Origin: Chryseolinea sp. H1M3-3 | Lineage (GTDB): Bacteria; Bacteroidota; Bacteroidia; Cytophagales; Cyclobacteriaceae | NCBI RefSeq assembly: GCF_029360725.1 | Contig: NZ_JARKMY010000002.1 | Coordinates: forward strand, 620,001-684,000 | Length of the DNA stretch: 64,000 nucleotides | Direction: 5' to 3' | Shown: piece by piece, positions 1 to 64,000 of the stretch | Position numbering within the stretch: the stretch's first letter is position 1 | Layout: every line of letters begins with the position of its first letter | The notes under the pieces: model-generated | The model's database searches: none | What the model saw: only the letters and a program-made list of their open reading frames with translations | Told to the model about the DNA's origin: nothing | Made by a program: the position numbers and the translations under genes

Positions 1-131
1 ACCTTTTGTTTTTTGCGTGGAAATACAAAAAAAAATATAGTAATAAGTATTAAAGAAAAACCGCCAACAATTTATTCTTAAAACTAATCCGGACGAACGA
101 AGTCAATTACAACTCCAAGTATCTATCACTC

Positions 132-1613
132 ATGAAAAATTTATTATTAAGGCTTTTGCTAATCATTCCCTTCTCGGTTTCTATGGTAAGCTGTTCTGAC
201 GATGAACAGGAAAATCCCTCCAAAGTATTAGTCCAATTTGCCGATTCCGGATTAACCATTCCTGAAAACTCCAACGAAAGAAAAATTGTAATAGATTTTA
301 ACAGGCCGGCGAGCCAGGATGGTAAAATTCAAATTGCCGTCGACACAGAACACGCAAAGTATTTCAATACGGTACCAGCAGCTGTGAATGGCGTGGTATC
401 GTTGTATGTAGAGAAAAATGATTCATCAGCATCCTTCACTTTAAAACCTGAAAATGATTTTGCTGTAAACGCAAGCAAACAGGTTGATTTTACCTTGAAA
501 GAAGTTCTTGGAGATTTTTTGATAGGAAACCAGAGCAAATTGACCCTGACTATACAAGATGATGAATCAACATCGCCGTTAAGTGTTGTTAATTTTATCC
601 CTGTGAACGTTACCATCAAAGAAACCAATGTAGATGGTTACACCCTTCAGTTACATGTGTCCGAGTCTGCTGGTGCGGACGGCCAGATATTTATCACATC
701 ACATTCAGAAAAAGCGATATATGGCCAACATTACATTACGGAACCGGCCTTAGAAAATGGGAGGTTATCCTTGGCTGCAATTCCGGGAGCTAGTGTAATT
801 TCGTTCAAAGTAATTCCGGTGGACAACGGTACGGTTAATGGAGAATTTGAAATTGATTTCAATATTGCTCAAACAGAAGGAAATATTCAGAAGGGAACAA
901 AAGTGAAAGAGATTTTTAAGATCAGTGATGATGAACTCGAAAACAAACCAAAGGGATACGAAATAGCTGCTGGTACCTGGGGTCTGAAAAGATCGATCGA
1001 GTACGATGCATTAGGAAGAATTCACAAAGTGCATGTTGAAAGTGCTACACCTGCAAAAAGCACACGAACTGAAACCTATTTTTATAATGCGGCAGGTGAG
1101 GTGGAGAAAATCAACAAATACCCTAACATCGATGAAGTTTTTACGTGGCAGAACAACCGTATTATAAAATCTGAAAATATAAATTATGGTGAATTGAAAT
1201 CTTACACCGAATATGACTACGACGATTTTGGAAACGTTTCAGCAACAGCAACCTACTATAAGCAGCCTGATGGACAGTTTAAGCTGGGTACATTACTGGG
1301 ATACCTTTACTTTACCGACGGCAATTTGTACAGAGCATTGACCTATGTCCCTGCTCCAGATGGAGACGAACCAATCCTGCTATCCACACGTACCTATGAA
1401 GGATACATCGATGCAGCTAATCCATTCCCGATGGTCGACATTCTACCTACCGTGAAGACGCAGACCAAGCTTCCATCAACCTATAGGGTAGAAGAAAATG
1501 GCGTCGACCTTCTCTATGAGTTATCCTATGAATTCAGAGCCGATGGACTCGTAGGCAAACGCACAGCGACTGGTAAACAAACCAGTGAAACGGCGGTATA
1601 TTTGTATTACTGA
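132..1613 (+). CDS. Calx-beta-like lipoprotein with YD-like C-terminal repeats
   Basis: The protein has 493 residues. It opens with a lipoprotein signal (basic start, hydrophobic stretch, lipobox SMVSC with Cys at about residue 21), so it is probably anchored in the outer membrane or periplasm. Two Calx-beta-like segments follow (about residues 30-145 and 150-270). The first begins VQFADSGLTIPENS and resembles the N-terminus of the HmuY-type lipoprotein at 32768. The C-terminal half carries YD/RHS-like strands such as YDALGRI, YNAAGEV and YDDFGNV. I know no specific function; a surface-exposed adhesion or binding role is inference. It appears monocistronic and ends before a strong terminator hairpin. 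Confidence 0.75.
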   Translation: MKNLLLRLLLIIPFSVSMVSCSDDEQENPSKVLVQFADSGLTIPENSNERKIVIDFNRPASQDGKIQIAVDTEHAKYFNTVPAAVNGVVSLYVEKNDSSASFTLKPENDFAVNASKQVDFTLKEVLGDFLIGNQSKLTLTIQDDESTSPLSVVNFIPVNVTIKETNVDGYTLQLHVSESAGADGQIFITSHSEKAIYGQHYITEPALENGRLSLAAIPGASVISFKVIPVDNGTVNGEFEIDFNIAQTEGNIQKGTKVKEIFKISDDELENKPKGYEIAAGTWGLKRSIEYDALGRIHKVHVESATPAKSTRTETYFYNAAGEVEKINKYPNIDEVFTWQNNRIIKSENINYGELKSYTEYDYDDFGNVSATATYYKQPDGQFKLGTLLGYLYFTDGNLYRALTYVPAPDGDEPILLSTRTYEGYIDAANPFPMVDILPTVKTQTKLPSTYRVEENGVDLLYELSYEFRADGLVGKRTATGKQTSETAVYLYY

Positions 1614-1674
1614 TACTTGCGGATGTTTCCGCAGATGAAAACCGAATAGGCAGTTCCAGATAATGATTGACCCC

Positions 1675-1728
1675 AGCGTCAGGAGAAGCAGAGAATGTAG
1701 TATTCTCAGTCTCCGGCGCTTTTTTTTC
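1675..1728 (+). terminator. Rho-independent terminator
   Basis: A stem-loop pairs AGCG with CGCT, GGAGA with TCTCC and GAGAAT with ATTCTC, and is followed by a run of eight T and a further T-rich stretch. It lies 60 bases after the stop of the lipoprotein gene and closes that unit. Confidence 0.75.
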
Positions 1729-1842
1729 GTTTTTTTGAATTCTCAGAGCGCCATTGCTCCCCCATGAATCTTGTAAAGGAATGCCTGAATAGTGTAAAAC
1801 TAAAAGGCTGCGGATAGTGTATAATTGTAGTACACAGAATCA

Positions 1843-1850
1843 TAAATTTG
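1843..1850 (+). promoter_or_regulatory. Candidate Bacteroidota -7 element before copA
   Basis: TAAATTTG fits the Bacteroidota -7 consensus TAnnTTTG and lies five bases before the chosen ATG at 1856. A possible -33 TTG lies at 1825-1827, with spacing somewhat short of usual. If used, the transcript would be almost leaderless. Confidence 0.35.
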
Positions 1851-1855
1851 AAACT

Positions 1856-4108
1856 ATGACTACAGCCACGCTAACATCCGGTAAAATTAGAAAAAGTCAT
1901 ATTGTGCGGGAAAGCTTTCCAGTGCTGGAGATGACTTGTGCAGCTTGTGCAGTAAGCGTTGAGTCCATGTTAAAGGCAACGGCCGGGGTCAAGGACGCTG
2001 GCGTCAACTTTGCCAATCAAACCGCTTGGGTTGAATATGATAGCGCCATTGCCAAACCGGTTGATCTGCAAAATTCGGTACGATCTATCGGCTACGATTT
2101 GGTAGTCGATGTTGAAGATCCACAGGCCGTTCAGGAGGAATCTCAACGAAAGCATTACGAAGAAGTCAAACGCAGAACAATCTGGTCTTCTATTCTCGCC
2201 CTACCGGTAGTAATCATCGGGATGTTTTTTATGGATATGCCATATGGCAATTACATCTCCATGATACTTTCGGCGCCGGTGGTGTTTTATTTTGGCAGAA
2301 GCTTTTTTATCAACGCGTGGAAACAGGCTCGCCACCGCAAGGCAAATATGGATACGTTAGTAGCTTTGTCAACCGGTATCGCGTTTCTGTTCAGCACCTT
2401 TAATACATTCTTTCCTGACTTTTGGCATGCACGTGGTTTACATGCACACGTTTATTTTGAAGCGGCGGCAGTGGTAATTGCTTTTATCTCGCTTGGAAAG
2501 CTTTTGGAAGAAAAAGCGAAGTCCAATACATCTTCGGCCATTAAAAAACTGATGGGATTGCAACCCAAAACCGTAAGGATAATGGTGGAAGGTACGGAAC
2601 AGGAAGTACCAATTTCAGCAGTAAAAGTAGAGCACACGATTATGGTGCGGCCCGGTGAGAAAATCCCTGTTGACGGTACCGTTGTGAGTGGCTCATCGTA
2701 TGTTGATGAGAGTATGATCTCCGGCGAACCAATACCTGTGGAAAAGACAGCGGGGGAAAAAGTATTTGCGGGGACGATCAACCAAAAAGGGAGCTTTCAA
2801 TTTGAAGCTGAAAAAGTAGGTGGAGATACGATACTGGCGCAGATCATCAAGATGGTGCAGCAAGCGCAAGGAAGTAAAGCTCCCGTTCAGAAACTTGTGG
2901 ATAAAATAGCTGGAATATTTGTCCCGGTCGTCATGGGAATTGCCGTCCTTACTTTTATTACATGGATGATTTTCGGTGGTGACAATGCTTTTACGCATGC
3001 ACTATTAACTTCGGTAACGGTACTGGTCATTGCATGTCCTTGTGCGCTTGGCTTAGCAACGCCAACGGCCATTATGGTTGGCGTTGGAAAAGGAGCTGAA
3101 AATAATATTTTGATCAAGGATGCCGAAAGTTTAGAACTGGCGCATAAGGTGACGGCCGTTATTCTCGATAAAACCGGCACAATCACCGAAGGTAAACCTG
3201 TCGTTACCGATTTCGTATGGCAAGGTCAAGGCGACGTCAAACTTTATAAAGACATTTTATATACACTGGAAGCACAATCGGAACATCCGCTGGCAGAAGC
3301 GGTAGTATCACGATTAAAAGAAGAAGGTATAAAAGGAGTTGCGCTCGAATCGTTCGAGAGCCTGACTGCTCGTGGGGTGAAAGGCTATGTTAATGGAATG
3401 AATTATTTCATCGGCAATAAAAAACTGTTGGATGAAAATTCCATTCTGTTAACCCCCGATCTTACAACGGTGGCATCACGATTACAAGACGAAGCGAAAA
3501 CAGTTGTTTACTTTACGAACAGTGAAACGGTATTGGCAATCATAGCCATCGCCGATAAAATTAAAACTACTTCAAAGGCAGCAATTAAATCTTTGCAAGA
3601 CAAAGGTATTGACGTTTACATGCTCACGGGTGATAATGAACAAACGGCACGAGCAGTAGCGGAACAGTTGGAACTGAAACATTATAAGGCTGAAGTACTT
3701 CCCTCTGATAAAGCTGATTTTGTTAAACAACTCCAAAATGCCGGAAAAATCGTAGCGATGGTTGGTGATGGCATAAACGATTCGCATGCGTTAGCCCAGG
3801 CTGATGTTAGCATTGCCATGGGGAAAGGGTCAGATATTGCGATGGATGTTGCAAAAATGACGTTAATCACTTCCGACCTTCAATCGATACCTAAGGCACT
3901 TAATCTTTCGACAAAAACAGTCAGGGGTATTCGGCAGAATTTATTCTGGGCCTTCATTTACAATGTAATCGGAATACCCATAGCAGCAGGCATCTTATAT
4001 CCCGTGAATGGATTTCTACTTGATCCAATGATTGCCGGTGCTGCCATGGCGTTGAGTTCGGTGAGTGTGGTAGGAAATAGTCTGCGATTACGGGTGGCAA
4101 AAATATAA
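1856..4108 (+). CDS. copA: Copper-translocating P1B-type ATPase (CopA)
   Basis: This pump exports Cu(I) from the cytoplasm using ATP. It has 750 residues from the ATG at 1856; an in-frame GTG at 1817 would add 13 unlikely residues. One N-terminal HMA domain carries CAAC (C28, C31). The membrane metal site CPC is at about 394-396, the actuator motif is SGEP, the phosphorylation motif DKTGT has its Asp at about 438, the SEHP motif is present, and the hinge GDGIND is at about 637-642. These are the full set of P1B-1 ATPase signatures, and the length is normal for a one-HMA CopA. It is followed by two small HMA-type proteins, suggesting a copper efflux and chaperone set. Copper rather than silver specificity is inferred from CPC. 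Confidence 0.93.
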
Positions 4109-4162
4109 TTAACCTTTTCTGGTTGAAAGTAACGTGTCGATTGAAAGAGCCTCGAACTGGTA

Positions 4163-4195
4163 ATGTTATAATCAAACCTTGTTAAAGTATAACAT
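4163..4195. promoter_or_regulatory. 8-bp perfect inverted repeat, possible operator
   Basis: ATGTTATA at 4163-4170 is mirrored exactly by TATAACAT at 4188-4195 with a 17-base spacer. A nested TGTTA/TAACA pair lies at 4180-4184 and 4190-4194. It sits about 20 bases upstream of a -7-like element, where a repressor or activator could bind. No regulator gene is adjacent. Confidence 0.35.
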
Positions 4196-4214
4196 GTACA
4201 CCCGCCGTAACGGC

Positions 4215-4222
4215 TACCTTTG
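4215..4222 (+). promoter_or_regulatory. Candidate -7 element before small HMA genes
   Basis: TACCTTTG matches TAnnTTTG. No well-spaced -33 TTG is visible. It would drive the short peptide at 4242 and the two HMA-type genes behind it. Confidence 0.35.
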
Positions 4223-4241
4223 TTTTCATTAAAAATCAGCT

Positions 4242-4319
4242 ATGAAAAACAGGAACCGGATATTATTATTAGCTGTTGGCGTTATGATTGCCTCCATATG
4301 CCTGACAATTGTTCTGTAA
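4242..4319 (+). CDS. 25-residue hydrophobic peptide
   Basis: The frame opens at an ATG and encodes a basic start (MKNRNR) followed by one hydrophobic segment (ILLLAVGVMIASICLTIVL) and a stop. It lies 20 bases after a -7-like element and ahead of the HMA genes. It could be a true small membrane peptide, a leader peptide, or the surviving signal sequence of a decayed gene. No homology claim is made. Confidence 0.3.
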   Translation: MKNRNRILLLAVGVMIASICLTIVL

Positions 4320-4412
4320 ACAAAATACTAAATCATGTAAATGTTACGAGGGATTTTGTAAAGCTTTTACGGGTAGTAATGCGTTATATGGGTAGAATTA
4401 AAATCATTAATT

Positions 4413-4610
4413 ATGGAAACAATAAGTTTAAAGATCCCGAACATGAAGAGCTCACATTGTCAACTAACGGTTACAAACACCCTAAAAAATTTAGGCGCGT
4501 CTTTGAAGCGTATAGAGCCTGCGCGTGCAGAAATTGAGTTGAAAAATGGATTGACACGTGCGGCAGTTATTCAGGCAATCGAAAAAGCTGGATACAAAGT
4601 CGAGGAATAA
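4413..4610 (+). CDS. Small HMA-like protein lacking the first metal cysteine
   Basis: The 65-residue product has the beta-alpha-beta-beta-alpha-beta pattern of heavy-metal-associated domains, ending IEKAGYKVEE. The metal loop reads MKSSHC where CxxC is expected, so only one cysteine remains, with a His beside it. It lies between CopA and a second, canonical HMA protein. It may bind metal in another way or have lost the chaperone role. The family assignment rests on fold-like pattern and context. Confidence 0.65.
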   Translation: METISLKIPNMKSSHCQLTVTNTLKNLGASLKRIEPARAEIELKNGLTRAAVIQAIEKAGYKVEE

Positions 4611-4638
4611 ACAGGATAGATTCTTAATCAATATAAAA

Positions 4639-4845
4639 ATGGAAACAATTAAGTTTAAAACGAACATTAAATGCTCGGGATGTATAGAGAAAGTAACACC
4701 ATATCTAAATGAGGCGGCAGGAAAGGACAATTGGAAGGTTGACATTGCCGACCCTTCAAAAATATTGAGTGTATCGGGTGAAGCTAGCGAATCCGAGATC
4801 AAAGACGCTGTCGAAAAAGCGGGATATAAAATCGAAAAAGTTTAG
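4639..4845 (+). CDS. Heavy-metal-associated domain protein, copper chaperone-like
   Basis: The 68-residue product is a stand-alone HMA domain with a metal loop NIKCSGC and a typical C-terminus AVEKAGYKIEKV. I chose the ATG at 4639; an upstream in-frame start at 4558 would overlap the previous gene and break the domain layout. Such proteins carry Cu(I) to P1B ATPases, and CopA lies just upstream. A terminator-like hairpin follows. Confidence 0.75.
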   Translation: METIKFKTNIKCSGCIEKVTPYLNEAAGKDNWKVDIADPSKILSVSGEASESEIKDAVEKAGYKIEKV

Positions 4846-4871
4846 TCTTAGCGATTTGGAAGAACTAAAAG

Positions 4872-4904
4872 GCCGAAGAGATTAAATTCCCTTTGGCTTT
4901 TTTG
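4872..4904 (+). terminator. Terminator-like hairpin after the HMA genes
   Basis: GCCGAAGAG at 4872-4880 pairs with CCCTTTGGC at 4889-4897 (one G-T pair, one mismatch), followed by TTTTTT. Confidence 0.55.
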
Positions 4905-4946
4905 TTAGTCTCACGGATGTTGCTACTCAATTCCTTAAGGATAGTG

Positions 4947-5249
4947 TCAACGTTTAATAGCCAATTTTTTTATCATCGATTCTGATAGATTGTCGGCGTA
5001 CATGCCATAAGCATCAACTAACGTTCCTTTAATGCCATCCTTGGAAGATATGGCGAAGACAATGCTATTGTCGTCAGGATTTGACATTCCCTCAAACCGA
5101 TGGAATTCGTCCACAGTAAAATTTTCAGGATGTAATTCCAGCGACAACGATGCGCATTCAATGCAATGGGGTTTCAAATTAAAATCCTCGCGATAACCGC
5201 GGTTCTTTAACGCATTCAAAGCTTCCGAAAGTGTCGCATAATATGTCAT
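4947..5249 (-). CDS. Conserved Bacteroidota protein of about 100 residues
   Basis: The small acidic protein contains an EFHRFEGMSNPDD segment and an ISSKDGIKGTLVDAYGMY segment. I recognise this pattern from short Bacteroidota proteins often labelled phosphoribosylpyrophosphate synthetase, but it has no PRPP-binding loop and that label is not supported by sequence. HCIEC is a possible metal-binding motif. It is divergent from the phosphorylase gene downstream. Function unknown. Confidence 0.6.
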   Translation of the reverse strand: MTYYATLSEALNALKNRGYREDFNLKPHCIECASLSLELHPENFTVDEFHRFEGMSNPDDNSIVFAISSKDGIKGTLVDAYGMYADNLSESMIKKLAIKR

Positions 5250-5253
5250 GGAG

Positions 5254-5281
5254 CAAAAATAGGGAATTATAGCCTATTCAA
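5254..5281 (-). promoter_or_regulatory. Candidate promoter of the 100-residue protein
   Basis: On the minus strand a TTG (5279-5281) is followed after 17 bases by TATTTTTG (5254-5261), matching the Bacteroidota -33/-7 layout. The ATG begins about five bases after the -7 element, implying a nearly leaderless transcript. Confidence 0.4.
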
Positions 5282-5398
5282 TTTCATGCCTCCTATTTCT
5301 TACAAGCTGATAATAATCATTTTTTCGCCTGTCATTCTATTCATTTCATTTGTTACATTCGTTTTTAAATTGGCGCTAGATATTTTTTGTGCCTTGAA

Positions 5399-6928
5399 AT
5401 GGCACGCTATCCTAGAATGACAAAGGAAAACCAGAACTTAAATCAACTCCGTGTAAAAAATATCGGGATTGATACCTACCGGGAAAATATACTTTTCATG
5501 CGTTATGATTGCGAAGTATGCCTTTCAGAAGGATTTACGGCGCTTACCCGTATCGTTGTTACTAACGGAAAAAAGAGCATCATCGCTACACTAAATGTGG
5601 TTACGTCTGAAATCATTTCCCATGGGGAAGCCGGATTATCTATAGAAGCAATGAAACGGTTGGGCGTGAAAACGGGCGATAGCATTCGCGTTTCACACCT
5701 CAATCCTATAGAATCGTTTAAAAAAGTAAGGGCAAAAATGTATGGCAATGAATTGAACGAAGCATCCCTCGCTGAAATTGTGAATGATATTGCCGGAGGG
5801 CGGTACTCAAACATCGAGTTAGCGGCGTTTATAACCTCATGTGTTAACAAAAATCTTTCGCTGAATGAAATAACCGGACTCACAAAAGCGATGATCAACA
5901 CAGGGGAAAAATTAAATTGGTCCAGCAGTCTTGTATTTGATAAACATTGCGTAGGAGGCTTGCCCGGAAATAGAACCACGCCGATCGTCGTGAGTATTGT
6001 TGCAGCTTGTGGATTGATGATTCCAAAAACCTCGTCGCGTGCAATTACTTCGCCCGCTGGTACCGCAGACACCATGGAAACGATGGCGCCTGTTGCATTA
6101 ACAATTGATCAGATGCGTAAGGTCGTAGAGGCTGAAGGTGGTTGTGTTGTATGGGGTGGAACGGTACAGTTAAGCCCAGTTGATGACATCCTGATTTCGG
6201 TGGAGAAAGCGCTGAATGTTGACAGTGAAGGGCAAATGATCGCGTCGGTCCTCTCCAAAAAAGCCGCGGCAGGTTCGACACATGTTATCATCGATATCCC
6301 GGTGGGTGAGACTGCTAAAGTGAGAAGCCGCCAATCAGCAGAGTACTTGCAACACCAGATGGAAAGTGTTGGCAAAGCCATCGGTCTAATAGTTAAAACC
6401 ATTATTACTGATGGCTCACAACCTGTTGGAAAAGGCATAGGCCCAGCGTTAGAAGCGCACGATATTCTGGACGTGCTAAAAAACAATACGGTTGCCTCCC
6501 ACACCCTTCGGGAACGCTCGCTTGAACTAGCGGGAGCTTTGCTGGAACTCAGTGGCCAATGGTCGGAAGGAAAAGGCTTGGCGCAAGCTGTTGAAGTACT
6601 TGAATCAGGTAAGGCATATCAGAAATTTATGAGGATATGCGAAGCGCAAGGTGGTTTTAGATTGCCACCCCGTGCAAAATTTCAATACGATGTTTTAGCA
6701 GATCACAAGGGAATGATTGCTTCAATCGATAACCGTACGCTGGCGAGAGTTGCAAAGCTGGCCGGTGCCCCCAAATCACCAGCCTCCGGGTTAGAATTCT
6801 ATGCTCCGCTTGGTAAGCATGTCGACAAAGGCGATGTATTGTACACCATTCATGCGGAGTCCGAAGGTGAATTGTTATACGCTAGAAATTACGCGGAATC
6901 TGTTAATCACATCATTAGCATTATATGA
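5399..6928 (+). CDS. Thymidine/AMP phosphorylase family enzyme
   Basis: The product (509 residues from the ATG at 5399; 5417 is an alternative start) belongs to the long form of the nucleoside phosphorylase II family. It has an extra N-terminal domain of about 90 residues, as in archaeal AMP phosphorylases and the putative thymidine phosphorylases of TIGR02645 type. Key motifs are KHCVGGLPGNRTTP, SSRAITSPAGTADTMET and the C-terminal PLGKHVDKGDVLYTIHAE. It cleaves a nucleoside or nucleotide with phosphate to give a base and a ribose (bis)phosphate. It overlaps the next gene, a PRPP synthase homologue, by ATGA, so the two are probably coupled. Whether the substrate is AMP or thymidine cannot be read from sequence. 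Its place inside a metal-resistance cluster is notable. Confidence 0.82.
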   Translation: MARYPRMTKENQNLNQLRVKNIGIDTYRENILFMRYDCEVCLSEGFTALTRIVVTNGKKSIIATLNVVTSEIISHGEAGLSIEAMKRLGVKTGDSIRVSHLNPIESFKKVRAKMYGNELNEASLAEIVNDIAGGRYSNIELAAFITSCVNKNLSLNEITGLTKAMINTGEKLNWSSSLVFDKHCVGGLPGNRTTPIVVSIVAACGLMIPKTSSRAITSPAGTADTMETMAPVALTIDQMRKVVEAEGGCVVWGGTVQLSPVDDILISVEKALNVDSEGQMIASVLSKKAAAGSTHVIIDIPVGETAKVRSRQSAEYLQHQMESVGKAIGLIVKTIITDGSQPVGKGIGPALEAHDILDVLKNNTVASHTLRERSLELAGALLELSGQWSEGKGLAQAVEVLESGKAYQKFMRICEAQGGFRLPPRAKFQYDVLADHKGMIASIDNRTLARVAKLAGAPKSPASGLEFYAPLGKHVDKGDVLYTIHAESEGELLYARNYAESVNHIISII

Positions 6929-7802
6929 GCCGGCTTTTGATTTCCTTTCCCGGTAATGAGTTGATGACGGATAAAATAGGTGCGGCCCTGAAAATTGAAA
7001 GAGCTGCAATCACCATTCGAAATTTTCCCGATGGAGAATCATATGTTCGCGTATTAACTGATGTGAATGGGAAGGAAATTATTGTGGTTGCCGCTTTGGA
7101 TCGGCCGGATACGAAATTTCTTGCCTTGGTTTTTCTGTTACGCCTGTTGAGAGATTCGGGCGCAAAAAAAATCACTTTGGTTTCTCCATATCTCGCGTAC
7201 ATGCGGCAGGACAAACAGTTTCAACCCGGTGAAGCTGTTACTTCAACATATTTTGCAGCATTTCTTTCTGCATGTATTGATGAACTTATTACGATTGATC
7301 CGCATCTTCACCGAAGAAGCTCTATGGCAGAAATTTACGCCGTACCGTGCCACGCATTGCATGCAGCACCACTGATTTCGGAATGGATAAGAGCATCTGT
7401 TCCGTTGCCCGTTTTAATTGGACCTGACAGTGAGAGCGAGCAATGGGTTTCTATCGTAGCAAAGAATGCAAATGCTCCGTACCTTGTTTTGGAGAAGCAA
7501 CGGTATGGAGATCGAAGTGTGTCAGTATCCTTCCCGGATGTGGCTCCGTTTCGAAGTCATACACCTGTGTTGGTGGATGATATTATTTCAACGGCACGTA
7601 CCATGATTGCTGCTGTTAAACATTTGCGGGAAGCGAATATGAGGCGCCCGTTTGCGTAGGAGTGCATGCTTTATTTTGTGAGGAATCGTTTGTTGAATTG
7701 AAGAATGCCGGTGCTGGTCAGATTGTCACTTGTAACGCTATCCCACATGTTTCGAACCAGATTGACTTAAGTCCTTTAATCATAGCACGTTTAAAAATGT
7801 AA
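6925..7802 (+). pseudogene. prs: Ribose-phosphate pyrophosphokinase homologue, frameshifted
   Basis: The first frame (6925-7659) encodes 244 residues with PRPP synthase motifs: FPDGESYVRV, the ATP-site YMRQDK, DPHLHR and the PRPP loop VLVDDIISTARTM. After REANMR it runs into a stop. The expected C-terminus continues in another frame from 7644 (APVCVGVHALFCEES to the stop at 7800-7802), so one base appears missing near 7643. The whole would be about 292 residues, normal for the family. The sequence resembles archaeal-type (class III) enzymes more than classical Prs. The ATGA overlap with the phosphorylase suggests a shared pathway through ribose phosphates. The break may be real or a sequencing error. 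Confidence 0.8.
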
Positions 7803-9070
7803 TGATCAGCAAGCTTATCCATTGGTCAATTCGTAATAAAATGATTGTGATCATTCTTTACCTCTCCATGACCATATATGGAATTTATTCGGTGATCAAT
7901 ACGCCTGTGGATGCCATTCCCGATTTGTCTGAAAATCAGGTAATCATTTTTACGGAATGGATGGGTCGCAATCCACAGATCATAGAAGATCAGGTGACTT
8001 ACCCCCTGACGAGCAACTTGCAAGGTATTCCTAAAATCAAAAACATCCGGGGAGCCAGCATGTTCGGAATGAGTTTCATCTTTGTGATTTTTCAGGACGA
8101 CGTCGATATCTACTGGGCGCGTGCACGTGTCCTGGAGCGATTAAATTATGCAACGCGACTGCTACCTGCAGATGTAGTTCCAACAGTAGGCCCCGATGGC
8201 ACCGGCTTAGGGCATGTATATTGGTATACACTGGATGCTCCTGAATTCGACCTTGGTGAACTTCGGGCTTTGCAGGATTGGTATATACGCTTTGCCCTTC
8301 AAACAGTAGAGGGGGTAAGTGAAGTTGCCTCTTTCGGCGGATATCAAAAACAATATCAGGTTGTTGTAGATCCCCTTAAGCTTCGTTATTACAACATCGC
8401 TTTAACAGATGTCACAGAAGCTATCAGCGCGAATAATAACGAAGTGGGTGGGCGCAAATTCGAATTGTCGGACATCGGGTACATTATTAAAAGTACTGGC
8501 TATATTAAAAATATCGAAGAGATTCGGAATATTCCAATTAAGACAGTAAACACAACACCAATCCAGATAAAAGATGTAGGCACCGTTCAAATGGGTGGTG
8601 AACTGCGGCTGGGTATCGTCGATGAAAACGGCGAAGGTGAGAAAGTTGGAGGAATCGTCATTATGCGATATGGCGAAAACGCCATGGCCGTTATTGATCG
8701 CGTAAAAGAAAAAATCAAGGATGTAAAAAAAGGGCTCCCTGCAGGTGTGTCAATAAAGGCTGCCTACGATCGGTCTGATTTAATTGATGCAACTATTGGC
8801 ACCTTGCGTGAGGCAGTGACAGAGGAAATTATCGTCGTGTCCGTTGTCCTCTTTATTTTTCTGCTGCACGCACGGAGTGCGTTGATCGTTGTGATCACAA
8901 TACCGGTTTCGGTGTTGTTTGCCTTCATGATGATGAACTGGTTTGGAATCACATCGAACATCATGTCGCTCTCTGGCGTTGCATTGGCCGTGGGTGACTT
9001 GGTGGATGCAGGAATTGTGATGGTCGAAAATGCAATGAAATCTGTGAGCGGGGAAACGGAATCTACCTGA
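7802..9070 (+). CDS. CusA/CzcA-type RND metal efflux pump, N-terminal part (copy 1)
   Basis: The 422 residues match the first part of heavy-metal RND pumps: TM1, the porter lobe with the conserved DAIPDLSENQV and QVTYPL segments, then TM2-TM4 with the proton-relay Asp in GDLVDAGIVMVEN. It ends in the cytoplasmic loop after TM4. The rest follows in another frame one base after the stop. An uninterrupted protein would be about 1,050 residues. A run of four G at 9050-9053 is a plausible indel site, because the downstream frame is open back to there. The start overlaps the last base of the prs stop (TAATG), so it belongs to that operon. Confidence 0.85.
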   Translation: MISKLIHWSIRNKMIVIILYLSMTIYGIYSVINTPVDAIPDLSENQVIIFTEWMGRNPQIIEDQVTYPLTSNLQGIPKIKNIRGASMFGMSFIFVIFQDDVDIYWARARVLERLNYATRLLPADVVPTVGPDGTGLGHVYWYTLDAPEFDLGELRALQDWYIRFALQTVEGVSEVASFGGYQKQYQVVVDPLKLRYYNIALTDVTEAISANNNEVGGRKFELSDIGYIIKSTGYIKNIEEIRNIPIKTVNTTPIQIKDVGTVQMGGELRLGIVDENGEGEKVGGIVIMRYGENAMAVIDRVKEKIKDVKKGLPAGVSIKAAYDRSDLIDATIGTLREAVTEEIIVVSVVLFIFLLHARSALIVVITIPVSVLFAFMMMNWFGITSNIMSLSGVALAVGDLVDAGIVMVENAMKSVSGETEST

Positions 9071-9071
9071 T

Positions 9072-10955
9072 ATGAGCGAAGAAGAAAGGATAAGAAGAAT
9101 TGAACGATCGTCACAACTTATTGGCAAGGCGGTTGTGAGTTCTATTCTTGTTACGCTGATTTCTTTCAGTCCGATATTGTTTTTAACGGGACAGGAACAT
9201 AAATTATTTGCTCCGCTGGTTTGGACAAAAACATTTGCCATGATCGGCTCGGGACTTGTCGCTGTGATTCTTGTGCCCGTGTTAATGGTATTGTTGCTGA
9301 AAGGAAAAATCCGCCCTGAAAGCAAACACCCGATTAGCCGGTTTTTTACCTGGATCTATGGCCCGGTGATCAGGTGGTGTTTAAGATGGAAGAAACTGAC
9401 CCTGGCGTTTGCGTTGGCGTTGGTGTTGGGTAGTCTTCCCCTCGTGTTAAATCTTGGAACAGAGTTCATGCCGCCATTGGACGAAGGGTCCTTGTTGTTC
9501 ATGCCCGTGACGTTGCCAGACATTTCGAACAACGAAGCCAAGCGCCTCATGCAAGTTCAGGATAAAATCATTAAGTCTCATCCTGAGGTCGAAAACGTGT
9601 TGGGAAAAGCAGGTCGTGCAAATACGGCAACGGACAACGCACCCATCAGCATGATTGAAACTATTATTATTCTGAAACCACAGCATCAATGGCGCAGCGG
9701 TATTACAAAAGACGACATCATTCGTGAATTGAATGAGCAGCTTACTATTCCAGGAGTCATCAACAGTTGGACGCAGCCGATTGTAAACAGAATCAACATG
9801 CTTTCAACCGGCATTAGAACAGACGTAGGTGTAAAGATCTACGGGCAAAGTCTCGATTCGATTAATGTTCTTGCCCAGGAATTTAAAAAACATCTTGAAG
9901 GTCTTGAAGGTGTTGCCGATTTATACGTTGAACCAATAGTCGGCGGAAAATATATTGATATAAAAATTAAGAAAGATGTAATTGGAAGATACGGCCTTTC
10001 AGCAGACGACATTAACATGTTTGTCGAAACTGCTTTGGGCGGAATGAATGCCACTACGACGATCGAAGCCCGTGAACGCTTTTCTGTAAATGTCCGCTTT
10101 GCTCAAGACTTTCGAAGCACCATTCAACAACTGCATAGGCTGCAAATTCAATCACCTGCATTAGGACCAATACCATTGTCGGCCGTAGCAGAGATAACTT
10201 TGACGGAAGGGCCACCCATGATTAATTCGGAAAACGCTATGTTAAGAGGTACTCTGCTATTTAATATTCGTGGGAGGGACATGGGAAATACAGTGGCGGA
10301 TGCAAAAGATCGCCTGGAAGAAGCAGTTAAACAGTTGCCTAATGGTTATTATGTGGAATGGAGTGGCCAGTATGAAAACCAGGTGCGTGCAGAAAACAGG
10401 TTGAAGATTATTATTCCCGTAGTATTGATCATCATTTTAATCATACTGTTTTTTACATTTAAGAGTATGCGTGAGGTATTGATTGTGTTAACCAGTATCC
10501 CCGTTGCGTTGGTGGGCGGTGCTTATTCCTTGCATTTCTTTCATGTGAATTTTTCCGTTGCCGTTGCCGTCGGCTTTATCGCTTTGTTTGGCGTAGCCAT
10601 TGAAACCGGTGTTTTAATGTTGGTCTACCTGAACAATGCATTGTATTTTAAAGTAAAAGGTATTGACGGCAGCGTTACTAAAGAGCATATTGAAGAGGCA
10701 ATTTATGAAGGCGCTGTGCAACGCTTAAGACCCAAGCTCATGACGGTGTTGGTCGATATTTTTGGTTTGTTGCCAGTCCTGGTGGCGACTGGTGCAGGCA
10801 GTGATATCATGAAACCAATTACCATTCCCTTTGTGTTTGGTTTATTGACATCCACACTGTTTGTACTGATCGTATTGCCGGTGCTCTACGGATACATCCG
10901 GGAGCGGGAACTACGCAAAACAGGTCATTTAAAGTACAATTTATTGGGAGAATGA
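9072..10955 (+). CDS. CusA/CzcA-type RND metal efflux pump, C-terminal part (copy 1)
   Basis: The 627 residues begin with the helix preceding TM5 and include TM5-TM6 (SFSPILFLTGQE), the second porter lobe (EFMPPLDEGSLLFMPVTLPD, GKAGRANTATDNAP, RINMLSTGIRTDVG) and the last transmembrane set (VALVGGAYSL, VAVGFIALFGVAIETGVLM, RLRPKLMTV). It completes the pump begun at 7802. The frame opens at an ATG one base beyond the previous stop. The pieces could be made separately and assemble, since the break falls in a cytoplasmic loop, or this may be one gene broken by an indel. Confidence 0.85.
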   Translation: MSEEERIRRIERSSQLIGKAVVSSILVTLISFSPILFLTGQEHKLFAPLVWTKTFAMIGSGLVAVILVPVLMVLLLKGKIRPESKHPISRFFTWIYGPVIRWCLRWKKLTLAFALALVLGSLPLVLNLGTEFMPPLDEGSLLFMPVTLPDISNNEAKRLMQVQDKIIKSHPEVENVLGKAGRANTATDNAPISMIETIIILKPQHQWRSGITKDDIIRELNEQLTIPGVINSWTQPIVNRINMLSTGIRTDVGVKIYGQSLDSINVLAQEFKKHLEGLEGVADLYVEPIVGGKYIDIKIKKDVIGRYGLSADDINMFVETALGGMNATTTIEARERFSVNVRFAQDFRSTIQQLHRLQIQSPALGPIPLSAVAEITLTEGPPMINSENAMLRGTLLFNIRGRDMGNTVADAKDRLEEAVKQLPNGYYVEWSGQYENQVRAENRLKIIIPVVLIIILIILFFTFKSMREVLIVLTSIPVALVGGAYSLHFFHVNFSVAVAVGFIALFGVAIETGVLMLVYLNNALYFKVKGIDGSVTKEHIEEAIYEGAVQRLRPKLMTVLVDIFGLLPVLVATGAGSDIMKPITIPFVFGLLTSTLFVLIVLPVLYGYIRERELRKTGHLKYNLLGE

Positions 10956-11019
10956 GCGGAAAATGGAATTTTGTAAAACCTTATGCTTAAAGTATAAATC
11001 ATGTTTGGCCCCAAAACCG

Positions 11020-11027
11020 TATATTTG
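11020..11027 (+). promoter_or_regulatory. Candidate -7 element before the HYC_CC_PP gene
   Basis: TATATTTG matches TAnnTTTG and lies seven bases before the ATG at 11035. A TTTG at 11004-11007 is closer than the usual -33 spacing. Confidence 0.35.
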
Positions 11028-11034
11028 AAAATAA

Positions 11035-11442
11035 ATGAAATTCCTTAAAACCATATCGGTTGTTTCTCTGACCTTATTGGTGTTGGTTTCCTCCAGCAGC
11101 TTTAAACTTGGAATTCATTTATGTGCAGGTGATATACAAGATATGGCATTGTTTTCCGAGGTGGAGAAATGTGCGATGGAAAAAAAGCTCCCACCTTGTC
11201 ATAAACATCAGACTGCTCCCTGCTGCGATGATGAAACCATTGTACACGAGGGGGATGGTTTTGAAGTATCATTTTCAGATATTACTATTTCTCCAGGTCC
11301 TTTTTTAGATTTGGAAATTCCTTCAGTGATGGTATCGGAAATTATTCCAGAGGCCCCTTCAGCGAAATTATTCTACCATGATTATGATCCACCGCTGAGA
11401 TCGTATGATCTGACCGTTACACACCAAGTATTTCTTATTTGA
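11035..11442 (+). CDS. HYC_CC_PP family protein
   Basis: The 135-residue protein has an N-terminal signal or anchor segment and three landmarks of this Bacteroidota family: GIHLCAGD (the HYC position, with Leu for Tyr), APCCDDE (CC) and YDPPLRSYD (PP). Members usually sit beside CusA-type pumps, as here, where it precedes the second pump. The Cys and His residues suggest metal binding in the periplasm; that role is inference. Confidence 0.7.
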   Translation: MKFLKTISVVSLTLLVLVSSSSFKLGIHLCAGDIQDMALFSEVEKCAMEKKLPPCHKHQTAPCCDDETIVHEGDGFEVSFSDITISPGPFLDLEIPSVMVSEIIPEAPSAKLFYHDYDPPLRSYDLTVTHQVFLI

Positions 11443-11481
11443 TTTGTCAATCCGTATGAGGAGTCATCTGCGCTCCTTCTA

Positions 11482-11501
11482 ATCGCTTTCTTTCCAGCGA
11501 T
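11482..11501 (+). terminator. Small hairpin between HYC_CC_PP gene and second pump
   Basis: ATCGCT and AGCGAT pair across an eight-base loop and are followed by a T-rich stretch. An AGGAG/CTCCT pair lies just before. It could weakly terminate or process the transcript. Confidence 0.35.
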
Positions 11502-11533
11502 CTTTATTCCTTTTATTGTTTTGAATTTAAGTT

Positions 11534-12826
11534 ATGGTTGAGAAATTAATTTCTATATCTCTGCGCAATAGATTTTTGGTATTGCTAATTGCCGCGGGAT
11601 TGTTTGCCTGGGGTGTCTATTCCATAAAGATTAACAAAATTGACGCTATACCTGATCTTTCTGAAAACCAGGTGATTGTTTTTACCGAGTGGATGGGTAG
11701 AAGTCCCCAGATTATTGAAGACCAGGTAACCTATCCGTTGGTTACCAACCTGCAAGGTCTGCCTCAGGTTAAATATGTTCGGGGTGCTTCGATGTTTGGA
11801 ATGAGTTTCGTTTATATCATCTTCAATGACGATACGGATGTCTATTGGGCACGAGAACGTGTTTTAGAGCGCCTTAATTATGCCACAAAATTGTTACCCG
11901 AAGGCGCAACGCCAACCCTTGGCCCTGACGGTACGGGTGTAGGTCATATCTTATGGTATACCCTCGATGCACCTGGTATGGATCTGGGTGAACAGCGCGC
12001 TATTCAGGATTGGTATGTAAAGTTTGCCCTTCAAAACGCACCGGGTGTAAGTGAAATCGCTTCCTTCGGGGGATTTCAAAAGCAGTATCAGGTAACGCTC
12101 AATCCCAATAAACTCAGCTACTATGGATTATCCACGCAAGAAGTAATTCAATCCGTAAGAAGTAATAACAATGAAGCCGGCGGCAGAAAGTTCGAGTTGA
12201 GTGACATCGGCTACATTATCAAAACCACTGGCTATCTCAACTCAGTTGAGGAAATTGAAAATATTCCCGTGAAGACGGTCAATGCTACTCCCGTAAGCAT
12301 CGGCGATGTCGGCACCGTACAAATGACAGGCGAAAGTAGGCTTGGAATATTCGATCTCGACGGAGAAGGTGAAGTCGTGGGTGGTATCGTTGTCATGCGC
12401 TACGGTGAGAATGCAGACGAGGTGATTGCTGGTATAAAGAAGAAAATGGAGGAAGTCGCTAAAGGCTTCCCTTCAGGAATGAAATTCAACGTCATCTATG
12501 ATCGAAGTGAACTCATCCAGGAATCGATCTCATCTATAAAGACAACGCTGGTAGAAGAAATGATCGTGGTGTCACTAGTGGTAATCATTTTCCTTTTTCA
12601 TTGGAGGAGCGCTGCCAGCATCATCATCCAGATTCCGATCACCATTGCTACGAGTTTCATTTTGTTAAATGCTTTCGGTATCACATCCAATATCATGTCG
12701 TTAACGGGTATTGCCCTGGCAATTGGGGTAATTGTTGACAACGGAATCATTATGGCCGAAAATTCTTATAAGAATTTATCAACACGTTTTGCAGAATTAA
12801 ATCCGGAAACAGAAAATAAGTTATGA
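11534..12826 (+). CDS. CusA/CzcA-type RND metal efflux pump, N-terminal part (copy 2)
   Basis: The 430 residues are closely similar to the copy-1 N-terminal part, with DAIPDLSENQVIVFTEWMGR, QVTYPL and the TM4 relay GVIVDNGIIMAEN. It ends in the cytoplasmic loop after TM4 and overlaps the next frame by ATGA. Together the two frames would give about 1,078 residues, a normal CusA length. The upstream frame of the second part is closed at 12817-12819, so a fusing indel would have to lie between about 12820 and 12826. This position matches the copy-1 break. Confidence 0.85.
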   Translation: MVEKLISISLRNRFLVLLIAAGLFAWGVYSIKINKIDAIPDLSENQVIVFTEWMGRSPQIIEDQVTYPLVTNLQGLPQVKYVRGASMFGMSFVYIIFNDDTDVYWARERVLERLNYATKLLPEGATPTLGPDGTGVGHILWYTLDAPGMDLGEQRAIQDWYVKFALQNAPGVSEIASFGGFQKQYQVTLNPNKLSYYGLSTQEVIQSVRSNNNEAGGRKFELSDIGYIIKTTGYLNSVEEIENIPVKTVNATPVSIGDVGTVQMTGESRLGIFDLDGEGEVVGGIVVMRYGENADEVIAGIKKKMEEVAKGFPSGMKFNVIYDRSELIQESISSIKTTLVEEMIVVSLVVIIFLFHWRSAASIIIQIPITIATSFILLNAFGITSNIMSLTGIALAIGVIVDNGIIMAENSYKNLSTRFAELNPETENKL

Positions 12827-14769
12827 TTAAAAAAATATTTTCAAGGAACTACACAAGTATCGATGAGGCCGAGCGATTGGCGATTATTGAAAAATCTTCG
12901 AAGCAAGTTTCGCGTGGCGTATTTTATTCCACCATTATTATTATCACTTCATTTTTACCAGTCTTCATGCTTACAGGTCAGGAAGGAAAGCTATTTCATC
13001 CGTTGGCTTATACGAAAACGTTCATTATGCTGGTGGATGCATTTCTAGTGATTACGCTTGCGCCGGTCATCATTTCATTTTTTATGAAAGGAAAATTTAC
13101 GGGTGAAAACAAAAATCCCATCAACAGATTTCTGGAGCGCATATATGAACCCATCATACGTGCTTGTATGAAGTGGAGAAAAACAACAATTGGTGTCAAC
13201 ATACTCGCATTATTGATCAGTGTGCCGTTGTTGATGAGTTTGGGTAGAGAGTTTATGCCGGCATTAGATGAACAGTCTATTCTTTTTATGCCCGTTACTT
13301 TACCAGATGTTTCGAACAAGGAAATAAAACGAATCCTTCAGGTGCAAGACAAAATTATTAAGTCAGTGCCTGAAGTTGACAAGGTGTTGGGAAAAGCCGG
13401 GCGGGCAAGTACATCCACAGATAACTCACCATTGAGCATGATTGAAACGATTATCATGCTTAAACCAAAATCAGAATGGCGGGAAGGACTCACTAAGAAA
13501 GATATCATCAATGAACTGGACGCTAAAATGCAAATCCCCGGGGTTGTCAATGGATGGACACAACCTATTATTAACAGAATCAATATGCTTGCAACAGGTA
13601 TCCGTACCGATGTAGGCGTTAAAGTTTACGGCCAGGATCTCGATAGTATTGCTCATTTAGCTGAACGGGTAAAATTGGCCTTAAGCGGAATCGAAGGTGT
13701 GAAAGACTTGTATGTCGATCCGATTACAGGAGGCAAGTACCTTTCTATCAATGTCAACCGGGAGGCGATCGGTCGCTATGGACTTTCAGTCAATGATGTT
13801 AACATGATCGTTGAATCGGCGATAGGAGGTGCATCTGTTGGCCAAACTGTTGAAGGGCGACAACGATTTTCCATCAATGTCAGACTCGCACAGGATTTTA
13901 GAAACAGTATTGAATCACTCAAACGTATCCCTATTCAGACACCTGATCGAGGCACCGTTCCATTATCTGCCGTTGCTGAGATAAAGTTTGAAGATGGCCC
14001 TCCAATGATCGTTTCTGAAAATGCCATGCTTCGCGGTGCCGTGCTGTTTAACGTTCGTGATCGTGATCTGGGGAGCACGGTAAAGGAAGCCATGGAAAAA
14101 TTGAATTCACAAATGGGTGAACTTCCCAATGGCTACTATCTGGAATGGAGTGGACAATATGAAAATTTGATTCGCGGCGAAAGAACATTGCTTGTTATCC
14201 TTCCGGTGGTCATGTTGATTATTTTCGTTTCACTTTATCTGGCATTCAAATCAATTCGTGAAGCTTTTTTCAGCTTGATCACGGTGCCGTTTGCTTTGAT
14301 AGGCGGTGCATACATGGTTTATTTTTATGGTGTCAATTTATCCGTAGCCGTAGCGGTTGGGTTTATAGCTTTATTTGGTATTGCCGTTGAAACGGGCGTT
14401 GTCATGGTGATCTATTTGAATGATGCCATGCAACAGTTAGTGAAGCTTCGCGGTAATTCAAGAGAAAAAATTTCAAGAGATGATCTTAGAGAATTTGTAA
14501 TTGCAGGTGCAGCTAAACGATTGCGGCCGAAACTTATGACGGTAAGTGTCGCTTTATTTGGTCTTGTGCCTGTATTGTGGGCTACCGGTGTAGGGAGCGA
14601 TGTGATGAAACCCATTGTTCTTCCCATGATCGGGGGCGTGCTTACCTCGTCGACTCACATTTTATTAGTAACGCCACTCATTTTTTTGATGACGAAGGAA
14701 TATGAATTAAGAAAATTTGGAAAAATAGAAGTTTATGAAAATACTCATGAAGCAGAAGGCAGAGATTGA
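12823..14769 (+). CDS. CusA/CzcA-type RND metal efflux pump, C-terminal part (copy 2)
   Basis: The 648 residues cover the loop helix (ERLAIIEKSSKQV), TM5-TM6, the second porter lobe (EFMPALDEQSILFMPVTLPD, GKAGRASTSTDNSP, RINMLATGIRTDVG) and the terminal membrane helices (FALIGGAYMVY, IALFGIAVETGVVMVIY, RLRPKLMTV). The ATG lies in an ATGA overlap with the first part, which allows translational coupling. This copy is followed directly by the channel and adaptor genes needed for a CusCBA-like tripartite pump. Confidence 0.85.
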   Translation: MIKKIFSRNYTSIDEAERLAIIEKSSKQVSRGVFYSTIIIITSFLPVFMLTGQEGKLFHPLAYTKTFIMLVDAFLVITLAPVIISFFMKGKFTGENKNPINRFLERIYEPIIRACMKWRKTTIGVNILALLISVPLLMSLGREFMPALDEQSILFMPVTLPDVSNKEIKRILQVQDKIIKSVPEVDKVLGKAGRASTSTDNSPLSMIETIIMLKPKSEWREGLTKKDIINELDAKMQIPGVVNGWTQPIINRINMLATGIRTDVGVKVYGQDLDSIAHLAERVKLALSGIEGVKDLYVDPITGGKYLSINVNREAIGRYGLSVNDVNMIVESAIGGASVGQTVEGRQRFSINVRLAQDFRNSIESLKRIPIQTPDRGTVPLSAVAEIKFEDGPPMIVSENAMLRGAVLFNVRDRDLGSTVKEAMEKLNSQMGELPNGYYLEWSGQYENLIRGERTLLVILPVVMLIIFVSLYLAFKSIREAFFSLITVPFALIGGAYMVYFYGVNLSVAVAVGFIALFGIAVETGVVMVIYLNDAMQQLVKLRGNSREKISRDDLREFVIAGAAKRLRPKLMTVSVALFGLVPVLWATGVGSDVMKPIVLPMIGGVLTSSTHILLVTPLIFLMTKEYELRKFGKIEVYENTHEAEGRD

Positions 14770-14791
14770 AAGGAGGAGCGGTGAAATTCAT

Positions 14792-16051
14792 ATGCTCACC
14801 GTATTCAGCCGCCTTGTAAAACTCGTTTCGGCGACTTTGGTTTTACTAACATTTCAGGCAAAGGCACAAGTAGTTACGCTGGACAGTTTGCTTGCCGTGA
14901 TTGACAGGCAAAACCCGATGCTCCAGGAGTATGATTATAAAGTACGTGCCTTGGATGCCTACGCTGAAGGCGCAAAAAGCTGGATGGCGCCTATGGTAGG
15001 CGTTGGTCCTTACTGGTATCCTTATCCGGGCAAGACTGTAATGAGCGAGGCCGAAAAAGGAATGTTTATGATTAACCTTGAACAAGATATTCCGAATCCG
15101 GCAAAGTTAAAGGCAAAGCGCAATTATTATGCGAGTAAAGCGAAAGTAGAGCAACAGGCTAGGGCCGTTCAATATAATGCCTTACGGTCTGAAGCAAAAA
15201 CATTTTACTACAAATGGTTGGTCGCCGAAAAGAAGCACAGTGTATTGAAAGAGAATGAGCGAATTATTGAATTGATGTTGAAGCTTGCGCGCATACGTTA
15301 CCCGTACAACCAGGGTAGCTTAGGGAACATTTACAAAGTTGAAGGACGCCTGCATGAAGTTCAAAACATGATGCTGATGACTGCCGCTGATAAACAAGAG
15401 AGTAGTTACCGACTGAAATCTTTAATGAATCTTAATCCCACCGATTCGATGATGGTGGATACGACCACCTCGGTACATTTTGACCCCAACGAGATTGCAT
15501 ACGATACGGCATCCTTAAGAGAACGGCGAAGCGATGTCAAACAAATTAATCAGTCCATTGAAGTTATGCGTCTCAATCAACAATTTCAACGGGTTCAGGC
15601 AAAGCCTGATTTTAAAATTCGCCTGGAACACATGGACCCACGCGGTCAGGGTATGCCTAACCAGTTTTCAGCCATGGCGATGGTAACAATTCCGATTGCA
15701 CCGTGGTCATCTAAAATGTATAAATCAGAAGTGCGCGGAATGCAATATGATATTGAGGCCATGAGGAAAGAGCGAGAGTCTGTGCTGATAGAAAGTCGTG
15801 GCATGCTGGCAGGCATGGCAACACAATTGAGCAGCATGCAAAAGCAACTAGCTAACTATCATACTAAAATTATTCCTGCGTTGCGCAAAAATTACGAGAC
15901 TTTGATATTGGCGTACGAAGAGAATCGCGAACAATTACCAATTGTCATTGACGGGTGGGAAGCGTTGAACATGACGCAAATGGAATATTTGAACAAACTT
16001 GAATCCTATTACAATATGATCATAAGTTATGAGAAAGCGCTGGAGAAATAG
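14792..16051 (+). CDS. TolC-like outer membrane efflux protein
   Basis: This is the outer-membrane channel of the metal efflux complex, 419 residues from the ATG at 14792. That start gives a clean signal peptide ending FQAKAQ and has AGGAGG upstream at 14771; an earlier in-frame start at 14735 would lie inside the pump gene. The mature part is rich in long helices (for example ALDAYAEGAKSW and EQDIPNPAKLKAKRNYYASKA), as in TolC-family proteins. It is the only channel gene in the island, so both pumps may share it. The end overlaps the adaptor gene by 23 bases. Confidence 0.82.
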   Translation: MLTVFSRLVKLVSATLVLLTFQAKAQVVTLDSLLAVIDRQNPMLQEYDYKVRALDAYAEGAKSWMAPMVGVGPYWYPYPGKTVMSEAEKGMFMINLEQDIPNPAKLKAKRNYYASKAKVEQQARAVQYNALRSEAKTFYYKWLVAEKKHSVLKENERIIELMLKLARIRYPYNQGSLGNIYKVEGRLHEVQNMMLMTAADKQESSYRLKSLMNLNPTDSMMVDTTTSVHFDPNEIAYDTASLRERRSDVKQINQSIEVMRLNQQFQRVQAKPDFKIRLEHMDPRGQGMPNQFSAMAMVTIPIAPWSSKMYKSEVRGMQYDIEAMRKERESVLIESRGMLAGMATQLSSMQKQLANYHTKIIPALRKNYETLILAYEENREQLPIVIDGWEALNMTQMEYLNKLESYYNMIISYEKALEK

Positions 16052-17327
16052 TTTTATAAAAGTAATAGCATTGCTGCTGTTGTTACTTGCTTCATGTAAT
16101 AAAAGTGATAACCACACCGACCATGCCGATGTGTATACTTGTCCTATGCATCCAACTGTTGTTTCTGACCAGCCTGGAACCTGTCCGGTATGTGGAATGG
16201 ATCTCGTACGAAAGGCCCGTCCCGGTGAGGAGATAAAAATCACGGAGGATTTGGCAAGGCTGATGAAATCGCCCAACCAGTCCGTTGTGTCTTCCATTAA
16301 AACTGTAAAACCCGCATACAAGACGGTTCCAGTCTCATTGGAAGCTGTGGGTATTGTTACTTATGATACCCGGAATATCTACACGATTCCAGCACGATTC
16401 GGTGGCCGGATTGAAAAAATGTTTTTAAAGTATGAATTTCAACGGGTACACAAAGGTCAAAAGATCGCAGAGATTTATAGTCCCGAAATAATTACAGCCC
16501 AGCGTGAACTGCTTTACCTGATGAAAAATGACAGCACAAACGATATCCTGGTAAAGGGGGCAAAACGTAAGCTTGAACTATTAGGATTATCATCCTCTCA
16601 ACTCGAGGAATTGATCAGGCAACAGCGGCCGACGGATGTTTTGGGGGTGTACAGCCCGTATGAGGGATATGTAATTATCAATGACGCCGTACCTTCGGGT
16701 TCGCAAGTTATGACTCAGACCCCTTCAACGGACGGAGAAATGGGAGGGATGGGTTCGAAATCGTCAAGTTCATCGCCATCAGCTTCCATTAATTCAAATG
16801 TCGCTTCTGCGCGCCTTGTTCGTGAGGGCGACTATGTTTCATCAGGCCAGACGTTGTTGAAGCTGGTTAACACCAATGCGCTTCGTATTGAACTTGATCT
16901 CGCAGGTGGAAAAAATGCAATGGTAAAAGTTGGCGACAAAATTACCCTAGATCTGGGTAATGGAAAAACTGAGCATGCTTCGGTTAATTTTGTTCAGCCT
17001 TTTTTTAACGAGGGTCAAACCTTCCTAAAAATTCGCGTGTATGCAAAGAAGATCCGGGACCTTTATATTGGTCAGCTCGTTCGAGCAAATATCGAACTAG
17101 AGCCAAGGGAATCCCTTTGGATTCCAAAAGAGGCAGTGCTGGATCTTGGGACTGATAAAATAGTGTTTGTCAAAAATCGAGAAGTTCTGACCCCGAAGAA
17201 AGTCGTGACTGGCATAGATGCAGATGGACTGACAGAAGTAGTGAGTGGCTTATCTTCGTCAGAAGAAGTCGCATTTAATGCTCAATACCTGGTCGATAGT
17301 GAAAGCTTTATCAAACCAATTCAGTAG
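16029..17327 (+). CDS. CusB-type periplasmic adaptor with heavy-metal-binding head (first)
   Basis: The 432-residue membrane fusion protein has a lipobox (LLASC). A heavy-metal-binding domain follows (YTCPMHPTVVSDQPGTCPVC, then GMD), then hairpin and barrel-sandwich segments (IPARFGGRIEKMFLKYEF, QKIAEIYSPEI). A low-complexity Ser-rich insertion lies at about residues 240-260. It links the RND pump to the TolC-like channel and may hand metal to the pump through the CPMH/CPVCGM motif. It overlaps the channel gene and is followed one base later by a second adaptor. Confidence 0.85.
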   Translation: MRKRWRNSFIKVIALLLLLLASCNKSDNHTDHADVYTCPMHPTVVSDQPGTCPVCGMDLVRKARPGEEIKITEDLARLMKSPNQSVVSSIKTVKPAYKTVPVSLEAVGIVTYDTRNIYTIPARFGGRIEKMFLKYEFQRVHKGQKIAEIYSPEIITAQRELLYLMKNDSTNDILVKGAKRKLELLGLSSSQLEELIRQQRPTDVLGVYSPYEGYVIINDAVPSGSQVMTQTPSTDGEMGGMGSKSSSSSPSASINSNVASARLVREGDYVSSGQTLLKLVNTNALRIELDLAGGKNAMVKVGDKITLDLGNGKTEHASVNFVQPFFNEGQTFLKIRVYAKKIRDLYIGQLVRANIELEPRESLWIPKEAVLDLGTDKIVFVKNREVLTPKKVVTGIDADGLTEVVSGLSSSEEVAFNAQYLVDSESFIKPIQ

Positions 17328-17328
17328 G

Positions 17329-18534
17329 ATGAAAAAAATATTAATTTTTGTATTCGTGTTGTTCTTATTCGCGGCATGTGAGCAAAAAGGGAAATCAGGT
17401 GAGCATTCGGAACATGCGAAGTCGACATCGACGACTAAATATACCTGTGCCATGCACCCTCAAATTGTGCAGGACAAGCCGGGGACCTGCCCGATTTGTG
17501 GAATGACGCTGGTGGAAGTATCAACGTTGGGCCAAAGCAACGACTTAATGTTAAATGATACACAAATGCGGTTGGCTAATATCACTACACGACGGGCTGG
17601 TAAAAGGTCAGTAGGTGAAACGATGTTCATCAATGGAACACTGGCCGTCGACGAGGAGCGAAGTGAAGCCATCAGCAGCCGGGCGCCAGGAAGAATTGAG
17701 AAATTATTTGTAAAGGAGTCTGGTCAACCCGTTGCAAAAGGTCAGCCCCTATATGTGCTGTACAGTGAACAACTGCTAACCTTACAACAGGAATATCTGC
17801 TCGCAAAAGATCAATATGAGTCCCTTGGAAAAACAGAGTTACGTTACAAGTCATTTTTAGATGCAGCTACCCGTAAACTGTTACGCTACGGATTAACGCA
17901 AAGTCAAATTGACCAGCTCAACAGAAATTCAATGGAACCAAGAATTACTTTTTTGAGTCCATCCACTGGAATTGTTGTCACCATAGAAGCAACGGAAGGC
18001 CAATACGTGGAAGAAGGTGCCTTACTTTACAGGATAGAAGATGTTTCTTCTCTTTGGGTGGAGGCAGAATTATATCCTAACGAAGCTTCCATCGTAAAAC
18101 TAGGTGATAAGATTACCGTAAATGTAAACGGATCGGAGTCCACGCGCGCAGAGGCTGAAGTGACCTTCCTAAGTCCGGAATTCAGGGCGGGAACACAAAT
18201 CCTGATAATGCGCGCTATGATTAATAATCCAGGTATGCAATTAAGGCCTGGGCAGCAGGTACAGGTATTATTTACGCGTGGTTCACGTGAGGCGATTGCC
18301 CTTCCCGTAGATGCCGTAATTCGCGATGGAAAAGGATCGCATGTGTATGTCCAATCGGGACGTAATACTTTTAGGCCGAGAATGGTTAAGACTGGGATCG
18401 AAGGATTTGAACAGGTAGAAATCACTGAAGGCCTCACTGAAAGTGATACAGTTGCCGTTACAGGTGCATATCTTTTATATTCAGAAATTGTTCTTAAGAA
18501 AGGATCAGATCCAATGGCCGGACATAACCATTAA
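17329..18534 (+). CDS. CusB-type periplasmic adaptor with heavy-metal-binding head (second)
   Basis: From the ATG at 17329, one base after the previous stop, it has 401 residues. It is a lipoprotein (lipobox FAACE) with the same metal-binding head (YTCAMHPQIVQDKPGTCPIC, then GMT) and adaptor core (SSRAPGRIEKLFVKESGQ). It is clearly a paralogue of the preceding adaptor, but lacks the Ser-rich insertion. Two adaptors for two pumps is a natural reading; hetero-oligomers are also possible. Confidence 0.87.
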   Translation: MKKILIFVFVLFLFAACEQKGKSGEHSEHAKSTSTTKYTCAMHPQIVQDKPGTCPICGMTLVEVSTLGQSNDLMLNDTQMRLANITTRRAGKRSVGETMFINGTLAVDEERSEAISSRAPGRIEKLFVKESGQPVAKGQPLYVLYSEQLLTLQQEYLLAKDQYESLGKTELRYKSFLDAATRKLLRYGLTQSQIDQLNRNSMEPRITFLSPSTGIVVTIEATEGQYVEEGALLYRIEDVSSLWVEAELYPNEASIVKLGDKITVNVNGSESTRAEAEVTFLSPEFRAGTQILIMRAMINNPGMQLRPGQQVQVLFTRGSREAIALPVDAVIRDGKGSHVYVQSGRNTFRPRMVKTGIEGFEQVEITEGLTESDTVAVTGAYLLYSEIVLKKGSDPMAGHNH

Positions 18535-18564
18535 TATTTTAATGGATAATTACAAATTACGACA

Positions 18565-18592
18565 AACTTCAACACTTAGAACTCCAACACTT
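18565..18592 (+). repeat. Short direct repeat before the DUF3347 gene
   Basis: AACTTCAACACTT (18565-18577) and AACTCCAACACTT (18580-18592) differ at one base and have a 15-base period. They end 14 bases before the DUF3347 start codon. They could be a regulator site or plain leader sequence. Confidence 0.4.
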
Positions 18593-18606
18593 CAACACAT
18601 ATAAAC

Positions 18607-19239
18607 ATGAAAACCAAATCAATTTTATTTTCACTTTTATTCGCGGCGATATCTTTCGCATTGCTCATCAATTGTTCAGGCAGCAAAAAAGAGGACGCAA
18701 CTACTGAAACTCATGAATCTCATTCGGACGAAGCGGCAGCCCCTGCTGAAGAAAAGAAAGTGGCAGACGCCAGCGCGCCGCAGTTTGAAGTCGATCCAAA
18801 GTTTCAAGAGCAATTGGGAAATGTATTTGAATCGTACGTTTCTTTGAAAGAAGCATTTGTTTCTTCCAATGCTGAAAAAGTAAAGGCTGAGGCAAATAGT
18901 GCCAGCCAATCCGTTGCATCTGTTGACATGAAGCTGTTAACGGGCGCTGCTCACAACGACTGGATGACTTTTCTCACCCCCATTCAAAATTCCCTGAAAG
19001 AAATGCAGTCGAGTTCCGACATCGAAGAACAACGCAAGTCATTCAGTACGTTATCCGACAATTTATATAAAAGCATTAAAGCATTTGGATTAGGCGGTAA
19101 GGATGCATTCTATGAATACTGTCCGATGGCATTCAACAACGAAGGTGCATATTGGCTAAGTGATCAGGAAAAAATTAGAAACCCATATTTTGGAGATAAA
19201 ATGTTGACATGTGGGGAAGTGAAGGAGAAGTTACAATAA
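18607..19239 (+). CDS. DUF3347 lipoprotein
   Basis: The 210-residue protein has a lipobox (LLINCSG), a charged His/Glu/Ala-rich linker (THESHSDEAAAPAEEKK) and a DUF3347 helical domain from about residue 60. The conserved end is FYEYCPMAFNNEGAYWLS. The family is periplasmic and associated with copper efflux genes; the Cys-Pro-Met segment is a likely metal site. It is the last gene of the metal island and ends at a large hairpin. Confidence 0.8.
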   Translation: MKTKSILFSLLFAAISFALLINCSGSKKEDATTETHESHSDEAAAPAEEKKVADASAPQFEVDPKFQEQLGNVFESYVSLKEAFVSSNAEKVKAEANSASQSVASVDMKLLTGAAHNDWMTFLTPIQNSLKEMQSSSDIEEQRKSFSTLSDNLYKSIKAFGLGGKDAFYEYCPMAFNNEGAYWLSDQEKIRNPYFGDKMLTCGEVKEKLQ

Positions 19240-19275
19240 CCTTCTCGAATCATAGTTAAGATACGATGCATCGGG

Positions 19276-19307
19276 CACTATCATGGTTGCTGGTCGCCAT
19301 GATAGTG
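19276..19307. terminator. Perfect 11-bp hairpin between convergent genes
   Basis: CACTATCATGG and CCATGATAGTG pair perfectly across a ten-base loop, between the DUF3347 gene and the convergent kinase gene. No T-run follows on either strand, so it may be a transcript end stabiliser or a bidirectional terminator. Confidence 0.5.
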
Positions 19308-19345
19308 AGTGATGATTAAGTAGTTAGTTTCTATATGTGAATAAA

Positions 19346-20683
19346 CTAGGCAGAATCACGCAACTGACGTTCGTCCATCACTTTATGGTAATGATTGGGA
19401 ACTTCGATGGTAAACTTCGTTCCAAAATTTTTATTTGAGGCAACATGGATATTTCCGTGCATTTTTTCTAATGCTTCCTTTACAATGTACAAACCCAAAC
19501 CTGACCCATTAGAATTCGTGGTTCCCCGATAAAACATATTAAAAATTTTATCGATGTGGTGTTCTTCAATACCCATACCGTTGTCCTGAATCACAATACA
19601 AGATATATCCGGTTCAGTGACTACTTCCACCTTGATGAACGGCTGTTCTTGTCCTGGATTTCTGTAATTAATCGCATTTGATATCAAGTTGTTGAATATA
19701 ATTTGAAGGCGCTTTCTGTCACCGTAAAATGGTACGGTGCTCTTCATTTCGACACTTTTATGTATGGTATCGGAAAAAGGCAGGTATTTAAAGTGTAGAA
19801 AGCAATCTTCAATTAAATCAGTCAGATCGATGGCTTCATACGATGCATCGATACGGGAATTCAGTGAGTAGTCAATAATATCGGTAATGAAATTATCGAG
19901 TTTCACAACACTATTCCGCATACGATCAAGATATAAAGTGATATCCGAACCTTTTTCCATTTCGATCAGATTCAGCAATCCAAGCATTGATTTTAAAGGT
20001 GCTCTTAGATCATGCGAAGCGCTATATACGAACCGGTCGAGCTCGGAATTTGCTTTTTGTAATTTCGAGTTAGTATTCTTTAGATTTTCTTCGTTCTGTT
20101 TTTGGGTACTGATATCAATGATAGCACCATCGAAAAAATTATCACCATCATTGTTATAAGATACCATGGTGCTGATGAGGCCCCAAAACGATGTACCGTC
20201 CTTTCGTTTAAATAAGATCTCTTCGCTTTTTACAGACCGGTATTTAATCAGCTTACGCAATAATTGTTTATGACTTTTAGCACTAAAATAAAATTTTCCT
20301 GGGGGTTCTTTCAAAACCTCTTCTTCAGAGTCATATCCAAATAATTCCAGGAATGCTTGGTTTATATAAATGACTTTGTTTTTAGATGTTCTGAAAACGG
20401 CTTCGCGCAAATTTTCATTGATTGACCGGATGATCTGGTTTTTTTCAAGAATGGTTTGTTCTGCGATGGATTTATTTTTCAGTTCGGCTGCTAGCTTTCG
20501 ATTGGTTTCCAGGAGTTCTTTAGAACTTATCTCCATAGCCCTTTCAAGAAATTGCCGGTCACGTTCGTAATAGTGATATGAGTCACTGATGGTTTTAAAT
20601 AATTCCAAAAGTTCAGGCTGAAGAATTTGCTCTTGTGCGTGTTTGCGCAATTGCCTTTCGAGTAATTTATGAAAACCTTCCAT
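19346..20683 (-). CDS. PAS-domain sensor histidine kinase, FIST-linked
   Basis: The 445-residue kinase is soluble, with no membrane span. A helical N-terminal region (about 1-90) is followed by a PAS domain (about 90-195). Then come a HisKA domain with SASHDLRAP (His at about 224) and an ATPase domain with N-box NNLISNAINYRN, DNGMGI and GSGLGLYIVKEALEKMHG. It starts two bases after the FIST gene stop, so it presumably transduces what FIST senses. No response regulator is adjacent. Confidence 0.87.
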   Translation of the reverse strand: MEGFHKLLERQLRKHAQEQILQPELLELFKTISDSYHYYERDRQFLERAMEISSKELLETNRKLAAELKNKSIAEQTILEKNQIIRSINENLREAVFRTSKNKVIYINQAFLELFGYDSEEEVLKEPPGKFYFSAKSHKQLLRKLIKYRSVKSEEILFKRKDGTSFWGLISTMVSYNNDGDNFFDGAIIDISTQKQNEENLKNTNSKLQKANSELDRFVYSASHDLRAPLKSMLGLLNLIEMEKGSDITLYLDRMRNSVVKLDNFITDIIDYSLNSRIDASYEAIDLTDLIEDCFLHFKYLPFSDTIHKSVEMKSTVPFYGDRKRLQIIFNNLISNAINYRNPGQEQPFIKVEVVTEPDISCIVIQDNGMGIEEHHIDKIFNMFYRGTTNSNGSGLGLYIVKEALEKMHGNIHVASNKNFGTKFTIEVPNHYHKVMDERQLRDSA

Positions 20684-20685
20684 AT

Positions 20686-21822
20686 TTAATCTTCTCGGTA
20701 AACGGTAACAGTCATGGTTTGGTTGTGTAATTCACAGGCGGTAGAGTTAACCACCGGGGAAATTTCACCATACGAATAGAAACCCGATACTGCCGTATTT
20801 TTGCCTAGCATATGGGTTACTTCTTCAATTTCTTCTTCAGTTCTGTGTGTCAGCGCCAGTCTTCGGCCTACACAGGAAATTAAGACGGCAAAATCAGCCT
20901 GAAAACTCCCCATCACAGCAAGCGAATTATCTGCTGCCGATACCGCCTCCTCAATCAGCCTGTCGAGGTTTGCCTTCATCAATCTCACTCTTGAATTTCT
21001 TGGTAGATCACCGGTAAATACCATGCTTTGATCTTCCTCATTAACAGCCAGTATTGTTCTGACGGCTATATGATCGCTACCCTGCAACCGTAAGGCTATT
21101 GGCATGAATTGCGCAGAAGAAGGGAGTTGGCCGGATAGTGGACCGAGATATTGTTTATAAAGCTGTAAGGCAGACTTATTGTCTAAGTCATACAGAACGT
21201 TTCCTTCCGATCGCGTGACAATGCGCTCGGGACCAAACGCATCCCAGCCCCCTTTGGATCCATAACCGACCTTCAGATTTTTTCCATAGAATCCAATGGC
21301 GGCGATCTTTCCTTCTGTGGGGGGTGTGTCTATACCTACTAATGTTCTTTTAAATAAAATACCATCGCCTGCCAGGCCACCCGTTATGGGTATCTGCTTG
21401 TGCAAACCATGGTTCAACCCATTGACCAGATCGCTTCCATTTACGATGTGTCCATCTGAAATGACAAAGAGATGCGCCAGCCCGTCACTTTTTAATTTTT
21501 GAGCAAGCTCGTATCCTTTTTGATAACTCTCGCCTGGATATGCAATATCAACAGCAGCTGCTTTAACTGTTGTTTTATCAAAATGAATTGCCGAGACGAC
21601 GATAGAGTTGTCCAATAGTTTTGCTCCAATAATTTCACCCGCCGTAGTGCAAGTTAATATGTGAGCATCTGGATAAAATTGTTTTAACTCATGATAACGT
21701 TGGGGATCACCCAATACTTGGCAGTTTCCAAACGCCAGGACAACAGCGGCTTTTTCCTTGAGTTGATATCCCGTTTGGGACCAGCCGTGTGTGCGGTTCC
21801 ATTGCTTTTGTTCCACCTTCAT
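20686..21822 (-). CDS. FIST domain protein
   Basis: The 378-residue protein matches the FIST N and C sensory domains (F-box and intracellular signal transduction). The N part includes FGNCQVL, LTCTTAGEIIGAKLLDNS and the GDG loop GGLAGDG. The C part includes DFAVLISCVGRRL and the YGEISP-like end FYSYGEISPV. FIST domains are thought to bind small ligands such as amino acids. It lies directly upstream of a PAS histidine kinase and is probably its sensor partner in the cytoplasm. Confidence 0.85.
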   Translation of the reverse strand: MKVEQKQWNRTHGWSQTGYQLKEKAAVVLAFGNCQVLGDPQRYHELKQFYPDAHILTCTTAGEIIGAKLLDNSIVVSAIHFDKTTVKAAAVDIAYPGESYQKGYELAQKLKSDGLAHLFVISDGHIVNGSDLVNGLNHGLHKQIPITGGLAGDGILFKRTLVGIDTPPTEGKIAAIGFYGKNLKVGYGSKGGWDAFGPERIVTRSEGNVLYDLDNKSALQLYKQYLGPLSGQLPSSAQFMPIALRLQGSDHIAVRTILAVNEEDQSMVFTGDLPRNSRVRLMKANLDRLIEEAVSAADNSLAVMGSFQADFAVLISCVGRRLALTHRTEEEIEEVTHMLGKNTAVSGFYSYGEISPVVNSTACELHNQTMTVTVYRED

Positions 21823-22504
21823 TAGATTGGATAGTAAGTAAAAATGTCGCCAATTTTTTTACCATGTACCGTGATGATAATATTACAATCGGGAGGCATG
21901 TACTAATTTTATTGATTTAGAGAAAAAATAGACATCAGAGATTCAAGGTGGCAGGAGAAAAGTTGTTATTTCCTTTGTTTTAGGAGATTTTTGGTTTGGG
22001 AAAGACGTGTGAAATAGTTGCACAAATGAAGGTAGAGAAGTAATAATATACGCGGTATTTCATTCTGGCAAGTATCATATAATTCAATCTCAGGTTACAA
22101 TAAGAGGGGAGTTACAAAATCGGGAAATTCTCTTGCCAATTTGTCCCATATGGGATTCGCTGAGATAAGTTCTTGGCTCCCAATATTTATATAGGCGTAG
22201 TTTTATCTGTAATCACTCTTCATTTATCGAAGTACGAAGTTGCGGCATCTGCCCCACCGATGTTCGAGGCAAATTACCTTTATAATTTCATCATGCTTTC
22301 CCTCACGCCGTAGCAATTTCTTTTCAAAGTATTAAGCAGAAGGGTTTTGGGCATTGGTCGCTAATGACAAGAAGACGCGCACCATATGATTGATAGACGA
22401 ATCAACCGTGAGTCAGAAGTAGTCCGCGATAGAAGGCCGGAATGAACGGACGTTTGTCACAGCCGACCGAATAAGGTTGGGAGATTGATGAATCGGAAAT
22501 GAGA
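21823..22504. other. Gene-free region of about 680 bases
   Basis: I see no convincing frame, RNA gene or mobile element here. It contains the upstream region of the FIST gene and the 3' side of the PAP2 gene. A small CCCATATGGG palindrome lies near 22146. Confidence 0.5.
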
Positions 22505-23254
22505 TTAATCCGATAATGTGGAACCACCAGCCTTGCCTTTCCCCTTATTCATCCAAAGATCGATGACATTAAAGATCAGTGCGCAGAATGCAATCCAGAT
22601 ACCTCCTCCGATAAATCCTGCCAAAACATCGGAGGGATAATGTACGCCAAGATAAATTCTGCTAAGTCCAATTATTAAAATAATTACCGAAAGAAAAATA
22701 CACATTGTGATTTTCAAAGTGTTTCCTTTTACATAACGCAATGAGAGATAAATCAAAAATCCATAAAAAGCCATAGCGCTCATCGCATGGCCACTGGGAT
22801 AGCTGAGTGTATGAACAGGGATGAGATGATCCAGCGAAGGCCTGGATCGATTGAAGTATTTTTTCAAAACAATGTTGCTTAAACTTGAGAGCCCGAGAAC
22901 TAGCATTGTTTGTATAATAAATTTCCAGCTTTTATGCCCGATGAAAAAGTAAGCGGCAAGTAGAATGATCAGAATAAAATAAACCAGGCGATCGCCAAAA
23001 TGCGTTGTGACCCGAAAAAATGCCGTTAACGTATCATTTCGAAATGAATGAATAAATTTTGAAATACTACTATCAAAACCTTCAAGTTCATTTTCGCTTA
23101 ACTCATCCGTTAGTTCAATGAAAGCATTTAAACAAATGATAAAAATGATGAAAGCAATGATAATGGTTATATAGAAGGGAAGGTTTTCGTTTTGAGAGTT
23201 GAATTTCTCTCTTAAAAATTTGGTGACAGCTTTTGTGAAGCGAATAATCAGCAT
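22505..23254 (-). CDS. PAP2-family membrane phosphatase
   Basis: The 249-residue integral membrane protein has about six spans and the three acid-phosphatase motifs KKYFNRSRP, PSGH and SRIYLGVHYPSD. It should dephosphorylate a lipid phosphate or pyrophosphate (undecaprenyl pyrophosphate or phosphatidic acid type) on the periplasmic side. It is isolated from other lipid genes, so the substrate cannot be assigned. Confidence 0.88.
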   Translation of the reverse strand: MLIIRFTKAVTKFLREKFNSQNENLPFYITIIIAFIIFIICLNAFIELTDELSENELEGFDSSISKFIHSFRNDTLTAFFRVTTHFGDRLVYFILIILLAAYFFIGHKSWKFIIQTMLVLGLSSLSNIVLKKYFNRSRPSLDHLIPVHTLSYPSGHAMSAMAFYGFLIYLSLRYVKGNTLKITMCIFLSVIILIIGLSRIYLGVHYPSDVLAGFIGGGIWIAFCALIFNVIDLWMNKGKGKAGGSTLSD

Positions 23255-23383
23255 TTCAATTTTTTGAGGTGAGTTTAGTCTGTCTGTTACACGCTTTATT
23301 TAAGACTAGTCATGAAGTGTACTATATTTTGCCCACTCGTTGTATATGATTTCGGCTTGTATGGCTAATCAACGTGTTCTGTA

Positions 23384-23764
23384 TTATAACTCAATGGCTG
23401 ACTGATTTTCAAATACGCCTAGCGCTACGCCAAGAACAAATTTGTTTCCCTGCTGATCTGTGAACAATTGTACATCTTTTTTAAAAAAGTCATAACCCGT
23501 CGGTTTAGGTTCTGCACGAGTCAATTCATGCGCAGCGTTCACGAGGGATTCCTGGTCGAGGCCCTGCAAATTTTTTAGATCAGTACCTTCGGTTCCGCTT
23601 TCAGGCCTTATAACGACCATCAGTGTAAATTTCTCTTCATTCATATGAATACACTGTACATTTTCTTTTCTAACGATCCAGTTTTCCGGATTGCCTAATT
23701 GTTGAACTTGCTTCAGTAAGTGGTGTGCGGTGTAAAATAAGCTTTTGCTATCTATCATTTGCAT
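23384..23764 (-). CDS. Hypothetical protein, 126 residues
   Basis: A small, soluble, acidic protein with no signal peptide, membrane span or motif I recognise. Two starts are possible, at 23764 and at the second ATG (23758). It lies alone between the PAP2 gene and a divergent barrel gene. The composition is that of a real protein, but I can give no function. Confidence 0.5.
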   Translation of the reverse strand: MQMIDSKSLFYTAHHLLKQVQQLGNPENWIVRKENVQCIHMNEEKFTLMVVIRPESGTEGTDLKNLQGLDQESLVNAAHELTRAEPKPTGYDFFKKDVQLFTDQQGNKFVLGVALGVFENQSAIEL

Positions 23765-23931
23765 GGAGGCTGAATTTATGAATAAACAAATGAGTGCAGG
23801 GTTAGTTTAATAAGATGCTTCGGATTTGAGGTTTAAAATGTCGCGATTCAATAAAACCGGCGTCTGCTAACATGATGTTAATTGTCGGATAGACGACTTT
23901 CTGCCGACCGTAGTGATCGTAAATTCGATGC

Positions 23932-24663
23932 ATGAGTAAAGAACAAATATCTGTTGGCGCGGCGTTAATAATTTTTGTTTTTCTGGCGACACCATTTTCC
24001 GTAGCCCAAACTTATTCACGGACAATAAAATTTATCGATGCTAATTTTGCGGTTGGGGATGCAGAAGGCAGCATGGCTCTCTCGTTCAACGTTGACAAAG
24101 GCTTGGGTAAGAAAAAGAAAATTGTTGTAGGGGTTGGCGGACGTTTAACATCCTATCTCGGAAAAAACCAGTATTACGAAACTGCACCTGCCAGGCTTAC
24201 TTCAGGCAGCACGGGACCGCAGGTCATCTTTAAGGAAAATATTGCGGCAAACATTGATACGTTCCTGATCAAAACCGCGCAAGTAAATTCGCTGAATGTG
24301 CTGATTACCCTAGGTTACAATTTTTCCGAAAAATTAATGGTTCGGTTTAATATCGATGCTATCGGGCTTTCCTTTGGTAAAAACACAAAAGGTAATTATA
24401 TCAATGGCTCCCGGGGTGCAATTGAAGCAGCTAGTCCGACAACATGGAATGCATTGCTCGTCAGCGACAACGACAGAGGGAGCTTGAACTCCGAATTCTT
24501 TGGACGGTACCTGTTCAATAAGAAATGGGCAGTGAAGGCAGGCATTCAATTTCATTTTACGGAGTACACCACCGATACGCAGGTGCAACAGTTTCCGGAA
24601 GCCAACGACCGTTTTAGAAACAAGTCTCTGATGTTTACCGCAGGTTTATCATATAAACTTTAA
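23932..24663 (+). CDS. Secreted beta-barrel-like hypothetical protein
   Basis: The 243-residue protein has a signal peptide (ending PFSVAQ) and alternating strands with aromatic ends such as LNVLITLGYNF and MVRFNIDAIGLSF. It ends in a C-terminal strand finishing with a hydrophobic residue (LMFTAGLSYKL), as in small outer-membrane barrels. It is followed ten bases later by a DM13 lipoprotein, so the two are probably co-transcribed. The specific role is unknown. Confidence 0.6.
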   Translation: MSKEQISVGAALIIFVFLATPFSVAQTYSRTIKFIDANFAVGDAEGSMALSFNVDKGLGKKKKIVVGVGGRLTSYLGKNQYYETAPARLTSGSTGPQVIFKENIAANIDTFLIKTAQVNSLNVLITLGYNFSEKLMVRFNIDAIGLSFGKNTKGNYINGSRGAIEAASPTTWNALLVSDNDRGSLNSEFFGRYLFNKKWAVKAGIQFHFTEYTTDTQVQQFPEANDRFRNKSLMFTAGLSYKL

Positions 24664-24673
24664 ACTTATATCT

Positions 24674-25099
24674 ATGAAGACACTATGTTCACTGTTATTA
24701 ATTCTGGCAATTTTTTCGTGTAGTGGAGAAGAGGACAACACACCTAGTGCGCCTATCAATGATTCATTTGATCCTGCCGAAGTGATGGCCACCCTTCTGC
24801 GTGAGGGTGAACTTATAGGAGTTGGCCATACAGTAAACGGGACAGTAAAGGTCTATGACGATGCTGGTACAACGGTAGTGGTACTGGACCCTTTCTCTTC
24901 ACAGAATGGACCCGACTTGAAAGTTTATTTAAGCAAGGATGCAAATGCAACACAATATATAAGTCTTGGTGCGCTTAAGTCTACTATGGGTAAGCAGTCA
25001 TACGTTCTTACAGAAATGCCTGATCTGGCCGAGTATAAATTCGTACTGGTTTGGTGTCAGGAATTTTCTGTTCTTTTTGGTAAAGCGGAGTTGCAATAG
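24674..25099 (+). CDS. DM13 domain lipoprotein
   Basis: The 141-residue lipoprotein (lipobox IFSCS) carries a DM13 domain. It has the pattern GHTVNGTVKVYDDAG, the core PFSSQNGPDLKVYLSKDA, and the C-terminal VLVWCQEFSVLFGKAEL with a conserved Cys. DM13 domains are proposed to be redox or electron-transfer modules with a key cysteine. It is probably translated with the upstream barrel-like gene. Confidence 0.8.
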   Translation: MKTLCSLLLILAIFSCSGEEDNTPSAPINDSFDPAEVMATLLREGELIGVGHTVNGTVKVYDDAGTTVVVLDPFSSQNGPDLKVYLSKDANATQYISLGALKSTMGKQSYVLTEMPDLAEYKFVLVWCQEFSVLFGKAELQ

Positions 25100-25670
25100 T
25101 GAGCGTACGCCAACCTTATGCATGAATGTTCTTAAATGTGATGTGTATTTTTATCAATGCAGCTTAGCTGTTCTATTTTGAGATAACATTATGGTGATTT
25201 TGACACCCTTTCTGTGAGCGCCTTTTTTTGTATTTTTGGTAGATAGCCAGGGCCAACTTGTTATATGAGAAGGTCTTGAATGATGCCTTCTTTGGTTGCA
25301 CTCTTCCTCCACACTCGCTCCATACCCCCTCCACATTATTCCTAGGTAGGCCTCGGATTGGAGGGCCTTAGGATTATCCAGAGGGTTGTGCAGTATGTGC
25401 GTCTTTAGGTGTGTGCTGTTTCATTCGCGGCAATAAACTATCGTTCGCTGAAATGCTTCCGATCAACTACCTACGAAACCTATCCCTTCAAGCTGACTTA
25501 AATTTTTAGAACTCGTAGCTACGGCCTCCATTAATTTTTACTAGATTGAAAACCTTGAGTGGAACGCATGATGGAATGGTCGTGTCGTACAATTCAACGA
25601 CGGGCTTAAAAAAACCGCATCAGCCGATATAATAGTTCGGACGTGCTTCATCGAACCAGACATTAAACAT
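25100..25670. other. Gene-free region of about 570 bases
   Basis: No credible frame is visible on either strand. Weak inverted repeats (GAAGG/CCTTC near 25280 and AGGCCTC/GAGGGCCT near 25345) lie here. I saw no RNA gene. Confidence 0.45.
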
Positions 25671-26735
25671 ATGAAAAAGTCAATACTAAAATCAAGAAGG
25701 GAATTTCTAAAGAAATCAACTCTGACGGGCATTGCATTCAGTCTTCCTGTCTTTAATATTATAAGCAAGCCGGAAGTAGCGCAAGAAGTTATCGGTCATG
25801 GCGACTTCCGCTATAAGGTTCACAAAGCATGGGGGAATCTAGATCCGGAAAAGACTCCGGTAAAGAATTGTCATGAAATGGTGATGGATAAAAAAGGAAG
25901 ACTCATCATGATCACTGACGAAACGAAGAACAACATCCTTATCTATGACAAATCCGGCAAACTCCTTACTACCTGGGGACATGAATTCCCGGGCGGCCAC
26001 GGGCTTACTTTGTTTGATGAAGGCGGTGAAGAAGTGTTGTTCATCTGTGATCCTGAAACAGGACGCGTTGTAAAAACTTCGCTTGATGGAAAGATCTTGT
26101 TAGAACTTCCTCATCCAAAAACGTTGGGTGCTTACGAAAGTACGCAAGCTTACAAACCGACCGAGACGGCAATTGCTCCAAATGGTGATATCTATGTGGC
26201 GGATGGCTATGGGTCACAATACATTCTTCAGTTTTCAAGCAAAGGTGAATTGATCAGGAAATTCGGTGGACCTGGAGATGAGGACGCGAACTTCAGCACC
26301 GCTCACGGCGTTTGCATCGATACACGTGATAAAAAAAATATCACCTTGCTCTGCACGTCGAGAGCACACAATGCATTCAAACGGTTTACGCTGGATGGAA
26401 AATATCTTTCCACTATTTTTCTTCCGGGTGCTTACGTTTGCCGGCCCGTCATGGATGGTGAAAATATTTATGCAGGTGTCTGCTGGTCGCGGCTACGTTA
26501 TCTCAACCAGACGGCAAACTCTGGTTTCGTTACGATTTTAAACAGTAAGGATATTGTCATATCCAACCCTGGTGGAACAAAACCTGTCTATAAGGATGGG
26601 GCGTTGCAACTTATCGTTCAGGAAAAACCCATCTTTAATCATTGCCATGATGTTTGCGTTGACAACGATAAAAATCTCTATGTCTGCCAATGGAATGCGA
26701 ACAAGACCTATCCCGTTAAACTTGAGCGTGTGTAA
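25671..26735 (+). CDS. Tat-exported six-bladed beta-propeller (NHL-type) protein
   Basis: The 354-residue protein opens with a twin-arginine signal (SRREFLKKS, then a mild hydrophobic stretch). The rest shows propeller repeats, for example GRLIMITDETKNNILIYDKS, PNGDIYVADGYGSQYILQFS and KNLYVCQWNANKTYPVKLE. This resembles NHL/PAL-like six-bladed propellers. Tat export suggests folding or cofactor loading in the cytoplasm. It precedes the heme operon, but a separate promoter lies between them, so a link is not required. Confidence 0.72.
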   Translation: MKKSILKSRREFLKKSTLTGIAFSLPVFNIISKPEVAQEVIGHGDFRYKVHKAWGNLDPEKTPVKNCHEMVMDKKGRLIMITDETKNNILIYDKSGKLLTTWGHEFPGGHGLTLFDEGGEEVLFICDPETGRVVKTSLDGKILLELPHPKTLGAYESTQAYKPTETAIAPNGDIYVADGYGSQYILQFSSKGELIRKFGGPGDEDANFSTAHGVCIDTRDKKNITLLCTSRAHNAFKRFTLDGKYLSTIFLPGAYVCRPVMDGENIYAGVCWSRLRYLNQTANSGFVTILNSKDIVISNPGGTKPVYKDGALQLIVQEKPIFNHCHDVCVDNDKNLYVCQWNANKTYPVKLERV

Positions 26736-26864
26736 TACGCGGGGACGTTTGCTGTTTGCACGTTCGGGAAATTGCGAAATAATTTTTGATAGGTAGTCTC
26801 GACTACCCTTCCATCGCGCTCACTACCTCCCGCAGGGTAGATATAAAATGGCTATCACAGGCGA

Positions 26865-26896
26865 TTGACGCACGTAGCTGGTGCCAGCTACTTTTG
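26865..26896 (+). promoter_or_regulatory. Promoter of the heme-uptake operon
   Basis: TTG at 26865-26867 and TACTTTTG at 26889-26896 match the Bacteroidota -33 and -7 (TAnnTTTG) elements with a 21-base gap. The predicted transcript start is near 26902, giving a leader of about 12 bases before the ATG at 26914. Confidence 0.5.
26874..26891. promoter_or_regulatory. Perfect 8-bp inverted repeat inside the heme promoter
   Basis: GTAGCTGG and CCAGCTAC are separated by two bases, between the -33 and -7 elements and overlapping the latter. It is placed as a repressor operator would be. It does not resemble a Fur box. It could instead be a terminator hairpin (GTAGCTG, loop GTGC, CAGCTAC, then TTTT) for the upstream propeller gene. 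Confidence 0.4.
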
Positions 26897-26913
26897 TGTC
26901 AGAAATATCTGAT

Positions 26914-27759
26914 ATGAAAAGCTCAATCAAGTTTTTAGTTATAATCACATCCATCACTTTTTGTTACGCGCAATCACCCGAGCGTATCATCACTGCCGGA
27001 AGTGCTATTACAGAAACAGTATGTGCATTAGGCGACTGCGATAAAATCATCGCTTCCGATAAGACGAGTCTTTACCCTGTAGCAATACAAAACCTACCCT
27101 CGATAGGGTATCGCAGTGGCATCAATGCCGAAGGGATTTTGAGCCTTAAACCAACCATGGTCATTGTCGAGAAAGGTTACGTGGAGGCATCCGTTTTAGA
27201 TCTGCTCTCCAACACGCCAGTAAAACTTATTATCGTCGATAGAAAGTTAAATGTTGAAGACACAAAAAAGATGATTCGACAAATAGCTACTACGTTAGGC
27301 AAAGTAACAGCGGGCACAAAGCTGATTAACAGGATCGAAAATGAGTTTGCTGAGATTAAGTTGCTTCTGCAGAAAAAATCTATAACTCCAAGTGTTCTTT
27401 GCATTTATAATCGCGGGACCGCCACCATTAGCGCGGCTGGAAGTGAAACTTTTGCGGAGATATTGAAATATGCCGGTGCTGAAAATGCCTTCAATGATAT
27501 TGAAGGCTACAAGCCACTTAACACCGAAGCGTTGATCAAAGCAAACCCAGACTTCCTGCTCATGGTTTCAAGCGGGTTAGAAAGTCTTGGTGGCATAGAG
27601 GGCGTATCGAAACTTCCGGGGATTTTGTTAACTACAGCTGGGAAGAAAAAACAGATCGTCGCTGTAGAAAGTCTTAAGCTTACCAATTTCGGTCCTCGCT
27701 TAGGTGAAGCTGTTAGGGAAGTGGTGCTCCAAATCCATCCAGAGCTTGTTGCAAAATAA
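26914..27759 (+). CDS. hmuT: Heme ABC transporter substrate-binding protein (HmuT)
   Basis: From the ATG at 26914 it has 281 residues with a signal peptide ending CYAQ. It has the two-lobed TroA/HmuT fold pattern: RIITAGSAITETVCALGDCDKI, SIGYRSGINAEGILSLKPTMVI, and late NFGPRLGEAVREV. It captures heme in the periplasm for the permease at 27762, two bases after the stop. Heme rather than siderophore is inferred from the HemS, HmuY and receptor genes downstream. Confidence 0.85.
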   Translation: MKSSIKFLVIITSITFCYAQSPERIITAGSAITETVCALGDCDKIIASDKTSLYPVAIQNLPSIGYRSGINAEGILSLKPTMVIVEKGYVEASVLDLLSNTPVKLIIVDRKLNVEDTKKMIRQIATTLGKVTAGTKLINRIENEFAEIKLLLQKKSITPSVLCIYNRGTATISAAGSETFAEILKYAGAENAFNDIEGYKPLNTEALIKANPDFLLMVSSGLESLGGIEGVSKLPGILLTTAGKKKQIVAVESLKLTNFGPRLGEAVREVVLQIHPELVAK

Positions 27760-27761
27760 TT

Positions 27762-28829
27762 ATGGAGCTAACATTGTCGCATAGTAAAAGAAAATATGTG
27801 CTGGTCATATTTGCTATTACCTTGTTACTGCTAGCCACTACGTTATTGTCACTTACTGTTGGTGCTGTTCATATTCCATTGACTGAGACAATAATTATCC
27901 TTTTAAAAAATATTGGACTATTAAAAAATGCTGTTGTCGATGAAACATATGAAGCGGTTCTGAATACTATTCGCCTGCCCCGAATTCTCATGACGATACT
28001 GATTGGCTCCGCACTTGGAATAAGCGGGGCTTCGCTACAGGGGTTGTTCCGAAATCCATTGGTGGAACCGAGTCTTGTAGGCGTGTCTGGTGGAGCAGCT
28101 GCAGCCGTTGTCCTGGCAATTGTTTTTGGAGGTCCTTTACTCCCAATGGCTCCAGTATGGATTTATTATTCATTTCTTTCCGCCGCGGCATTTGCCGGTG
28201 GATGTGTAGCAACCTTTTTCGTTCTGCGGTTGAGTATGGATACTGGCCGTACCAATATTGCAGTGTTGGTTTTAATTGGCGTAGCGGTGAATGCGCTTAC
28301 CGGTGCAATTATCGGCTTAGCAATATTTTACGCAGACGAAAATCAGCTTAGTACATTTATGTTCTGGACCTTAGGCGATCTTGGCGGTGCTAACTGGGAT
28401 AAACTCATTCTTGCGGCGCCGGTCCTTTTATCGTCAACATTCGCGTTATTGTTTTTTGCTCAATCCTTAAATGCTCTGGCATTAGGGGAATCAGATGCGT
28501 ATCACATGGGAGTGAACGTTGAGCAGGTCAAGCGACTAATGATTTTACTTTCAGCTTTAGGGGTTGGAGTCTGTGTTTCACTCGCGGGGATCATTGGATT
28601 TATTGGATTGATCGTACCCCATTTTGTTCGTACGTTATTCCAGCCCGACAATATGTTAGTACTGCCAGCGTCCGCTCTAGGCGGCGCGTTGCTACTGTTG
28701 ATAGCCGATGTTATTTCACGAACTATTGTCAGCCCTGCAGAACTTCCAATAGGCGTTGTCACGGCACTCATCGGTTCACCATTTTTTATTGCCTTGTTGC
28801 TGAAGGCAAAACAAAGACATGATCTGTGA
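27762..28829 (+). CDS. hmuU: Heme ABC transporter permease (HmuU), FecCD family
   Basis: The 355-residue integral membrane protein has about ten spans and family motifs RLPRILMTILIGSALGISGA, QGLFRNPLVEPSLVGVSGGA, FWTLGDLGG and GFIGLIVPHFVR. It forms the inner-membrane channel of the heme importer. The stop overlaps the ATPase start (TGATG). Confidence 0.9.
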   Translation: MELTLSHSKRKYVLVIFAITLLLLATTLLSLTVGAVHIPLTETIIILLKNIGLLKNAVVDETYEAVLNTIRLPRILMTILIGSALGISGASLQGLFRNPLVEPSLVGVSGGAAAAVVLAIVFGGPLLPMAPVWIYYSFLSAAAFAGGCVATFFVLRLSMDTGRTNIAVLVLIGVAVNALTGAIIGLAIFYADENQLSTFMFWTLGDLGGANWDKLILAAPVLLSSTFALLFFAQSLNALALGESDAYHMGVNVEQVKRLMILLSALGVGVCVSLAGIIGFIGLIVPHFVRTLFQPDNMLVLPASALGGALLLLIADVISRTIVSPAELPIGVVTALIGSPFFIALLLKAKQRHDL

Positions 28830-29638
28830 TGTACGAAGCTATTGACATATCATTGCGTGCCGGACAAAAGCACATCCTTAAGAATGTTTTCCTAAGCATT
28901 CAGCCGGGACACCTGGTGGCAATCGTCGGTCCCAATGGCGCTGGAAAAAGTTCTCTTTTGAAGATCATTAGCAACGAAAAACAGGACTATTGCGGGAACG
29001 TAGTCATCAATGGAACTTGGATAACAAGTTACAAGACGAAGGAGTTGTCGGCAATCAGGGCAGTGATGGCACAACATTCCAATCTACAATTTGCTTTTTC
29101 AGTTCGACAGGTCGTTGCCCTTGCACGCCATGCACATCGGTCTTCCAGTGACGAGAACCACATAATAGTGGAAGAGGTCATGGATATTACAGGGGTTAGC
29201 AAGTTTGCGGAGAGAAATTATCTAACGCTATCGGGTGGAGAAAAGCAGCGTGTTCAGTTTGCGCGAGTGCTTGCACAGGTGTGGGGCGAGACATTGTACC
29301 CGCGATACATTTTACTGGATGAACCAACGTCCAGCATGGATATCGCACAGCAGCAATCCATGTTTGGTATTATAAAAAAAATATGTTCCAGAAATATTGG
29401 TGTCCTGGCCATCGTGCACGACCTGAATCTTGCTGTGCAATTTGCCGATCAGATTTGCATGATGCGAAACGGGGAAGTAATTGAATCGGGTCACGCACAT
29501 GAAGTATTCACGAAGAACAATATTGAGAAAACATTTTATTGTAAGGTGAATATCTTCTACGACCCTTGTACCAATTGCCCTTTCATAATACCCGACGCTG
29601 AACAGGCGTCCTTCAATAGAATCGCAATCACTACTTAA
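28829..29638 (+). CDS. hmuV: Heme ABC transporter ATP-binding protein (HmuV)
   Basis: I chose the ATG at 28829, overlapping the permease stop by one base; a GTG one codon earlier is possible. The 269 residues carry Walker A GPNGAGKS (34-41), signature LSGGEKQR, Walker B ILLDEPTS and the switch His in IVHDLN. The C-terminus CNIFYDPCTNCP-like stretch has three cysteines. It powers heme import. Confidence 0.9.
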   Translation: MYEAIDISLRAGQKHILKNVFLSIQPGHLVAIVGPNGAGKSSLLKIISNEKQDYCGNVVINGTWITSYKTKELSAIRAVMAQHSNLQFAFSVRQVVALARHAHRSSSDENHIIVEEVMDITGVSKFAERNYLTLSGGEKQRVQFARVLAQVWGETLYPRYILLDEPTSSMDIAQQQSMFGIIKKICSRNIGVLAIVHDLNLAVQFADQICMMRNGEVIESGHAHEVFTKNNIEKTFYCKVNIFYDPCTNCPFIIPDAEQASFNRIAITT

Positions 29639-29651
29639 ACATCGCAAGATT

Positions 29652-30725
29652 ATGAATACAACGATAGAAGCACAATCTACACTGAGACAAGCCTGGCTCG
29701 GAATTCAGAAAGCAAAACCTGGCATCCGCATAAGGGACGCGGCAGCAGCTCTCGGATGCAGTGAAGCTGAACTACTCGCCACGACTGTTAACGACTACAC
29801 TACACGCCTGGAAGGCGATTGGACCAAATTGGTGCAACGACTACCGGAACTGGGTAGGGTGATGTCGCTGACCAGAAATGATAGTTGCGTCCTGGAGCAT
29901 AAAGGTCCTTTTCAGAAAATTGATGTGATGGGTTCTCTGCCGCAAGCCATGGCTACTGTTGTCGGCCCTATTGAGACACGAATCTTTTTCAATGCTTGGA
30001 AGTTTGGATATGCCGTAAGACAACAGACGCCGCAAGGATTGCAGCAAAGCCTGCAATTTTTTGATGCCTCAGGCACTGCCATCACCAAAATTTTTCTACA
30101 ACAACCTACAGGCAATAAAACAGGAAGTAATCAGGATGCATTTGACTGCATCGTCAAAGATTTCGAGGCCGCCGATCAGTTTATGTCTGTAGAGGTGACA
30201 AAGATCTCGCAAGCACCCACCAAGAAAATTGATGAAGTGAATAAGACCGCGCTACTCGAGGATTGGGGTGCAATGAAAGACACCCATGACTTCTTTGGTA
30301 TGATAAGGAAATATAATGTAAACCGTCTGGATGCACTCCACCTCGCAAAGGATCAGTTCACTTACCAGATTGATAAAGGATCGCTGCGGATTCTTCTTGA
30401 AATGGCCTCCACCGAAAAACTCCCTATCATGATTTTTGCAGGCAACAGCGGTAACCTTCAGATCCATCAAGGAAAAGTACAAACGATTCGTGTTATGGAT
30501 GCATGGCTTAACATCCTGGATCCTGATTTCAACATGCATCTGCGAGAAGATCATGTGCATACCGCATGGGTTGTGAAGAAGCCCACAACGGACGGCATTG
30601 TAACAGGCATCGAGGTATTCGATAGCGGCGGAACTATGATTGTTCAATTTTTTGGATTGCGAAAACCCGGGATCCGCGAACTGGAGACCTGGCGCAAACT
30701 TGTAAGTGATTTACCAAGGATCTGA
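29652..30725 (+). CDS. hmuS: Heme-degrading/heme-transfer factor (HemS/HmuS family)
   Basis: The 357-residue cytoplasmic protein has two similar halves, as in HemS/ChuX-type proteins. The N-terminal half has RIRDAAAALGCSEAELLAT, LGRVMSLTRNDSCVLEHKG and TRIFFNAWKFGYAV. The second half has GNLQIHQGKVQ, WLNILDPDFNMHLREDHV and AWVVKKPT. It receives heme from the importer and stores or degrades it. It overlaps nothing but lies 13 bases after HmuV. Confidence 0.88.
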   Translation: MNTTIEAQSTLRQAWLGIQKAKPGIRIRDAAAALGCSEAELLATTVNDYTTRLEGDWTKLVQRLPELGRVMSLTRNDSCVLEHKGPFQKIDVMGSLPQAMATVVGPIETRIFFNAWKFGYAVRQQTPQGLQQSLQFFDASGTAITKIFLQQPTGNKTGSNQDAFDCIVKDFEAADQFMSVEVTKISQAPTKKIDEVNKTALLEDWGAMKDTHDFFGMIRKYNVNRLDALHLAKDQFTYQIDKGSLRILLEMASTEKLPIMIFAGNSGNLQIHQGKVQTIRVMDAWLNILDPDFNMHLREDHVHTAWVVKKPTTDGIVTGIEVFDSGGTMIVQFFGLRKPGIRELETWRKLVSDLPRI

Positions 30726-30726
30726 A

Positions 30727-32742
30727 ATGAGAGCTTTCATATCAGGCATATTTCTATTGATGATCATGAATTCGCTCCATGCGCAAGACTCACTGAAAAC
30801 GGTGGAGCTAAAGGAGCTTGTTGTAACTGGTGAAGTCGAGCCGCAATCGGTTCAGAAATCGGTTTACAATGTTCGCATCATTCCTATGGAAAGGCTGCAG
30901 TCACGGGGCGCAACAAGACTTCAGGATGTATTGAACACAGAGTTGAACATCCGGTTTTCTCAGGACCTGGCATTAGGCGGATCAAACCTTAGCATGATGG
31001 GTCTGCCCGGACAAAATGTAAAAGTGCTGATCGATGGTGTTCCCCTGGTTGGACGTCAGGGAACCGGTAACGAAATCAATCTTAATCAGATCAATATTAA
31101 TGCTATTGAACGCATAGAAATTGTAGAAGGACCTATGGCGGTCATTTATGGCGCCGATGCGCTCGCAGGTGTGATCAATATTATTACAAAAAAATCGCTC
31201 GACGACAAGATCAATATCTCCGCAGGGATTCATGAAGAAAGCGCCGGTGATGAATATGGTTTTTCCAAAGGAATCCACAATCAAAATATAAGTGTTGGTT
31301 ATAAGCATAAATCATTTTATTTCTCAGGTAATCTGAATCGAAATAATTTTCGGGGGTGGCAAGGTGATTCTGCTGCCCGTGAAAAAGAATGGCACCCCAA
31401 AACGCAATGGATGACAGGGGCAGTGATGGGGTATCGGACTGAAAAGCTTAACGCCTACTACCGCACTGACTACCTGCACGAGAAGATCTATAACCCGGCG
31501 CAATTTCAGGGCTTAGAGGCCATCGATCAGAATTACATTACCAAGCGAGTGATGCATCAGTTACAGCTAAGCGCAAACGTTTCTGAAAAGCTAAATTTAA
31601 ATACTGCATTTGGATATACCGATTTTGAAAGACGAACGCAGAGCATTGCCGTGGACAAAGAAACAGGAAGAGAGACGATTGCCAACAGTGCTTTGCAAAA
31701 TACGGATCAGTTTGTTGGAATGACTTTACGCGGTTCAATTCTGTATAAAATTTCCAATAGCATCAACCTTCAACCTGGTTATGATATAAATACAGAAAAG
31801 GGGAGAGGCTCGCGATTAAAGGATGGTGAAAATTCAATTTCAGATTATGCTGTTTTTCTATCCGCTGAGTTAAAGCTGTCCTCTTTTGCCAGTATAAAGC
31901 CAGGAATACGCGTGGTCAAAAATTCTGTTTATCATGCACCACCTTTTGTTCCATCGATAAATGCGAAGGTAACGTTTTCCGAAAAGCATGATCTCCGGCT
32001 CTCCTATGGAAGAGGTTTCAGAGCGCCATCCATTCGCGAATTGTATTTTAATTTCTATGATGCGAGCCATTCTATTGAGGGTAATCCGGACTTAGAGGCT
32101 GAACTATCGCACAGTTTCAATGTATCGTGGAATGCTCGCTTACTGGAGACGGATGTTTTGAAACTTACCAGCACGTTGTCGACTTTTTATAATCATGTAG
32201 ATAATATGATCGACTACGGTGTAAAGACCGGAAACAGTGCAACGACTTATATCAACATCAACAACTACAAATCGCAAGGCATCACGCTAAACAATACGGT
32301 AAGAAGTAGTAAGACCGAATTAAGCGTAGGTTTTGCCTATACCGGGCGTTATAATGCGTTAACGGAGGCTGACAGGAATCTCCCTGAATTCACATGGTCG
32401 CCAGAACTGAATGGATCATTGATCTATCATTTCGATAAAAGTTTTCAAACATCCTTATTTTATAAGTATACGGGAAAAACACCAAGTTATGTTATCCATC
32501 CAACAGATAACACAGTAATACTATCCGAGACATCCGGTTTTCACTGGGCCGATATCTCAGTGAAGAAATCGTTCGCGAAGTATTTGAGTATTTCGGCCGG
32601 GACAAGAAATGTATTCAACGTTACACGTATCACGAACTCTTCTGCTTCCTCGGGAGCGGCGCATAGTGGATCAGGTACTACAAAGCCCATCGGCTACGGC
32701 CGGTCCTATTTTATAGCGATAAATTTTCAACTCACGAAATAA
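30727..32742 (+). CDS. hmuR: TonB-dependent outer-membrane heme receptor
   Basis: The 671-residue receptor starts at the ATG at 30727, one base after the HmuS stop, with a signal peptide ending LHAQ. The plug domain has ELVVTGEVE (TonB-box-like) and IERIEIVEGPMAVIYGADALAGVINIIT. In the barrel, RGFRAPSIREL and EGNPDLEAE are the FRAP and NPDL motifs of heme receptors, with a His between them (DASHSIE). It imports heme across the outer membrane with TonB energy. Confidence 0.9.
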   Translation: MRAFISGIFLLMIMNSLHAQDSLKTVELKELVVTGEVEPQSVQKSVYNVRIIPMERLQSRGATRLQDVLNTELNIRFSQDLALGGSNLSMMGLPGQNVKVLIDGVPLVGRQGTGNEINLNQININAIERIEIVEGPMAVIYGADALAGVINIITKKSLDDKINISAGIHEESAGDEYGFSKGIHNQNISVGYKHKSFYFSGNLNRNNFRGWQGDSAAREKEWHPKTQWMTGAVMGYRTEKLNAYYRTDYLHEKIYNPAQFQGLEAIDQNYITKRVMHQLQLSANVSEKLNLNTAFGYTDFERRTQSIAVDKETGRETIANSALQNTDQFVGMTLRGSILYKISNSINLQPGYDINTEKGRGSRLKDGENSISDYAVFLSAELKLSSFASIKPGIRVVKNSVYHAPPFVPSINAKVTFSEKHDLRLSYGRGFRAPSIRELYFNFYDASHSIEGNPDLEAELSHSFNVSWNARLLETDVLKLTSTLSTFYNHVDNMIDYGVKTGNSATTYININNYKSQGITLNNTVRSSKTELSVGFAYTGRYNALTEADRNLPEFTWSPELNGSLIYHFDKSFQTSLFYKYTGKTPSYVIHPTDNTVILSETSGFHWADISVKKSFAKYLSISAGTRNVFNVTRITNSSASSGAAHSGSGTTKPIGYGRSYFIAINFQLTK

Positions 32743-32767
32743 TCCTTAGACAAAAGCTAAACAAAAT

Positions 32768-34210
32768 ATGAAAACTAAATACACTTCGTTTAAACAGTTT
32801 CTCACCCTTTCAGCTATGATCATTTTTGCAGTTCTCTCCGCCTGTGATGATGAAGACCCACCACTTCCGGATAATGTTGTTCAGTTTGAGTCTAAAGCAT
32901 TGGCGTTCGATGCGGATGAAAACACGATGACCGTTAACGTTTCTCTTTCAAGAGCAGTAAATCAAGATACCGATATTACCATTCTTACAACATTCACCGG
33001 ACTAACGTATGACGAGGAAGTCAGCACGCTCCCCGAGAGCAGTGATAATAGCCTCACCGTTACTATCCCAAAGGGAGCGTCTCAGGGTTCTTTCGACATC
33101 GCCAAAAAAGAAGGTGTGCTACTTGACGGAGATGAAACCATTTCTTTTGTTGTGAGCAATGTTGGGGCCGGCCTTGTGTTAGGACACCGATCCACACTTG
33201 TCATCAGCTTCTCTGAAATACTCGCGGTACAGGGTTCTATGGATCCGAATGTCGGCGGGCAGCTTCAACCGAACAAAGTGTTTATCGATCTTAGTGCTAG
33301 TCGTCAAACTTCCTTTAATCGCGGTGATTGGGACCTGGCGTTCTATGCTGCTGAAGGGCATTTCGATGTGCTATTGAATTCGTCCTCCTCCATGATGGCG
33401 CGGGCTCTTGATAAAGCCGATCTCAATGCCGTAACGGCTGCGGATACCATCGGCTGGAGCTTGCAACTTTCCACCGATGCGGTCTTTGCTGCGATCACTG
33501 CTGATCCAGTTCCGGCCTGGGTTTCAAACGCAGCTGCCTGGATTGATGCTCCATCCGGAGATATGACAGCAACTGCTATCGCAGAGATTTCAATGGATGC
33601 TGTCCAAAATAAAGTTTATATCGTCAACAGGGGAAAAAATCCGGATGGTACACAACGGGGTTGGAAGAAAATGCGTGTGTTAAGGAATGGTAACAACTAT
33701 ACCTTACAGCATGCGGACATCACTTCCACAAGCTTCACCACTGTTGAAATAACAAGGGATACTGATTACCTTTTTAACTTTGTGAAATTTGAAAGCGGCG
33801 CAGTTGAGATAGAACCCAAGAAAGATAAATGGGATATCGCGTTTACGGTGTTTACCAACACAACCCCGGCTGGCCCCGGATTGGTTGTGCCTTATGTATT
33901 TAATGATGTTGTTATTCAAAATCGTTATGCTACAGAAACGGCCGAAATATTAGTGTCAAATGGAGGCTCGTATGATGACTTTGATGAAAGTGACCTTGCC
34001 AATGTTACATTCAGTACAAGTCAGGTTAACATTGGATCAAAATGGAGATCAGGGGGAGGTCCGGGTAGCGGTCCAGCTTTAAAAGAAGATAGGTTTTACC
34101 TGGTAAAAGATGCAGATGGAAATATCTATAAATTAAAATTTACGGCGCTTACGCAAAACGGTGAACGGGGAAGGCCTAAGATCCATTATTCATTAATTAG
34201 GAAAGCATAA
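32768..34210 (+). CDS. HmuY-family heme-binding lipoprotein with N-terminal Calx-beta-like domain
   Basis: The 480-residue lipoprotein (lipobox VLSAC) has an N-terminal Calx-beta-like domain (about 35-150, VQFESKALAFDADEN). A HmuY-type domain follows, with KVFIDLSASRQTSFNRGDWDLAFY and later KDKWDIAFTVFTN and GNIYKLKFTALTQNGERGRP. HmuY proteins are surface hemophores that pass heme to the HmuR receptor, which lies just upstream. The added Calx-beta-like domain makes it longer than classical HmuY, which is about 215 residues. A strong terminator follows. Confidence 0.8.
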   Translation: MKTKYTSFKQFLTLSAMIIFAVLSACDDEDPPLPDNVVQFESKALAFDADENTMTVNVSLSRAVNQDTDITILTTFTGLTYDEEVSTLPESSDNSLTVTIPKGASQGSFDIAKKEGVLLDGDETISFVVSNVGAGLVLGHRSTLVISFSEILAVQGSMDPNVGGQLQPNKVFIDLSASRQTSFNRGDWDLAFYAAEGHFDVLLNSSSSMMARALDKADLNAVTAADTIGWSLQLSTDAVFAAITADPVPAWVSNAAAWIDAPSGDMTATAIAEISMDAVQNKVYIVNRGKNPDGTQRGWKKMRVLRNGNNYTLQHADITSTSFTTVEITRDTDYLFNFVKFESGAVEIEPKKDKWDIAFTVFTNTTPAGPGLVVPYVFNDVVIQNRYATETAEILVSNGGSYDDFDESDLANVTFSTSQVNIGSKWRSGGGPGSGPALKEDRFYLVKDADGNIYKLKFTALTQNGERGRPKIHYSLIRKA

Positions 34211-34217
34211 ATTTGTA

Positions 34218-34246
34218 GGTCACCTGGATTCAGGGTGACCTTTTTT
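34218..34246 (+). terminator. Rho-independent terminator of the heme operon
   Basis: GGTCACC and GGTGACC pair across a nine-base loop, followed by six T. It lies seven bases after the HmuY-type gene. Confidence 0.85.
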
Positions 34247-34265
34247 CTGTTTAAAAAAAATCATC

Positions 34266-35129
34266 ATGATTAGATTTTTTCTTCTAAGCATTTTTATTCT
34301 TCCGCTTTCGACGATTGCTCAGGTCAAGGAGAATTATTCAATTTTCACTGGTGACGGTAAAACTGCATCTTATGAGAAAATGGTGAGTGCATTGTCAAAA
34401 GCTGAAGTGGTCTTCTTTGGAGAGCTACATGATAATGCGCTTGCGCACTGGCTTGAACTTCAGTTGTTGAAAGACTTGTATGCGTTAAACAATCAGGTAA
34501 CACTCGGCATGGAGATGTTTGAAAGCGACGACCAGATTATCATTGATGAATATATCGATAATCTGATCGAAGAAAAGCAATTGCTTGCCGAAGCAAAATT
34601 GTGGGATAATTATAAAACAGATTACAGGCCGTTGGTCGATTTTGCACGTCAAAAGAAAATACCTATTATAGCCACGAACGTGCCTCGCCGGTATGCTAAT
34701 ATGGTTTATCGCAAAGGCGTCGAGTCGTTGGATAGTCTTCAGCTGGAAAGTAAAAAATGGATGACGCCGCTTCCCCTGCAAGTGGATTATTCTTTGACTA
34801 GCTATAAATCCATGATGGAACAAATGGGACAACATGGGAGTGGTTCAGGGAAGAACCTTGTAGCATCACAAGCACTAAAGGATGCAACGATGGCTCACTT
34901 CATTGCTATGCACCAAAAGAAAGGAAATAGATTTTTCCATGTTAATGGTGCTTATCATACACAGGATTATCAAGGTATTATTACTTATTTTTTGAAGCTG
35001 AAACCGGATCTGAAAATTGTTTCGGTTCATGTTGCTGAGCAAACCTCCATCAATACCCTCGATAGCGCTCACCATGGAAAAGCTGATTTTATTTTATGTA
35101 TTGTTGACGATATGACCAAAAGTTATTGA
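34266..35129 (+). CDS. ChaN-family protein (heme/iron-linked)
   Basis: The 287-residue protein has a signal peptide (ending STIAQ) and ChaN family motifs: VVFFGELHDN, LGMEMFESDDQ, ATNVPRRYANMVY and HVNGAYHTQDYQGI. ChaN of Campylobacter is an outer-membrane-linked protein that binds two cofacial hemes, and its family is linked to iron uptake. It sits behind the terminator of the heme operon, so read-through or its own promoter would drive it. No lipobox is visible, unlike ChaN itself. Confidence 0.8.
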   Translation: MIRFFLLSIFILPLSTIAQVKENYSIFTGDGKTASYEKMVSALSKAEVVFFGELHDNALAHWLELQLLKDLYALNNQVTLGMEMFESDDQIIIDEYIDNLIEEKQLLAEAKLWDNYKTDYRPLVDFARQKKIPIIATNVPRRYANMVYRKGVESLDSLQLESKKWMTPLPLQVDYSLTSYKSMMEQMGQHGSGSGKNLVASQALKDATMAHFIAMHQKKGNRFFHVNGAYHTQDYQGIITYFLKLKPDLKIVSVHVAEQTSINTLDSAHHGKADFILCIVDDMTKSY

Positions 35130-35373
35130 TAATAAGCGACCCAAAAAAACTGTTTCCAGTGATGAACTTGAACTTGTTTGCATAGGTAATCTAGCGGTCC
35201 GGTAGGAATATGATCACTAAGATTTCTTACAAGGCCTGATTCCAACTGGTAGAAGCCAGGGATTTTTCAGAAATGTCAAATGGAAAAATAATTATCGTTG
35301 TTCGATTGTAAAAGTCATAATAAACCAGAATATTTCTATTAAAGGAGCTTGCTTATTAAGGGAGCAAAAGATC

Positions 35374-35553
35374 ATGGCAGATGAAGAAGAAATAATCGCC
35401 ACGTTTGTTAATGGTGTCACACATGTTACTGGAAGTACCAAATTGGGGGCAAAGATTCGGCAAAAGATCAGTCTGTTAAAGAAAAAGACGTGGCTGTTAA
35501 GTTTAATTCTTTGGACTTCAATTATCATCTTTTTGATTTGGCGGCGTCGGTGA
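35374..35553 (+). CDS. 59-residue tail-anchored membrane protein
   Basis: The frame from the ATG at 35374 has an acidic start (MADEEEIIATF), a basic region (IRQKISLLKKK), one hydrophobic span (TWLLSLILWTSIIIFLIW) and ends RRR. A GGAGC lies 11 bases upstream. Charge layout and composition look like a real small protein of the C-tail-anchored kind. It is alone in a 720-base gap. No function can be given. Confidence 0.5.
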   Translation: MADEEEIIATFVNGVTHVTGSTKLGAKIRQKISLLKKKTWLLSLILWTSIIIFLIWRRR

Positions 35554-35851
35554 GCCAAATGAATACTATCCTTTTCTCTATAAACAATTAATCAATTTAT
35601 CGTATCAAAACGCCTATACCGTTTCCGGTTCATAGCTGTTTTTTTTATTATGGTCGTTTTCCGTTTTAGTTCTGTTCAAGGCGAGTTCTTAGTTATCTGT
35701 CTGGATTAATCATCCATCAATGTTGAGAATTACTGGATTAACAAAAATCATTTTACTGATTGACAGTCGTCATACCGGGTAACAAATAAAATTCAAAACT
35801 TGAATATTGGTGAGGAGATAGGGTGAATCTGGAGACAACAAAAACTAAAAA
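35554..35851. other. Gene-free stretch before the CHAD gene
   Basis: AT-rich sequence with no convincing frame or RNA gene. It presumably holds the CHAD gene promoter, but no clear TAnnTTTG is visible. Confidence 0.4.
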
Positions 35852-36706
35852 ATGTATAATCTGGCACAAACTGGGCGCTCCAGGAAAAATAGTTTGGGGT
35901 TTGCCAAAAAGGATTTAAAAAAAAGGGTAAAGCAAATCCGTCAGATACTGCGAAACCTTCCATCCGATTTTTCAGCGGAAAAAATTCACAGTTTGAGAAT
36001 AGAAATAAAAAGAATAAAGGCGCTATTTCTGGTAGCCTCTCACACGACAAAAAACTTTAATGCCCGTAAATATTTCAAGCCATTTAAATCGATCTTCGAG
36101 AAAGCCGGTGAGATACGAAGCATTCAAATTGAGCGAGCATTGTTAGAAAAATATATTCCGGGTAACGATGATATCTACATCCAGACACTCGAAAACCTGG
36201 AACTCGAAAAACGCAAAGAGATTGATGAATGGGCCGATAAAAAAGATGTCTTTAAAGGTGGTCAGAAAGGAATGATGCCTATACTTAATTCTATTGACGT
36301 AAAGCATGTAAATAGATTCCTGAAAAAGGAAGCTGAAAAGTTGGCAAACTTGATGGACATGGAAATATTTTGCGAGCAAAATCTTCATGAGATCCGGACA
36401 AGGTTAAAGACTTTTTATTTCATCGCTAAAACTACCTATCCTGATTTGGTCATCCCCGGTCCCTGGAATAAATTTGTTGAGCTACTAGGTATTTGGCATG
36501 ATGAACAAATGACGATTGAGCACTTGAGAAAGGCAATTTTTTCTTCGCAGTTTGATCAGCCGGAAATCGACAAGTTGTATGAGATAAAACAGGAACTGGT
36601 AAACAAGAGAGAAGCGCTGGTTGACCAAATAGCATCCACATACATGCTATTGAAAAGTAAAGACAACAAGATTATCATTCCACGGAAGGTTAAACTTGCA
36701 GTGTAA
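35852..36706 (+). CDS. CHAD domain protein
   Basis: The 284-residue, strongly basic and helical protein matches the CHAD domain. It has repeated His/Arg helices such as IHSLRIEIKRIKALF and LHEIRTRLKTFYFIAK, and a late GIWHDEQMTIEHL. CHAD proteins bind inorganic polyphosphate through basic surfaces. No triphosphate-tunnel (CYTH) or polyphosphate kinase gene is adjacent. It is monocistronic. Confidence 0.82.
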   Translation: MYNLAQTGRSRKNSLGFAKKDLKKRVKQIRQILRNLPSDFSAEKIHSLRIEIKRIKALFLVASHTTKNFNARKYFKPFKSIFEKAGEIRSIQIERALLEKYIPGNDDIYIQTLENLELEKRKEIDEWADKKDVFKGGQKGMMPILNSIDVKHVNRFLKKEAEKLANLMDMEIFCEQNLHEIRTRLKTFYFIAKTTYPDLVIPGPWNKFVELLGIWHDEQMTIEHLRKAIFSSQFDQPEIDKLYEIKQELVNKREALVDQIASTYMLLKSKDNKIIIPRKVKLAV

Positions 36707-36942
36707 TCATTATTACATTACATGACTCTCAAATGTTAATACCATTGCTGAACACCACAATATATCGTCAGCCGTCGCTGGCCGCTGGAAATCATCACCC
36801 AGTATCTTTAACTGAATAAAAAAAGTCGACATCAGGTGTTAATTTCCCTGATACGAGGTAAATTTAAAAATGGCTTGATGGGCGTTCAAATTCACTTGAC
36901 GCTCGCGGTAAGCCAAGCACCATCACCACTATCCAAAATAAA

Positions 36943-37377
36943 GTGACGCAAAAAGAAATTTTACCTGCTGTCTCTGCCGTCGTATTTAATGAACGTGGAG
37001 AGATTTTGTTGCAACGAAGAAAAGATACCGGAAAGTGGTGTATCATTTCAGGTCATGTCGAATTTGGTGAAACTGTTCAAGAAGCAATCCTTCGCGAGGT
37101 GCTGGAGGAAACAGGTGTGCGAAGTGAAATTGTACGCCTGATCGGTGTTTATTCCGACCCTCCCTATGCTACATACAAATATCCAGAACGCACGGTGCAC
37201 TACGTAGTAACGTATTTTGAAGTAAGGTTACTGGGAAAGATCGAGGATGGACTTACAAACTCCGAGAGTGAAGAATTTGCTTATTTCGCCGGCGATCAAT
37301 TACCCGAACTTGACTTAGTTAATCCAAATTGGCTTGTAGATGCTCTCGACCCGGCACTAAATGTGTTCATTCGATAA
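36943..37377 (+). CDS. Nudix hydrolase
   Basis: The 144-residue protein has a complete Nudix box, GHVEFGETVQEAILREVLEE plus TG, with the catalytic REVLEE. I used a GTG start at 36943 because no upstream ATG is in frame. The middle (YSDPPYATYKYPERTVHYVV) is common in ADP-ribose or NTP-type Nudix enzymes. The substrate is unknown. It converges on the esterase gene with eight bases between. Confidence 0.85.
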   Translation: MTQKEILPAVSAVVFNERGEILLQRRKDTGKWCIISGHVEFGETVQEAILREVLEETGVRSEIVRLIGVYSDPPYATYKYPERTVHYVVTYFEVRLLGKIEDGLTNSESEEFAYFAGDQLPELDLVNPNWLVDALDPALNVFIR

Positions 37378-37385
37378 TATTAAAC

Positions 37386-38405
37386 CTACTTCTTCAAAGT
37401 TTTTATAAAATGATCAACGGCATAGCTAAGCGTTTGATCATGAATTTGTCGACGATCGACGCCATCGATATCTTTAAAGAACACAGGAGCTTCATTTTTT
37501 AATCCTTCTTTTGCTTCATTTAAAAATACATAGTGGCCAGCATGGGTTCCGACGATCTTAAATTGAGCTTTGGAGATCAGGCTTGAATAATGTGAAGCAT
37601 TTGTTTTTACCGGGCAGATCTGGTCATTACCCCCGGCCACAATAAAAACCGGTACGGTTAGATCTTTGAAATTTTCTTTGGAAGGAAACCCTTGACCAAG
37701 CGCTGGAGACATTACAAAAACACTTTTAATCCGTGGATCGTGAAGGGAAGGTGCTTTCTTAAACGACTCTTGAATTTCTGGTCTGTCGAAGAAGGAAATC
37801 AGGCCGGGCATTTCTGGAATATTGGCTTCTTTTTTACCATCTTCAGTTTTGAAATAATTCACGAGCGATTGATAGTCCAGTTTTCCTCCCGCGAGCGCGA
37901 GGCTGGTGTATCCACCAAGAGAAAATCCGGCAGCGCCGATAGCGCTTTGATTTATAGACGAAGCAATATCCGAAGTGATGAGTTGATCCAGTACATAGTG
38001 AAGGTCTTGTGGACGTTCCCAGAATTTTGCAAAAGCTTCGGGAATTGGGTTATCGAATGTATTTCCAAAGTGATCTACCGCAGCGACGACGAAACCTTTA
38101 GCCGCTAACCCGGCACAAAACCATTCAACGGTAAGTCGCCCGCCACCAGTGCCATGCGAAAACAGGATTAATGGGAATTTTCCGTTTGATATTGGAGCGT
38201 CTCGTACCGTTGATAGTCGGATAAAAGGTGATTCGTTATTGTCGGTAGCGATTTGATTTGTCGGATACCATATTTCGGTGATCAGTTTTCGCTCCCTGCT
38301 TTTATCCTCGTAGGAGATGGTACGTTGCCCCACCTGTGCCAAGGCATTTCCCATGGTTAACAGGTAAATAATAACAATATTGGAAAGGAAGGAAATTCGT
38401 TTCAT
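37386..38405 (-). CDS. Secreted alpha/beta hydrolase, dienelactone hydrolase/PAF-acetylhydrolase-like
   Basis: From the ATG at 38405 the protein has 339 residues with a signal peptide ending NALAQ. The hydrolase fold is shown by PLILFSHGTGGG (oxyanion region), the nucleophile elbow GFSLGGYTS, the acid in VAGGNDQICP and the His in GTHAGHYVF. It resembles COG4188 predicted dienelactone hydrolases and plasma PAF-acetylhydrolase. It lies just downstream of an AraC-type regulator on the same strand, which may control it. The substrate is not predictable. Confidence 0.82.
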   Translation of the reverse strand: MKRISFLSNIVIIYLLTMGNALAQVGQRTISYEDKSRERKLITEIWYPTNQIATDNNESPFIRLSTVRDAPISNGKFPLILFSHGTGGGRLTVEWFCAGLAAKGFVVAAVDHFGNTFDNPIPEAFAKFWERPQDLHYVLDQLITSDIASSINQSAIGAAGFSLGGYTSLALAGGKLDYQSLVNYFKTEDGKKEANIPEMPGLISFFDRPEIQESFKKAPSLHDPRIKSVFVMSPALGQGFPSKENFKDLTVPVFIVAGGNDQICPVKTNASHYSSLISKAQFKIVGTHAGHYVFLNEAKEGLKNEAPVFFKDIDGVDRRQIHDQTLSYAVDHFIKTLKK

Positions 38406-38459
38406 AGCGCTCCATTTTTTACAAACTAACAAAGTGATTACTTCCGGAACTTGTATATT

Positions 38460-39299
38460 TTAGACATGCGGACTTTGAAGCAGCAAATTCGCGATCGTGG
38501 GATTCTCCTCTTGAAACTGCGTTGGTGATTTTCCTGTGAATGCTTTAAAATCCCGTATAAAATGTGACTGGTCGTAGTAACCAGCATTCAATCCCACACA
38601 TGTGAGCGATGAACCTGACTTTTTCAACCGACGCAGCGCTTCATAAAATCGTATGACGCGACTAAAATTTTTCGGGGTGTAACCTGTGTATTGAGAAAAA
38701 GTACGTTCGAGCTTTTTGTAGTGTATCCCCGTTTTGTCACTTAACATATTGATAGGTGTGGATTCACCTTTTTTAACCCAGGAAATCAACTCAAGCGTTT
38801 TACATATCGTCGAATCTGCCTGGATCACTGTTGATAAAAATCTTTCTATCATGTTTACTTGTTGACGCTCATCTTTGCTTTCAATAAGTTGGTCTACCAA
38901 ATGATCTGCATCTTTTCCAAAGAGTTGATTTAACGGGATTACCTGGTTTAATAAAACGTGTGCCGGCATCGTTGTACATGCGGCGATTGCGCCATGTCTG
39001 AGTCGCACGCCAATCATGTCGATTGTACCACTCATTTCAACAAAGAAGTGCCTGTTTCTTGGGCCAAGCAAATACGCTCCGGCGTAGTGTTGGGAATTTG
39101 AAGGATACTTGGAATCGATCCACGTAGCAGGATTGCCTAAATTAAAAAACATTTCAATCCGCCCGCCGGGTATAATGCGTTCGCGTTTGCTGAAGAACGT
39201 ACTGGTCGACTTTAAAGACCAAATGCATTCGATGAAAGGCTGAAGCGATACATTTGGTTTAAATTCTGAATATCCGACCATGCTATCGAGATTAATCAA
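38460..39299 (-). CDS. AraC-family transcriptional regulator
   Basis: The 279-residue protein has an N-terminal sensing domain (WSLKSTSTFFSKRERIIPGG, GVRLRHGAIAA) of the DUF6597 type. A C-terminal AraC helix-turn-helix pair follows, with LSDKTGIHYKKLERTFSQYT and GLNAGYYDQSHFIRDFKAFT then GKSPTQF. The gene lies 54 bases upstream of the esterase gene, so it probably regulates it or is co-transcribed. Confidence 0.88.
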   Translation of the reverse strand: MINLDSMVGYSEFKPNVSLQPFIECIWSLKSTSTFFSKRERIIPGGRIEMFFNLGNPATWIDSKYPSNSQHYAGAYLLGPRNRHFFVEMSGTIDMIGVRLRHGAIAACTTMPAHVLLNQVIPLNQLFGKDADHLVDQLIESKDERQQVNMIERFLSTVIQADSTICKTLELISWVKKGESTPINMLSDKTGIHYKKLERTFSQYTGYTPKNFSRVIRFYEALRRLKKSGSSLTCVGLNAGYYDQSHFIRDFKAFTGKSPTQFQEENPTIANLLLQSPHV

Positions 39300-40072
39300 T
39301 CTTTTATTTGAACGGAGGTAGATACCAGAAGGTTTTCGAGTAAAGGCGCGTTACCAGGCTCTAATTTTCATTTTGGAGCAAGTCACACGCGTTCGATATT
39401 ATTTTGATCTCTCTTTCTTTAGAAAGCTTTTACCGACTCATACCAAACGACACTGATGGAACCTGTTACAACAGCGATAATATTGAATAATATAGAAATA
39501 TGTGTTCACTATCCCATCTGCGCTAAGTTTTTTGTTTGTTTGCGCCTTGAAGAATTCTATCGTTTAGATTTGACGCGACGACTCGGTGCTACGTTTGGTG
39601 GACGACGAGATTTTAAGGTGGCATCATTTGATTTAATAATGTGGCCGTCTTATTAAAACTATAATCTACGATTTGCCTAAATTAAACTGACGCAGTATTT
39701 GTTGCGCCATTATATTTCTCATCTTAAGAATCACAGATGACAAGTTGAAAAGTGAAGAGATGCACTTATTAAAACAGTGGATATAACAAGGGATCTTAGC
39801 TATTTGCAACCTTATGGCTATATACAAAAATTAACTGCAATACTCGGGCATTGGTCCAAAACAAAATATTCTTAAATCTGGTTCGTTTCAATAGAAAAAA
39901 ATTTAAAATCAATTCGAAAAGCCAAAATAGATTCAGAAAAAATTCAGAATCTTAGTTTTCTTTTGCGATAAGCAATAGGCAGTGAAGCCGGTATTAAAAA
40001 ATAGAAGGGATGGTGAACAATATGGTTTATCTTCAAAAGTTATTGTTGGGAGCGGCTAATCACTCGTTAACA
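39300..40072. other. Gene-free region of about 770 bases
   Basis: An AT-rich gap between the AraC gene (leftward) and the OB-fold gene (rightward). A frame of 66 codons at 39456-39656 has no recognisable feature. No RNA gene or repeat was seen. Confidence 0.4.
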
Positions 40073-40471
40073 ATGCGAACGACGGTTATCATACTTATCA
40101 TTTCCATTGCGGGGGTGATAATTGTGGGGTATAGACTTTACAATAAGGAACACCGATCGGTGGAAAAAGAACAATCAATCCGGATAGATGCGGTGCAGCT
40201 CTTTAAATCTTTCGAAACTGATGAAGTCACTGCCAATCTGAAGTATCTCGACAAGGTAGTAGAGGTAAGCGGCGAAGTATCCGAAGTGATGACCAATCAG
40301 ATGGGTGCGTCCGTACTTTTATTGGAGACTGATAATCCACTTTATGGAGTTAGCTGTACCATGGCAAATGGTAAAGCTAATGTTCGGCGCGGTATGCAGG
40401 TTTCAATAAAGGGAATTTGTACCGGATATTTATCCGACGTCGTCATTACGCAAGGAATACTGTCGGAGTAG
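40073..40471 (+). CDS. OB-fold (tRNA_anti-like) membrane-anchored protein
   Basis: From the ATG at 40073 it has 132 residues; an in-frame start at 40010 would add 21 residues before the membrane segment. One N-terminal span (TVIILIISIAGVIIVGYRLY) is followed by an OB-fold domain of the tRNA_anti-like type: LFKSFETDEVTANLKYLDKV, VEVSGEV, VSCTMANGKANVRRGMQVSI and GICTGYLSDVVIT. This family faces the periplasm and often sits next to cytochrome and YceI genes, as here. Its ligand is unknown. Confidence 0.78.
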   Translation: MRTTVIILIISIAGVIIVGYRLYNKEHRSVEKEQSIRIDAVQLFKSFETDEVTANLKYLDKVVEVSGEVSEVMTNQMGASVLLLETDNPLYGVSCTMANGKANVRRGMQVSIKGICTGYLSDVVITQGILSE

Positions 40472-40481
40472 ATTAATTTTT

Positions 40482-41204
40482 ATGCAACAGCAATCAAATT
40501 TTTTGCAAGGCGGAAGAAGCACATCATTTCTTGTAGTGGTGATTTATGTTTCTTTTTTTCTTGATGCATGTGTACATGACCCATTTACCGATCCAAGTCT
40601 ATTGGATGGCGAAGGACCGACAGTTCCCGGTTGCGTCAGTGGTGGTGATGTATGTTTTGAAAGCAGTGTTCTTCCAATCTTTTTATCTTCTTGCGCACGA
40701 AGTAATTGTCATGATTCAAAGACCGCAGAAGAAGGTTATGTTCTCGATAGTTATGCTCATATAGTAAGGGAGGGAATATCCCCAGGAAATGCAGGGGAAA
40801 GCAAGTTATACAAAGTGCTTTTTGCCAGCGGAGAGGATCAAATGCCGCCTGACGCTCCTTTATCTCAGTCACAAAAAGATTCCATTGCCGCATGGATCAA
40901 CCAAGGTGCAAAAAACACAACAAACTGTAATTGTTTTTGTGATGCTTCTAGTTTCACATATGCTGCTGCTATTCAACCAATTCTAAATAGGAGTTGTACG
41001 GGATGTCATAAAGCAGGTTCATTGGGAGGGAATATCGATTTGTCAACGTACGCTGACGTGAAAGTTCAGGTGGCGAACGGAAAGTTATTGGGTAGTATCA
41101 CGCATGCAGTTGGGTACTCACCGATGCCGCAAGGAGGAAAGCTTTCGGATTGTCAGATTACCCAAATAAAGCAATGGATTGATTCAGGAGCGCCTAACAA
41201 TTAA
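40482..41204 (+). CDS. Lipoprotein with two cytochrome c-like domains
   Basis: The 240-residue lipoprotein (lipobox-like FLDACV) has a first heme site that deviates (SCARSNCHD, cysteines four apart) and a second canonical site (SCTGCHKAG). Each is followed by the late Met region (DQMPPDAP, YSPMPQGG). It resembles the planctomycete-type cytochrome c (PSCyt) domain. It is likely a periplasmic electron carrier of a small operon that continues with another cytochrome, YceI and a DUF5777 barrel. Confidence 0.75.
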   Translation: MQQQSNFLQGGRSTSFLVVVIYVSFFLDACVHDPFTDPSLLDGEGPTVPGCVSGGDVCFESSVLPIFLSSCARSNCHDSKTAEEGYVLDSYAHIVREGISPGNAGESKLYKVLFASGEDQMPPDAPLSQSQKDSIAAWINQGAKNTTNCNCFCDASSFTYAAAIQPILNRSCTGCHKAGSLGGNIDLSTYADVKVQVANGKLLGSITHAVGYSPMPQGGKLSDCQITQIKQWIDSGAPNN

Positions 41205-41214
41205 AAGATTTGCC

Positions 41215-41673
41215 ATGACGAATCTAAAGACAATACGGTGTTTTAGAAACAAACAATACTTTAGTATTTTCCATTTGCCGGTTCGAATAGCAACGTTCGT
41301 GAATGCAGGCATTATAAAATTCCTTGGGGTAGTGGGTGCATTATTGTTAGTGGGCTGCTACTACGATAAGGAGGAAATTCTTTATCCGCAAAGCGCTAAC
41401 TGTACGCCCATCGCTAACCCAACTTTTACTACCGATGTGCTTCCGCTATTAAACGCGAAATGCAACAACTGTCACGCAGGCTCATCTGCATCGGCGGGGA
41501 TAAGATTAGATTCCTTTAATGAAGTTATTAAATACGTGAACAATGGTACACTTACGGGAAGTATTAACCATGCCTCAGGTTTTTCACCCATGCCGAAGAA
41601 TGGCAGTAAAATGTCGTCATGTGATATTCAAAAAATTCAGGATTGGATAACGATGGGTGCGGGAAGTAATTAA
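41215..41673 (+). CDS. Cytochrome c-like lipoprotein, single heme site
   Basis: From the ATG at 41215 it has 152 residues with a long N-terminal signal, lipobox LLLVGC, one CxxCH site (KCNNCHAGS) and a distal Met region (FSPMPKNG). It is a clear relative of the second domain of the preceding protein, sharing SINHASGFSPMPKNG versus SITHAVGYSPMPQGG. It is probably co-transcribed. Confidence 0.78.
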   Translation: MTNLKTIRCFRNKQYFSIFHLPVRIATFVNAGIIKFLGVVGALLLVGCYYDKEEILYPQSANCTPIANPTFTTDVLPLLNAKCNNCHAGSSASAGIRLDSFNEVIKYVNNGTLTGSINHASGFSPMPKNGSKMSSCDIQKIQDWITMGAGSN

Positions 41674-41698
41674 TAAGTATAATAAATTTTAATCAAGC

Positions 41699-42250
41699 AT
41701 GAAAACGATAGGAACCCTGGTGATTATAACGTTGATGAATATAATGTGTTATGGTCAAAGCATTTATAAGACACGTAATGGCCAGGCATTTTTCTTTTCG
41801 AATACGCCTATGGAAAATATTGAAGCTGTCAATAATGAAGTCAACAGCATGATCAATCCGATAACAGGTGAAATCGTTTTTGCTGTTTTGGTTAAAGGCT
41901 TTCGATTTGAAAAGGCATTGATGGAAGAACATTTTAATGAGAATTACATGCAGTCAGATAAGATTCCAAAATCGACCTTTCAGGGAAAGATCATTAATCT
42001 TGCTGAGATTGATTTCACCAAGGATGGAACTTATCCGGTAAAGGTAGATGGTGACCTCACCATTCATGGTGTTAAAAAACATATTACACCTTCCGGTACA
42101 CTTATTATTGATAAGGGAAAAGTTACAGTCAAATCAACATTCCCTGTCAAGCTTGCTGATTACAATATCGAAAGGCCCGCCCTTGTTGCGGAAAAAATCG
42201 CTGAATCCGTAGAAGTCAAAATTGATTGTCGTTATGAGGCCAAGATCTAG
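41699..42250 (+). CDS. YceI-like domain protein
   Basis: The 183-residue protein has a signal peptide (ending CYGQ) and a YceI-type lipocalin-like barrel: FFSNTPMENIEAVNNEVNS, GEIVFAVLVKGFRFEKALME, HFNENYMQSDKIPKSTFQGK and DLTIHGVKKHI. YceI proteins bind isoprenoid-type lipids in the periplasm. The end overlaps the DUF5777 gene. Confidence 0.85.
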   Translation: MKTIGTLVIITLMNIMCYGQSIYKTRNGQAFFFSNTPMENIEAVNNEVNSMINPITGEIVFAVLVKGFRFEKALMEEHFNENYMQSDKIPKSTFQGKIINLAEIDFTKDGTYPVKVDGDLTIHGVKKHITPSGTLIIDKGKVTVKSTFPVKLADYNIERPALVAEKIAESVEVKIDCRYEAKI

Positions 42251-43145
42251 TTTAACATTTAAAATGACAGTGGTTCTTCTTGGTTTTTCTATTTCGGCTT
42301 TCGCTCAGGAGGATTTGATGAAAATGTTGGAAGAGGAAGCCAGACAGGATCAGAAACCCGATTTTACTGCAGCGACATTTAAAACCACGCGTATCATCAA
42401 TGGCCACTCCGTTGAGAATGTTGCGCAAGGGGTACTGGATTTGCGCATCTCTCACAGATTTGGCTATATCAATGGTGGGTCCTACGAACTTTTTGGACTT
42501 GATCAAGCTACCATGAGACTTGGTTTAGATTATGGATTGTCGAAGCGATGGATGATTGGCGTTGGGCGAAGTACATATCAAAAACAATTTGATGGCTTTA
42601 CCAAATTCAAACTCTTAAGGCAAGCGCAAGAACGTATGCCCATTACGTTAAGCATCGTCGGTTCCATGATGTATAAGTCACTAAAATTTGAAGATCAGAC
42701 GCGTGAAAATTATTTATCATCCAACTTATCCTATACAGGCCAACTGCTGGTGGGCCGGAAATTCAGCGAAGGACTATCGCTTCAGCTCATGCCGACCCTC
42801 ATTCATTACAATTTGGTGAAGGGTGCTAATGATTCAAATGATATTTTTGCGATTGGTGCCGGGGGGCGGCTTAAAATCAGTAAACGAATTAGCATTAACG
42901 CTGAATATTATTATCAGCTTCCGCAGTTTCGGTTTCAAGGAACTCAGAACTCAATTGCTATAGGCTTTGATATTGAGACTGGCGGCCATGTATTCCAATT
43001 AAATTTTACGAACTCAACAGGCCTAACAGAACGGTCATTTATATCAGAAACCACGGGTAACTTCTTCGACGGTGACATTCATTTCGGTTTTACAATAGCA
43101 AGAGTCTTCACCATTACCAAACCAAAAGGATTTAGTAAACTCTAA
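42234..43145 (+). CDS. DUF5777 family outer-membrane beta-barrel protein
   Basis: I chose the ATG at 42234, overlapping the YceI stop, because it gives a signal peptide with a basic start (MRPRSSLTFK then a hydrophobic core ending SAFAQ). The 303-residue product has the family hallmarks TFKTTRIINGHSVENV, GVLDLRISHRFG, FGLDQATMRLGLDYGL and FDIETGGHVFQLNFTNS. It is the outer-membrane component of the cytochrome/YceI cluster. The function is not known. Confidence 0.82.
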   Translation: MRPRSSLTFKMTVVLLGFSISAFAQEDLMKMLEEEARQDQKPDFTAATFKTTRIINGHSVENVAQGVLDLRISHRFGYINGGSYELFGLDQATMRLGLDYGLSKRWMIGVGRSTYQKQFDGFTKFKLLRQAQERMPITLSIVGSMMYKSLKFEDQTRENYLSSNLSYTGQLLVGRKFSEGLSLQLMPTLIHYNLVKGANDSNDIFAIGAGGRLKISKRISINAEYYYQLPQFRFQGTQNSIAIGFDIETGGHVFQLNFTNSTGLTERSFISETTGNFFDGDIHFGFTIARVFTITKPKGFSKL

Positions 43146-44227
43146 AGCAGTGACACCACTTTTCCGGTGCGCACAGATTCGTCACACGCAAAGGCTATTC
43201 GTAAACTGTTAACCGCATCCTGCATATGATCAGTCAGGTCAATATTCTCCTGAATAGCTTTTAGGAAATATCGTTGTTCGCGGTTGCATAATTCCTGATG
43301 GTCCGGTTCGTCCTGCAGGTTAATCAATGTATCCTTTTTTACGAATTCATTGTTCTTATCAAGTTCTGCATGATGGAATCTAAGGGATTCTGTTTTGGAG
43401 TGCGAATCTACAGAATCGGATTTACCACTTCCACCGGCATCTTTTGCAACGATAGAAACACAGCCTTTTGGGCCAATTACATCTTTCACAAAAAAAGCAG
43501 TCTCACTGATCATTGGACCCCATCCGGCTTCATACCAGCCGACCGATCCATCTTCAAAACGAATTTGTAACTGACCATAATTATAATTTCCTACCGGGAT
43601 GTCATCTGTGAGCCGCGCGCCGATGGCACTTACCTGCACAGGTTTGCTTCGCGTCATCTGACACATTACGTCAATATAATGCACACCACAATCAACGATC
43701 GGGCTTAAACTTTTCATGAGATTACGATGAACGTCCCACATATATCCGTGACTTTGCTGATTGAGATTCATTCGCATGACCAGTGGTTTGCCCAGCTCGC
43801 GCGACAAATGTATAAACCGCTCCCAGGAAGGATGATGTCTCAGGATGTATCCCACTACTAATTTCTTTTTTGCTTTTGTTGCCGCCCTTACCACCCGTTC
43901 GGCGCCTTCCACAGAATCCGCTACCGGTTTTTCAATAAATACATGACAGCCTTTCTCAAAGGCTTTAATGGCGAAACTTTCATGTGTATCCGGATAGGTT
44001 GATATACAGACGGCATCCGGTTGCGTTTTCTCGAGAGCTTCATCATAACTGCTAAATAATTCGTAGCTGCCACCAAGTTTGTCGTTTAGTACGTCCTTGC
44101 TTTTTCCGGTTGACACGATGCCACAAATTTGAAAACCATCCATGGTGTGATATGCAGTAGCATGAGAAGTTCCCATATTTCCGCATCCCACAACCAGTAC
44201 GCGCAATGACTTTATTTTAGAGGTCAT
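43142..44227 (-). CDS. Gfo/Idh/MocA-family oxidoreductase
   Basis: The 361-residue enzyme has an N-terminal Rossmann fold (VLVVGCGNMGTSHA), then VCISTYPDTHESFAIKAFEKG and the conserved EKP in HVFIEKPVADSVEGAE. The C-terminal domain has DCGVHYIDVM. It should be an NAD(P)-dependent sugar or cyclitol dehydrogenase. It converges on the DUF5777 gene with a four-base overlap and has no carbohydrate neighbours to narrow the substrate. Confidence 0.85.
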   Translation of the reverse strand: MTSKIKSLRVLVVGCGNMGTSHATAYHTMDGFQICGIVSTGKSKDVLNDKLGGSYELFSSYDEALEKTQPDAVCISTYPDTHESFAIKAFEKGCHVFIEKPVADSVEGAERVVRAATKAKKKLVVGYILRHHPSWERFIHLSRELGKPLVMRMNLNQQSHGYMWDVHRNLMKSLSPIVDCGVHYIDVMCQMTRSKPVQVSAIGARLTDDIPVGNYNYGQLQIRFEDGSVGWYEAGWGPMISETAFFVKDVIGPKGCVSIVAKDAGGSGKSDSVDSHSKTESLRFHHAELDKNNEFVKKDTLINLQDEPDHQELCNREQRYFLKAIQENIDLTDHMQDAVNSLRIAFACDESVRTGKVVSLL

Positions 44228-44450
44228 AGAATGAATTATTTTAGATATTGAATTGGAGGCGTTAAGTTAGTTTTAGTTATAAGATTTGGAAAATTAAAAC
44301 TGGCGAATCGGTTGTAAAATCACTAAAACACAATGCGGGCCAGATGTAGCGTGTTATTTTTTGTGGATGCTAAACACACTTTTCAGGTCGCTGATATCTT
44401 GCAAACGCGTGGTAAGATTGGTAATTTCAAACCATGTCAGCACCTTGCAT

Positions 44451-44849
44451 CTACTTGTTTTCCTGCCCTTTACACAAAGAGTCGATGATTACTTTTAACG
44501 CCGGTTCCAGGTCTGATAACAAAGCAGTCTTCGATAAAAAATAATACACGCCAAGTTTATTAAAGTCATCCACTTGGCGACTTGTTATGGTTGAAGAGAT
44601 GAGGATAATGGGTGTGTATTTCAAAGCCTCATCATTTTTTAAATCCTTCACACATTGATAACCATCGAGGCCTGGTAAATGATAATCAACGAAGATTGCA
44701 TCGGGCCGACAAACATCTCCGCTGAGCTTCGTTAAAGCGTCTGAAAAACTATAAGCGGAAATAAGTTTGATGTTCGCATCCATACGGGAGAGCGCTTCTT
44801 GAAATAATTCAATATCATCATCGTCATCTTCAATATACAGGATTTCCAT
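44451..44849 (-). CDS. Single-domain response regulator (receiver only)
   Basis: From the ATG at 44849 the product has 132 residues: one receiver domain with acidic pocket IEDDDDD, the phospho-acceptor D55 in VDYHLPGLDG, a Ser in ILISST and the Lys in FLSKTA. An upstream in-frame start at 44951 would add 34 residues without domain sense. It has no output domain and no adjacent kinase. It may act by protein contact, perhaps with the FIST-linked PAS kinase, which has no partner in the window; that link is speculation. Confidence 0.85.
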   Translation of the reverse strand: MEILYIEDDDDDIELFQEALSRMDANIKLISAYSFSDALTKLSGDVCRPDAIFVDYHLPGLDGYQCVKDLKNDEALKYTPIILISSTITSRQVDDFNKLGVYYFLSKTALLSDLEPALKVIIDSLCKGQENK

Positions 44850-45088
44850 CGCTAAGTGTTTTAGACATAACATGCATTGATGATTTTTGTTTAACACTGA
44901 TTCGATACACAACACAACCACAGCAAAGTGGTGATGCTTTGAATCACGCATAGGCTATGTCAAATAGTGATTTTAAAAAACTGAAATTAGTACAGATGAG
45001 ATTTTACAAGGGGTAAGACAACGTCAACGACTTGATCAAAAACATAATGACGAAGCTTTATGTAAAACTGAATTAACTGTTGGAGTGC

Positions 45089-45129
45089 AATTGTATGGAG
45101 CATTACATCTTGTAGTGCTCCATACAATT
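45089..45129. terminator. 19-bp hairpin after susD
   Basis: The arms 45089-45107 and 45111-45129 pair along 19 positions (one G-T pair) across a three-base TCT loop. It lies 90 bases beyond the susD stop. There is no strong T-run on the minus strand, so it may block decay or stop transcription from the right. Confidence 0.55.
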
Positions 45130-45220
45130 TACTGTAATAAACTAACTTTTATCCGGGAAGAGCGTTGCGAAAACTTGATCACATCATTTTAAAAAATACT
45201 CATCGCCGAGATATCTAAAA

Positions 45221-46711
45221 TTAAAAATAAGGACTCAATGCAGCTTCATCCGCCGGAAGTGCGTAATACAAATCTATATTAGTAAACGCATGACTCCGGG
45301 GAACAGCGCCGGCAGGATAATAGTAGTCCAGCGGATTTGATTTGATCCGTGCCCCATAAGCAGTAATAACGTCAACCGCCCGGCCTGTTCGAACCAGGTC
45401 AAACCAGCGTTTATTTTCAAAAGCTAATTCAACCCTTCTCTCATGATAAATCGCTTCACGCATATCACCCTGCGCAGCCCCTAGACCTGCACGCTCACGC
45501 ACGAGATCCAGATACATAGAGCCGTCTTTGCCTTGCTCATTTAAAGCTTCAGCCAAAAAGAGGAGCACTTCTGAATAGCGATATATCGGCCAATTGGTAC
45601 CGTGGTTGTTATGCAAAGCATGGGTTTTAGCAAATTTCTTAATGTAAGGATACACCTTATCATCCCGCAAACTTCCGCTTAAGGTAATATAAGCGATGGA
45701 CGCATCTTTTCTTTCATCTCCTGGTTCATAAGCGGCAATGATATCCGGTGTTGGAATATTATTTCCCTCTCCAGTAAGTGGCTGCGCATTGGAAGTCCCG
45801 GTTATCGTTTTAAGTTCATCGGAGGTCATCGGGCGCGGTAAGAAATTATATATGAACGTTCCGTTAAGCCCCGCGGATCCTTCCAGAAACTGAACTTCAA
45901 ACACCGATTCCATATTGTTTTTATTTCCAGTAGAGGTGGAAAAAACTTCAGCGTAGTTGGGTATCAACTGATACTCATTACTATTAACAACTTCCATCAA
46001 GAGAGACTCTGCTTCAGCCCATTTTTTTTGTACGATGTATACATTGGCCAATAACGTTCTGGCTGCACCTGATGTAGCCCGGCCTGCTTCTTGTGCAGAT
46101 TTGAGCGGTAACAAATTAATTGCTTCTGTTGCATCGTTTATGATCTGCGCATATATCTCTTCTTCCGAAGCCAATGGTAAAGCAGCACCTTCGCGATTTT
46201 CTACAGGCTCCAAATGTAAAGGTACTTTTCCGAAATAACGGACAAGCTCGAAATAAGCGAAGGCTCTCAGAAAATATGCTTGTCCCTTTAAGTTATTCTT
46301 CGAGGCCTCACCAAATTCCACATCGTCAATAAGCGCTAAGACCTGATTTGTGCGTGATATAATTTGGTAGTCCAACCGGTATTGATTCAATACGTGTGTA
46401 TTGGAGGTAACACCGCCAGCTACAGGAATAGCAAAATCAGCAATGTCCTCTTGTTGCTCTGTGGCACCAAAAAGGATATTTCTGGCATAGTAAGTATTAT
46501 CAGAGTGCATCTCACCTAAGAGCCAGGCTCTGTCGTTAACAATGCTTCGAAGCGGAACGTATGCACCATTGACAGCTTGTTGAAAGTCGGCCTCTTTCGT
46601 AAAAAATGTAGCCGAACTCAAAGCGGTTTCAGGGACTATTGTTAGGAATTCATCTTGGCAGCTTGTAAGTAAAAAAGTCACAAGCCATATAAATATGATT
46701 TTCGTTTTCAT
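45221..46711 (-). CDS. SusD/RagB-type outer-membrane nutrient-binding lipoprotein
   Basis: The 496-residue lipoprotein (lipobox LLTSCQDEF) has the SusD helical TPR scaffold: EADFQQAVNGAYVPLRSI, YFLRAFAYFELVRYFGKVPL, and the late WPIYRYSEVLLFLAEALNEQ and RRVELAFENKRWFDLVRTGR. It caps the SusC barrel at 46760 and captures the substrate. It lies 48 bases downstream of susC. The ligand (glycan, peptide or other) cannot be told. Confidence 0.92.
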   Translation of the reverse strand: MKTKIIFIWLVTFLLTSCQDEFLTIVPETALSSATFFTKEADFQQAVNGAYVPLRSIVNDRAWLLGEMHSDNTYYARNILFGATEQQEDIADFAIPVAGGVTSNTHVLNQYRLDYQIISRTNQVLALIDDVEFGEASKNNLKGQAYFLRAFAYFELVRYFGKVPLHLEPVENREGAALPLASEEEIYAQIINDATEAINLLPLKSAQEAGRATSGAARTLLANVYIVQKKWAEAESLLMEVVNSNEYQLIPNYAEVFSTSTGNKNNMESVFEVQFLEGSAGLNGTFIYNFLPRPMTSDELKTITGTSNAQPLTGEGNNIPTPDIIAAYEPGDERKDASIAYITLSGSLRDDKVYPYIKKFAKTHALHNNHGTNWPIYRYSEVLLFLAEALNEQGKDGSMYLDLVRERAGLGAAQGDMREAIYHERRVELAFENKRWFDLVRTGRAVDVITAYGARIKSNPLDYYYPAGAVPRSHAFTNIDLYYALPADEAALSPYF

Positions 46712-46759
46712 GTTTGTGGATAAGGTGTTAATGGATAATTCTTTCCAATGGCCTGGTGA

Positions 46760-49700
46760 TTAAAAATTGAGATTAACCCCAAGCGTATACGTACGAGGAA
46801 CAGGGTAATTTGAAAGGTCTAATCCCTGGCTTAAATTACCTCCATCTCCCTGGCCATCGCCTTGCGCGCTGGTTTCAGGATTGGGACCACCCCAATAGTT
46901 TGTAAACACATAAACTTGCTGAACCGACGCATAAATACGGGCTGACTTGAAAAATTTATTGGCAGCACTGATATTATATCCAAGCGTGATATTTTTAATG
47001 GTGAAAAATGAAGCGTCTACGATGTAACGGCTATTCATCCAATCTCTTTCAATACCCGTTACGTTGCCTCCACCGACAGTTGTACCAAAAAATCCCTTTC
47101 CAGGATTGTCTTCAGAGCGGAAGCGGTATTTTACTTCCTTCAACAAGTTAAAAACACCATCCAGGTTGGCGGTACTGTATAAATGTCGCGCCAGAAGTTG
47201 GTTTCCATAGGAGCCAGAGCCCACAATGGTGAAATCAAATTTTCCATAATTCAGAGTGTTGGTAATTCCGTAAATGAATTTTGGAAAAGGATTGCCAAGG
47301 ATAACACGATCGTCATTATCGCCACCGTTGGTAATGATTCCATCGCCATTTTGATCCGTTAATTTGATGCTGCCTACAGTTGAACGTCCAGGTACCTGGG
47401 GAGAATTAGCAAGGTCTGCTGCGTTCAGGTAAACCCCTTGAGCCTGGTGACCATAAAACTGGCCGAATGGGTGTCCTACTTTTGTTATGTTGAAAGTGCC
47501 ATATACACGGTCAATACCATCAGCCAGCGCAATCACTTTATTTCGGTTAAAAGAAATATTTGCATTCGTAGTCCATCTCAATTTTCCAGTTGTATTCTGT
47601 GTAGTCAGTGCAACTTCATGTCCCCAGAATTTAATTTCCCCTATGTTGTCATTGTAATTGGTGAAACCGGATTCTTGTGCAATCTGTACGCTGTAAAGTA
47701 AATTAGTAGTATTCTTCACATAGTAGTCGTAAACCAATTGAACCCTGTCATTAAACAAACCCAAATCCATACCCACATCAAATTGCTTGGTCGTTTCCCA
47801 TCCTAAATTAGGATTGGATAACGAAGTGACTACTGAACCCGGTGCCACGTTGCTACCAAACACTGCATTGACGGTATTATTGATGAGTGCATATTGGGTA
47901 TAATTACCGATGTTGTTGTTCCCCGTTACACCATAGCTGGTTCGGATTTTCGCGAAAGATATTTTATCGACATTTTTAAGGAAGCTTTCATCAGACACAA
48001 GCCATCCAAGCGATGCAGATGGAAAAGTTCCCCATCGGTTTTTAGAACCAAAGCGGGAAGACCCATCGCTTCGTACGGCAGCCGTTAATAAATATTTTCC
48101 CTTGTAATTGTAAGTAAGTCTCGATAAGAATGATGTCAGGCTCCATTCCTGCACACCACTTCCTGTGTTGGCCCCGACACTAGTCCTTGCAGTAAAAAGA
48201 TTTGCCGTATTGGTGGCCCTGTTAATGTTGATGGCACCTTGTATGGTAGGCAGGCGGTCATCAGCGTAAGTATCGGCCATAATCCTGCTAACTTCCTGCC
48301 GAAACTGTTGTGTGGTAAATCCTGCCAGAAGTTCAAAGTTGTGGTTGTTATTAAATGTCCTGGAATATGTCGCCAGATTTTCGTTTAGCCATGCAACATT
48401 GTCAACATTTTCCCGAATGGAAACCGCTGTGGTAGGCAGCGGAACATTGATACTGCTTGTTGCTGTCGAAGGATTGAAAAAGAAAAATTTGGAGCTTAAT
48501 AATTCCGCATTGAAAGTGGATTTTAATACCAATCCTTTAATAGGACTGTACTCGAGAAAAGCATTCGACAGCAGGTTGATAGTTTTGGTTTCGTTCACCA
48601 ATTCTTCAGCAGATCTAACCCAGTTGGCATACGCAAAAATATTTCCAGTGTTACCCGGGAATCTGTTGAACATAGTCAGTTCGCCGTTCTCATCATAGAT
48701 GGGCATGATCGGCCAGGTATGTAATGCGTTGAAAAGAATTCCTGTTCCCCGATCTCCATCTGTCCTTGGTGTATTATCGAAAACATAAGATGGCGCTATG
48801 TTAAACCCGACTTTCACTTTGTCAGATATCTCATACTCAGTATTCATGCGAAGCGAGTATCTTTTGTATTCGTTGTTCAGCACCACTCCTTGCTGATTGA
48901 ACACACCGGCCACCAGAGCGGTACTTATTTTATCTCTGTGAGAACCAATGGTCAGGTTATAGCTTTGAACCGGTGCAGTTCTTAACAACGCATCATACCA
49001 GTCGTTGTTCTTACCTTCATATTGTGAAGGGTCCTGAAAAACATCGGGGACAGGTTGGCCTGCATCCTCGTAATATTCTTTTTTGAACTGCGCAAATTCA
49101 ACCGCATCCATCATTTGTATCCGGCCTTTCATTGGGACTTTTTGAAAACCGACGAAGGTATTGAAGCTGACCGTTGTTTGTCCGCTTTTTCCTTTTTTCG
49201 TAGTAATCAACACCACACCATTCGCGGCCCGTGATCCATATAACGAAGTAGAAGCGGCATCCTTTAGAATGGTGATATCTTCAATTTCATCTGGATTAAT
49301 AGACCCGATGTTTCCTGTAATAGGAAAGCCGTCAACAACAAACAAAGGATCGCTTCCTCCGGTAACAGACAACTGCCCACGAATCCTGACGGACATACCT
49401 TGACCAGGCTTGCCCGTTGCTTGGTTAATTTGAACACCCGCTAAACGTCCTTGTAATTTTTGCGTTACCTGGGAAACAGGTATGTCTTTCAAGTCTTTAC
49501 TGGTTACGGTCTGGACGGATCCTGTGATTTCTTTTTTTAACTGACTGCCGTATCCAACCACAACCACTTCGCTCAAGGCTTGGGTATCCAGGACTAAACT
49601 GACATTAATTACTGTTTGATTATTAACCGCTATTTCCTGTGTGGCATAGCCAATAAATGAAATTACAAGCGTAGCGTTGCCATCGGAAACGTTTAATTGA

Positions 49701-49957
49701 TAGTCGCCATTTGAACCTGTAGTTGTTCCATTCGTCGTACCCTTTTCCAGGATGTTAGCGCCAGGGACGGCCTCTCCGTTTTCATCAACGACACGGCCGC
49801 TTACGCTGAAAGCTGGAATGGGTCCGAGGGCCTGAACCTGAAATGAACTGGCAGCCAATAGCACCAGTGCCAACATGAACTTTACGTGAATATTTTCTTT
49901 GTTAAATAGCGTAAAATGAGGGAGGTATCTCACATCATACGGTTGAGATTTTTTCAT
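46760..49957 (-). CDS. SusC/RagA-type TonB-dependent transporter
   Basis: The 1065-residue protein has a long signal region, a carboxypeptidase-regulatory-like domain (FSVSGRVVDENGEAVPGANI) and the SusC hallmark LSEVVVVGYG. The plug follows (GRLAGVQINQATGKPGQGMS, DPLFVVDGFPI, ILKDAASTSLYGSRAANGVV), then a large barrel ending YTLGVNLNF. It imports a nutrient across the outer membrane with the SusD protein at 45221. No sigma/anti-sigma pair, hydrolase or regulator accompanies it, so this is a minimal, orphan pair. Confidence 0.93.
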   Translation of the reverse strand: MKKSQPYDVRYLPHFTLFNKENIHVKFMLALVLLAASSFQVQALGPIPAFSVSGRVVDENGEAVPGANILEKGTTNGTTTGSNGDYQLNVSDGNATLVISFIGYATQEIAVNNQTVINVSLVLDTQALSEVVVVGYGSQLKKEITGSVQTVTSKDLKDIPVSQVTQKLQGRLAGVQINQATGKPGQGMSVRIRGQLSVTGGSDPLFVVDGFPITGNIGSINPDEIEDITILKDAASTSLYGSRAANGVVLITTKKGKSGQTTVSFNTFVGFQKVPMKGRIQMMDAVEFAQFKKEYYEDAGQPVPDVFQDPSQYEGKNNDWYDALLRTAPVQSYNLTIGSHRDKISTALVAGVFNQQGVVLNNEYKRYSLRMNTEYEISDKVKVGFNIAPSYVFDNTPRTDGDRGTGILFNALHTWPIMPIYDENGELTMFNRFPGNTGNIFAYANWVRSAEELVNETKTINLLSNAFLEYSPIKGLVLKSTFNAELLSSKFFFFNPSTATSSINVPLPTTAVSIRENVDNVAWLNENLATYSRTFNNNHNFELLAGFTTQQFRQEVSRIMADTYADDRLPTIQGAININRATNTANLFTARTSVGANTGSGVQEWSLTSFLSRLTYNYKGKYLLTAAVRSDGSSRFGSKNRWGTFPSASLGWLVSDESFLKNVDKISFAKIRTSYGVTGNNNIGNYTQYALINNTVNAVFGSNVAPGSVVTSLSNPNLGWETTKQFDVGMDLGLFNDRVQLVYDYYVKNTTNLLYSVQIAQESGFTNYNDNIGEIKFWGHEVALTTQNTTGKLRWTTNANISFNRNKVIALADGIDRVYGTFNITKVGHPFGQFYGHQAQGVYLNAADLANSPQVPGRSTVGSIKLTDQNGDGIITNGGDNDDRVILGNPFPKFIYGITNTLNYGKFDFTIVGSGSYGNQLLARHLYSTANLDGVFNLLKEVKYRFRSEDNPGKGFFGTTVGGGNVTGIERDWMNSRYIVDASFFTIKNITLGYNISAANKFFKSARIYASVQQVYVFTNYWGGPNPETSAQGDGQGDGGNLSQGLDLSNYPVPRTYTLGVNLNF

Positions 49958-49990
49958 AGATTTAGGGGTTTTTTACAAACATTTATTTTT

Positions 49991-50012
49991 CCATTTGCCC
50001 ACAGGCAAATGG
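49991..50012 (-). promoter_or_regulatory. Leader hairpin 1 of susC
   Basis: CCATTTGCC and GGCAAATGG pair perfectly over nine bases with a four-base loop. It lies in the leader of the susC gene, about 35 bases before its ATG. Confidence 0.45.
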
Positions 50013-50018
50013 ATCTTC

Positions 50019-50044
50019 GCCGGAGGTGGTGGAACACCTCCGGC
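50019..50044 (-). promoter_or_regulatory. Leader hairpin 2 of susC
   Basis: GCCGGAGGTG and CACCTCCGGC pair perfectly over ten bases with a six-base loop, just upstream of hairpin 1. On the plus strand it is followed by TTCCTTTTTG, so it could also end a rightward transcript. Its AGGTGT/CACCT core is GC-rich, unlike the surroundings. Confidence 0.45.
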
Positions 50045-51210
50045 TTCCTTTTTGTATAGCCTATCCGTAGTCTGTTTTCATACGTCAGATGGGTTTTATT
50101 CGTATTGCTCCTTATAGAAATTTTTACCTTTTCGAAATTGTGTAATTACAGGAGTAAATAACATCGAATTATTCCCTGCAAACACCCGCCGAAAAATTCA
50201 ATCTCAACCCCGGAATGAAGGGCGTTCCGGGCCTGGGCTTATTTCTTTTCTAATTGATCACATCTTTTCTAATAATCACATCGTCCATTCCATCCTTGAT
50301 GTTATCCCTTACACCTCAACAAAATATCGCTCAGACTAAACTTTCCTTGCGCTCAGCAAGAAGGAAGTTTAAAGCTTCACCGAAGCAGCGTCTGTACGCA
50401 TTCTTTACTTTAAATTGCGTTTGACGATTAGCGAATGAGCATAACCTTTACGAATGAAAGTAAAATTTTATGGTTAACCAGCCTGAACTATGCTGCTTGC
50501 TTCCGGAATTTTAACCCAGTGGTATTTTTTTGGAGAAATCGAAGGACTTTTCTGGTATGGAAGGATTGTTGAATTATTAAGACGACCTTAAGACAGTTTT
50601 TCAAACGTCTCTTATAATAAAATTCGCAGCTCAATAATTAATTACTCTTTTGTAAAAAGTAAGATGCATTCATGTACATTTTTGTATGACACACCTGTCG
50701 ACTTTGCAGATGTCCACGTTTTTATATAGGGGTTTGTGTCTCGCATTGCTGCTATTTAAAGTCACTGGCTTCAGTAAGGGTACTAGATCTGTCGGACACA
50801 TATAAAATCTTTTTTGCTTTTCATACTGCGCAATTCCCTTGATCACTTTAGATGAGCATTAAGAATTCTCTTGTTGGATATTATTATAAACAAATCACTT
50901 GCACCGTTTTCCAGAAACTCGCCGTTCAGGAGGCTATAGTAATTAGTGACTTTGGTCGTTGTTGCTGAAGCACAGCGCCGTTGCTAATAAAAAGTTATAC
51001 GATGTGTTGATGTCATTGATAATTGACGGGTAGCAAGTTCACGATCATAAGTGGCCTGAAAAATTATCAATCTTGTTTGGGGCACCTTTCACGGTCTTTC
51101 CTTAAGAAGGACGGAATGGAAAAATCAATCCCTATTTTGTCGTTTTCATCCAAAGAAATTGATCTCCAGGATAAAAGGTGATTGAGCATGTAACCTGCCT
51201 TACTTCGTGC
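50045..51210. other. Gene-free region of about 1.2 kb
   Basis: No credible frame on either strand. The region holds the hairpins noted near 50209 and 50338 and is otherwise AT-rich. It presumably contains the susC promoter, though no clear TAnnTTTG is visible on the minus strand, and the divergent control region of the TPR array. Confidence 0.45.
50209..50231. repeat. 7-bp inverted repeat upstream of susC
   Basis: CCCGGAA and TTCCGGG pair across nine bases. A further imperfect hairpin lies at 50338-50370. Confidence 0.35.
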
Positions 51211-51427
51211 TGTTCACGCACACTTTCTTAACATTGGCGCATTCATTCTGAATCGATATTTAATGAGATTCATCATAATCCGATAGACAAAGAAAATTCT
51301 TGATGATGTTACATCTTTCATCACAATAAAAATTCTAATTTGTCAGGTTGCATTTTGCTAAATATGACAAATTATATTGTGTTTGATTGGTTCACTTCTT
51401 CCTTCCGTTTTCCAAATTTCTTGGCTT
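51211..51427 (+). repeat. Direct repeat, left copy (promoter and 5' end of a TPR gene)
   Basis: This 217-base stretch recurs at 53173-53390 with about nine-tenths of positions identical by eye, including an exact block of over 50 bases around 51312-51367. It covers the upstream region and first codons of the TPR gene at 53327. Confidence 0.8.
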
Positions 51428-51540
51428 TCGATTTTGGCCTCTTAATAATGGGGAGAGGTTTCTCAAGAAGGCGGTGGATTAGCCACCGAGAATTCCGGCG
51501 TTGGAACAGCTTCTGCTTTTATAATATATTGATCAATTAA
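51428..51540 (+). pseudogene. Decayed remnant of a TPR receptor gene (body)
   Basis: The remnant begins in the left repeat (ATG at 51364, matching the start of the 53327 gene: NYIVFD and FTSS then FLAF). The similarity jumps near 51463 to a segment (CTCAAGAAGGCGG and following) that corresponds to about 54284 in the intact gene. A large internal deletion is therefore likely. The frame ends at 51540 after 59 codons from that ATG and no TPR domain remains. It is best read as a broken sixth copy. Confidence 0.6.
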
Positions 51541-51578
51541 ATTCAAAATCTCCTTTAATTCTAAGTTGAAATATTAAT

Positions 51579-53168
51579 ATGAAAACCACCCCGTTATTCC
51601 TTACTCGTTTTATTTTATTTGCTGTCATCGTATCCTTCACTCTCAATAATTCGGTCGTCGCTCAAAATCATAAAATAGATTCATTAAAATTAAAGCTAGA
51701 TAGTTCTGTTGGTGGTCAGCGGTGTGATGTATTGATAGATCTTTCTATAGCGTATTTCGGGGAAGGGATTAGTCTGACGGCATTCGACTATGCGAATGAA
51801 GCACTACAAATCGCTCAGGCCACTGCAGATACTCTGAAGCTTGTAAAAACCGTGCGGTTAAAGGCTAGAATATTTAGAACACTAAATCAAATTGACTCCT
51901 CGTTGATCTTGTTGCATGACATTTTGCCGATAGCAAAGAAAAAAAGGTATTTCGATGAAATAGGATTTATACTGAACGGATTAGGTATTTCGTACAATCT
52001 TCAAGCACATTATGATTTGGCTTTGAAATATTATTTTGAAATGTTAGAATATCCCGCAGGGTCGGGCGGCATCACGGAAGAAGTGCGACTATTAAATATT
52101 GGGTTCGTGTATTATAAGTTAAAAGAATATCGCAAAGCGTTGGAGTATTTGGACGACGCTTTGTGGGTAACAAAAAAAGATAAACGATTTACATTTTATG
52201 AACAATTACTAATTAATATAAGCCTCTGTAATGCTCAAATAGGTCACACCGCTGAAGCTCGAAAATATCTTAGAGAGGTTGAGGAACGTTGTGAAATTCT
52301 ATGCTCTAAAGAGACTGAATTGAGTTATCAATATGCAATGGGTGTTTGTTCTATGAAGGAGGAAAGTCTTTTTACGGCAAAGCAACATTTTTTGATATCC
52401 TATTCCCTGGCGAAGGAGACGAATTCTGAGCGTTTGAAGCTGGACAACATTATCTTGTTGTCCGAAATATGCATTCGTCAGAATAGTTGGAATGAAGCAG
52501 AGTTTTATTTAGGTGATGCTGAAAATATTATTTCCGAGGGTTCTCCATATAACCGTGAATTAATTAAGGTTTATTCACAGTTAATTTCCCTTTACAGTAA
52601 ATCTAACAATACAGAGAAAATGACTTTATACCAGCAGAAATATATACAATTGAAGGATAGCATCTATAGCGAACAGTTAACAACAAATCTGATGAGAATT
52701 CATGCAGACCATCTTGAAAAAGAAAACAAGGCCCGTATAGAATCCCAAAACAAGATTTTAGCACTCAATGAAGGAGTAATTCATCAACAAAAGATTGCCA
52801 ACGTTTCTATTGGAGGAGTCGCGGTGCTGCTTGTTCTTCTCACAATCCTTCTCGCTAAAAACAATCACCAACGAAGAAAAATGAATGCGCTGCTCGATAA
52901 AAAAGTCAAAGAAAGAACCCGAGAATTGGAAATGAATCAAGATAATTTGCAACGAGCGTGGGATGAACGCGATGTTCTCATAAAAAAAGCATCGGAAGGT
53001 ATCCAAAGTTCGATTGCTACGATTAGAGGCCTTTCATCTTTAGGTGAGAGGGAAATCGATCATCCTAAAGCCTCTGAATATTGGAGTGAACTAAATATTA
53101 CGTCAATTCGTCTTGCCTCAATACTTAAAAAAATCAATTGTTCAAGTAGACACGATGTTACAGTTTAG
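51579..53168 (+). CDS. TPR receptor with degenerate, histidine-less kinase domain (copy 1)
   Basis: The 529-residue protein has a signal peptide (ending SVVAQ) and a periplasmic TPR array (about 30-380, for example FVYYKLKEYRKALEYLDDAL). A short coiled coil, one membrane span (about 407-426) and a cytoplasmic coil (KVKERTRELEMNQDNLQRAW) follow. The C-terminal segment aligns with the HisKA domain of the PAS kinase at 19346, but the phospho-acceptor His is E473 and no ATPase domain follows. Its last 140 residues are nearly identical to copy 3, while the TPR part differs. A Cys pair (C238, C242) lies in the TPR domain. Role inferred: sensing subunit that cannot phosphorylate by itself. Confidence 0.78.
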   Translation: MKTTPLFLTRFILFAVIVSFTLNNSVVAQNHKIDSLKLKLDSSVGGQRCDVLIDLSIAYFGEGISLTAFDYANEALQIAQATADTLKLVKTVRLKARIFRTLNQIDSSLILLHDILPIAKKKRYFDEIGFILNGLGISYNLQAHYDLALKYYFEMLEYPAGSGGITEEVRLLNIGFVYYKLKEYRKALEYLDDALWVTKKDKRFTFYEQLLINISLCNAQIGHTAEARKYLREVEERCEILCSKETELSYQYAMGVCSMKEESLFTAKQHFLISYSLAKETNSERLKLDNIILLSEICIRQNSWNEAEFYLGDAENIISEGSPYNRELIKVYSQLISLYSKSNNTEKMTLYQQKYIQLKDSIYSEQLTTNLMRIHADHLEKENKARIESQNKILALNEGVIHQQKIANVSIGGVAVLLVLLTILLAKNNHQRRKMNALLDKKVKERTRELEMNQDNLQRAWDERDVLIKKASEGIQSSIATIRGLSSLGEREIDHPKASEYWSELNITSIRLASILKKINCSSRHDVTV

Positions 53169-53172
53169 TAGA

Positions 53173-53390
53173 TGTTCACGCACACTTTCTTAACGTTGGC
53201 GCATTCATTTCTGAGTTGACATTTAGTGAGCTTCTTCATCATCCGACACACAAAGAAAATTATTGATATCGGCACATCTTTCATCACAATAAAAATTCTA
53301 ATTTGTCAGGTTGCATTTTGCTAAATATGAAAAATTATATTGTGTTCGATCGGTTCACTTCTTCCATTCGTTTTACAAATTTCTTGGCTT
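53173..53390 (+). repeat. Direct repeat, right copy
   Basis: The right copy of the repeat first seen at 51211-51427. It covers the upstream region and the first about 21 codons of the gene at 53327. Confidence 0.8.
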
Positions 53391-55000
53391 TTGTGATTTT
53401 TGGGTTGATACTTTCCCACCATAAGGGAGTCAGCCAGTCGCATGGAATTGATTCGCTTAGAAAGTTGCTCCCATCGAAGATTGGCCAGGAATATTATGAG
53501 GTTCTAACGGAGTTGGGATATCAGTACCTGGTCGCAAATGACTATGATAATGCGATGAAGCTTAGTAATGAATTAATCTCGGTGGGAACGGAGGGATCAG
53601 ACAGTTTACAGCTTACGCGTGGTTTAGCGATTCATGCGTCGTTACTGAGGCGATCAGGCTTTATTGATTCAGCGCTGTTGTTGTACAATAAAATTTATCC
53701 CATCGTCAAAAGAAATAGTTATGAGACAGAATGGATGAATATTACAAATAGCCTTGGTTTATTATATGCTTATCAAGGTAATTATGACAAGGCTTTACGG
53801 TATCTCTTGGAATCATCAGAGATACGGGAAAAACGTGGTGTTAAGTATGACATCAGCATCGTACAACAAAATATCGGGTTTGTATATTATAAACTAGGAA
53901 ATTTTGAAAAGGCCATTTCTTTTTATGAAAGAGCCAATGGATTAAGAAGAGAAATCGGGAACAACGAGGGTAGGGATATTCTTTTGGTAAATATGAGTCT
54001 GTGTTACAGTAATGGCAAGAATTTCGTTAAAGCAAAAGCATATTTAGATGAAGCCTTTTTACTTAGCGGTAGAGATTTGTCTGTTGATTTTCTAATGACT
54101 GCCCATTATGGTTTAGGTTTTATGTTTTTTAACCAAAACGACTTTTTGAACGCTGAGCCAGAATTTCTACGGTCATATTCAGAATCGGTGAAAAGAAATA
54201 GCATCAGATATCAATTGGATAATATAGATGCTTTGTCACAAATATATCTTCACAAGAATGACTTACGAATGGCAGAAAAGTATCTCAAGAAGGCGGAGAT
54301 TCTAATCGCCGAGGATTCCCGATACAAGTTAGAATTAGCGGGTATCTATAGAACATTCTCCGAACTTTATCATAAGTCTAAAAATTATTCAAAAATTGTC
54401 TTCTATCAGGATAGACTTCTCGCATTGGAGGACAGCACATTTAATGACGAAATGACTAATAATCTTATGAAAGCTGAAGCGGCTCACCTTCAGCGTGAAC
54501 ACAGAAGTAAAATGGAGGATCAAAATAAGATAGTGACACTTAAAGAAGAAGTAATTTTTCGCCAGCAGGTTGTAAATTTTTTTATTGGAGTTGTTGCTGT
54601 CCTTGTGACCATCCTTGCATTAATCCTGGCAAAACGTAACAAGCAAAAACAATTTATCAATTCGTTGCTTGACGAAAAAGTTCGGCAAAGAACACGGGAA
54701 TTGGAAACTAACAGAGACGAACTACAGCGCGCCTGGCGGGAACGGGATGCACTGATCACTAAGGCAGCGACAGACATTAGAAGTTCCGTGGCAACCATGA
54801 AAGGACTTTGTTTTGCAGGGCTTAAAGACATTGACCATCCCAAAGCGCCGGAGTACCTTCAAAAAATGAACTTAACATCGGACCAATTGGGGTGTATACT
54901 CAATACAATTTTGTATTCGCCTAACAGAGAGCATTTCCAAAAAGACCTTACACGAGATGCATATATTTACATATCAAATGAGGAAAATGAAAAATCTTAA
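53327..55000 (+). CDS. TPR receptor with degenerate, histidine-less kinase domain (copy 2)
   Basis: From the ATG at 53327 it has 557 residues; an in-frame TTG at 53303 is less likely. Signal peptide ending KGVSQS, TPR repeats (LYAYQGNYDKALRYLLESSE, VYYKLGNFEKAISFYERANG), one span (VVAVLVTILALILAKRN), coil (KVRQRTRELETNRDELQRAW) and a HisKA-like remnant with T482 in the His position, followed by a retained Asp. No ATPase domain. This is the most divergent of the five. The tail RDAYIYISNEENEKS overlaps the start of copy 3. Confidence 0.78.
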   Translation: MKNYIVFDRFTSSIRFTNFLAFVIFGLILSHHKGVSQSHGIDSLRKLLPSKIGQEYYEVLTELGYQYLVANDYDNAMKLSNELISVGTEGSDSLQLTRGLAIHASLLRRSGFIDSALLLYNKIYPIVKRNSYETEWMNITNSLGLLYAYQGNYDKALRYLLESSEIREKRGVKYDISIVQQNIGFVYYKLGNFEKAISFYERANGLRREIGNNEGRDILLVNMSLCYSNGKNFVKAKAYLDEAFLLSGRDLSVDFLMTAHYGLGFMFFNQNDFLNAEPEFLRSYSESVKRNSIRYQLDNIDALSQIYLHKNDLRMAEKYLKKAEILIAEDSRYKLELAGIYRTFSELYHKSKNYSKIVFYQDRLLALEDSTFNDEMTNNLMKAEAAHLQREHRSKMEDQNKIVTLKEEVIFRQQVVNFFIGVVAVLVTILALILAKRNKQKQFINSLLDEKVRQRTRELETNRDELQRAWRERDALITKAATDIRSSVATMKGLCFAGLKDIDHPKAPEYLQKMNLTSDQLGCILNTILYSPNREHFQKDLTRDAYIYISNEENEKS

Positions 55001-56576
55001 GCCACTAGTTGTGCGCATTACGCAATGCATTTTCATTTTGACTTTTATGCTGATGAATAAGTCATTGGCGCAGAATCGCACAATCGATTCGTTAGAAGCG
55101 TTGTTGCATAGTTCCCATCCTCAAACGTCCGAAATTTTAGTGAAGCTTGTCTATGAGCATTTCGATAGTGGTGATCTTGATAAGGTCTTAAAATATACAC
55201 ATGATGGAATAAAAGCTGCTAATTCTTCCGGAGACACTTTGACCCTGGTGAAGATGGTTCGTCTCAAGGCACACGCTTTTAGAAATTTAAATAGAATTGA
55301 TTCTTCATTAAATCTACTAATGAGGATTTTACCTTTAGCTAAGGGGAATAAATATGTGGAGGAAATCAAGTTTATTTTAAATGGCATAGCTGTCTGTCAT
55401 ACCGTAAAAGCATCTTACGATCAAGCATTAAAGTATTATTTCGAAATACTTGAATTCCCTTTAGGTGCTCAAGGCGTAACTGAAGAGACAGTATTAGGAA
55501 ACATTGGCATAGTATATTATAAGCTCCAGGAATATCACAAAGCAGCAACCTATTTTAAGGATGCATTGAAAATAAGAGTAGTGAATAACAGATATTTTGG
55601 GTATGAAATGGAGTTAATTAATACAAGTCTGTGTTATGCGCATCTAGACAGTCTTGCTGAAGCCAAACGATATCTAAATCAGGCAAAGAGTTGGCGTAGT
55701 CAAGAGTTACCGCCTGAAGTGAAAATGTTATTTTGCAACGCCCTGGGTATTGTTTTGATGAAGGAAGGAAAGAACATTGACGCAAAGGCTCAATTTTTAG
55801 AATCCTATTCCCTTGCAAACCAAGTGAAGGATGAGAGACTTAGATTAGATAATATTATCTTATTGTCAGAAATATCCATTCAGCAAAATAGATTTAATGA
55901 AGCCGAAGGGTATTTACGTGATGCTGAGAGAACAATTTCTGAGGGGTCACCTTACAACCTAGAACTTATTAAGATTTACGCCCGATTAGTTTTTCTTTAT
56001 AGTAAATCCAACGATTATAAAAGAATGTCATTTTATCAGAACCGATATATCCAATTGAGAGACAGTGTTTATAACGAAGCAATGACAAACAACTTAATGA
56101 GAATTCATGCAGAACATCTTGAAAAAGAAAACAAAGCCCGTATAGAATCACAAAACAAAATCTTGGCTCTTAATGATGAAGTAATCCATCAACAAAAAAT
56201 AGCCAACGTTTCTTTTGGCGGAGCGGCATTTCTACTTGTTCTTCTCACAATCCTTCTCGCAAAGAACAATCTCCAGAGAAAAAAGATGAATGCGCTTCTT
56301 GATAAAAAAGTAAAAGAAAGAACTAAAGAACTGGAAATGAATCAAGATACTTTGCAACGGGCGTGGCATGAACGTGATGTTCTCATAAAAAAAGCGTCGG
56401 AAGGTATCCAAAGTTCCATTGCTACGATTAGAGGCCTTTCATCCTTAGGTGAGCGGGAAATCGATCATCCTAAGGCTTCTGAATATTGGAGTGAACTAAA
56501 TATGACGTCAACTCGTCTTTCATCGATAGTTAACAAAATGAGATTTGTAAATAAACAGGACACTACAGGTGATTAG
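54978..56576 (+). CDS. TPR receptor with degenerate, histidine-less kinase domain (copy 3)
   Basis: From the ATG at 54978 (54957 and 54987 are alternatives) it has 532 residues and overlaps copy 2 by 23 bases. Signal peptide ending KSLAQ, TPR array (VYYKLQEYHKAATYFKDAL), one span (GGAAFLLVLLTILLAKN), coil and HisKA-like remnant with E475 in the His position. The region from about the last TPR to the end is nearly the same as copy 1, even at silent positions, which points to recent duplication or gene conversion. No Cys pair is present at the position used by copy 1. Confidence 0.78.
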   Translation: MRKMKNLKPLVVRITQCIFILTFMLMNKSLAQNRTIDSLEALLHSSHPQTSEILVKLVYEHFDSGDLDKVLKYTHDGIKAANSSGDTLTLVKMVRLKAHAFRNLNRIDSSLNLLMRILPLAKGNKYVEEIKFILNGIAVCHTVKASYDQALKYYFEILEFPLGAQGVTEETVLGNIGIVYYKLQEYHKAATYFKDALKIRVVNNRYFGYEMELINTSLCYAHLDSLAEAKRYLNQAKSWRSQELPPEVKMLFCNALGIVLMKEGKNIDAKAQFLESYSLANQVKDERLRLDNIILLSEISIQQNRFNEAEGYLRDAERTISEGSPYNLELIKIYARLVFLYSKSNDYKRMSFYQNRYIQLRDSVYNEAMTNNLMRIHAEHLEKENKARIESQNKILALNDEVIHQQKIANVSFGGAAFLLVLLTILLAKNNLQRKKMNALLDKKVKERTKELEMNQDTLQRAWHERDVLIKKASEGIQSSIATIRGLSSLGEREIDHPKASEYWSELNMTSTRLSSIVNKMRFVNKQDTTGD

Positions 56577-56629
56577 ATGTGGGCACTTCGATGGAATGTG
56601 ATAAAATATTATATCATTATGTTAAAAAA

Positions 56630-56704
56630 AGCCAACTGACAGGGCAAACTTTTCTGGGGGGATAGCACACAAAAGAAAAGTTTTTTTACGCCCTGCAGTT
56701 GGCT
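56630..56704. terminator. Two-tier stem-loop after copy 3
   Basis: Outer arms 56630-56645 and 56690-56704 pair over 15 positions with one bulged base. Inside, AAACTTTTCT (56646-56655) pairs perfectly with AGAAAAGTTT (56674-56683), and this inner stem is followed by T-runs. The inner stem alone would be a normal intrinsic terminator; the outer stem is extra and gives an attenuator-like or small-element appearance. Confidence 0.6.
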
Positions 56705-56747
56705 CGAACAACACTTAACAAAGTTGCCGACAACGGTGTCCGTATAT

Positions 56748-56870
56748 TCACGAATTGGTTACATAGATGAGTAGTATTAAAGAGACGAGTAGGACACATA
56801 CCATCAAAATAAAATTCATTCGTTTGGCTTTTTGTAGCCCTCTCTTCATATGACGAATGTTATCTTCCAT
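56748..56870 (-). CDS. 40-residue single-span membrane protein
   Basis: On the minus strand the frame reads MEDNIRHMKRGLQKAKRMNF, then one hydrophobic span (ILMVCVLLVSLILLIYV) and TNS. Basic residues precede the span, as in a type II or small inner-membrane protein. It lies in the gap between copy 3 and the response regulator, opposite to both. The composition is convincing; the function is unknown. Confidence 0.45.
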   Translation of the reverse strand: MEDNIRHMKRGLQKAKRMNFILMVCVLLVSLILLIYVTNS

Positions 56871-56956
56871 TCAATTACTTTGTTTTTTTCGAAAGCTAAT
56901 GAACAAACATCCGCTATCAACATCGTTAATTAGTTTATCAGGAAAACCAGACAAAC

Positions 56957-56969
56957 AATTTGTCAGGTT
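56957..56969 (+). promoter_or_regulatory. Shared 13-base motif AATTTGTCAGGTT before the regulator
   Basis: The same 13 bases occur at 51337-51349 and 53300-53312, upstream of the decayed copy and copy 2. Here it follows GACAAA to form GACAAACAATTTGTC, a 6-bp inverted repeat at 56950-56964. It is a candidate binding site common to the locus. Confidence 0.4.
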
Positions 56970-57030
56970 TATGTTGTTACTGCCTACTTTTACATGACTC
57001 ATTAAGGAAGATTTCTAAAAGTATAACGCA

Positions 57031-57660
57031 ATGACAAAATTAAATTTCTTATTAGTAGAAGATGAAGCCTTGATAAGAGAAGGCCTTCGATCGTTGTTGG
57101 AGAAAGAAAATTTCATAAAGGAAATCCGCGAAGCTTCAAACGCAGGAGAATTCAAAGAGCAGTTGAAGAATGAAATTGATTTTGTATTGATGGATTTTCG
57201 TCTTGCAGATACAAATGGACTGAGTCTTCTTGCACTTCTGAAGAAAGAATCTCAACAACCGAAAGTAATTATGCTAACAGGTCTTGAGGGCACGGAGTTG
57301 CTGATGAACTTATTAAAAGCCGGGGTTAATGGTATTGTATATAAGTTAGATGGCTATAAAGAGATACTGAATACAATCAACGGGGTTTTGGAGAAAGGGA
57401 GTTATTTTTCACCAAAAATTCTAAACCTCATTCAAACTAATGCTCACCGATGGGACCAGGTTCCTCCGGTTGTCTTGAGTTTGCCTGAACGCGATCTTTT
57501 AAAAGCTATCGCGAGCGGCTATACGACAAAGGAAATTGCCTCGCTGTTGAAAATGTCAGATTCTACTGCTGAGACTTACCGGATTCGTCTCATTAAGAAA
57601 ATGGGTGTATTAAATACTGCAGGGTTGATTGCATATGCGTACCGAAATGGAATTTTGTAA
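57031..57660 (+). CDS. NarL/LuxR-type response regulator
   Basis: The 209-residue regulator has a receiver domain (LLVEDEALIREGL, phospho-acceptor D55 in VLMDFRLAD, Thr in VIMLTGLEG, Lys in VYKLDG). A LuxR/GerE DNA-binding domain follows (LPERDLLKAIASGYTTKEIA, SDSTAETYRIRLIKKMGV). It is a transcription factor switched by phosphorylation. The gene abuts the convergent kinase gene with no gap, and the TPR receptors lie on both sides, so it is the likely output of the locus. Confidence 0.92.
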   Translation: MTKLNFLLVEDEALIREGLRSLLEKENFIKEIREASNAGEFKEQLKNEIDFVLMDFRLADTNGLSLLALLKKESQQPKVIMLTGLEGTELLMNLLKAGVNGIVYKLDGYKEILNTINGVLEKGSYFSPKILNLIQTNAHRWDQVPPVVLSLPERDLLKAIASGYTTKEIASLLKMSDSTAETYRIRLIKKMGVLNTAGLIAYAYRNGIL

Positions 57661-58329
57661 TCACAATTTATAATCTACTTTGGCCAGCAATCCCTTTTCG
57701 CCATGATGATATTGGATAGAGGCGCCAATAGCTTGTGACCTTAGCTTGAGTGTATTGTTCTTTTTTCTTAGCCTTTCAATAAATTCTGAAATTTTGTTAA
57801 ACCCGCTACCGTCATCTTCTACTTCGATAACCAAGTTTTCATTTTTCCATTTTAGTCGCACCCATACATGCCAGGCAGAGGAATGTTTGAACGCATTATG
57901 AATGAGTTCTTGAATAATTCGATAGAGATACATTCGATTCAGATCAGGAATAGTTCGCTCTGTGCCCGTGCACTCATAGTAAATATTTCCAAAACCCGGC
58001 CTTTCGAGCGACTGACAAAGCATATCAATACTTGTATTGAGGGAATCATTAACGGTCTGTTCGGGAAGAAGTTTTCGGGATATTCTCCGCACCGATTGAA
58101 TCACGCTTTCAAAATCCGTGCGCATATTGATAAGCAACGCTTCTGTTTCCGCTGGATTATGTGCAGACCGTTCCAAGCGATCAAGGTAGAGTCTGAAGAT
58201 CGAAAGCTTTTGAATTAAATCATCATGCAACTCGGCCCCCATTTCGAGAATAATCTGGTCACAGATTTCAGCTGCTCGCTTGGAGATTTCGAGTTCAAAT
58301 TTTTTTCGAGAAGTGAAAATGACAGGCAT
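57661..58329 (-). CDS. Soluble HisKA_3-type sensor-less histidine kinase
   Basis: The 222-residue protein is essentially only a kinase core: HisKA_3 helix with ELHDDLIQKLS (His 35), linker, and ATPase domain with N-box ELIHNAFKHS and VEDDGSGF. There is no signal peptide, membrane span, PAS or TPR, so it needs another protein for input. It is convergent with the NarL-type regulator and divergent, by 46 bases, from TPR copy 4. It matches the kinase class that normally pairs with NarL-type regulators. Confidence 0.88.
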   Translation of the reverse strand: MPVIFTSRKKFELEISKRAAEICDQIILEMGAELHDDLIQKLSIFRLYLDRLERSAHNPAETEALLINMRTDFESVIQSVRRISRKLLPEQTVNDSLNTSIDMLCQSLERPGFGNIYYECTGTERTIPDLNRMYLYRIIQELIHNAFKHSSAWHVWVRLKWKNENLVIEVEDDGSGFNKISEFIERLRKKNNTLKLRSQAIGASIQYHHGEKGLLAKVDYKL

Positions 58330-58375
58330 TGCGTGGAGATATAAAATGGCTAATTTAAAAGGTAAGTATTAAACG

Positions 58376-59998
58376 ATGAAAGCAGTAAATATGGAAAGAA
58401 GATCGAATTGTGCAAGACTATGGGCAATAAGATGTTTTGTTATGCAGCTTGTTTTGATTCCTTTCTTTGCTAATTGTCAAAACGAAAAGATTGACTCGTT
58501 AAAATCTCTATTGAAGATAGAGGCTGACGGTGGTAAACAGATTGATATACTATTTCAACTTTCCCGGGAATGCCTTGATTTTAATAATGTGTTAGGGGCG
58601 GCCTACGGACGGATAGCTTTCATTAAAGCAAAAGACTTAGGCGACAGCTTCAGAATTGTCAAGACGGGAAGGATCTATTCTCAAGGTCTTCGAAGATTAG
58701 GTAAAATGGATTCAGCATTGATGGTTTACACAAAGGTACTTGCTGTGGCAAAGCGGCAAAATTACAATGACGAAGTTAAATATATATTGAACGGGTTAGG
58801 ATTGATTCATTTTTTTATGGGCCGCTATGATAAGGCTTTAGAGTTTAATTTTGAATGTCTTGATTTAAAAAAGAAAGATGGTGATTCGGTTGGAGTTTCG
58901 GTGACCTTAAACAACATCGGATTATTTTATCACCATCTAAATGATTATGAACGAGCCCTCTATTACTATAAAGAGTCATTGCGTTTAAAGAAGCTGATTA
59001 AGGACACTACTGATTTAGATGCTCTTTTACTCAATATGAGCCAGTGTTATGCACTTCAATTCAAGTTTAATGAAGCATTGCACTATGTCGATCGTGGGCT
59101 TAAAACGTGTGGTGGAAATTGTATTGACGAAACATTGATCATCGCGTATCAGACCTTAGGTTACATTTCGTATTTTAAAAAAAATTATAAGCACGCGGAA
59201 GTTCAATTTTTAAAGGCTTATTCATTATCTAATAAAAAAGGCAGCGAACGTTATAAACTGGAAAATATAAAATACTTAGTTAAGATTTGCATGGCTACTA
59301 ATGGGCTAAGTAAAGCAGAAAAATATTTGCAGGAAGCAGAAAAATTAATTTCGTCTGGGTCCCCATATAACGAAGAGATCCTTCAAATTTATGAGCAGTT
59401 GCATTCATTATACGCGAAGTTTCAAAATTTCAAAAAAGGGTATTACTATCAGAATAAATATGTAGTTCTCAAGGATAGTATTTACAATCATAAGCTAACC
59501 ACGAACCTTATGAAAATTCAGGCTGAACATCTTGAAAAAGAAAACAAGGCTAAGATCGAAGCTCAAAATGCAGTCCTGGTCCTCAATGAAGAAGTCATCC
59601 TCCGTCAGAAATACGTGAATGTATTTATTGGTATTGTTGCCTTATTACTGGTTGCCCTAGCCGTTGTTTTGTTCCGAAGTAATCGTCAAAAACAAAGGCT
59701 CAACCTGTTGCTTGATAGGAGGGTAAAAGAACGAACGCAAGAACTCGAATCAAGTCGCGATGTATTGCAACGTGCATGTGAGGAAAGAGATATTGTAATG
59801 ATAAGAGCAACCTCTGATTTAAAGAGGTCTCTTGCAACGATCAAAGGATTGTGCCTGTTGGGAGCACAAGACGCCGATGAGGCGCGACATTACCTGGAAA
59901 AGGTAGGCGTTATATCCGGCGCAGTTTCTGATGTTATAAATAAGCTTTCTTATAATAGTAAAACGCCCTTTTCTACCCATCAAAATTATATACGATGA
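58376..59998 (+). CDS. TPR receptor with degenerate, histidine-less kinase domain (copy 4)
   Basis: The 540-residue protein (58391 is an alternative start) has a signal peptide ending FFANCQ and TPR repeats (LIHFFMGRYDKALEFNFECL, LFYHHLNDYERALYYYKESL). A CxxxC pair (C245, C249) lies near mid-domain. One span (GIVALLLVALAVVLFRSN), a coil (RVKERTQELESSRDVLQRAC) and a HisKA-like remnant with S480 in the His position follow, then a retained Asp. No ATPase domain. It is divergent from the kinase gene with a 46-base shared promoter region and overlaps copy 5 by ATGA. Confidence 0.78.
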   Translation: MKAVNMERRSNCARLWAIRCFVMQLVLIPFFANCQNEKIDSLKSLLKIEADGGKQIDILFQLSRECLDFNNVLGAAYGRIAFIKAKDLGDSFRIVKTGRIYSQGLRRLGKMDSALMVYTKVLAVAKRQNYNDEVKYILNGLGLIHFFMGRYDKALEFNFECLDLKKKDGDSVGVSVTLNNIGLFYHHLNDYERALYYYKESLRLKKLIKDTTDLDALLLNMSQCYALQFKFNEALHYVDRGLKTCGGNCIDETLIIAYQTLGYISYFKKNYKHAEVQFLKAYSLSNKKGSERYKLENIKYLVKICMATNGLSKAEKYLQEAEKLISSGSPYNEEILQIYEQLHSLYAKFQNFKKGYYYQNKYVVLKDSIYNHKLTTNLMKIQAEHLEKENKAKIEAQNAVLVLNEEVILRQKYVNVFIGIVALLLVALAVVLFRSNRQKQRLNLLLDRRVKERTQELESSRDVLQRACEERDIVMIRATSDLKRSLATIKGLCLLGAQDADEARHYLEKVGVISGAVSDVINKLSYNSKTPFSTHQNYIR

Positions 59999-61563
59999 AA
60001 ATGTTAGATGCCTCAATTAAGGTAGTGCTAATCCTTGTTTTATTTTCAATCCAAGTCGATGTCTTTTCTCAAACACAAAAAATTGATTCGTTGAAATCTT
60101 TGCTGCCCCATCACAGTGGCGGGGAAAGAATAGATATTCTATTTGAGATTTCACGGCAATATTTAAATTCTAATCAGGCCGGAGGTTTATATTTTGCAAA
60201 AGAAGCATTTTCTGATGCGAAGGAGTTTGGGGACTCAATGAGAATTGTTAAAACGGGAAGAGTCTATGCACAAGGTCTTAGGAGGATTGGCAAACTTGAT
60301 TCAGCACAGATATTGTTGAAAAAATTATTAACAGTTGCGAGCCGGCATGCTTATCGAACGGAGATGAAGACCATTCTAAATGCTTTGGGTGTTGCATACC
60401 TAGACGGAGCAAAATATGATGAGGCACTGAAATTTTTCCTTCGTTCACTTGAATTAAGAGAAGAAGACAAGGATAAATGGGAAATAAGTGTTGCGTTAGC
60501 CAATATTGGATTGGTTTATCTTGGATTGGATTACTATGACAATGCGATACATTACTTTGATAGAGCAATCAAACTAAAAATTGATGCGGGAAGGATAGCC
60601 GATGATTTATACCTCGCTTTGATAAATAAAAGTATGTGTTTAGTTCGTCAAAAAAATTATCGGGAGGCACAGAAAGTTATCGGCAAAGTTCTTTCAGATT
60701 GCATAAATTGTTCAGAGAATATTCCAATTACCGGATATCAAACATTAGGACTAATTTCACTACAAGAGGGCGATCTAAATCTTGCCAAAGCAAGGTATCA
60801 GCATTCGTATGAGTTGTCAAGGAACTCTCAATATAAAAGGAATCACATCATTTCTTTAATCAATCTGATTGTGATCCATACGGATCTTGATGAATTGGAG
60901 TCTGCAGAAGATTATTTAAGAGAAGCCGAAATGCTAGCGAAAATCGGAAGTCTGTATAGTTATGAAATGAGTCATATGTACTTTCGACTTATTTTGGCTT
61001 ACCGAAAATTAAACAATATTGAAAAGACATCCTTTTATCAAGCAAAATATATCTCCCTCCGCGACAGCATTTTTAATGAAGACCTGGCCACCAACCTCAT
61101 GAAAATCGAAGCCGAACACCTTGAAAAAGAAAACAAAGCTAAGATAGAAGCGCAAAATGCAGTTCTCGCTTTAAACCAGGAAGTCATGCTCCGTCAAAAG
61201 TATATCAATGTTTTCATCGGCATTGTTGCATTGTTATTCATTGCTTTGATAACCATGTTGGTGAAAAGCAATAGACAGAAACAAAAAATCAATCAACTGC
61301 TGGATATGAAGGTGAGGGAAAGAACCCAGGAATTAGAGAACAACCGCGATGCACTGCAACGTGCTTGTGAGGAACGTGATATCTTAATCGATAAAACATC
61401 AAATGATATAAGAAATTCCATGGCTACAATAAAGGGATTATGCTCGGTGGGACTAAAAGATGTGAATGATCCTGTGGCCCTGCAATACATTGCAAAAATG
61501 GACAATGTCACAGATAAATTTTCGGCTACGCTCAGCATGTTATACTCGACCAAGCGTAAATGA
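59995..61563 (+). CDS. TPR receptor with degenerate, histidine-less kinase domain (copy 5)
   Basis: The 522-residue protein starts in an ATGA overlap with copy 4. Signal peptide ending DVFSQ, TPR repeats (VAYLDGAKYDEALKFFLRSL, VYLGLDYYDNAIHYFDRAI), a CxxC pair (C236, C239) where copy 4 has CxxxC, one span (GIVALLFIALITMLVKSN), a coil (KVRERTQELENNRDALQRAC) and a HisKA-like remnant with N470 in the His position and a retained Asp. No ATPase domain. Its C-terminal part is close to copy 4, so these two form a second related pair. Confidence 0.78.
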   Translation: MKMLDASIKVVLILVLFSIQVDVFSQTQKIDSLKSLLPHHSGGERIDILFEISRQYLNSNQAGGLYFAKEAFSDAKEFGDSMRIVKTGRVYAQGLRRIGKLDSAQILLKKLLTVASRHAYRTEMKTILNALGVAYLDGAKYDEALKFFLRSLELREEDKDKWEISVALANIGLVYLGLDYYDNAIHYFDRAIKLKIDAGRIADDLYLALINKSMCLVRQKNYREAQKVIGKVLSDCINCSENIPITGYQTLGLISLQEGDLNLAKARYQHSYELSRNSQYKRNHIISLINLIVIHTDLDELESAEDYLREAEMLAKIGSLYSYEMSHMYFRLILAYRKLNNIEKTSFYQAKYISLRDSIFNEDLATNLMKIEAEHLEKENKAKIEAQNAVLALNQEVMLRQKYINVFIGIVALLFIALITMLVKSNRQKQKINQLLDMKVRERTQELENNRDALQRACEERDILIDKTSNDIRNSMATIKGLCSVGLKDVNDPVALQYIAKMDNVTDKFSATLSMLYSTKRK

Positions 61564-61575
61564 TTTTTTCCATTG

Positions 61576-61604
61576 TAGAATAATACATCAAAACCATTAT
61601 TCTA
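61576..61604 (+). terminator. Hairpin after the TPR array
   Basis: TAGAATAAT and ATTATTCTA pair perfectly over nine bases with an eleven-base loop, 13 bases after copy 5. No long T-run follows. Confidence 0.4.
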
Positions 61605-61714
61605 TACGTTACCATTTCCTTTTGCGTTACCTCTATTGAACCATGTTCAGAGCGAGATTTGGGATGGATGACGAGGATTCTTATATTGAAAAGGTATTTC
61701 TATTTAACAATCAC

Positions 61715-62113
61715 ATGAAAATATCCGCATCCGTCAGCAGCAGGTATAATGAACACGTCACAACAGTGCAAACTAATGATGCTTCGCAGGAAGTGAAGAT
61801 TGCACCTAAATCTTCAGGGTATGGCTCATCTGTCAATGGGGGAGAGCTATTATTGCTTGCGCTGGCTACCTGCTTCTGCAATGATATCTACCGCGAAGCC
61901 AAGAAGCGAAATATTTCAGTCACAGAAGTAGATGTTGTTGTCACCGGCGAGTTTGGTGGGGAAGGAGAACCGGGTTTCAATTTTCAATATGAGACGAATG
62001 TTGTCTCCGACGCGCCACCTGAAGTAATTGAAGAATTGATTGAGTACACCGACGAGGTCGCCGAAATTCACAATACATTGAGGAAAGGAATTGATATTAG
62101 ACTTGTACGTTAA
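61715..62113 (+). CDS. OsmC-family protein
   Basis: From the ATG at 61715 it has 132 residues; an in-frame start at 61643 would add 24 residues unusual for the family. It shows the OsmC pattern with one conserved Cys region (LALATCFCNDIYREAKKRNI) and the end NTLRKGIDIRLV. OsmC/Ohr proteins reduce organic hydroperoxides through two cysteines. Here the second catalytic Cys of the usual VCP motif is not evident (NTLRKG), so peroxidase activity is uncertain. Confidence 0.75.
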   Translation: MKISASVSSRYNEHVTTVQTNDASQEVKIAPKSSGYGSSVNGGELLLLALATCFCNDIYREAKKRNISVTEVDVVVTGEFGGEGEPGFNFQYETNVVSDAPPEVIEELIEYTDEVAEIHNTLRKGIDIRLVR

Positions 62114-62193
62114 CACTTCAGGCCGGCAAGAAAAATGTCATTGCAGTTATTGTGACGACACACACATTTACTTCAGAGCTTACCTTAACACCT

Positions 62194-62222
62194 AAACACC
62201 CAAACAGTTAAACACCCAAACA
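62194..62222 (+). repeat. Short direct repeat AAACACCCAAACA
   Basis: The 13 bases occur at 62194-62206 and again at 62210-62222, between the OsmC gene and the convergent trehalase gene. No role is evident. Confidence 0.5.
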
Positions 62223-62223
62223 C

Positions 62224-63813
62224 CTAATGCCCTCCTCGTTTCTCAAGTGAAAAAGCGACCTCATTCCTGAATGCCAGCGCCACACCATTCGTCCAGCCAA
62301 AACCGTCCTGGTTCGGATATTCACCGCCTCCGGCAATTAAAGTAGTATCCATTACGTTGTATTTTTCCATCATTTTACCTGTCGCTTCATAAACGCGCTC
62401 ATTCTGACGCAGCCACCGGTGCCGGATATCATTGGCAAGGTTATCCTGGTGATAATTTTTCAATCCCCTATACGCCATCCATTGCAGCGGCGCCCAGCCG
62501 TTGGGTGCGTCCCACTGTTGATCGGTATCGGCAACGGTGGTGACCAGTCCTCCTTCTTTCAGAAATTCTTTTTGGAGGGAGGAAGAAATTTTTTCAGCAA
62601 TATCAAGTTGGACCATTTCAAAGAATAGTGGATAAACCGCTGCTAATGATTTAATTCCGGTGCGCTTGTTTTCTTTAAAATCGTAATCCATAAAAATGTT
62701 GGCATTGGTGTCCCAGCAGAAGGTAAGCAACGCCCTTCGTCTGGCATTGGCGCGTTGCAAATATGGATCGCCAGCATTCTTGTTGCCACGGATGGCATAT
62801 CCGCGCGCGATCATTTTCTCCAAGTGGGCGAGCAGGCAGTTTAAGTCCACCGGGACAATGTCGGTTGTGTGAATCGTCTCAAGGGATTTTCCATCGCGGA
62901 ACCAACGGCTGCTAAAATCCCATCCTGATTCGGCTGCTGATCGTAAATCTTTGTAAATTCTTTTTTCTGCTCCCGGGTGTTTTTGAGCAAGTGCATAATC
63001 TTCTTTGTAAGCTTCTGGCCTTGGGCTTTCACCTTGGTCATAATAACGGTTCATGATGGTACCGTCGCTGAGCATGACCACATGTTGCGCGGCATCACCG
63101 GGTTGCTTTACAGAGTCGACACCGCGCATCCAGAATTGATATTCTTTAAGCATAGCCTCCAGGTAGTTTGAGGAGGCAAGCGAATCATAGTCTTGCAATT
63201 CATTTACAATCAATGAAAAGAACGGTGGTTGCGAGCGTGTTAAATAATAGTTCCGGTTACCGTTGGGAATAAAGCCGATAGTTTCAATCAAGTGGGCAAA
63301 GTTCTTTACCATATTCTGGATCAGGTCGTAACGCTTCTGCGATTTTAATCCGAGGATGGTGAAGTAGCTATCCCAATAATATATTTCCGAAAAGCGGCCG
63401 CCGGGCACAACGTAATCGTACGGCAAAGGGATAAGGGATGATCTTGGCTCGACTTCATCTGCCTTCCGCGTGAGTACGGGCCATAGTCTAGTAAGATGTT
63501 CCTCCATCGATAGGGTTGTATCGGTGGCATAGTTTGATTTGGGCCGCACGGGAAGATCAAAATTAAGGTGAACGAATTCGTTAAGGTCAAAGTCGGGCGT
63601 ACCTTGCATTTTATCATAATCTGCAACAATCTCAGTTAGGTCCCTTTTGGGTGTACAGTCGGCAAAGGTTTTGGAGTCGGGAAAAATAGCTTTTAACTGT
63701 ACATCATGGAAAAGAGATGATGTATAAAAATCGGTTTTAGAATCGCCTCGCTGTTCCTTCATTGTACAACTAAAAAATAGAACAGCCATGCTGATGATTA
63801 CGATACGTGTCAT
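62224..63813 (-). CDS. treA: Trehalase lipoprotein, glycoside hydrolase family 37
   Basis: The 529-residue enzyme hydrolyses trehalose to two glucose. It has a lipobox (LFFSCT), so it is probably anchored in the periplasm or outer membrane. GH37 signatures are PGGRFSEIYYWDSY and QWDAPNGWAP. The likely catalytic acid is the Asp in ESGWDFSSRW and the base is the Glu in GGGEYPNQDGFGWTNG. Length is normal for bacterial trehalases. It is not next to a sugar transporter; the SusC/SusD pair lies 12 kb away. Confidence 0.9.
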   Translation of the reverse strand: MTRIVIISMAVLFFSCTMKEQRGDSKTDFYTSSLFHDVQLKAIFPDSKTFADCTPKRDLTEIVADYDKMQGTPDFDLNEFVHLNFDLPVRPKSNYATDTTLSMEEHLTRLWPVLTRKADEVEPRSSLIPLPYDYVVPGGRFSEIYYWDSYFTILGLKSQKRYDLIQNMVKNFAHLIETIGFIPNGNRNYYLTRSQPPFFSLIVNELQDYDSLASSNYLEAMLKEYQFWMRGVDSVKQPGDAAQHVVMLSDGTIMNRYYDQGESPRPEAYKEDYALAQKHPGAEKRIYKDLRSAAESGWDFSSRWFRDGKSLETIHTTDIVPVDLNCLLAHLEKMIARGYAIRGNKNAGDPYLQRANARRRALLTFCWDTNANIFMDYDFKENKRTGIKSLAAVYPLFFEMVQLDIAEKISSSLQKEFLKEGGLVTTVADTDQQWDAPNGWAPLQWMAYRGLKNYHQDNLANDIRHRWLRQNERVYEATGKMMEKYNVMDTTLIAGGGEYPNQDGFGWTNGVALAFRNEVAFSLEKRGGH

Positions 63814-64000
63814 AGTTGGGAGCGTTATGCCCGGTTTTATACATGCAACAGGTGAGCATCATGGAAGGTTATAAATAAGTAAGAAATAGGGATTTTGAGT
63901 GGATTGGTAACTTATTAATGTCGCATTAGATGATACCAGTTCAATTCCGGAGTATATCGTGTTAGTCATAAAAAGGTAATGATGCGTGAGCGATATTTTA
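63814..64000. other. Upstream region of the trehalase gene at the window edge
   Basis: AT-rich sequence with no frame I can support. It should hold the trehalase promoter. Confidence 0.4.

Follow-up and report, generated by a model that had tools for sequence, protein, structure and literature searches.

A putative split sensor kinase in Chryseolinea sp. H1M3-3: five TPR receptors without acceptor histidine or ATPase domain linked to one soluble HisKA_3 kinase

We identified five genes (R1 to R5) encoding TPR receptors that end in a kinase remnant, together with genes for one soluble HisKA_3 kinase and one NarL-type response regulator, in the 64,000-nucleotide stretch of Chryseolinea sp. H1M3-3 DNA analysed here (the window; contig NZ_JARKMY010000002.1, positions 620,001 to 684,000; coordinates below are those of the window). 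This locus probably encodes a split sensor kinase, in which R1 to R5 feed the one soluble kinase and the regulator. The state of the TPR domain would be passed through the transmembrane (TM) helix to the cytoplasmic coil and on to the kinase (57661–58329), which would set the phosphorylation of the regulator (57031–57660); one kinase and one regulator would thus serve several receptors that differ in their sensors. What the sequences show directly is the architecture, the loss of the histidine and of the ATPase domain in the receptors, a single receptor clade, its linkage to the kinase in three of three genomes, the lack of a TM in the linked kinase, and a shift of conservation to the coil; physical contact, the direction of control, a ligand and kinase activity are what we infer in this scheme.

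All five receptor ORFs are present and open on the forward strand, i.e., R1 (51579–53168; 529 aa), R2 (53327–55000; 557 aa from ATG), R3 (54987–56576; 529 aa; alternative starts at 54957 or 54978, an internal Met), R4 (58376–59998; 540 aa), and R5 (59995–61563; 522 aa). R4 and R5 overlap by 4 nt, and 46 nt separate the start of R4 from that of the soluble kinase. Pfam TPR_12 matched each receptor (E 1.1e-12 to 6.2e-28), and the coil and tail can be aligned across the copies, bearing out the shared build that an earlier note on this DNA had described; the signal-peptide-like start and single TM of the receptors are by-eye readings. In R1, a signal-peptide-like start and a periplasmic TPR region precede a TM at about 408–427 (by eye), a coil at 428–463, and a His-less DHp hairpin. 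A remnant of a sixth receptor (51211–51428, forward strand), comprising an upstream region and first codons, resembles 53173–53391, which spans the R2 start (37 nt at 97%, 183 nt at 89%).

Alignment by hhalign of the seven receptor tails from three species with 16 intact relatives (99.4%, E 1.8e-21, 85 columns) places the homology of the tail to the DHp (HisKA) hairpin of intact kinases beyond chance, and on sequence comparison we consider it settled. The best match in the tail profile search was HisKA, and a different known domain was not found. Four of the seven single tails matched Pfam HisKA at E ≤ 1 (best 4.2e-5), while the R1 tail alone presented no Pfam match at this threshold; with whole proteins HisKA was found in R3 only (13.6 bits; cut-off 26.9), and none of the five reached the curated score of Pfam HisKA (PF00512). 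The predicted structure of the R5 tail (mean pLDDT 86.7) presents an unbroken helix from the TM through the coil into alpha-1, a turn, and alpha-2, with predicted helices at 2–84 and 89–117. Foldseek with a receptor tail, a bare helical hairpin and hence a poor query, gave no match at E ≤ 0.001; its list of weak matches contains histidine kinase entries (7ltq, 4biv, 4cti, 3zrv, and 6dk8) amid unrelated helical proteins. The kinase used as a reference in the earlier note (19346–20683) is a PAS-HisKA enzyme according to Pfam; an intact TPR-HisKA-HATPase kinase encoded elsewhere in the same genome, on contig C10, is much closer and serves better for comparison.

The acceptor histidine is replaced in all five receptors, as had been claimed; the column holds E473 in R1, T482 in R2, a glutamate in R3, S480 in R4, and N470 in R5 (codons at 52995, 54770, 56400, 59813, and 61402, respectively). 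The R3 residue, given previously as E475, carries this number if translation starts at 54978, and is E472 with a start at 54987 or E482 with one at 54957. The histidine is missing from all seven receptors, whereas all 16 intact relatives have it. Only 52–75 residues lie beyond this column in R1 to R5, and no HATPase match was found by Pfam at E ≤ 1, which agrees with the claim that no ATPase domain follows. Such a domain, encoded just downstream and lost by sequence error, was looked for by six-frame scan after R1, after R3, at the R2/R3 junction, and after R5, and was not found; all that the scan yielded was a pair of isolated hits to a loose N-box pattern, one lying within R5 itself. As R2 and R3, and likewise R4 and R5, overlap, a simple frameshift hides no domain at these junctions. 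The pseudo-DHp might instead bind directly to the NarL-type regulator, or to the kinase, as a decoy or sponge and thereby reduce signalling, which would make the receptors negative regulators. Receiver domains are the normal binding partners of DHp domains, and the predicted structure retains the complete hairpin; however, the usual partner of this regulator would be a HisKA_3 DHp, which belongs to another family, and the surroundings of the missing histidine are not preserved (the H-box G and P, like the H, are absent from all seven receptors), and we consider a decoy role very unlikely.

The soluble kinase (57661–58329, reverse strand; 222 aa) lies tail to tail with the regulator gene and is divergent from R4; it has neither a TM nor a sensor domain. 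HisKA_3 (32.6 bits; cut-off 24) and HATPase_c (40.0 bits; cut-off 26.4) were both found above their Pfam cut-offs. Its acceptor histidine, H35, is invariant across the 11 kinases compared, and the N box and G1 are kept. The ATP lid has lost its glycine motif (G2), with NNTLKLRSQ in place of the GRGL or GKGL of four paralogues and the GKGF of genome G065; by alignment reading, this motif is absent from the three receptor-linked kinases and those of G093, G118, and G119, and present in the other five of 11. Because of this loss, as read from the alignment, the kinase may be weak, phosphatase-only, or inactive. Over the N-terminal 60 residues, 19-residue hydropathy peaked at 0.22–0.58 in the three receptor-linked kinases, compared to 2.05–3.18 in the eight others, which have a TM and of which four form a more distant paralogue group (27–29% identity). 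Among the 15 family genomes matched, G044 was omitted from the kinase set, as a contig end truncates its frame. The open frames of the linked kinases comprise just 235, 225, and 232 aa and thus leave no room for an upstream TM. These three kinases are of common ancestry, so that loss of the TM may have been a single event.

In each of the three receptor genomes, a soluble HisKA_3 kinase without a TM is encoded at most three genes from a His-less TPR receptor; the earlier note had suggested a search for such neighbourhoods, and the tie of a soluble HisKA_3 kinase to such receptors is new. The regulator (57031–57660, forward strand; 209 aa) consists of a receiver and a LuxR-type HTH (Response_reg, 72.8 bits, cut-off 30.2; GerE, 39.9 bits, cut-off 23.5), and its identity is 82% in G015 and 73% in G120, the two other receptor genomes. 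In G120, the regulator gene stands apart from the receptor-kinase pair, after metG on a different contig, which weighs against the proposed scheme.

Conservation within the cytoplasmic part of the receptors has shifted to the coil. Mean pairwise identity among receptors was 0.60 in the coil, 0.58 in the juxtamembrane helix, 0.50 in DHp alpha-1, 0.38 in the TPR domain, and 0.29 in alpha-2, whereas the order is reversed in intact kinases (coil 0.44, DHp alpha-1 0.78); the best-conserved cytoplasmic part is therefore the coil in receptors and the DHp in intact kinases. Column shuffling (20,000 runs) never gave a coil/DHp difference as large as the one observed (0.407), and the true arrangement was the only one among 93 circular shifts to reach it. 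R464 is found in seven of seven receptors, while the same column holds L in 16 of 16 kinases; D455 is fixed in the receptors, and none of the 16 kinases has D there. For the R1/R3 pair, in whose cytoplasmic half dN/dS could be measured, values were 0.03–0.27 over segments that span the juxtamembrane helix through the DHp, so the receptors are not pseudogenes. The 3′ end of R3 closely resembles that of R1, with low dS between the two, probably as a result of gene conversion. It is conceivable that the receptors have no action on the kinase and are periplasmic TPR scaffolds, their tail a decaying leftover and the linkage historical; identity in alpha-2 (0.29) is below that of the TPR domain, and the likeness of the R1 and R3 tails comes partly from gene conversion. 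We consider this quite unlikely, as the coil and juxtamembrane helix are the best-conserved parts and carry receptor-specific fixed residues, and as G120 keeps kinase and receptor together although its regulator is elsewhere.

The receptors form one clade (support 100/100), in which R2 pairs with an N-terminal piece of a G015 receptor (support 100/99), and in the samples scanned were seen in the genus of the source only. The intact TPR kinase is present at full length in five of six genus genomes and adjoins metG; in G015, metG adjoins a receptor, and the last 33 residues of the intact kinase open the contig that bears both. An origin of the receptors as a within-genus duplicate of the intact kinase, suggested by this synteny, was set aside because the tree does not group them with the genus kinases and the AU test rejects such a clade (p 0.003), a result on which long-branch bias may act. 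The presence of an intact paralogue in the same genome, its wide retention in the genus, the joint occurrence in G015, and the complete DHp hairpin are all compatible with mixed dimers in which receptors bind the intact TPR kinase via coil and DHp and compete with or modulate it, in the way that RetS acts on GacS. Within the receptor tail, however, the DHp, which is the normal dimer interface, is conserved less well than the coil; the coils of receptors and genus kinases share a mean identity of just 0.29, R464 has replaced the L of the kinases, and in three genus genomes that carry the intact kinase, no receptor was found at the threshold applied. Such mixed dimers therefore appear unlikely. 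The interpretation offered in the earlier note stands in part: kinase-dead receptors that need a partner are well supported by the loss of the histidine (0 of 7 versus 16 of 16), by dN/dS, and by kinase linkage in three of three genomes, while the HisKA remnant is not the favoured route for mixed dimers or for docking, given the lower conservation of the DHp (0.50 and 0.29) than of the coil (0.60). For the split sensor kinase proposed here, docking by way of the coil together with the first part of alpha-1 would fit these sequence patterns better than HisKA-based mixed dimers.

The system is carried by three genomes, of which two are MAGs, one of these with its receptor cut at contig ends. A peptide-pattern scan for the kinase over 84,980 species matched 135 stretches and confirmed two relatives (G015 and G120), with two patterns derived from the three receptor-linked kinases, the two relatives included. 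With at most 10–11 candidates scored per genome, the tail profile matched two of 390 order genomes at E ≤ 1e-20 (our genome and G385, the latter through a single open frame of 691 aa) and one of 395 phylum genomes at E ≤ 1e-18 (our genome); the kinase was found in two of 241 order genomes at E ≤ 1e-20 (our genome and G065, 33% identity). Because the order and phylum sets are even samples of larger groups, in which neither G015 nor G120 was recovered, this rarity holds for the drawn genomes only. A receptor-alignment scan of genome contigs confirmed none of 281 stretches and was insensitive, since the collection includes two receptor genomes.

Between R3 and the regulator gene, the three-species alignment presented a stem-like non-coding element (56638–56698) that is similar in G015 and G120 and had no Rfam match; Rfam found nothing at the gathering score in the whole window and, at E ≤ 1 over four loci, one tRNA and nothing else. 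A small protein on the reverse strand (56748–56870; 40 aa, one hydrophobic stretch) occupies the same place in G015 (67.5%, tblastn over the loci) and is a possible accessory part. An inverted repeat before the regulator gene (56944–56970) is exact to pattern in G120 and altered in G015. Its half-site AATTTGTCAGGTT, allowing up to two mismatches, occurs five times in the window (3.15 expected), three of them exact. An operator role for the repeat was dropped because the 6.88 Mb genome has just one further exact copy, which sits between two convergent ORFs, is flanked on either side by A/T runs, and resembles a two-way terminator.

With the FimS-type TPR kinases of Bacteroidota (e.g., P. gingivalis), R1 to R5 share a TPR sensor in the periplasm and a single TM. 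The FimS model matched the TPR region of both receptors scanned, R5 at E 3.6e-19 (68.5 bits; cut-off 600) and R1 more weakly at 2.3e-8. FimS is described as a sensor kinase with eight periplasmic TPRs that carries its own kinase domain (PMC5706477); unlike FimS, the receptors lack acceptor histidine and ATPase domain, and the kinase is a separate protein. A separate membrane receptor, a kinase, and a NarL-type regulator also make up UhpC-UhpB-UhpA of E. coli, and by analogy our reading is that the present system works in a similar way. Among NCBIfam models, the kinase matched MctS best (E 1.7e-17) and then UhpB (E 4.3e-16), both far under their cut-offs, and the regulator matched UhpA (E 5.8e-15), again under the cut-off. 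PMC7607045 presents UhpC as a transporter-like receptor, separate from and driving UhpB, which has eight predicted TM helices. Here, by contrast, the kinase is soluble and the receptors are kinase-derived, and the likeness rests on linkage and kinase family.

The receptors combine kinase homology with the loss of catalytic residues, two of the three marks of pseudo-histidine kinases; the third, regulation of another kinase, is what the proposed scheme would assign to them. DivL, in which Tyr replaces the acceptor histidine, and an evolved ChrS variant with a frameshift in the CA domain are likewise kinase homologues that act without catalysis of their own. According to PMC9491836, DivL needs neither the histidine nor the ATPase domain, and in the ChrS variant the ATPase domain is disrupted and the histidine dispensable. 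DivL and ChrS are single proteins acting on full-length membrane kinases, unlike the natural multi-copy family identified here, which has lost both histidine and ATPase domain and has a putative soluble partner. RetS keeps the DHp and catalytic-domain folds, whereas R1 to R5 lack the ATPase domain. In the RetS-GacS pair, a kinase homologue controls a second one by forming heterodimers with it (PMC12189002). Literature searches confined to open-licence papers gave no description of a diversified multi-copy array of natural pseudo-histidine kinases that have lost both histidine and ATPase domain. In MCP-CheA-CheY, one soluble kinase serves several receptors that differ in their sensors and have a conserved cytoplasmic coil; unlike MCPs, R1 to R5 presented no MCP signalling domain among their Pfam matches at E ≤ 1, and the kinase is of HisKA_3 type and not a CheA.

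We propose that the receptor ancestor was a complete TPR-HisKA-HATPase kinase whose ATPase domain and acceptor histidine would have been lost, most simply once, before the receptor copies diverged. The receptors would thereby have given up phospho-chemistry, and the soluble kinase would have lost its own membrane anchor. That the system was split by such reciprocal loss, after which receptors multiplied and sensors diversified while one coil output was kept, with a CheA-like hub evolving afresh out of two-component parts, is a tentative account that we rate slightly short of even. If the split is real, the locus would represent a natural separation of two-component sensing and catalysis into two proteins, for which the intact relative, its synteny, and the membrane-anchored relatives of the kinase provide comparison material; it would allow a direct test of a receptor coil controlling a histidine kinase in trans, and of the evolution of many-to-one signalling.

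Pfam detected TPRs in each of the five genes at 51579-61563 (R1-R5), which are real and open, and found no ATPase domain in any of them at E ≤ 1, as the earlier note had claimed. That note had also read a loss of the acceptor histidine, and the comparison bears this out: the acceptor column presented E, T, E, S, and N in the window receptors and T in those of two other genomes of the same genus, probably Chryseolinea (G120 and G015), with H in 0/7 receptors vs. 16/16 intact TPR-HisKA-HATPase kinases; the H-box residues G and P were likewise absent from all seven. The intact set came from five genomes of the genus and eleven of the family; the kinase of G044 was left out because a contig end cuts its frame. 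Only 52-75 residues follow the acceptor column in the window copies. The tail of R5 was modelled as two helices joined by a turn, the first of them long and unbroken (mean pLDDT 86.7); the full model presented a helical solenoid continuing into this long helix (mean pLDDT 80.7), with best Foldseek matches to TPR structures, including LGN and NprR.

Homology of the tail to HisKA, as previously proposed, was recovered by hhalign with 99.4% probability (E 1.8e-21, 85 columns; seven receptor tails against the 16 intact relatives). The note had aligned the tails with the kinase at 19346-20683; a better reference is the TPR kinase on contig C10 of the same 6.88 Mb genome, which ranked directly after the five copies in a search with R3 (E 1.3e-59). 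This 711-aa protein presents a receptor-like layout followed by TSHDIRGPLASLKGMC and an ATPase domain region, with kinase models covering residues ~400-700; R5 has TSNDIRNSMATIKGLC in place of TSHDIRGPLASLKGMC. At 19346-21822 (minus strand), the PAS-HisKA kinase adjoins a protein with a FIST domain (FIST N, E 1.9e-43), and the two are perhaps a separate sensor/kinase pair.

Conservation was distributed differently in the two groups. DHp alpha-1 was the most conserved cytoplasmic part of the intact kinases (mean pairwise identity 0.78; coil 0.44), while in the receptors the coil ranked highest (0.60), followed by the juxtamembrane helix (0.58) and DHp alpha-1 (0.50); DHp alpha-2 (0.29) fell below the TPR part (0.38). 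The coil-vs.-DHp difference of 0.407 was equalled in 0/20,000 column shuffles, a p value that is indicative because alignment columns are not fully independent; apart from the true alignment, none of 93 circular shifts reached it, and omission of R1 gave the same outcome (0.422). R464 is fixed in the receptors, where 16/16 kinases have L, and D455 is fixed in the receptors and present in 0/16 kinases (one row gapped). This pattern suggests that receptor output runs through the coil and the beginning of alpha-1, and it counts against a preserved DHp interface. Kinase-dead receptors, as the earlier note described them, are upheld by the missing histidine and ATPase domain.

The HisKA_3-HATPase kinase at 57661-58329 has orthologues in G015 (83-84% identity) and G120 (61%), each with a receptor, or a piece of one, no more than three genes away; the nearest kinases in the other three genus genomes were 36-37% identical over the matched part. 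Among 11 kinases examined (the three linked to receptors; the nearest in G093, G118, and G119 of the genus and G065 of the order; four of a second paralogue group), a transmembrane segment was absent from 3/3 linked kinases (hydropathy maximum 0.22-0.58) and present in 8/8 others (2.05-3.18). In G093, G119, and G065, as in the window, the kinase gene converges on that of a receiver-type regulator; together with their membrane segments, this suggests that the ancestral kinase was probably membrane-anchored and sensor-less, and that the linked form lost the anchor. Sensor-less kinases with only a short membrane anchor were seen at the loci L097 7496-8999, L098 7734-9169, and L058 2228-3648, each convergent with a receiver-type regulator and with no adjoining TPR receptor seen. 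The window kinase retains H35, the N box, and G1; the ATP-lid glycine motif is lost in the three linked kinases and in those of G093, G118, and G119, which, judged from sequence, puts kinase activity in real doubt.

The intact kinase lies beside metG, with bioB further on, in the window's own genome (C10), G120, G093, and G118, and pth is beside metG in G093 and G118. In G120, the regulator follows metG, and the kinase and receptor adjoin pth; one G015 contig begins with the last 33 residues of the intact kinase, followed by metG and a receptor, and a second carries a receptor tail, a small ORF, the regulator, and the kinase. These arrangements suggest that the module probably formed between metG and pth; in the window's genome it is located away from that site, on contig C12, of which the window covers 620001-684000. 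NCBIfam confirmed metG (C10, G120, G093, G015), bioB (C10, G120), pth (G120, G093, G118), and prs (G093), and Pfam confirmed ribosomal protein L25 in G120; the remaining genes were named by eye through similar reading frames.

Between R3 and the NarL-type regulator (57031-57660), we identified a 40-aa protein with one hydrophobic stretch (56748-56870, minus strand), 67.5% conserved at the same position in G015; tblastn against the G120 loci compared did not recover it. A stem-like conserved non-coding element with a ACACAAAAGA-like stretch occurs in three species (56638-56698; L054 ~510-576; L055 ~9129-9184); Rfam gave no match to it. The inverted repeat AAACCNGACA..TGTCNGGTTT has exact copies at two genome sites, one preceding the regulator (56944-56970) and one, terminator-like, between convergent ORFs (contig C6, 58093-58117). 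The flanking genes, a SusC/SusD-like pair (45221-49957, minus), an OsmC-like protein (61643-62113, plus), and a trehalase (62224-63813, minus), showed no sign of belonging to the system.

Receptors were detected in 3/6 genus genomes at E ≤ 1e-60 (five in the window's own, one in G120, and an N-terminal and a C-terminal piece in G015), and a full-length intact kinase in 5/6. The three genomes carrying the system are related by shared ancestry. At their contig ends the two G015 pieces are identical over 141 nt, suggesting that the assembly was broken there and that G015 perhaps carries further receptor copies. Beyond the genus, the tail profile matched 1/389 other sampled genomes of the order (G385, a 691-aa frame) and 0/394 others of the phylum, with no confirmed receptor in either sample. 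The receptors form one clade (support 100/100) in which R2 pairs with a G015 piece (100/99), suggesting that receptor types were already distinct before those two species split; an AU test rejected a grouping of receptors with genus kinases (p 0.003), which suggests that receptors and kinases parted before the genus arose, or else that receptor evolution was fast. For R1 vs. R3, dN/dS was 0.03 in the juxtamembrane helix, 0.18 in the TM, 0.08 in the coil, and 0.27 in the DHp, while dS was saturated in the TPR part and then 1.21, 0.50, 0.65, and finally 0.27 (DHp), suggesting that the output end was gene-converted while the sensors diverged; saturated dS made the ratio unobtainable for most other pairs. 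The gene start of a sixth receptor copy persists as a 5′ remnant upstream of R1 (51211-51428), and turnover in the array continues.

Kinase homologues that act on other kinases without catalysis of their own have precedents in DivL and an evolved ChrS variant (PMC9491836) and in RetS (PMC12189002). The truncated form gave no heterodimer in the two-hybrid assay of PMC9491836, which argues against an easy analogy. As a sensor, the TPR part is FimS-like (PMC5706477). A mode of working like that of UhpC-UhpB-UhpA (PMC7607045) is proposed for the receptors, kinase, and regulator, although the origin of the receptors differs. On the sequence comparisons, a split sensor kinase, in which several receptors would serve one soluble kinase, is the best reading and a reasonably probable one.
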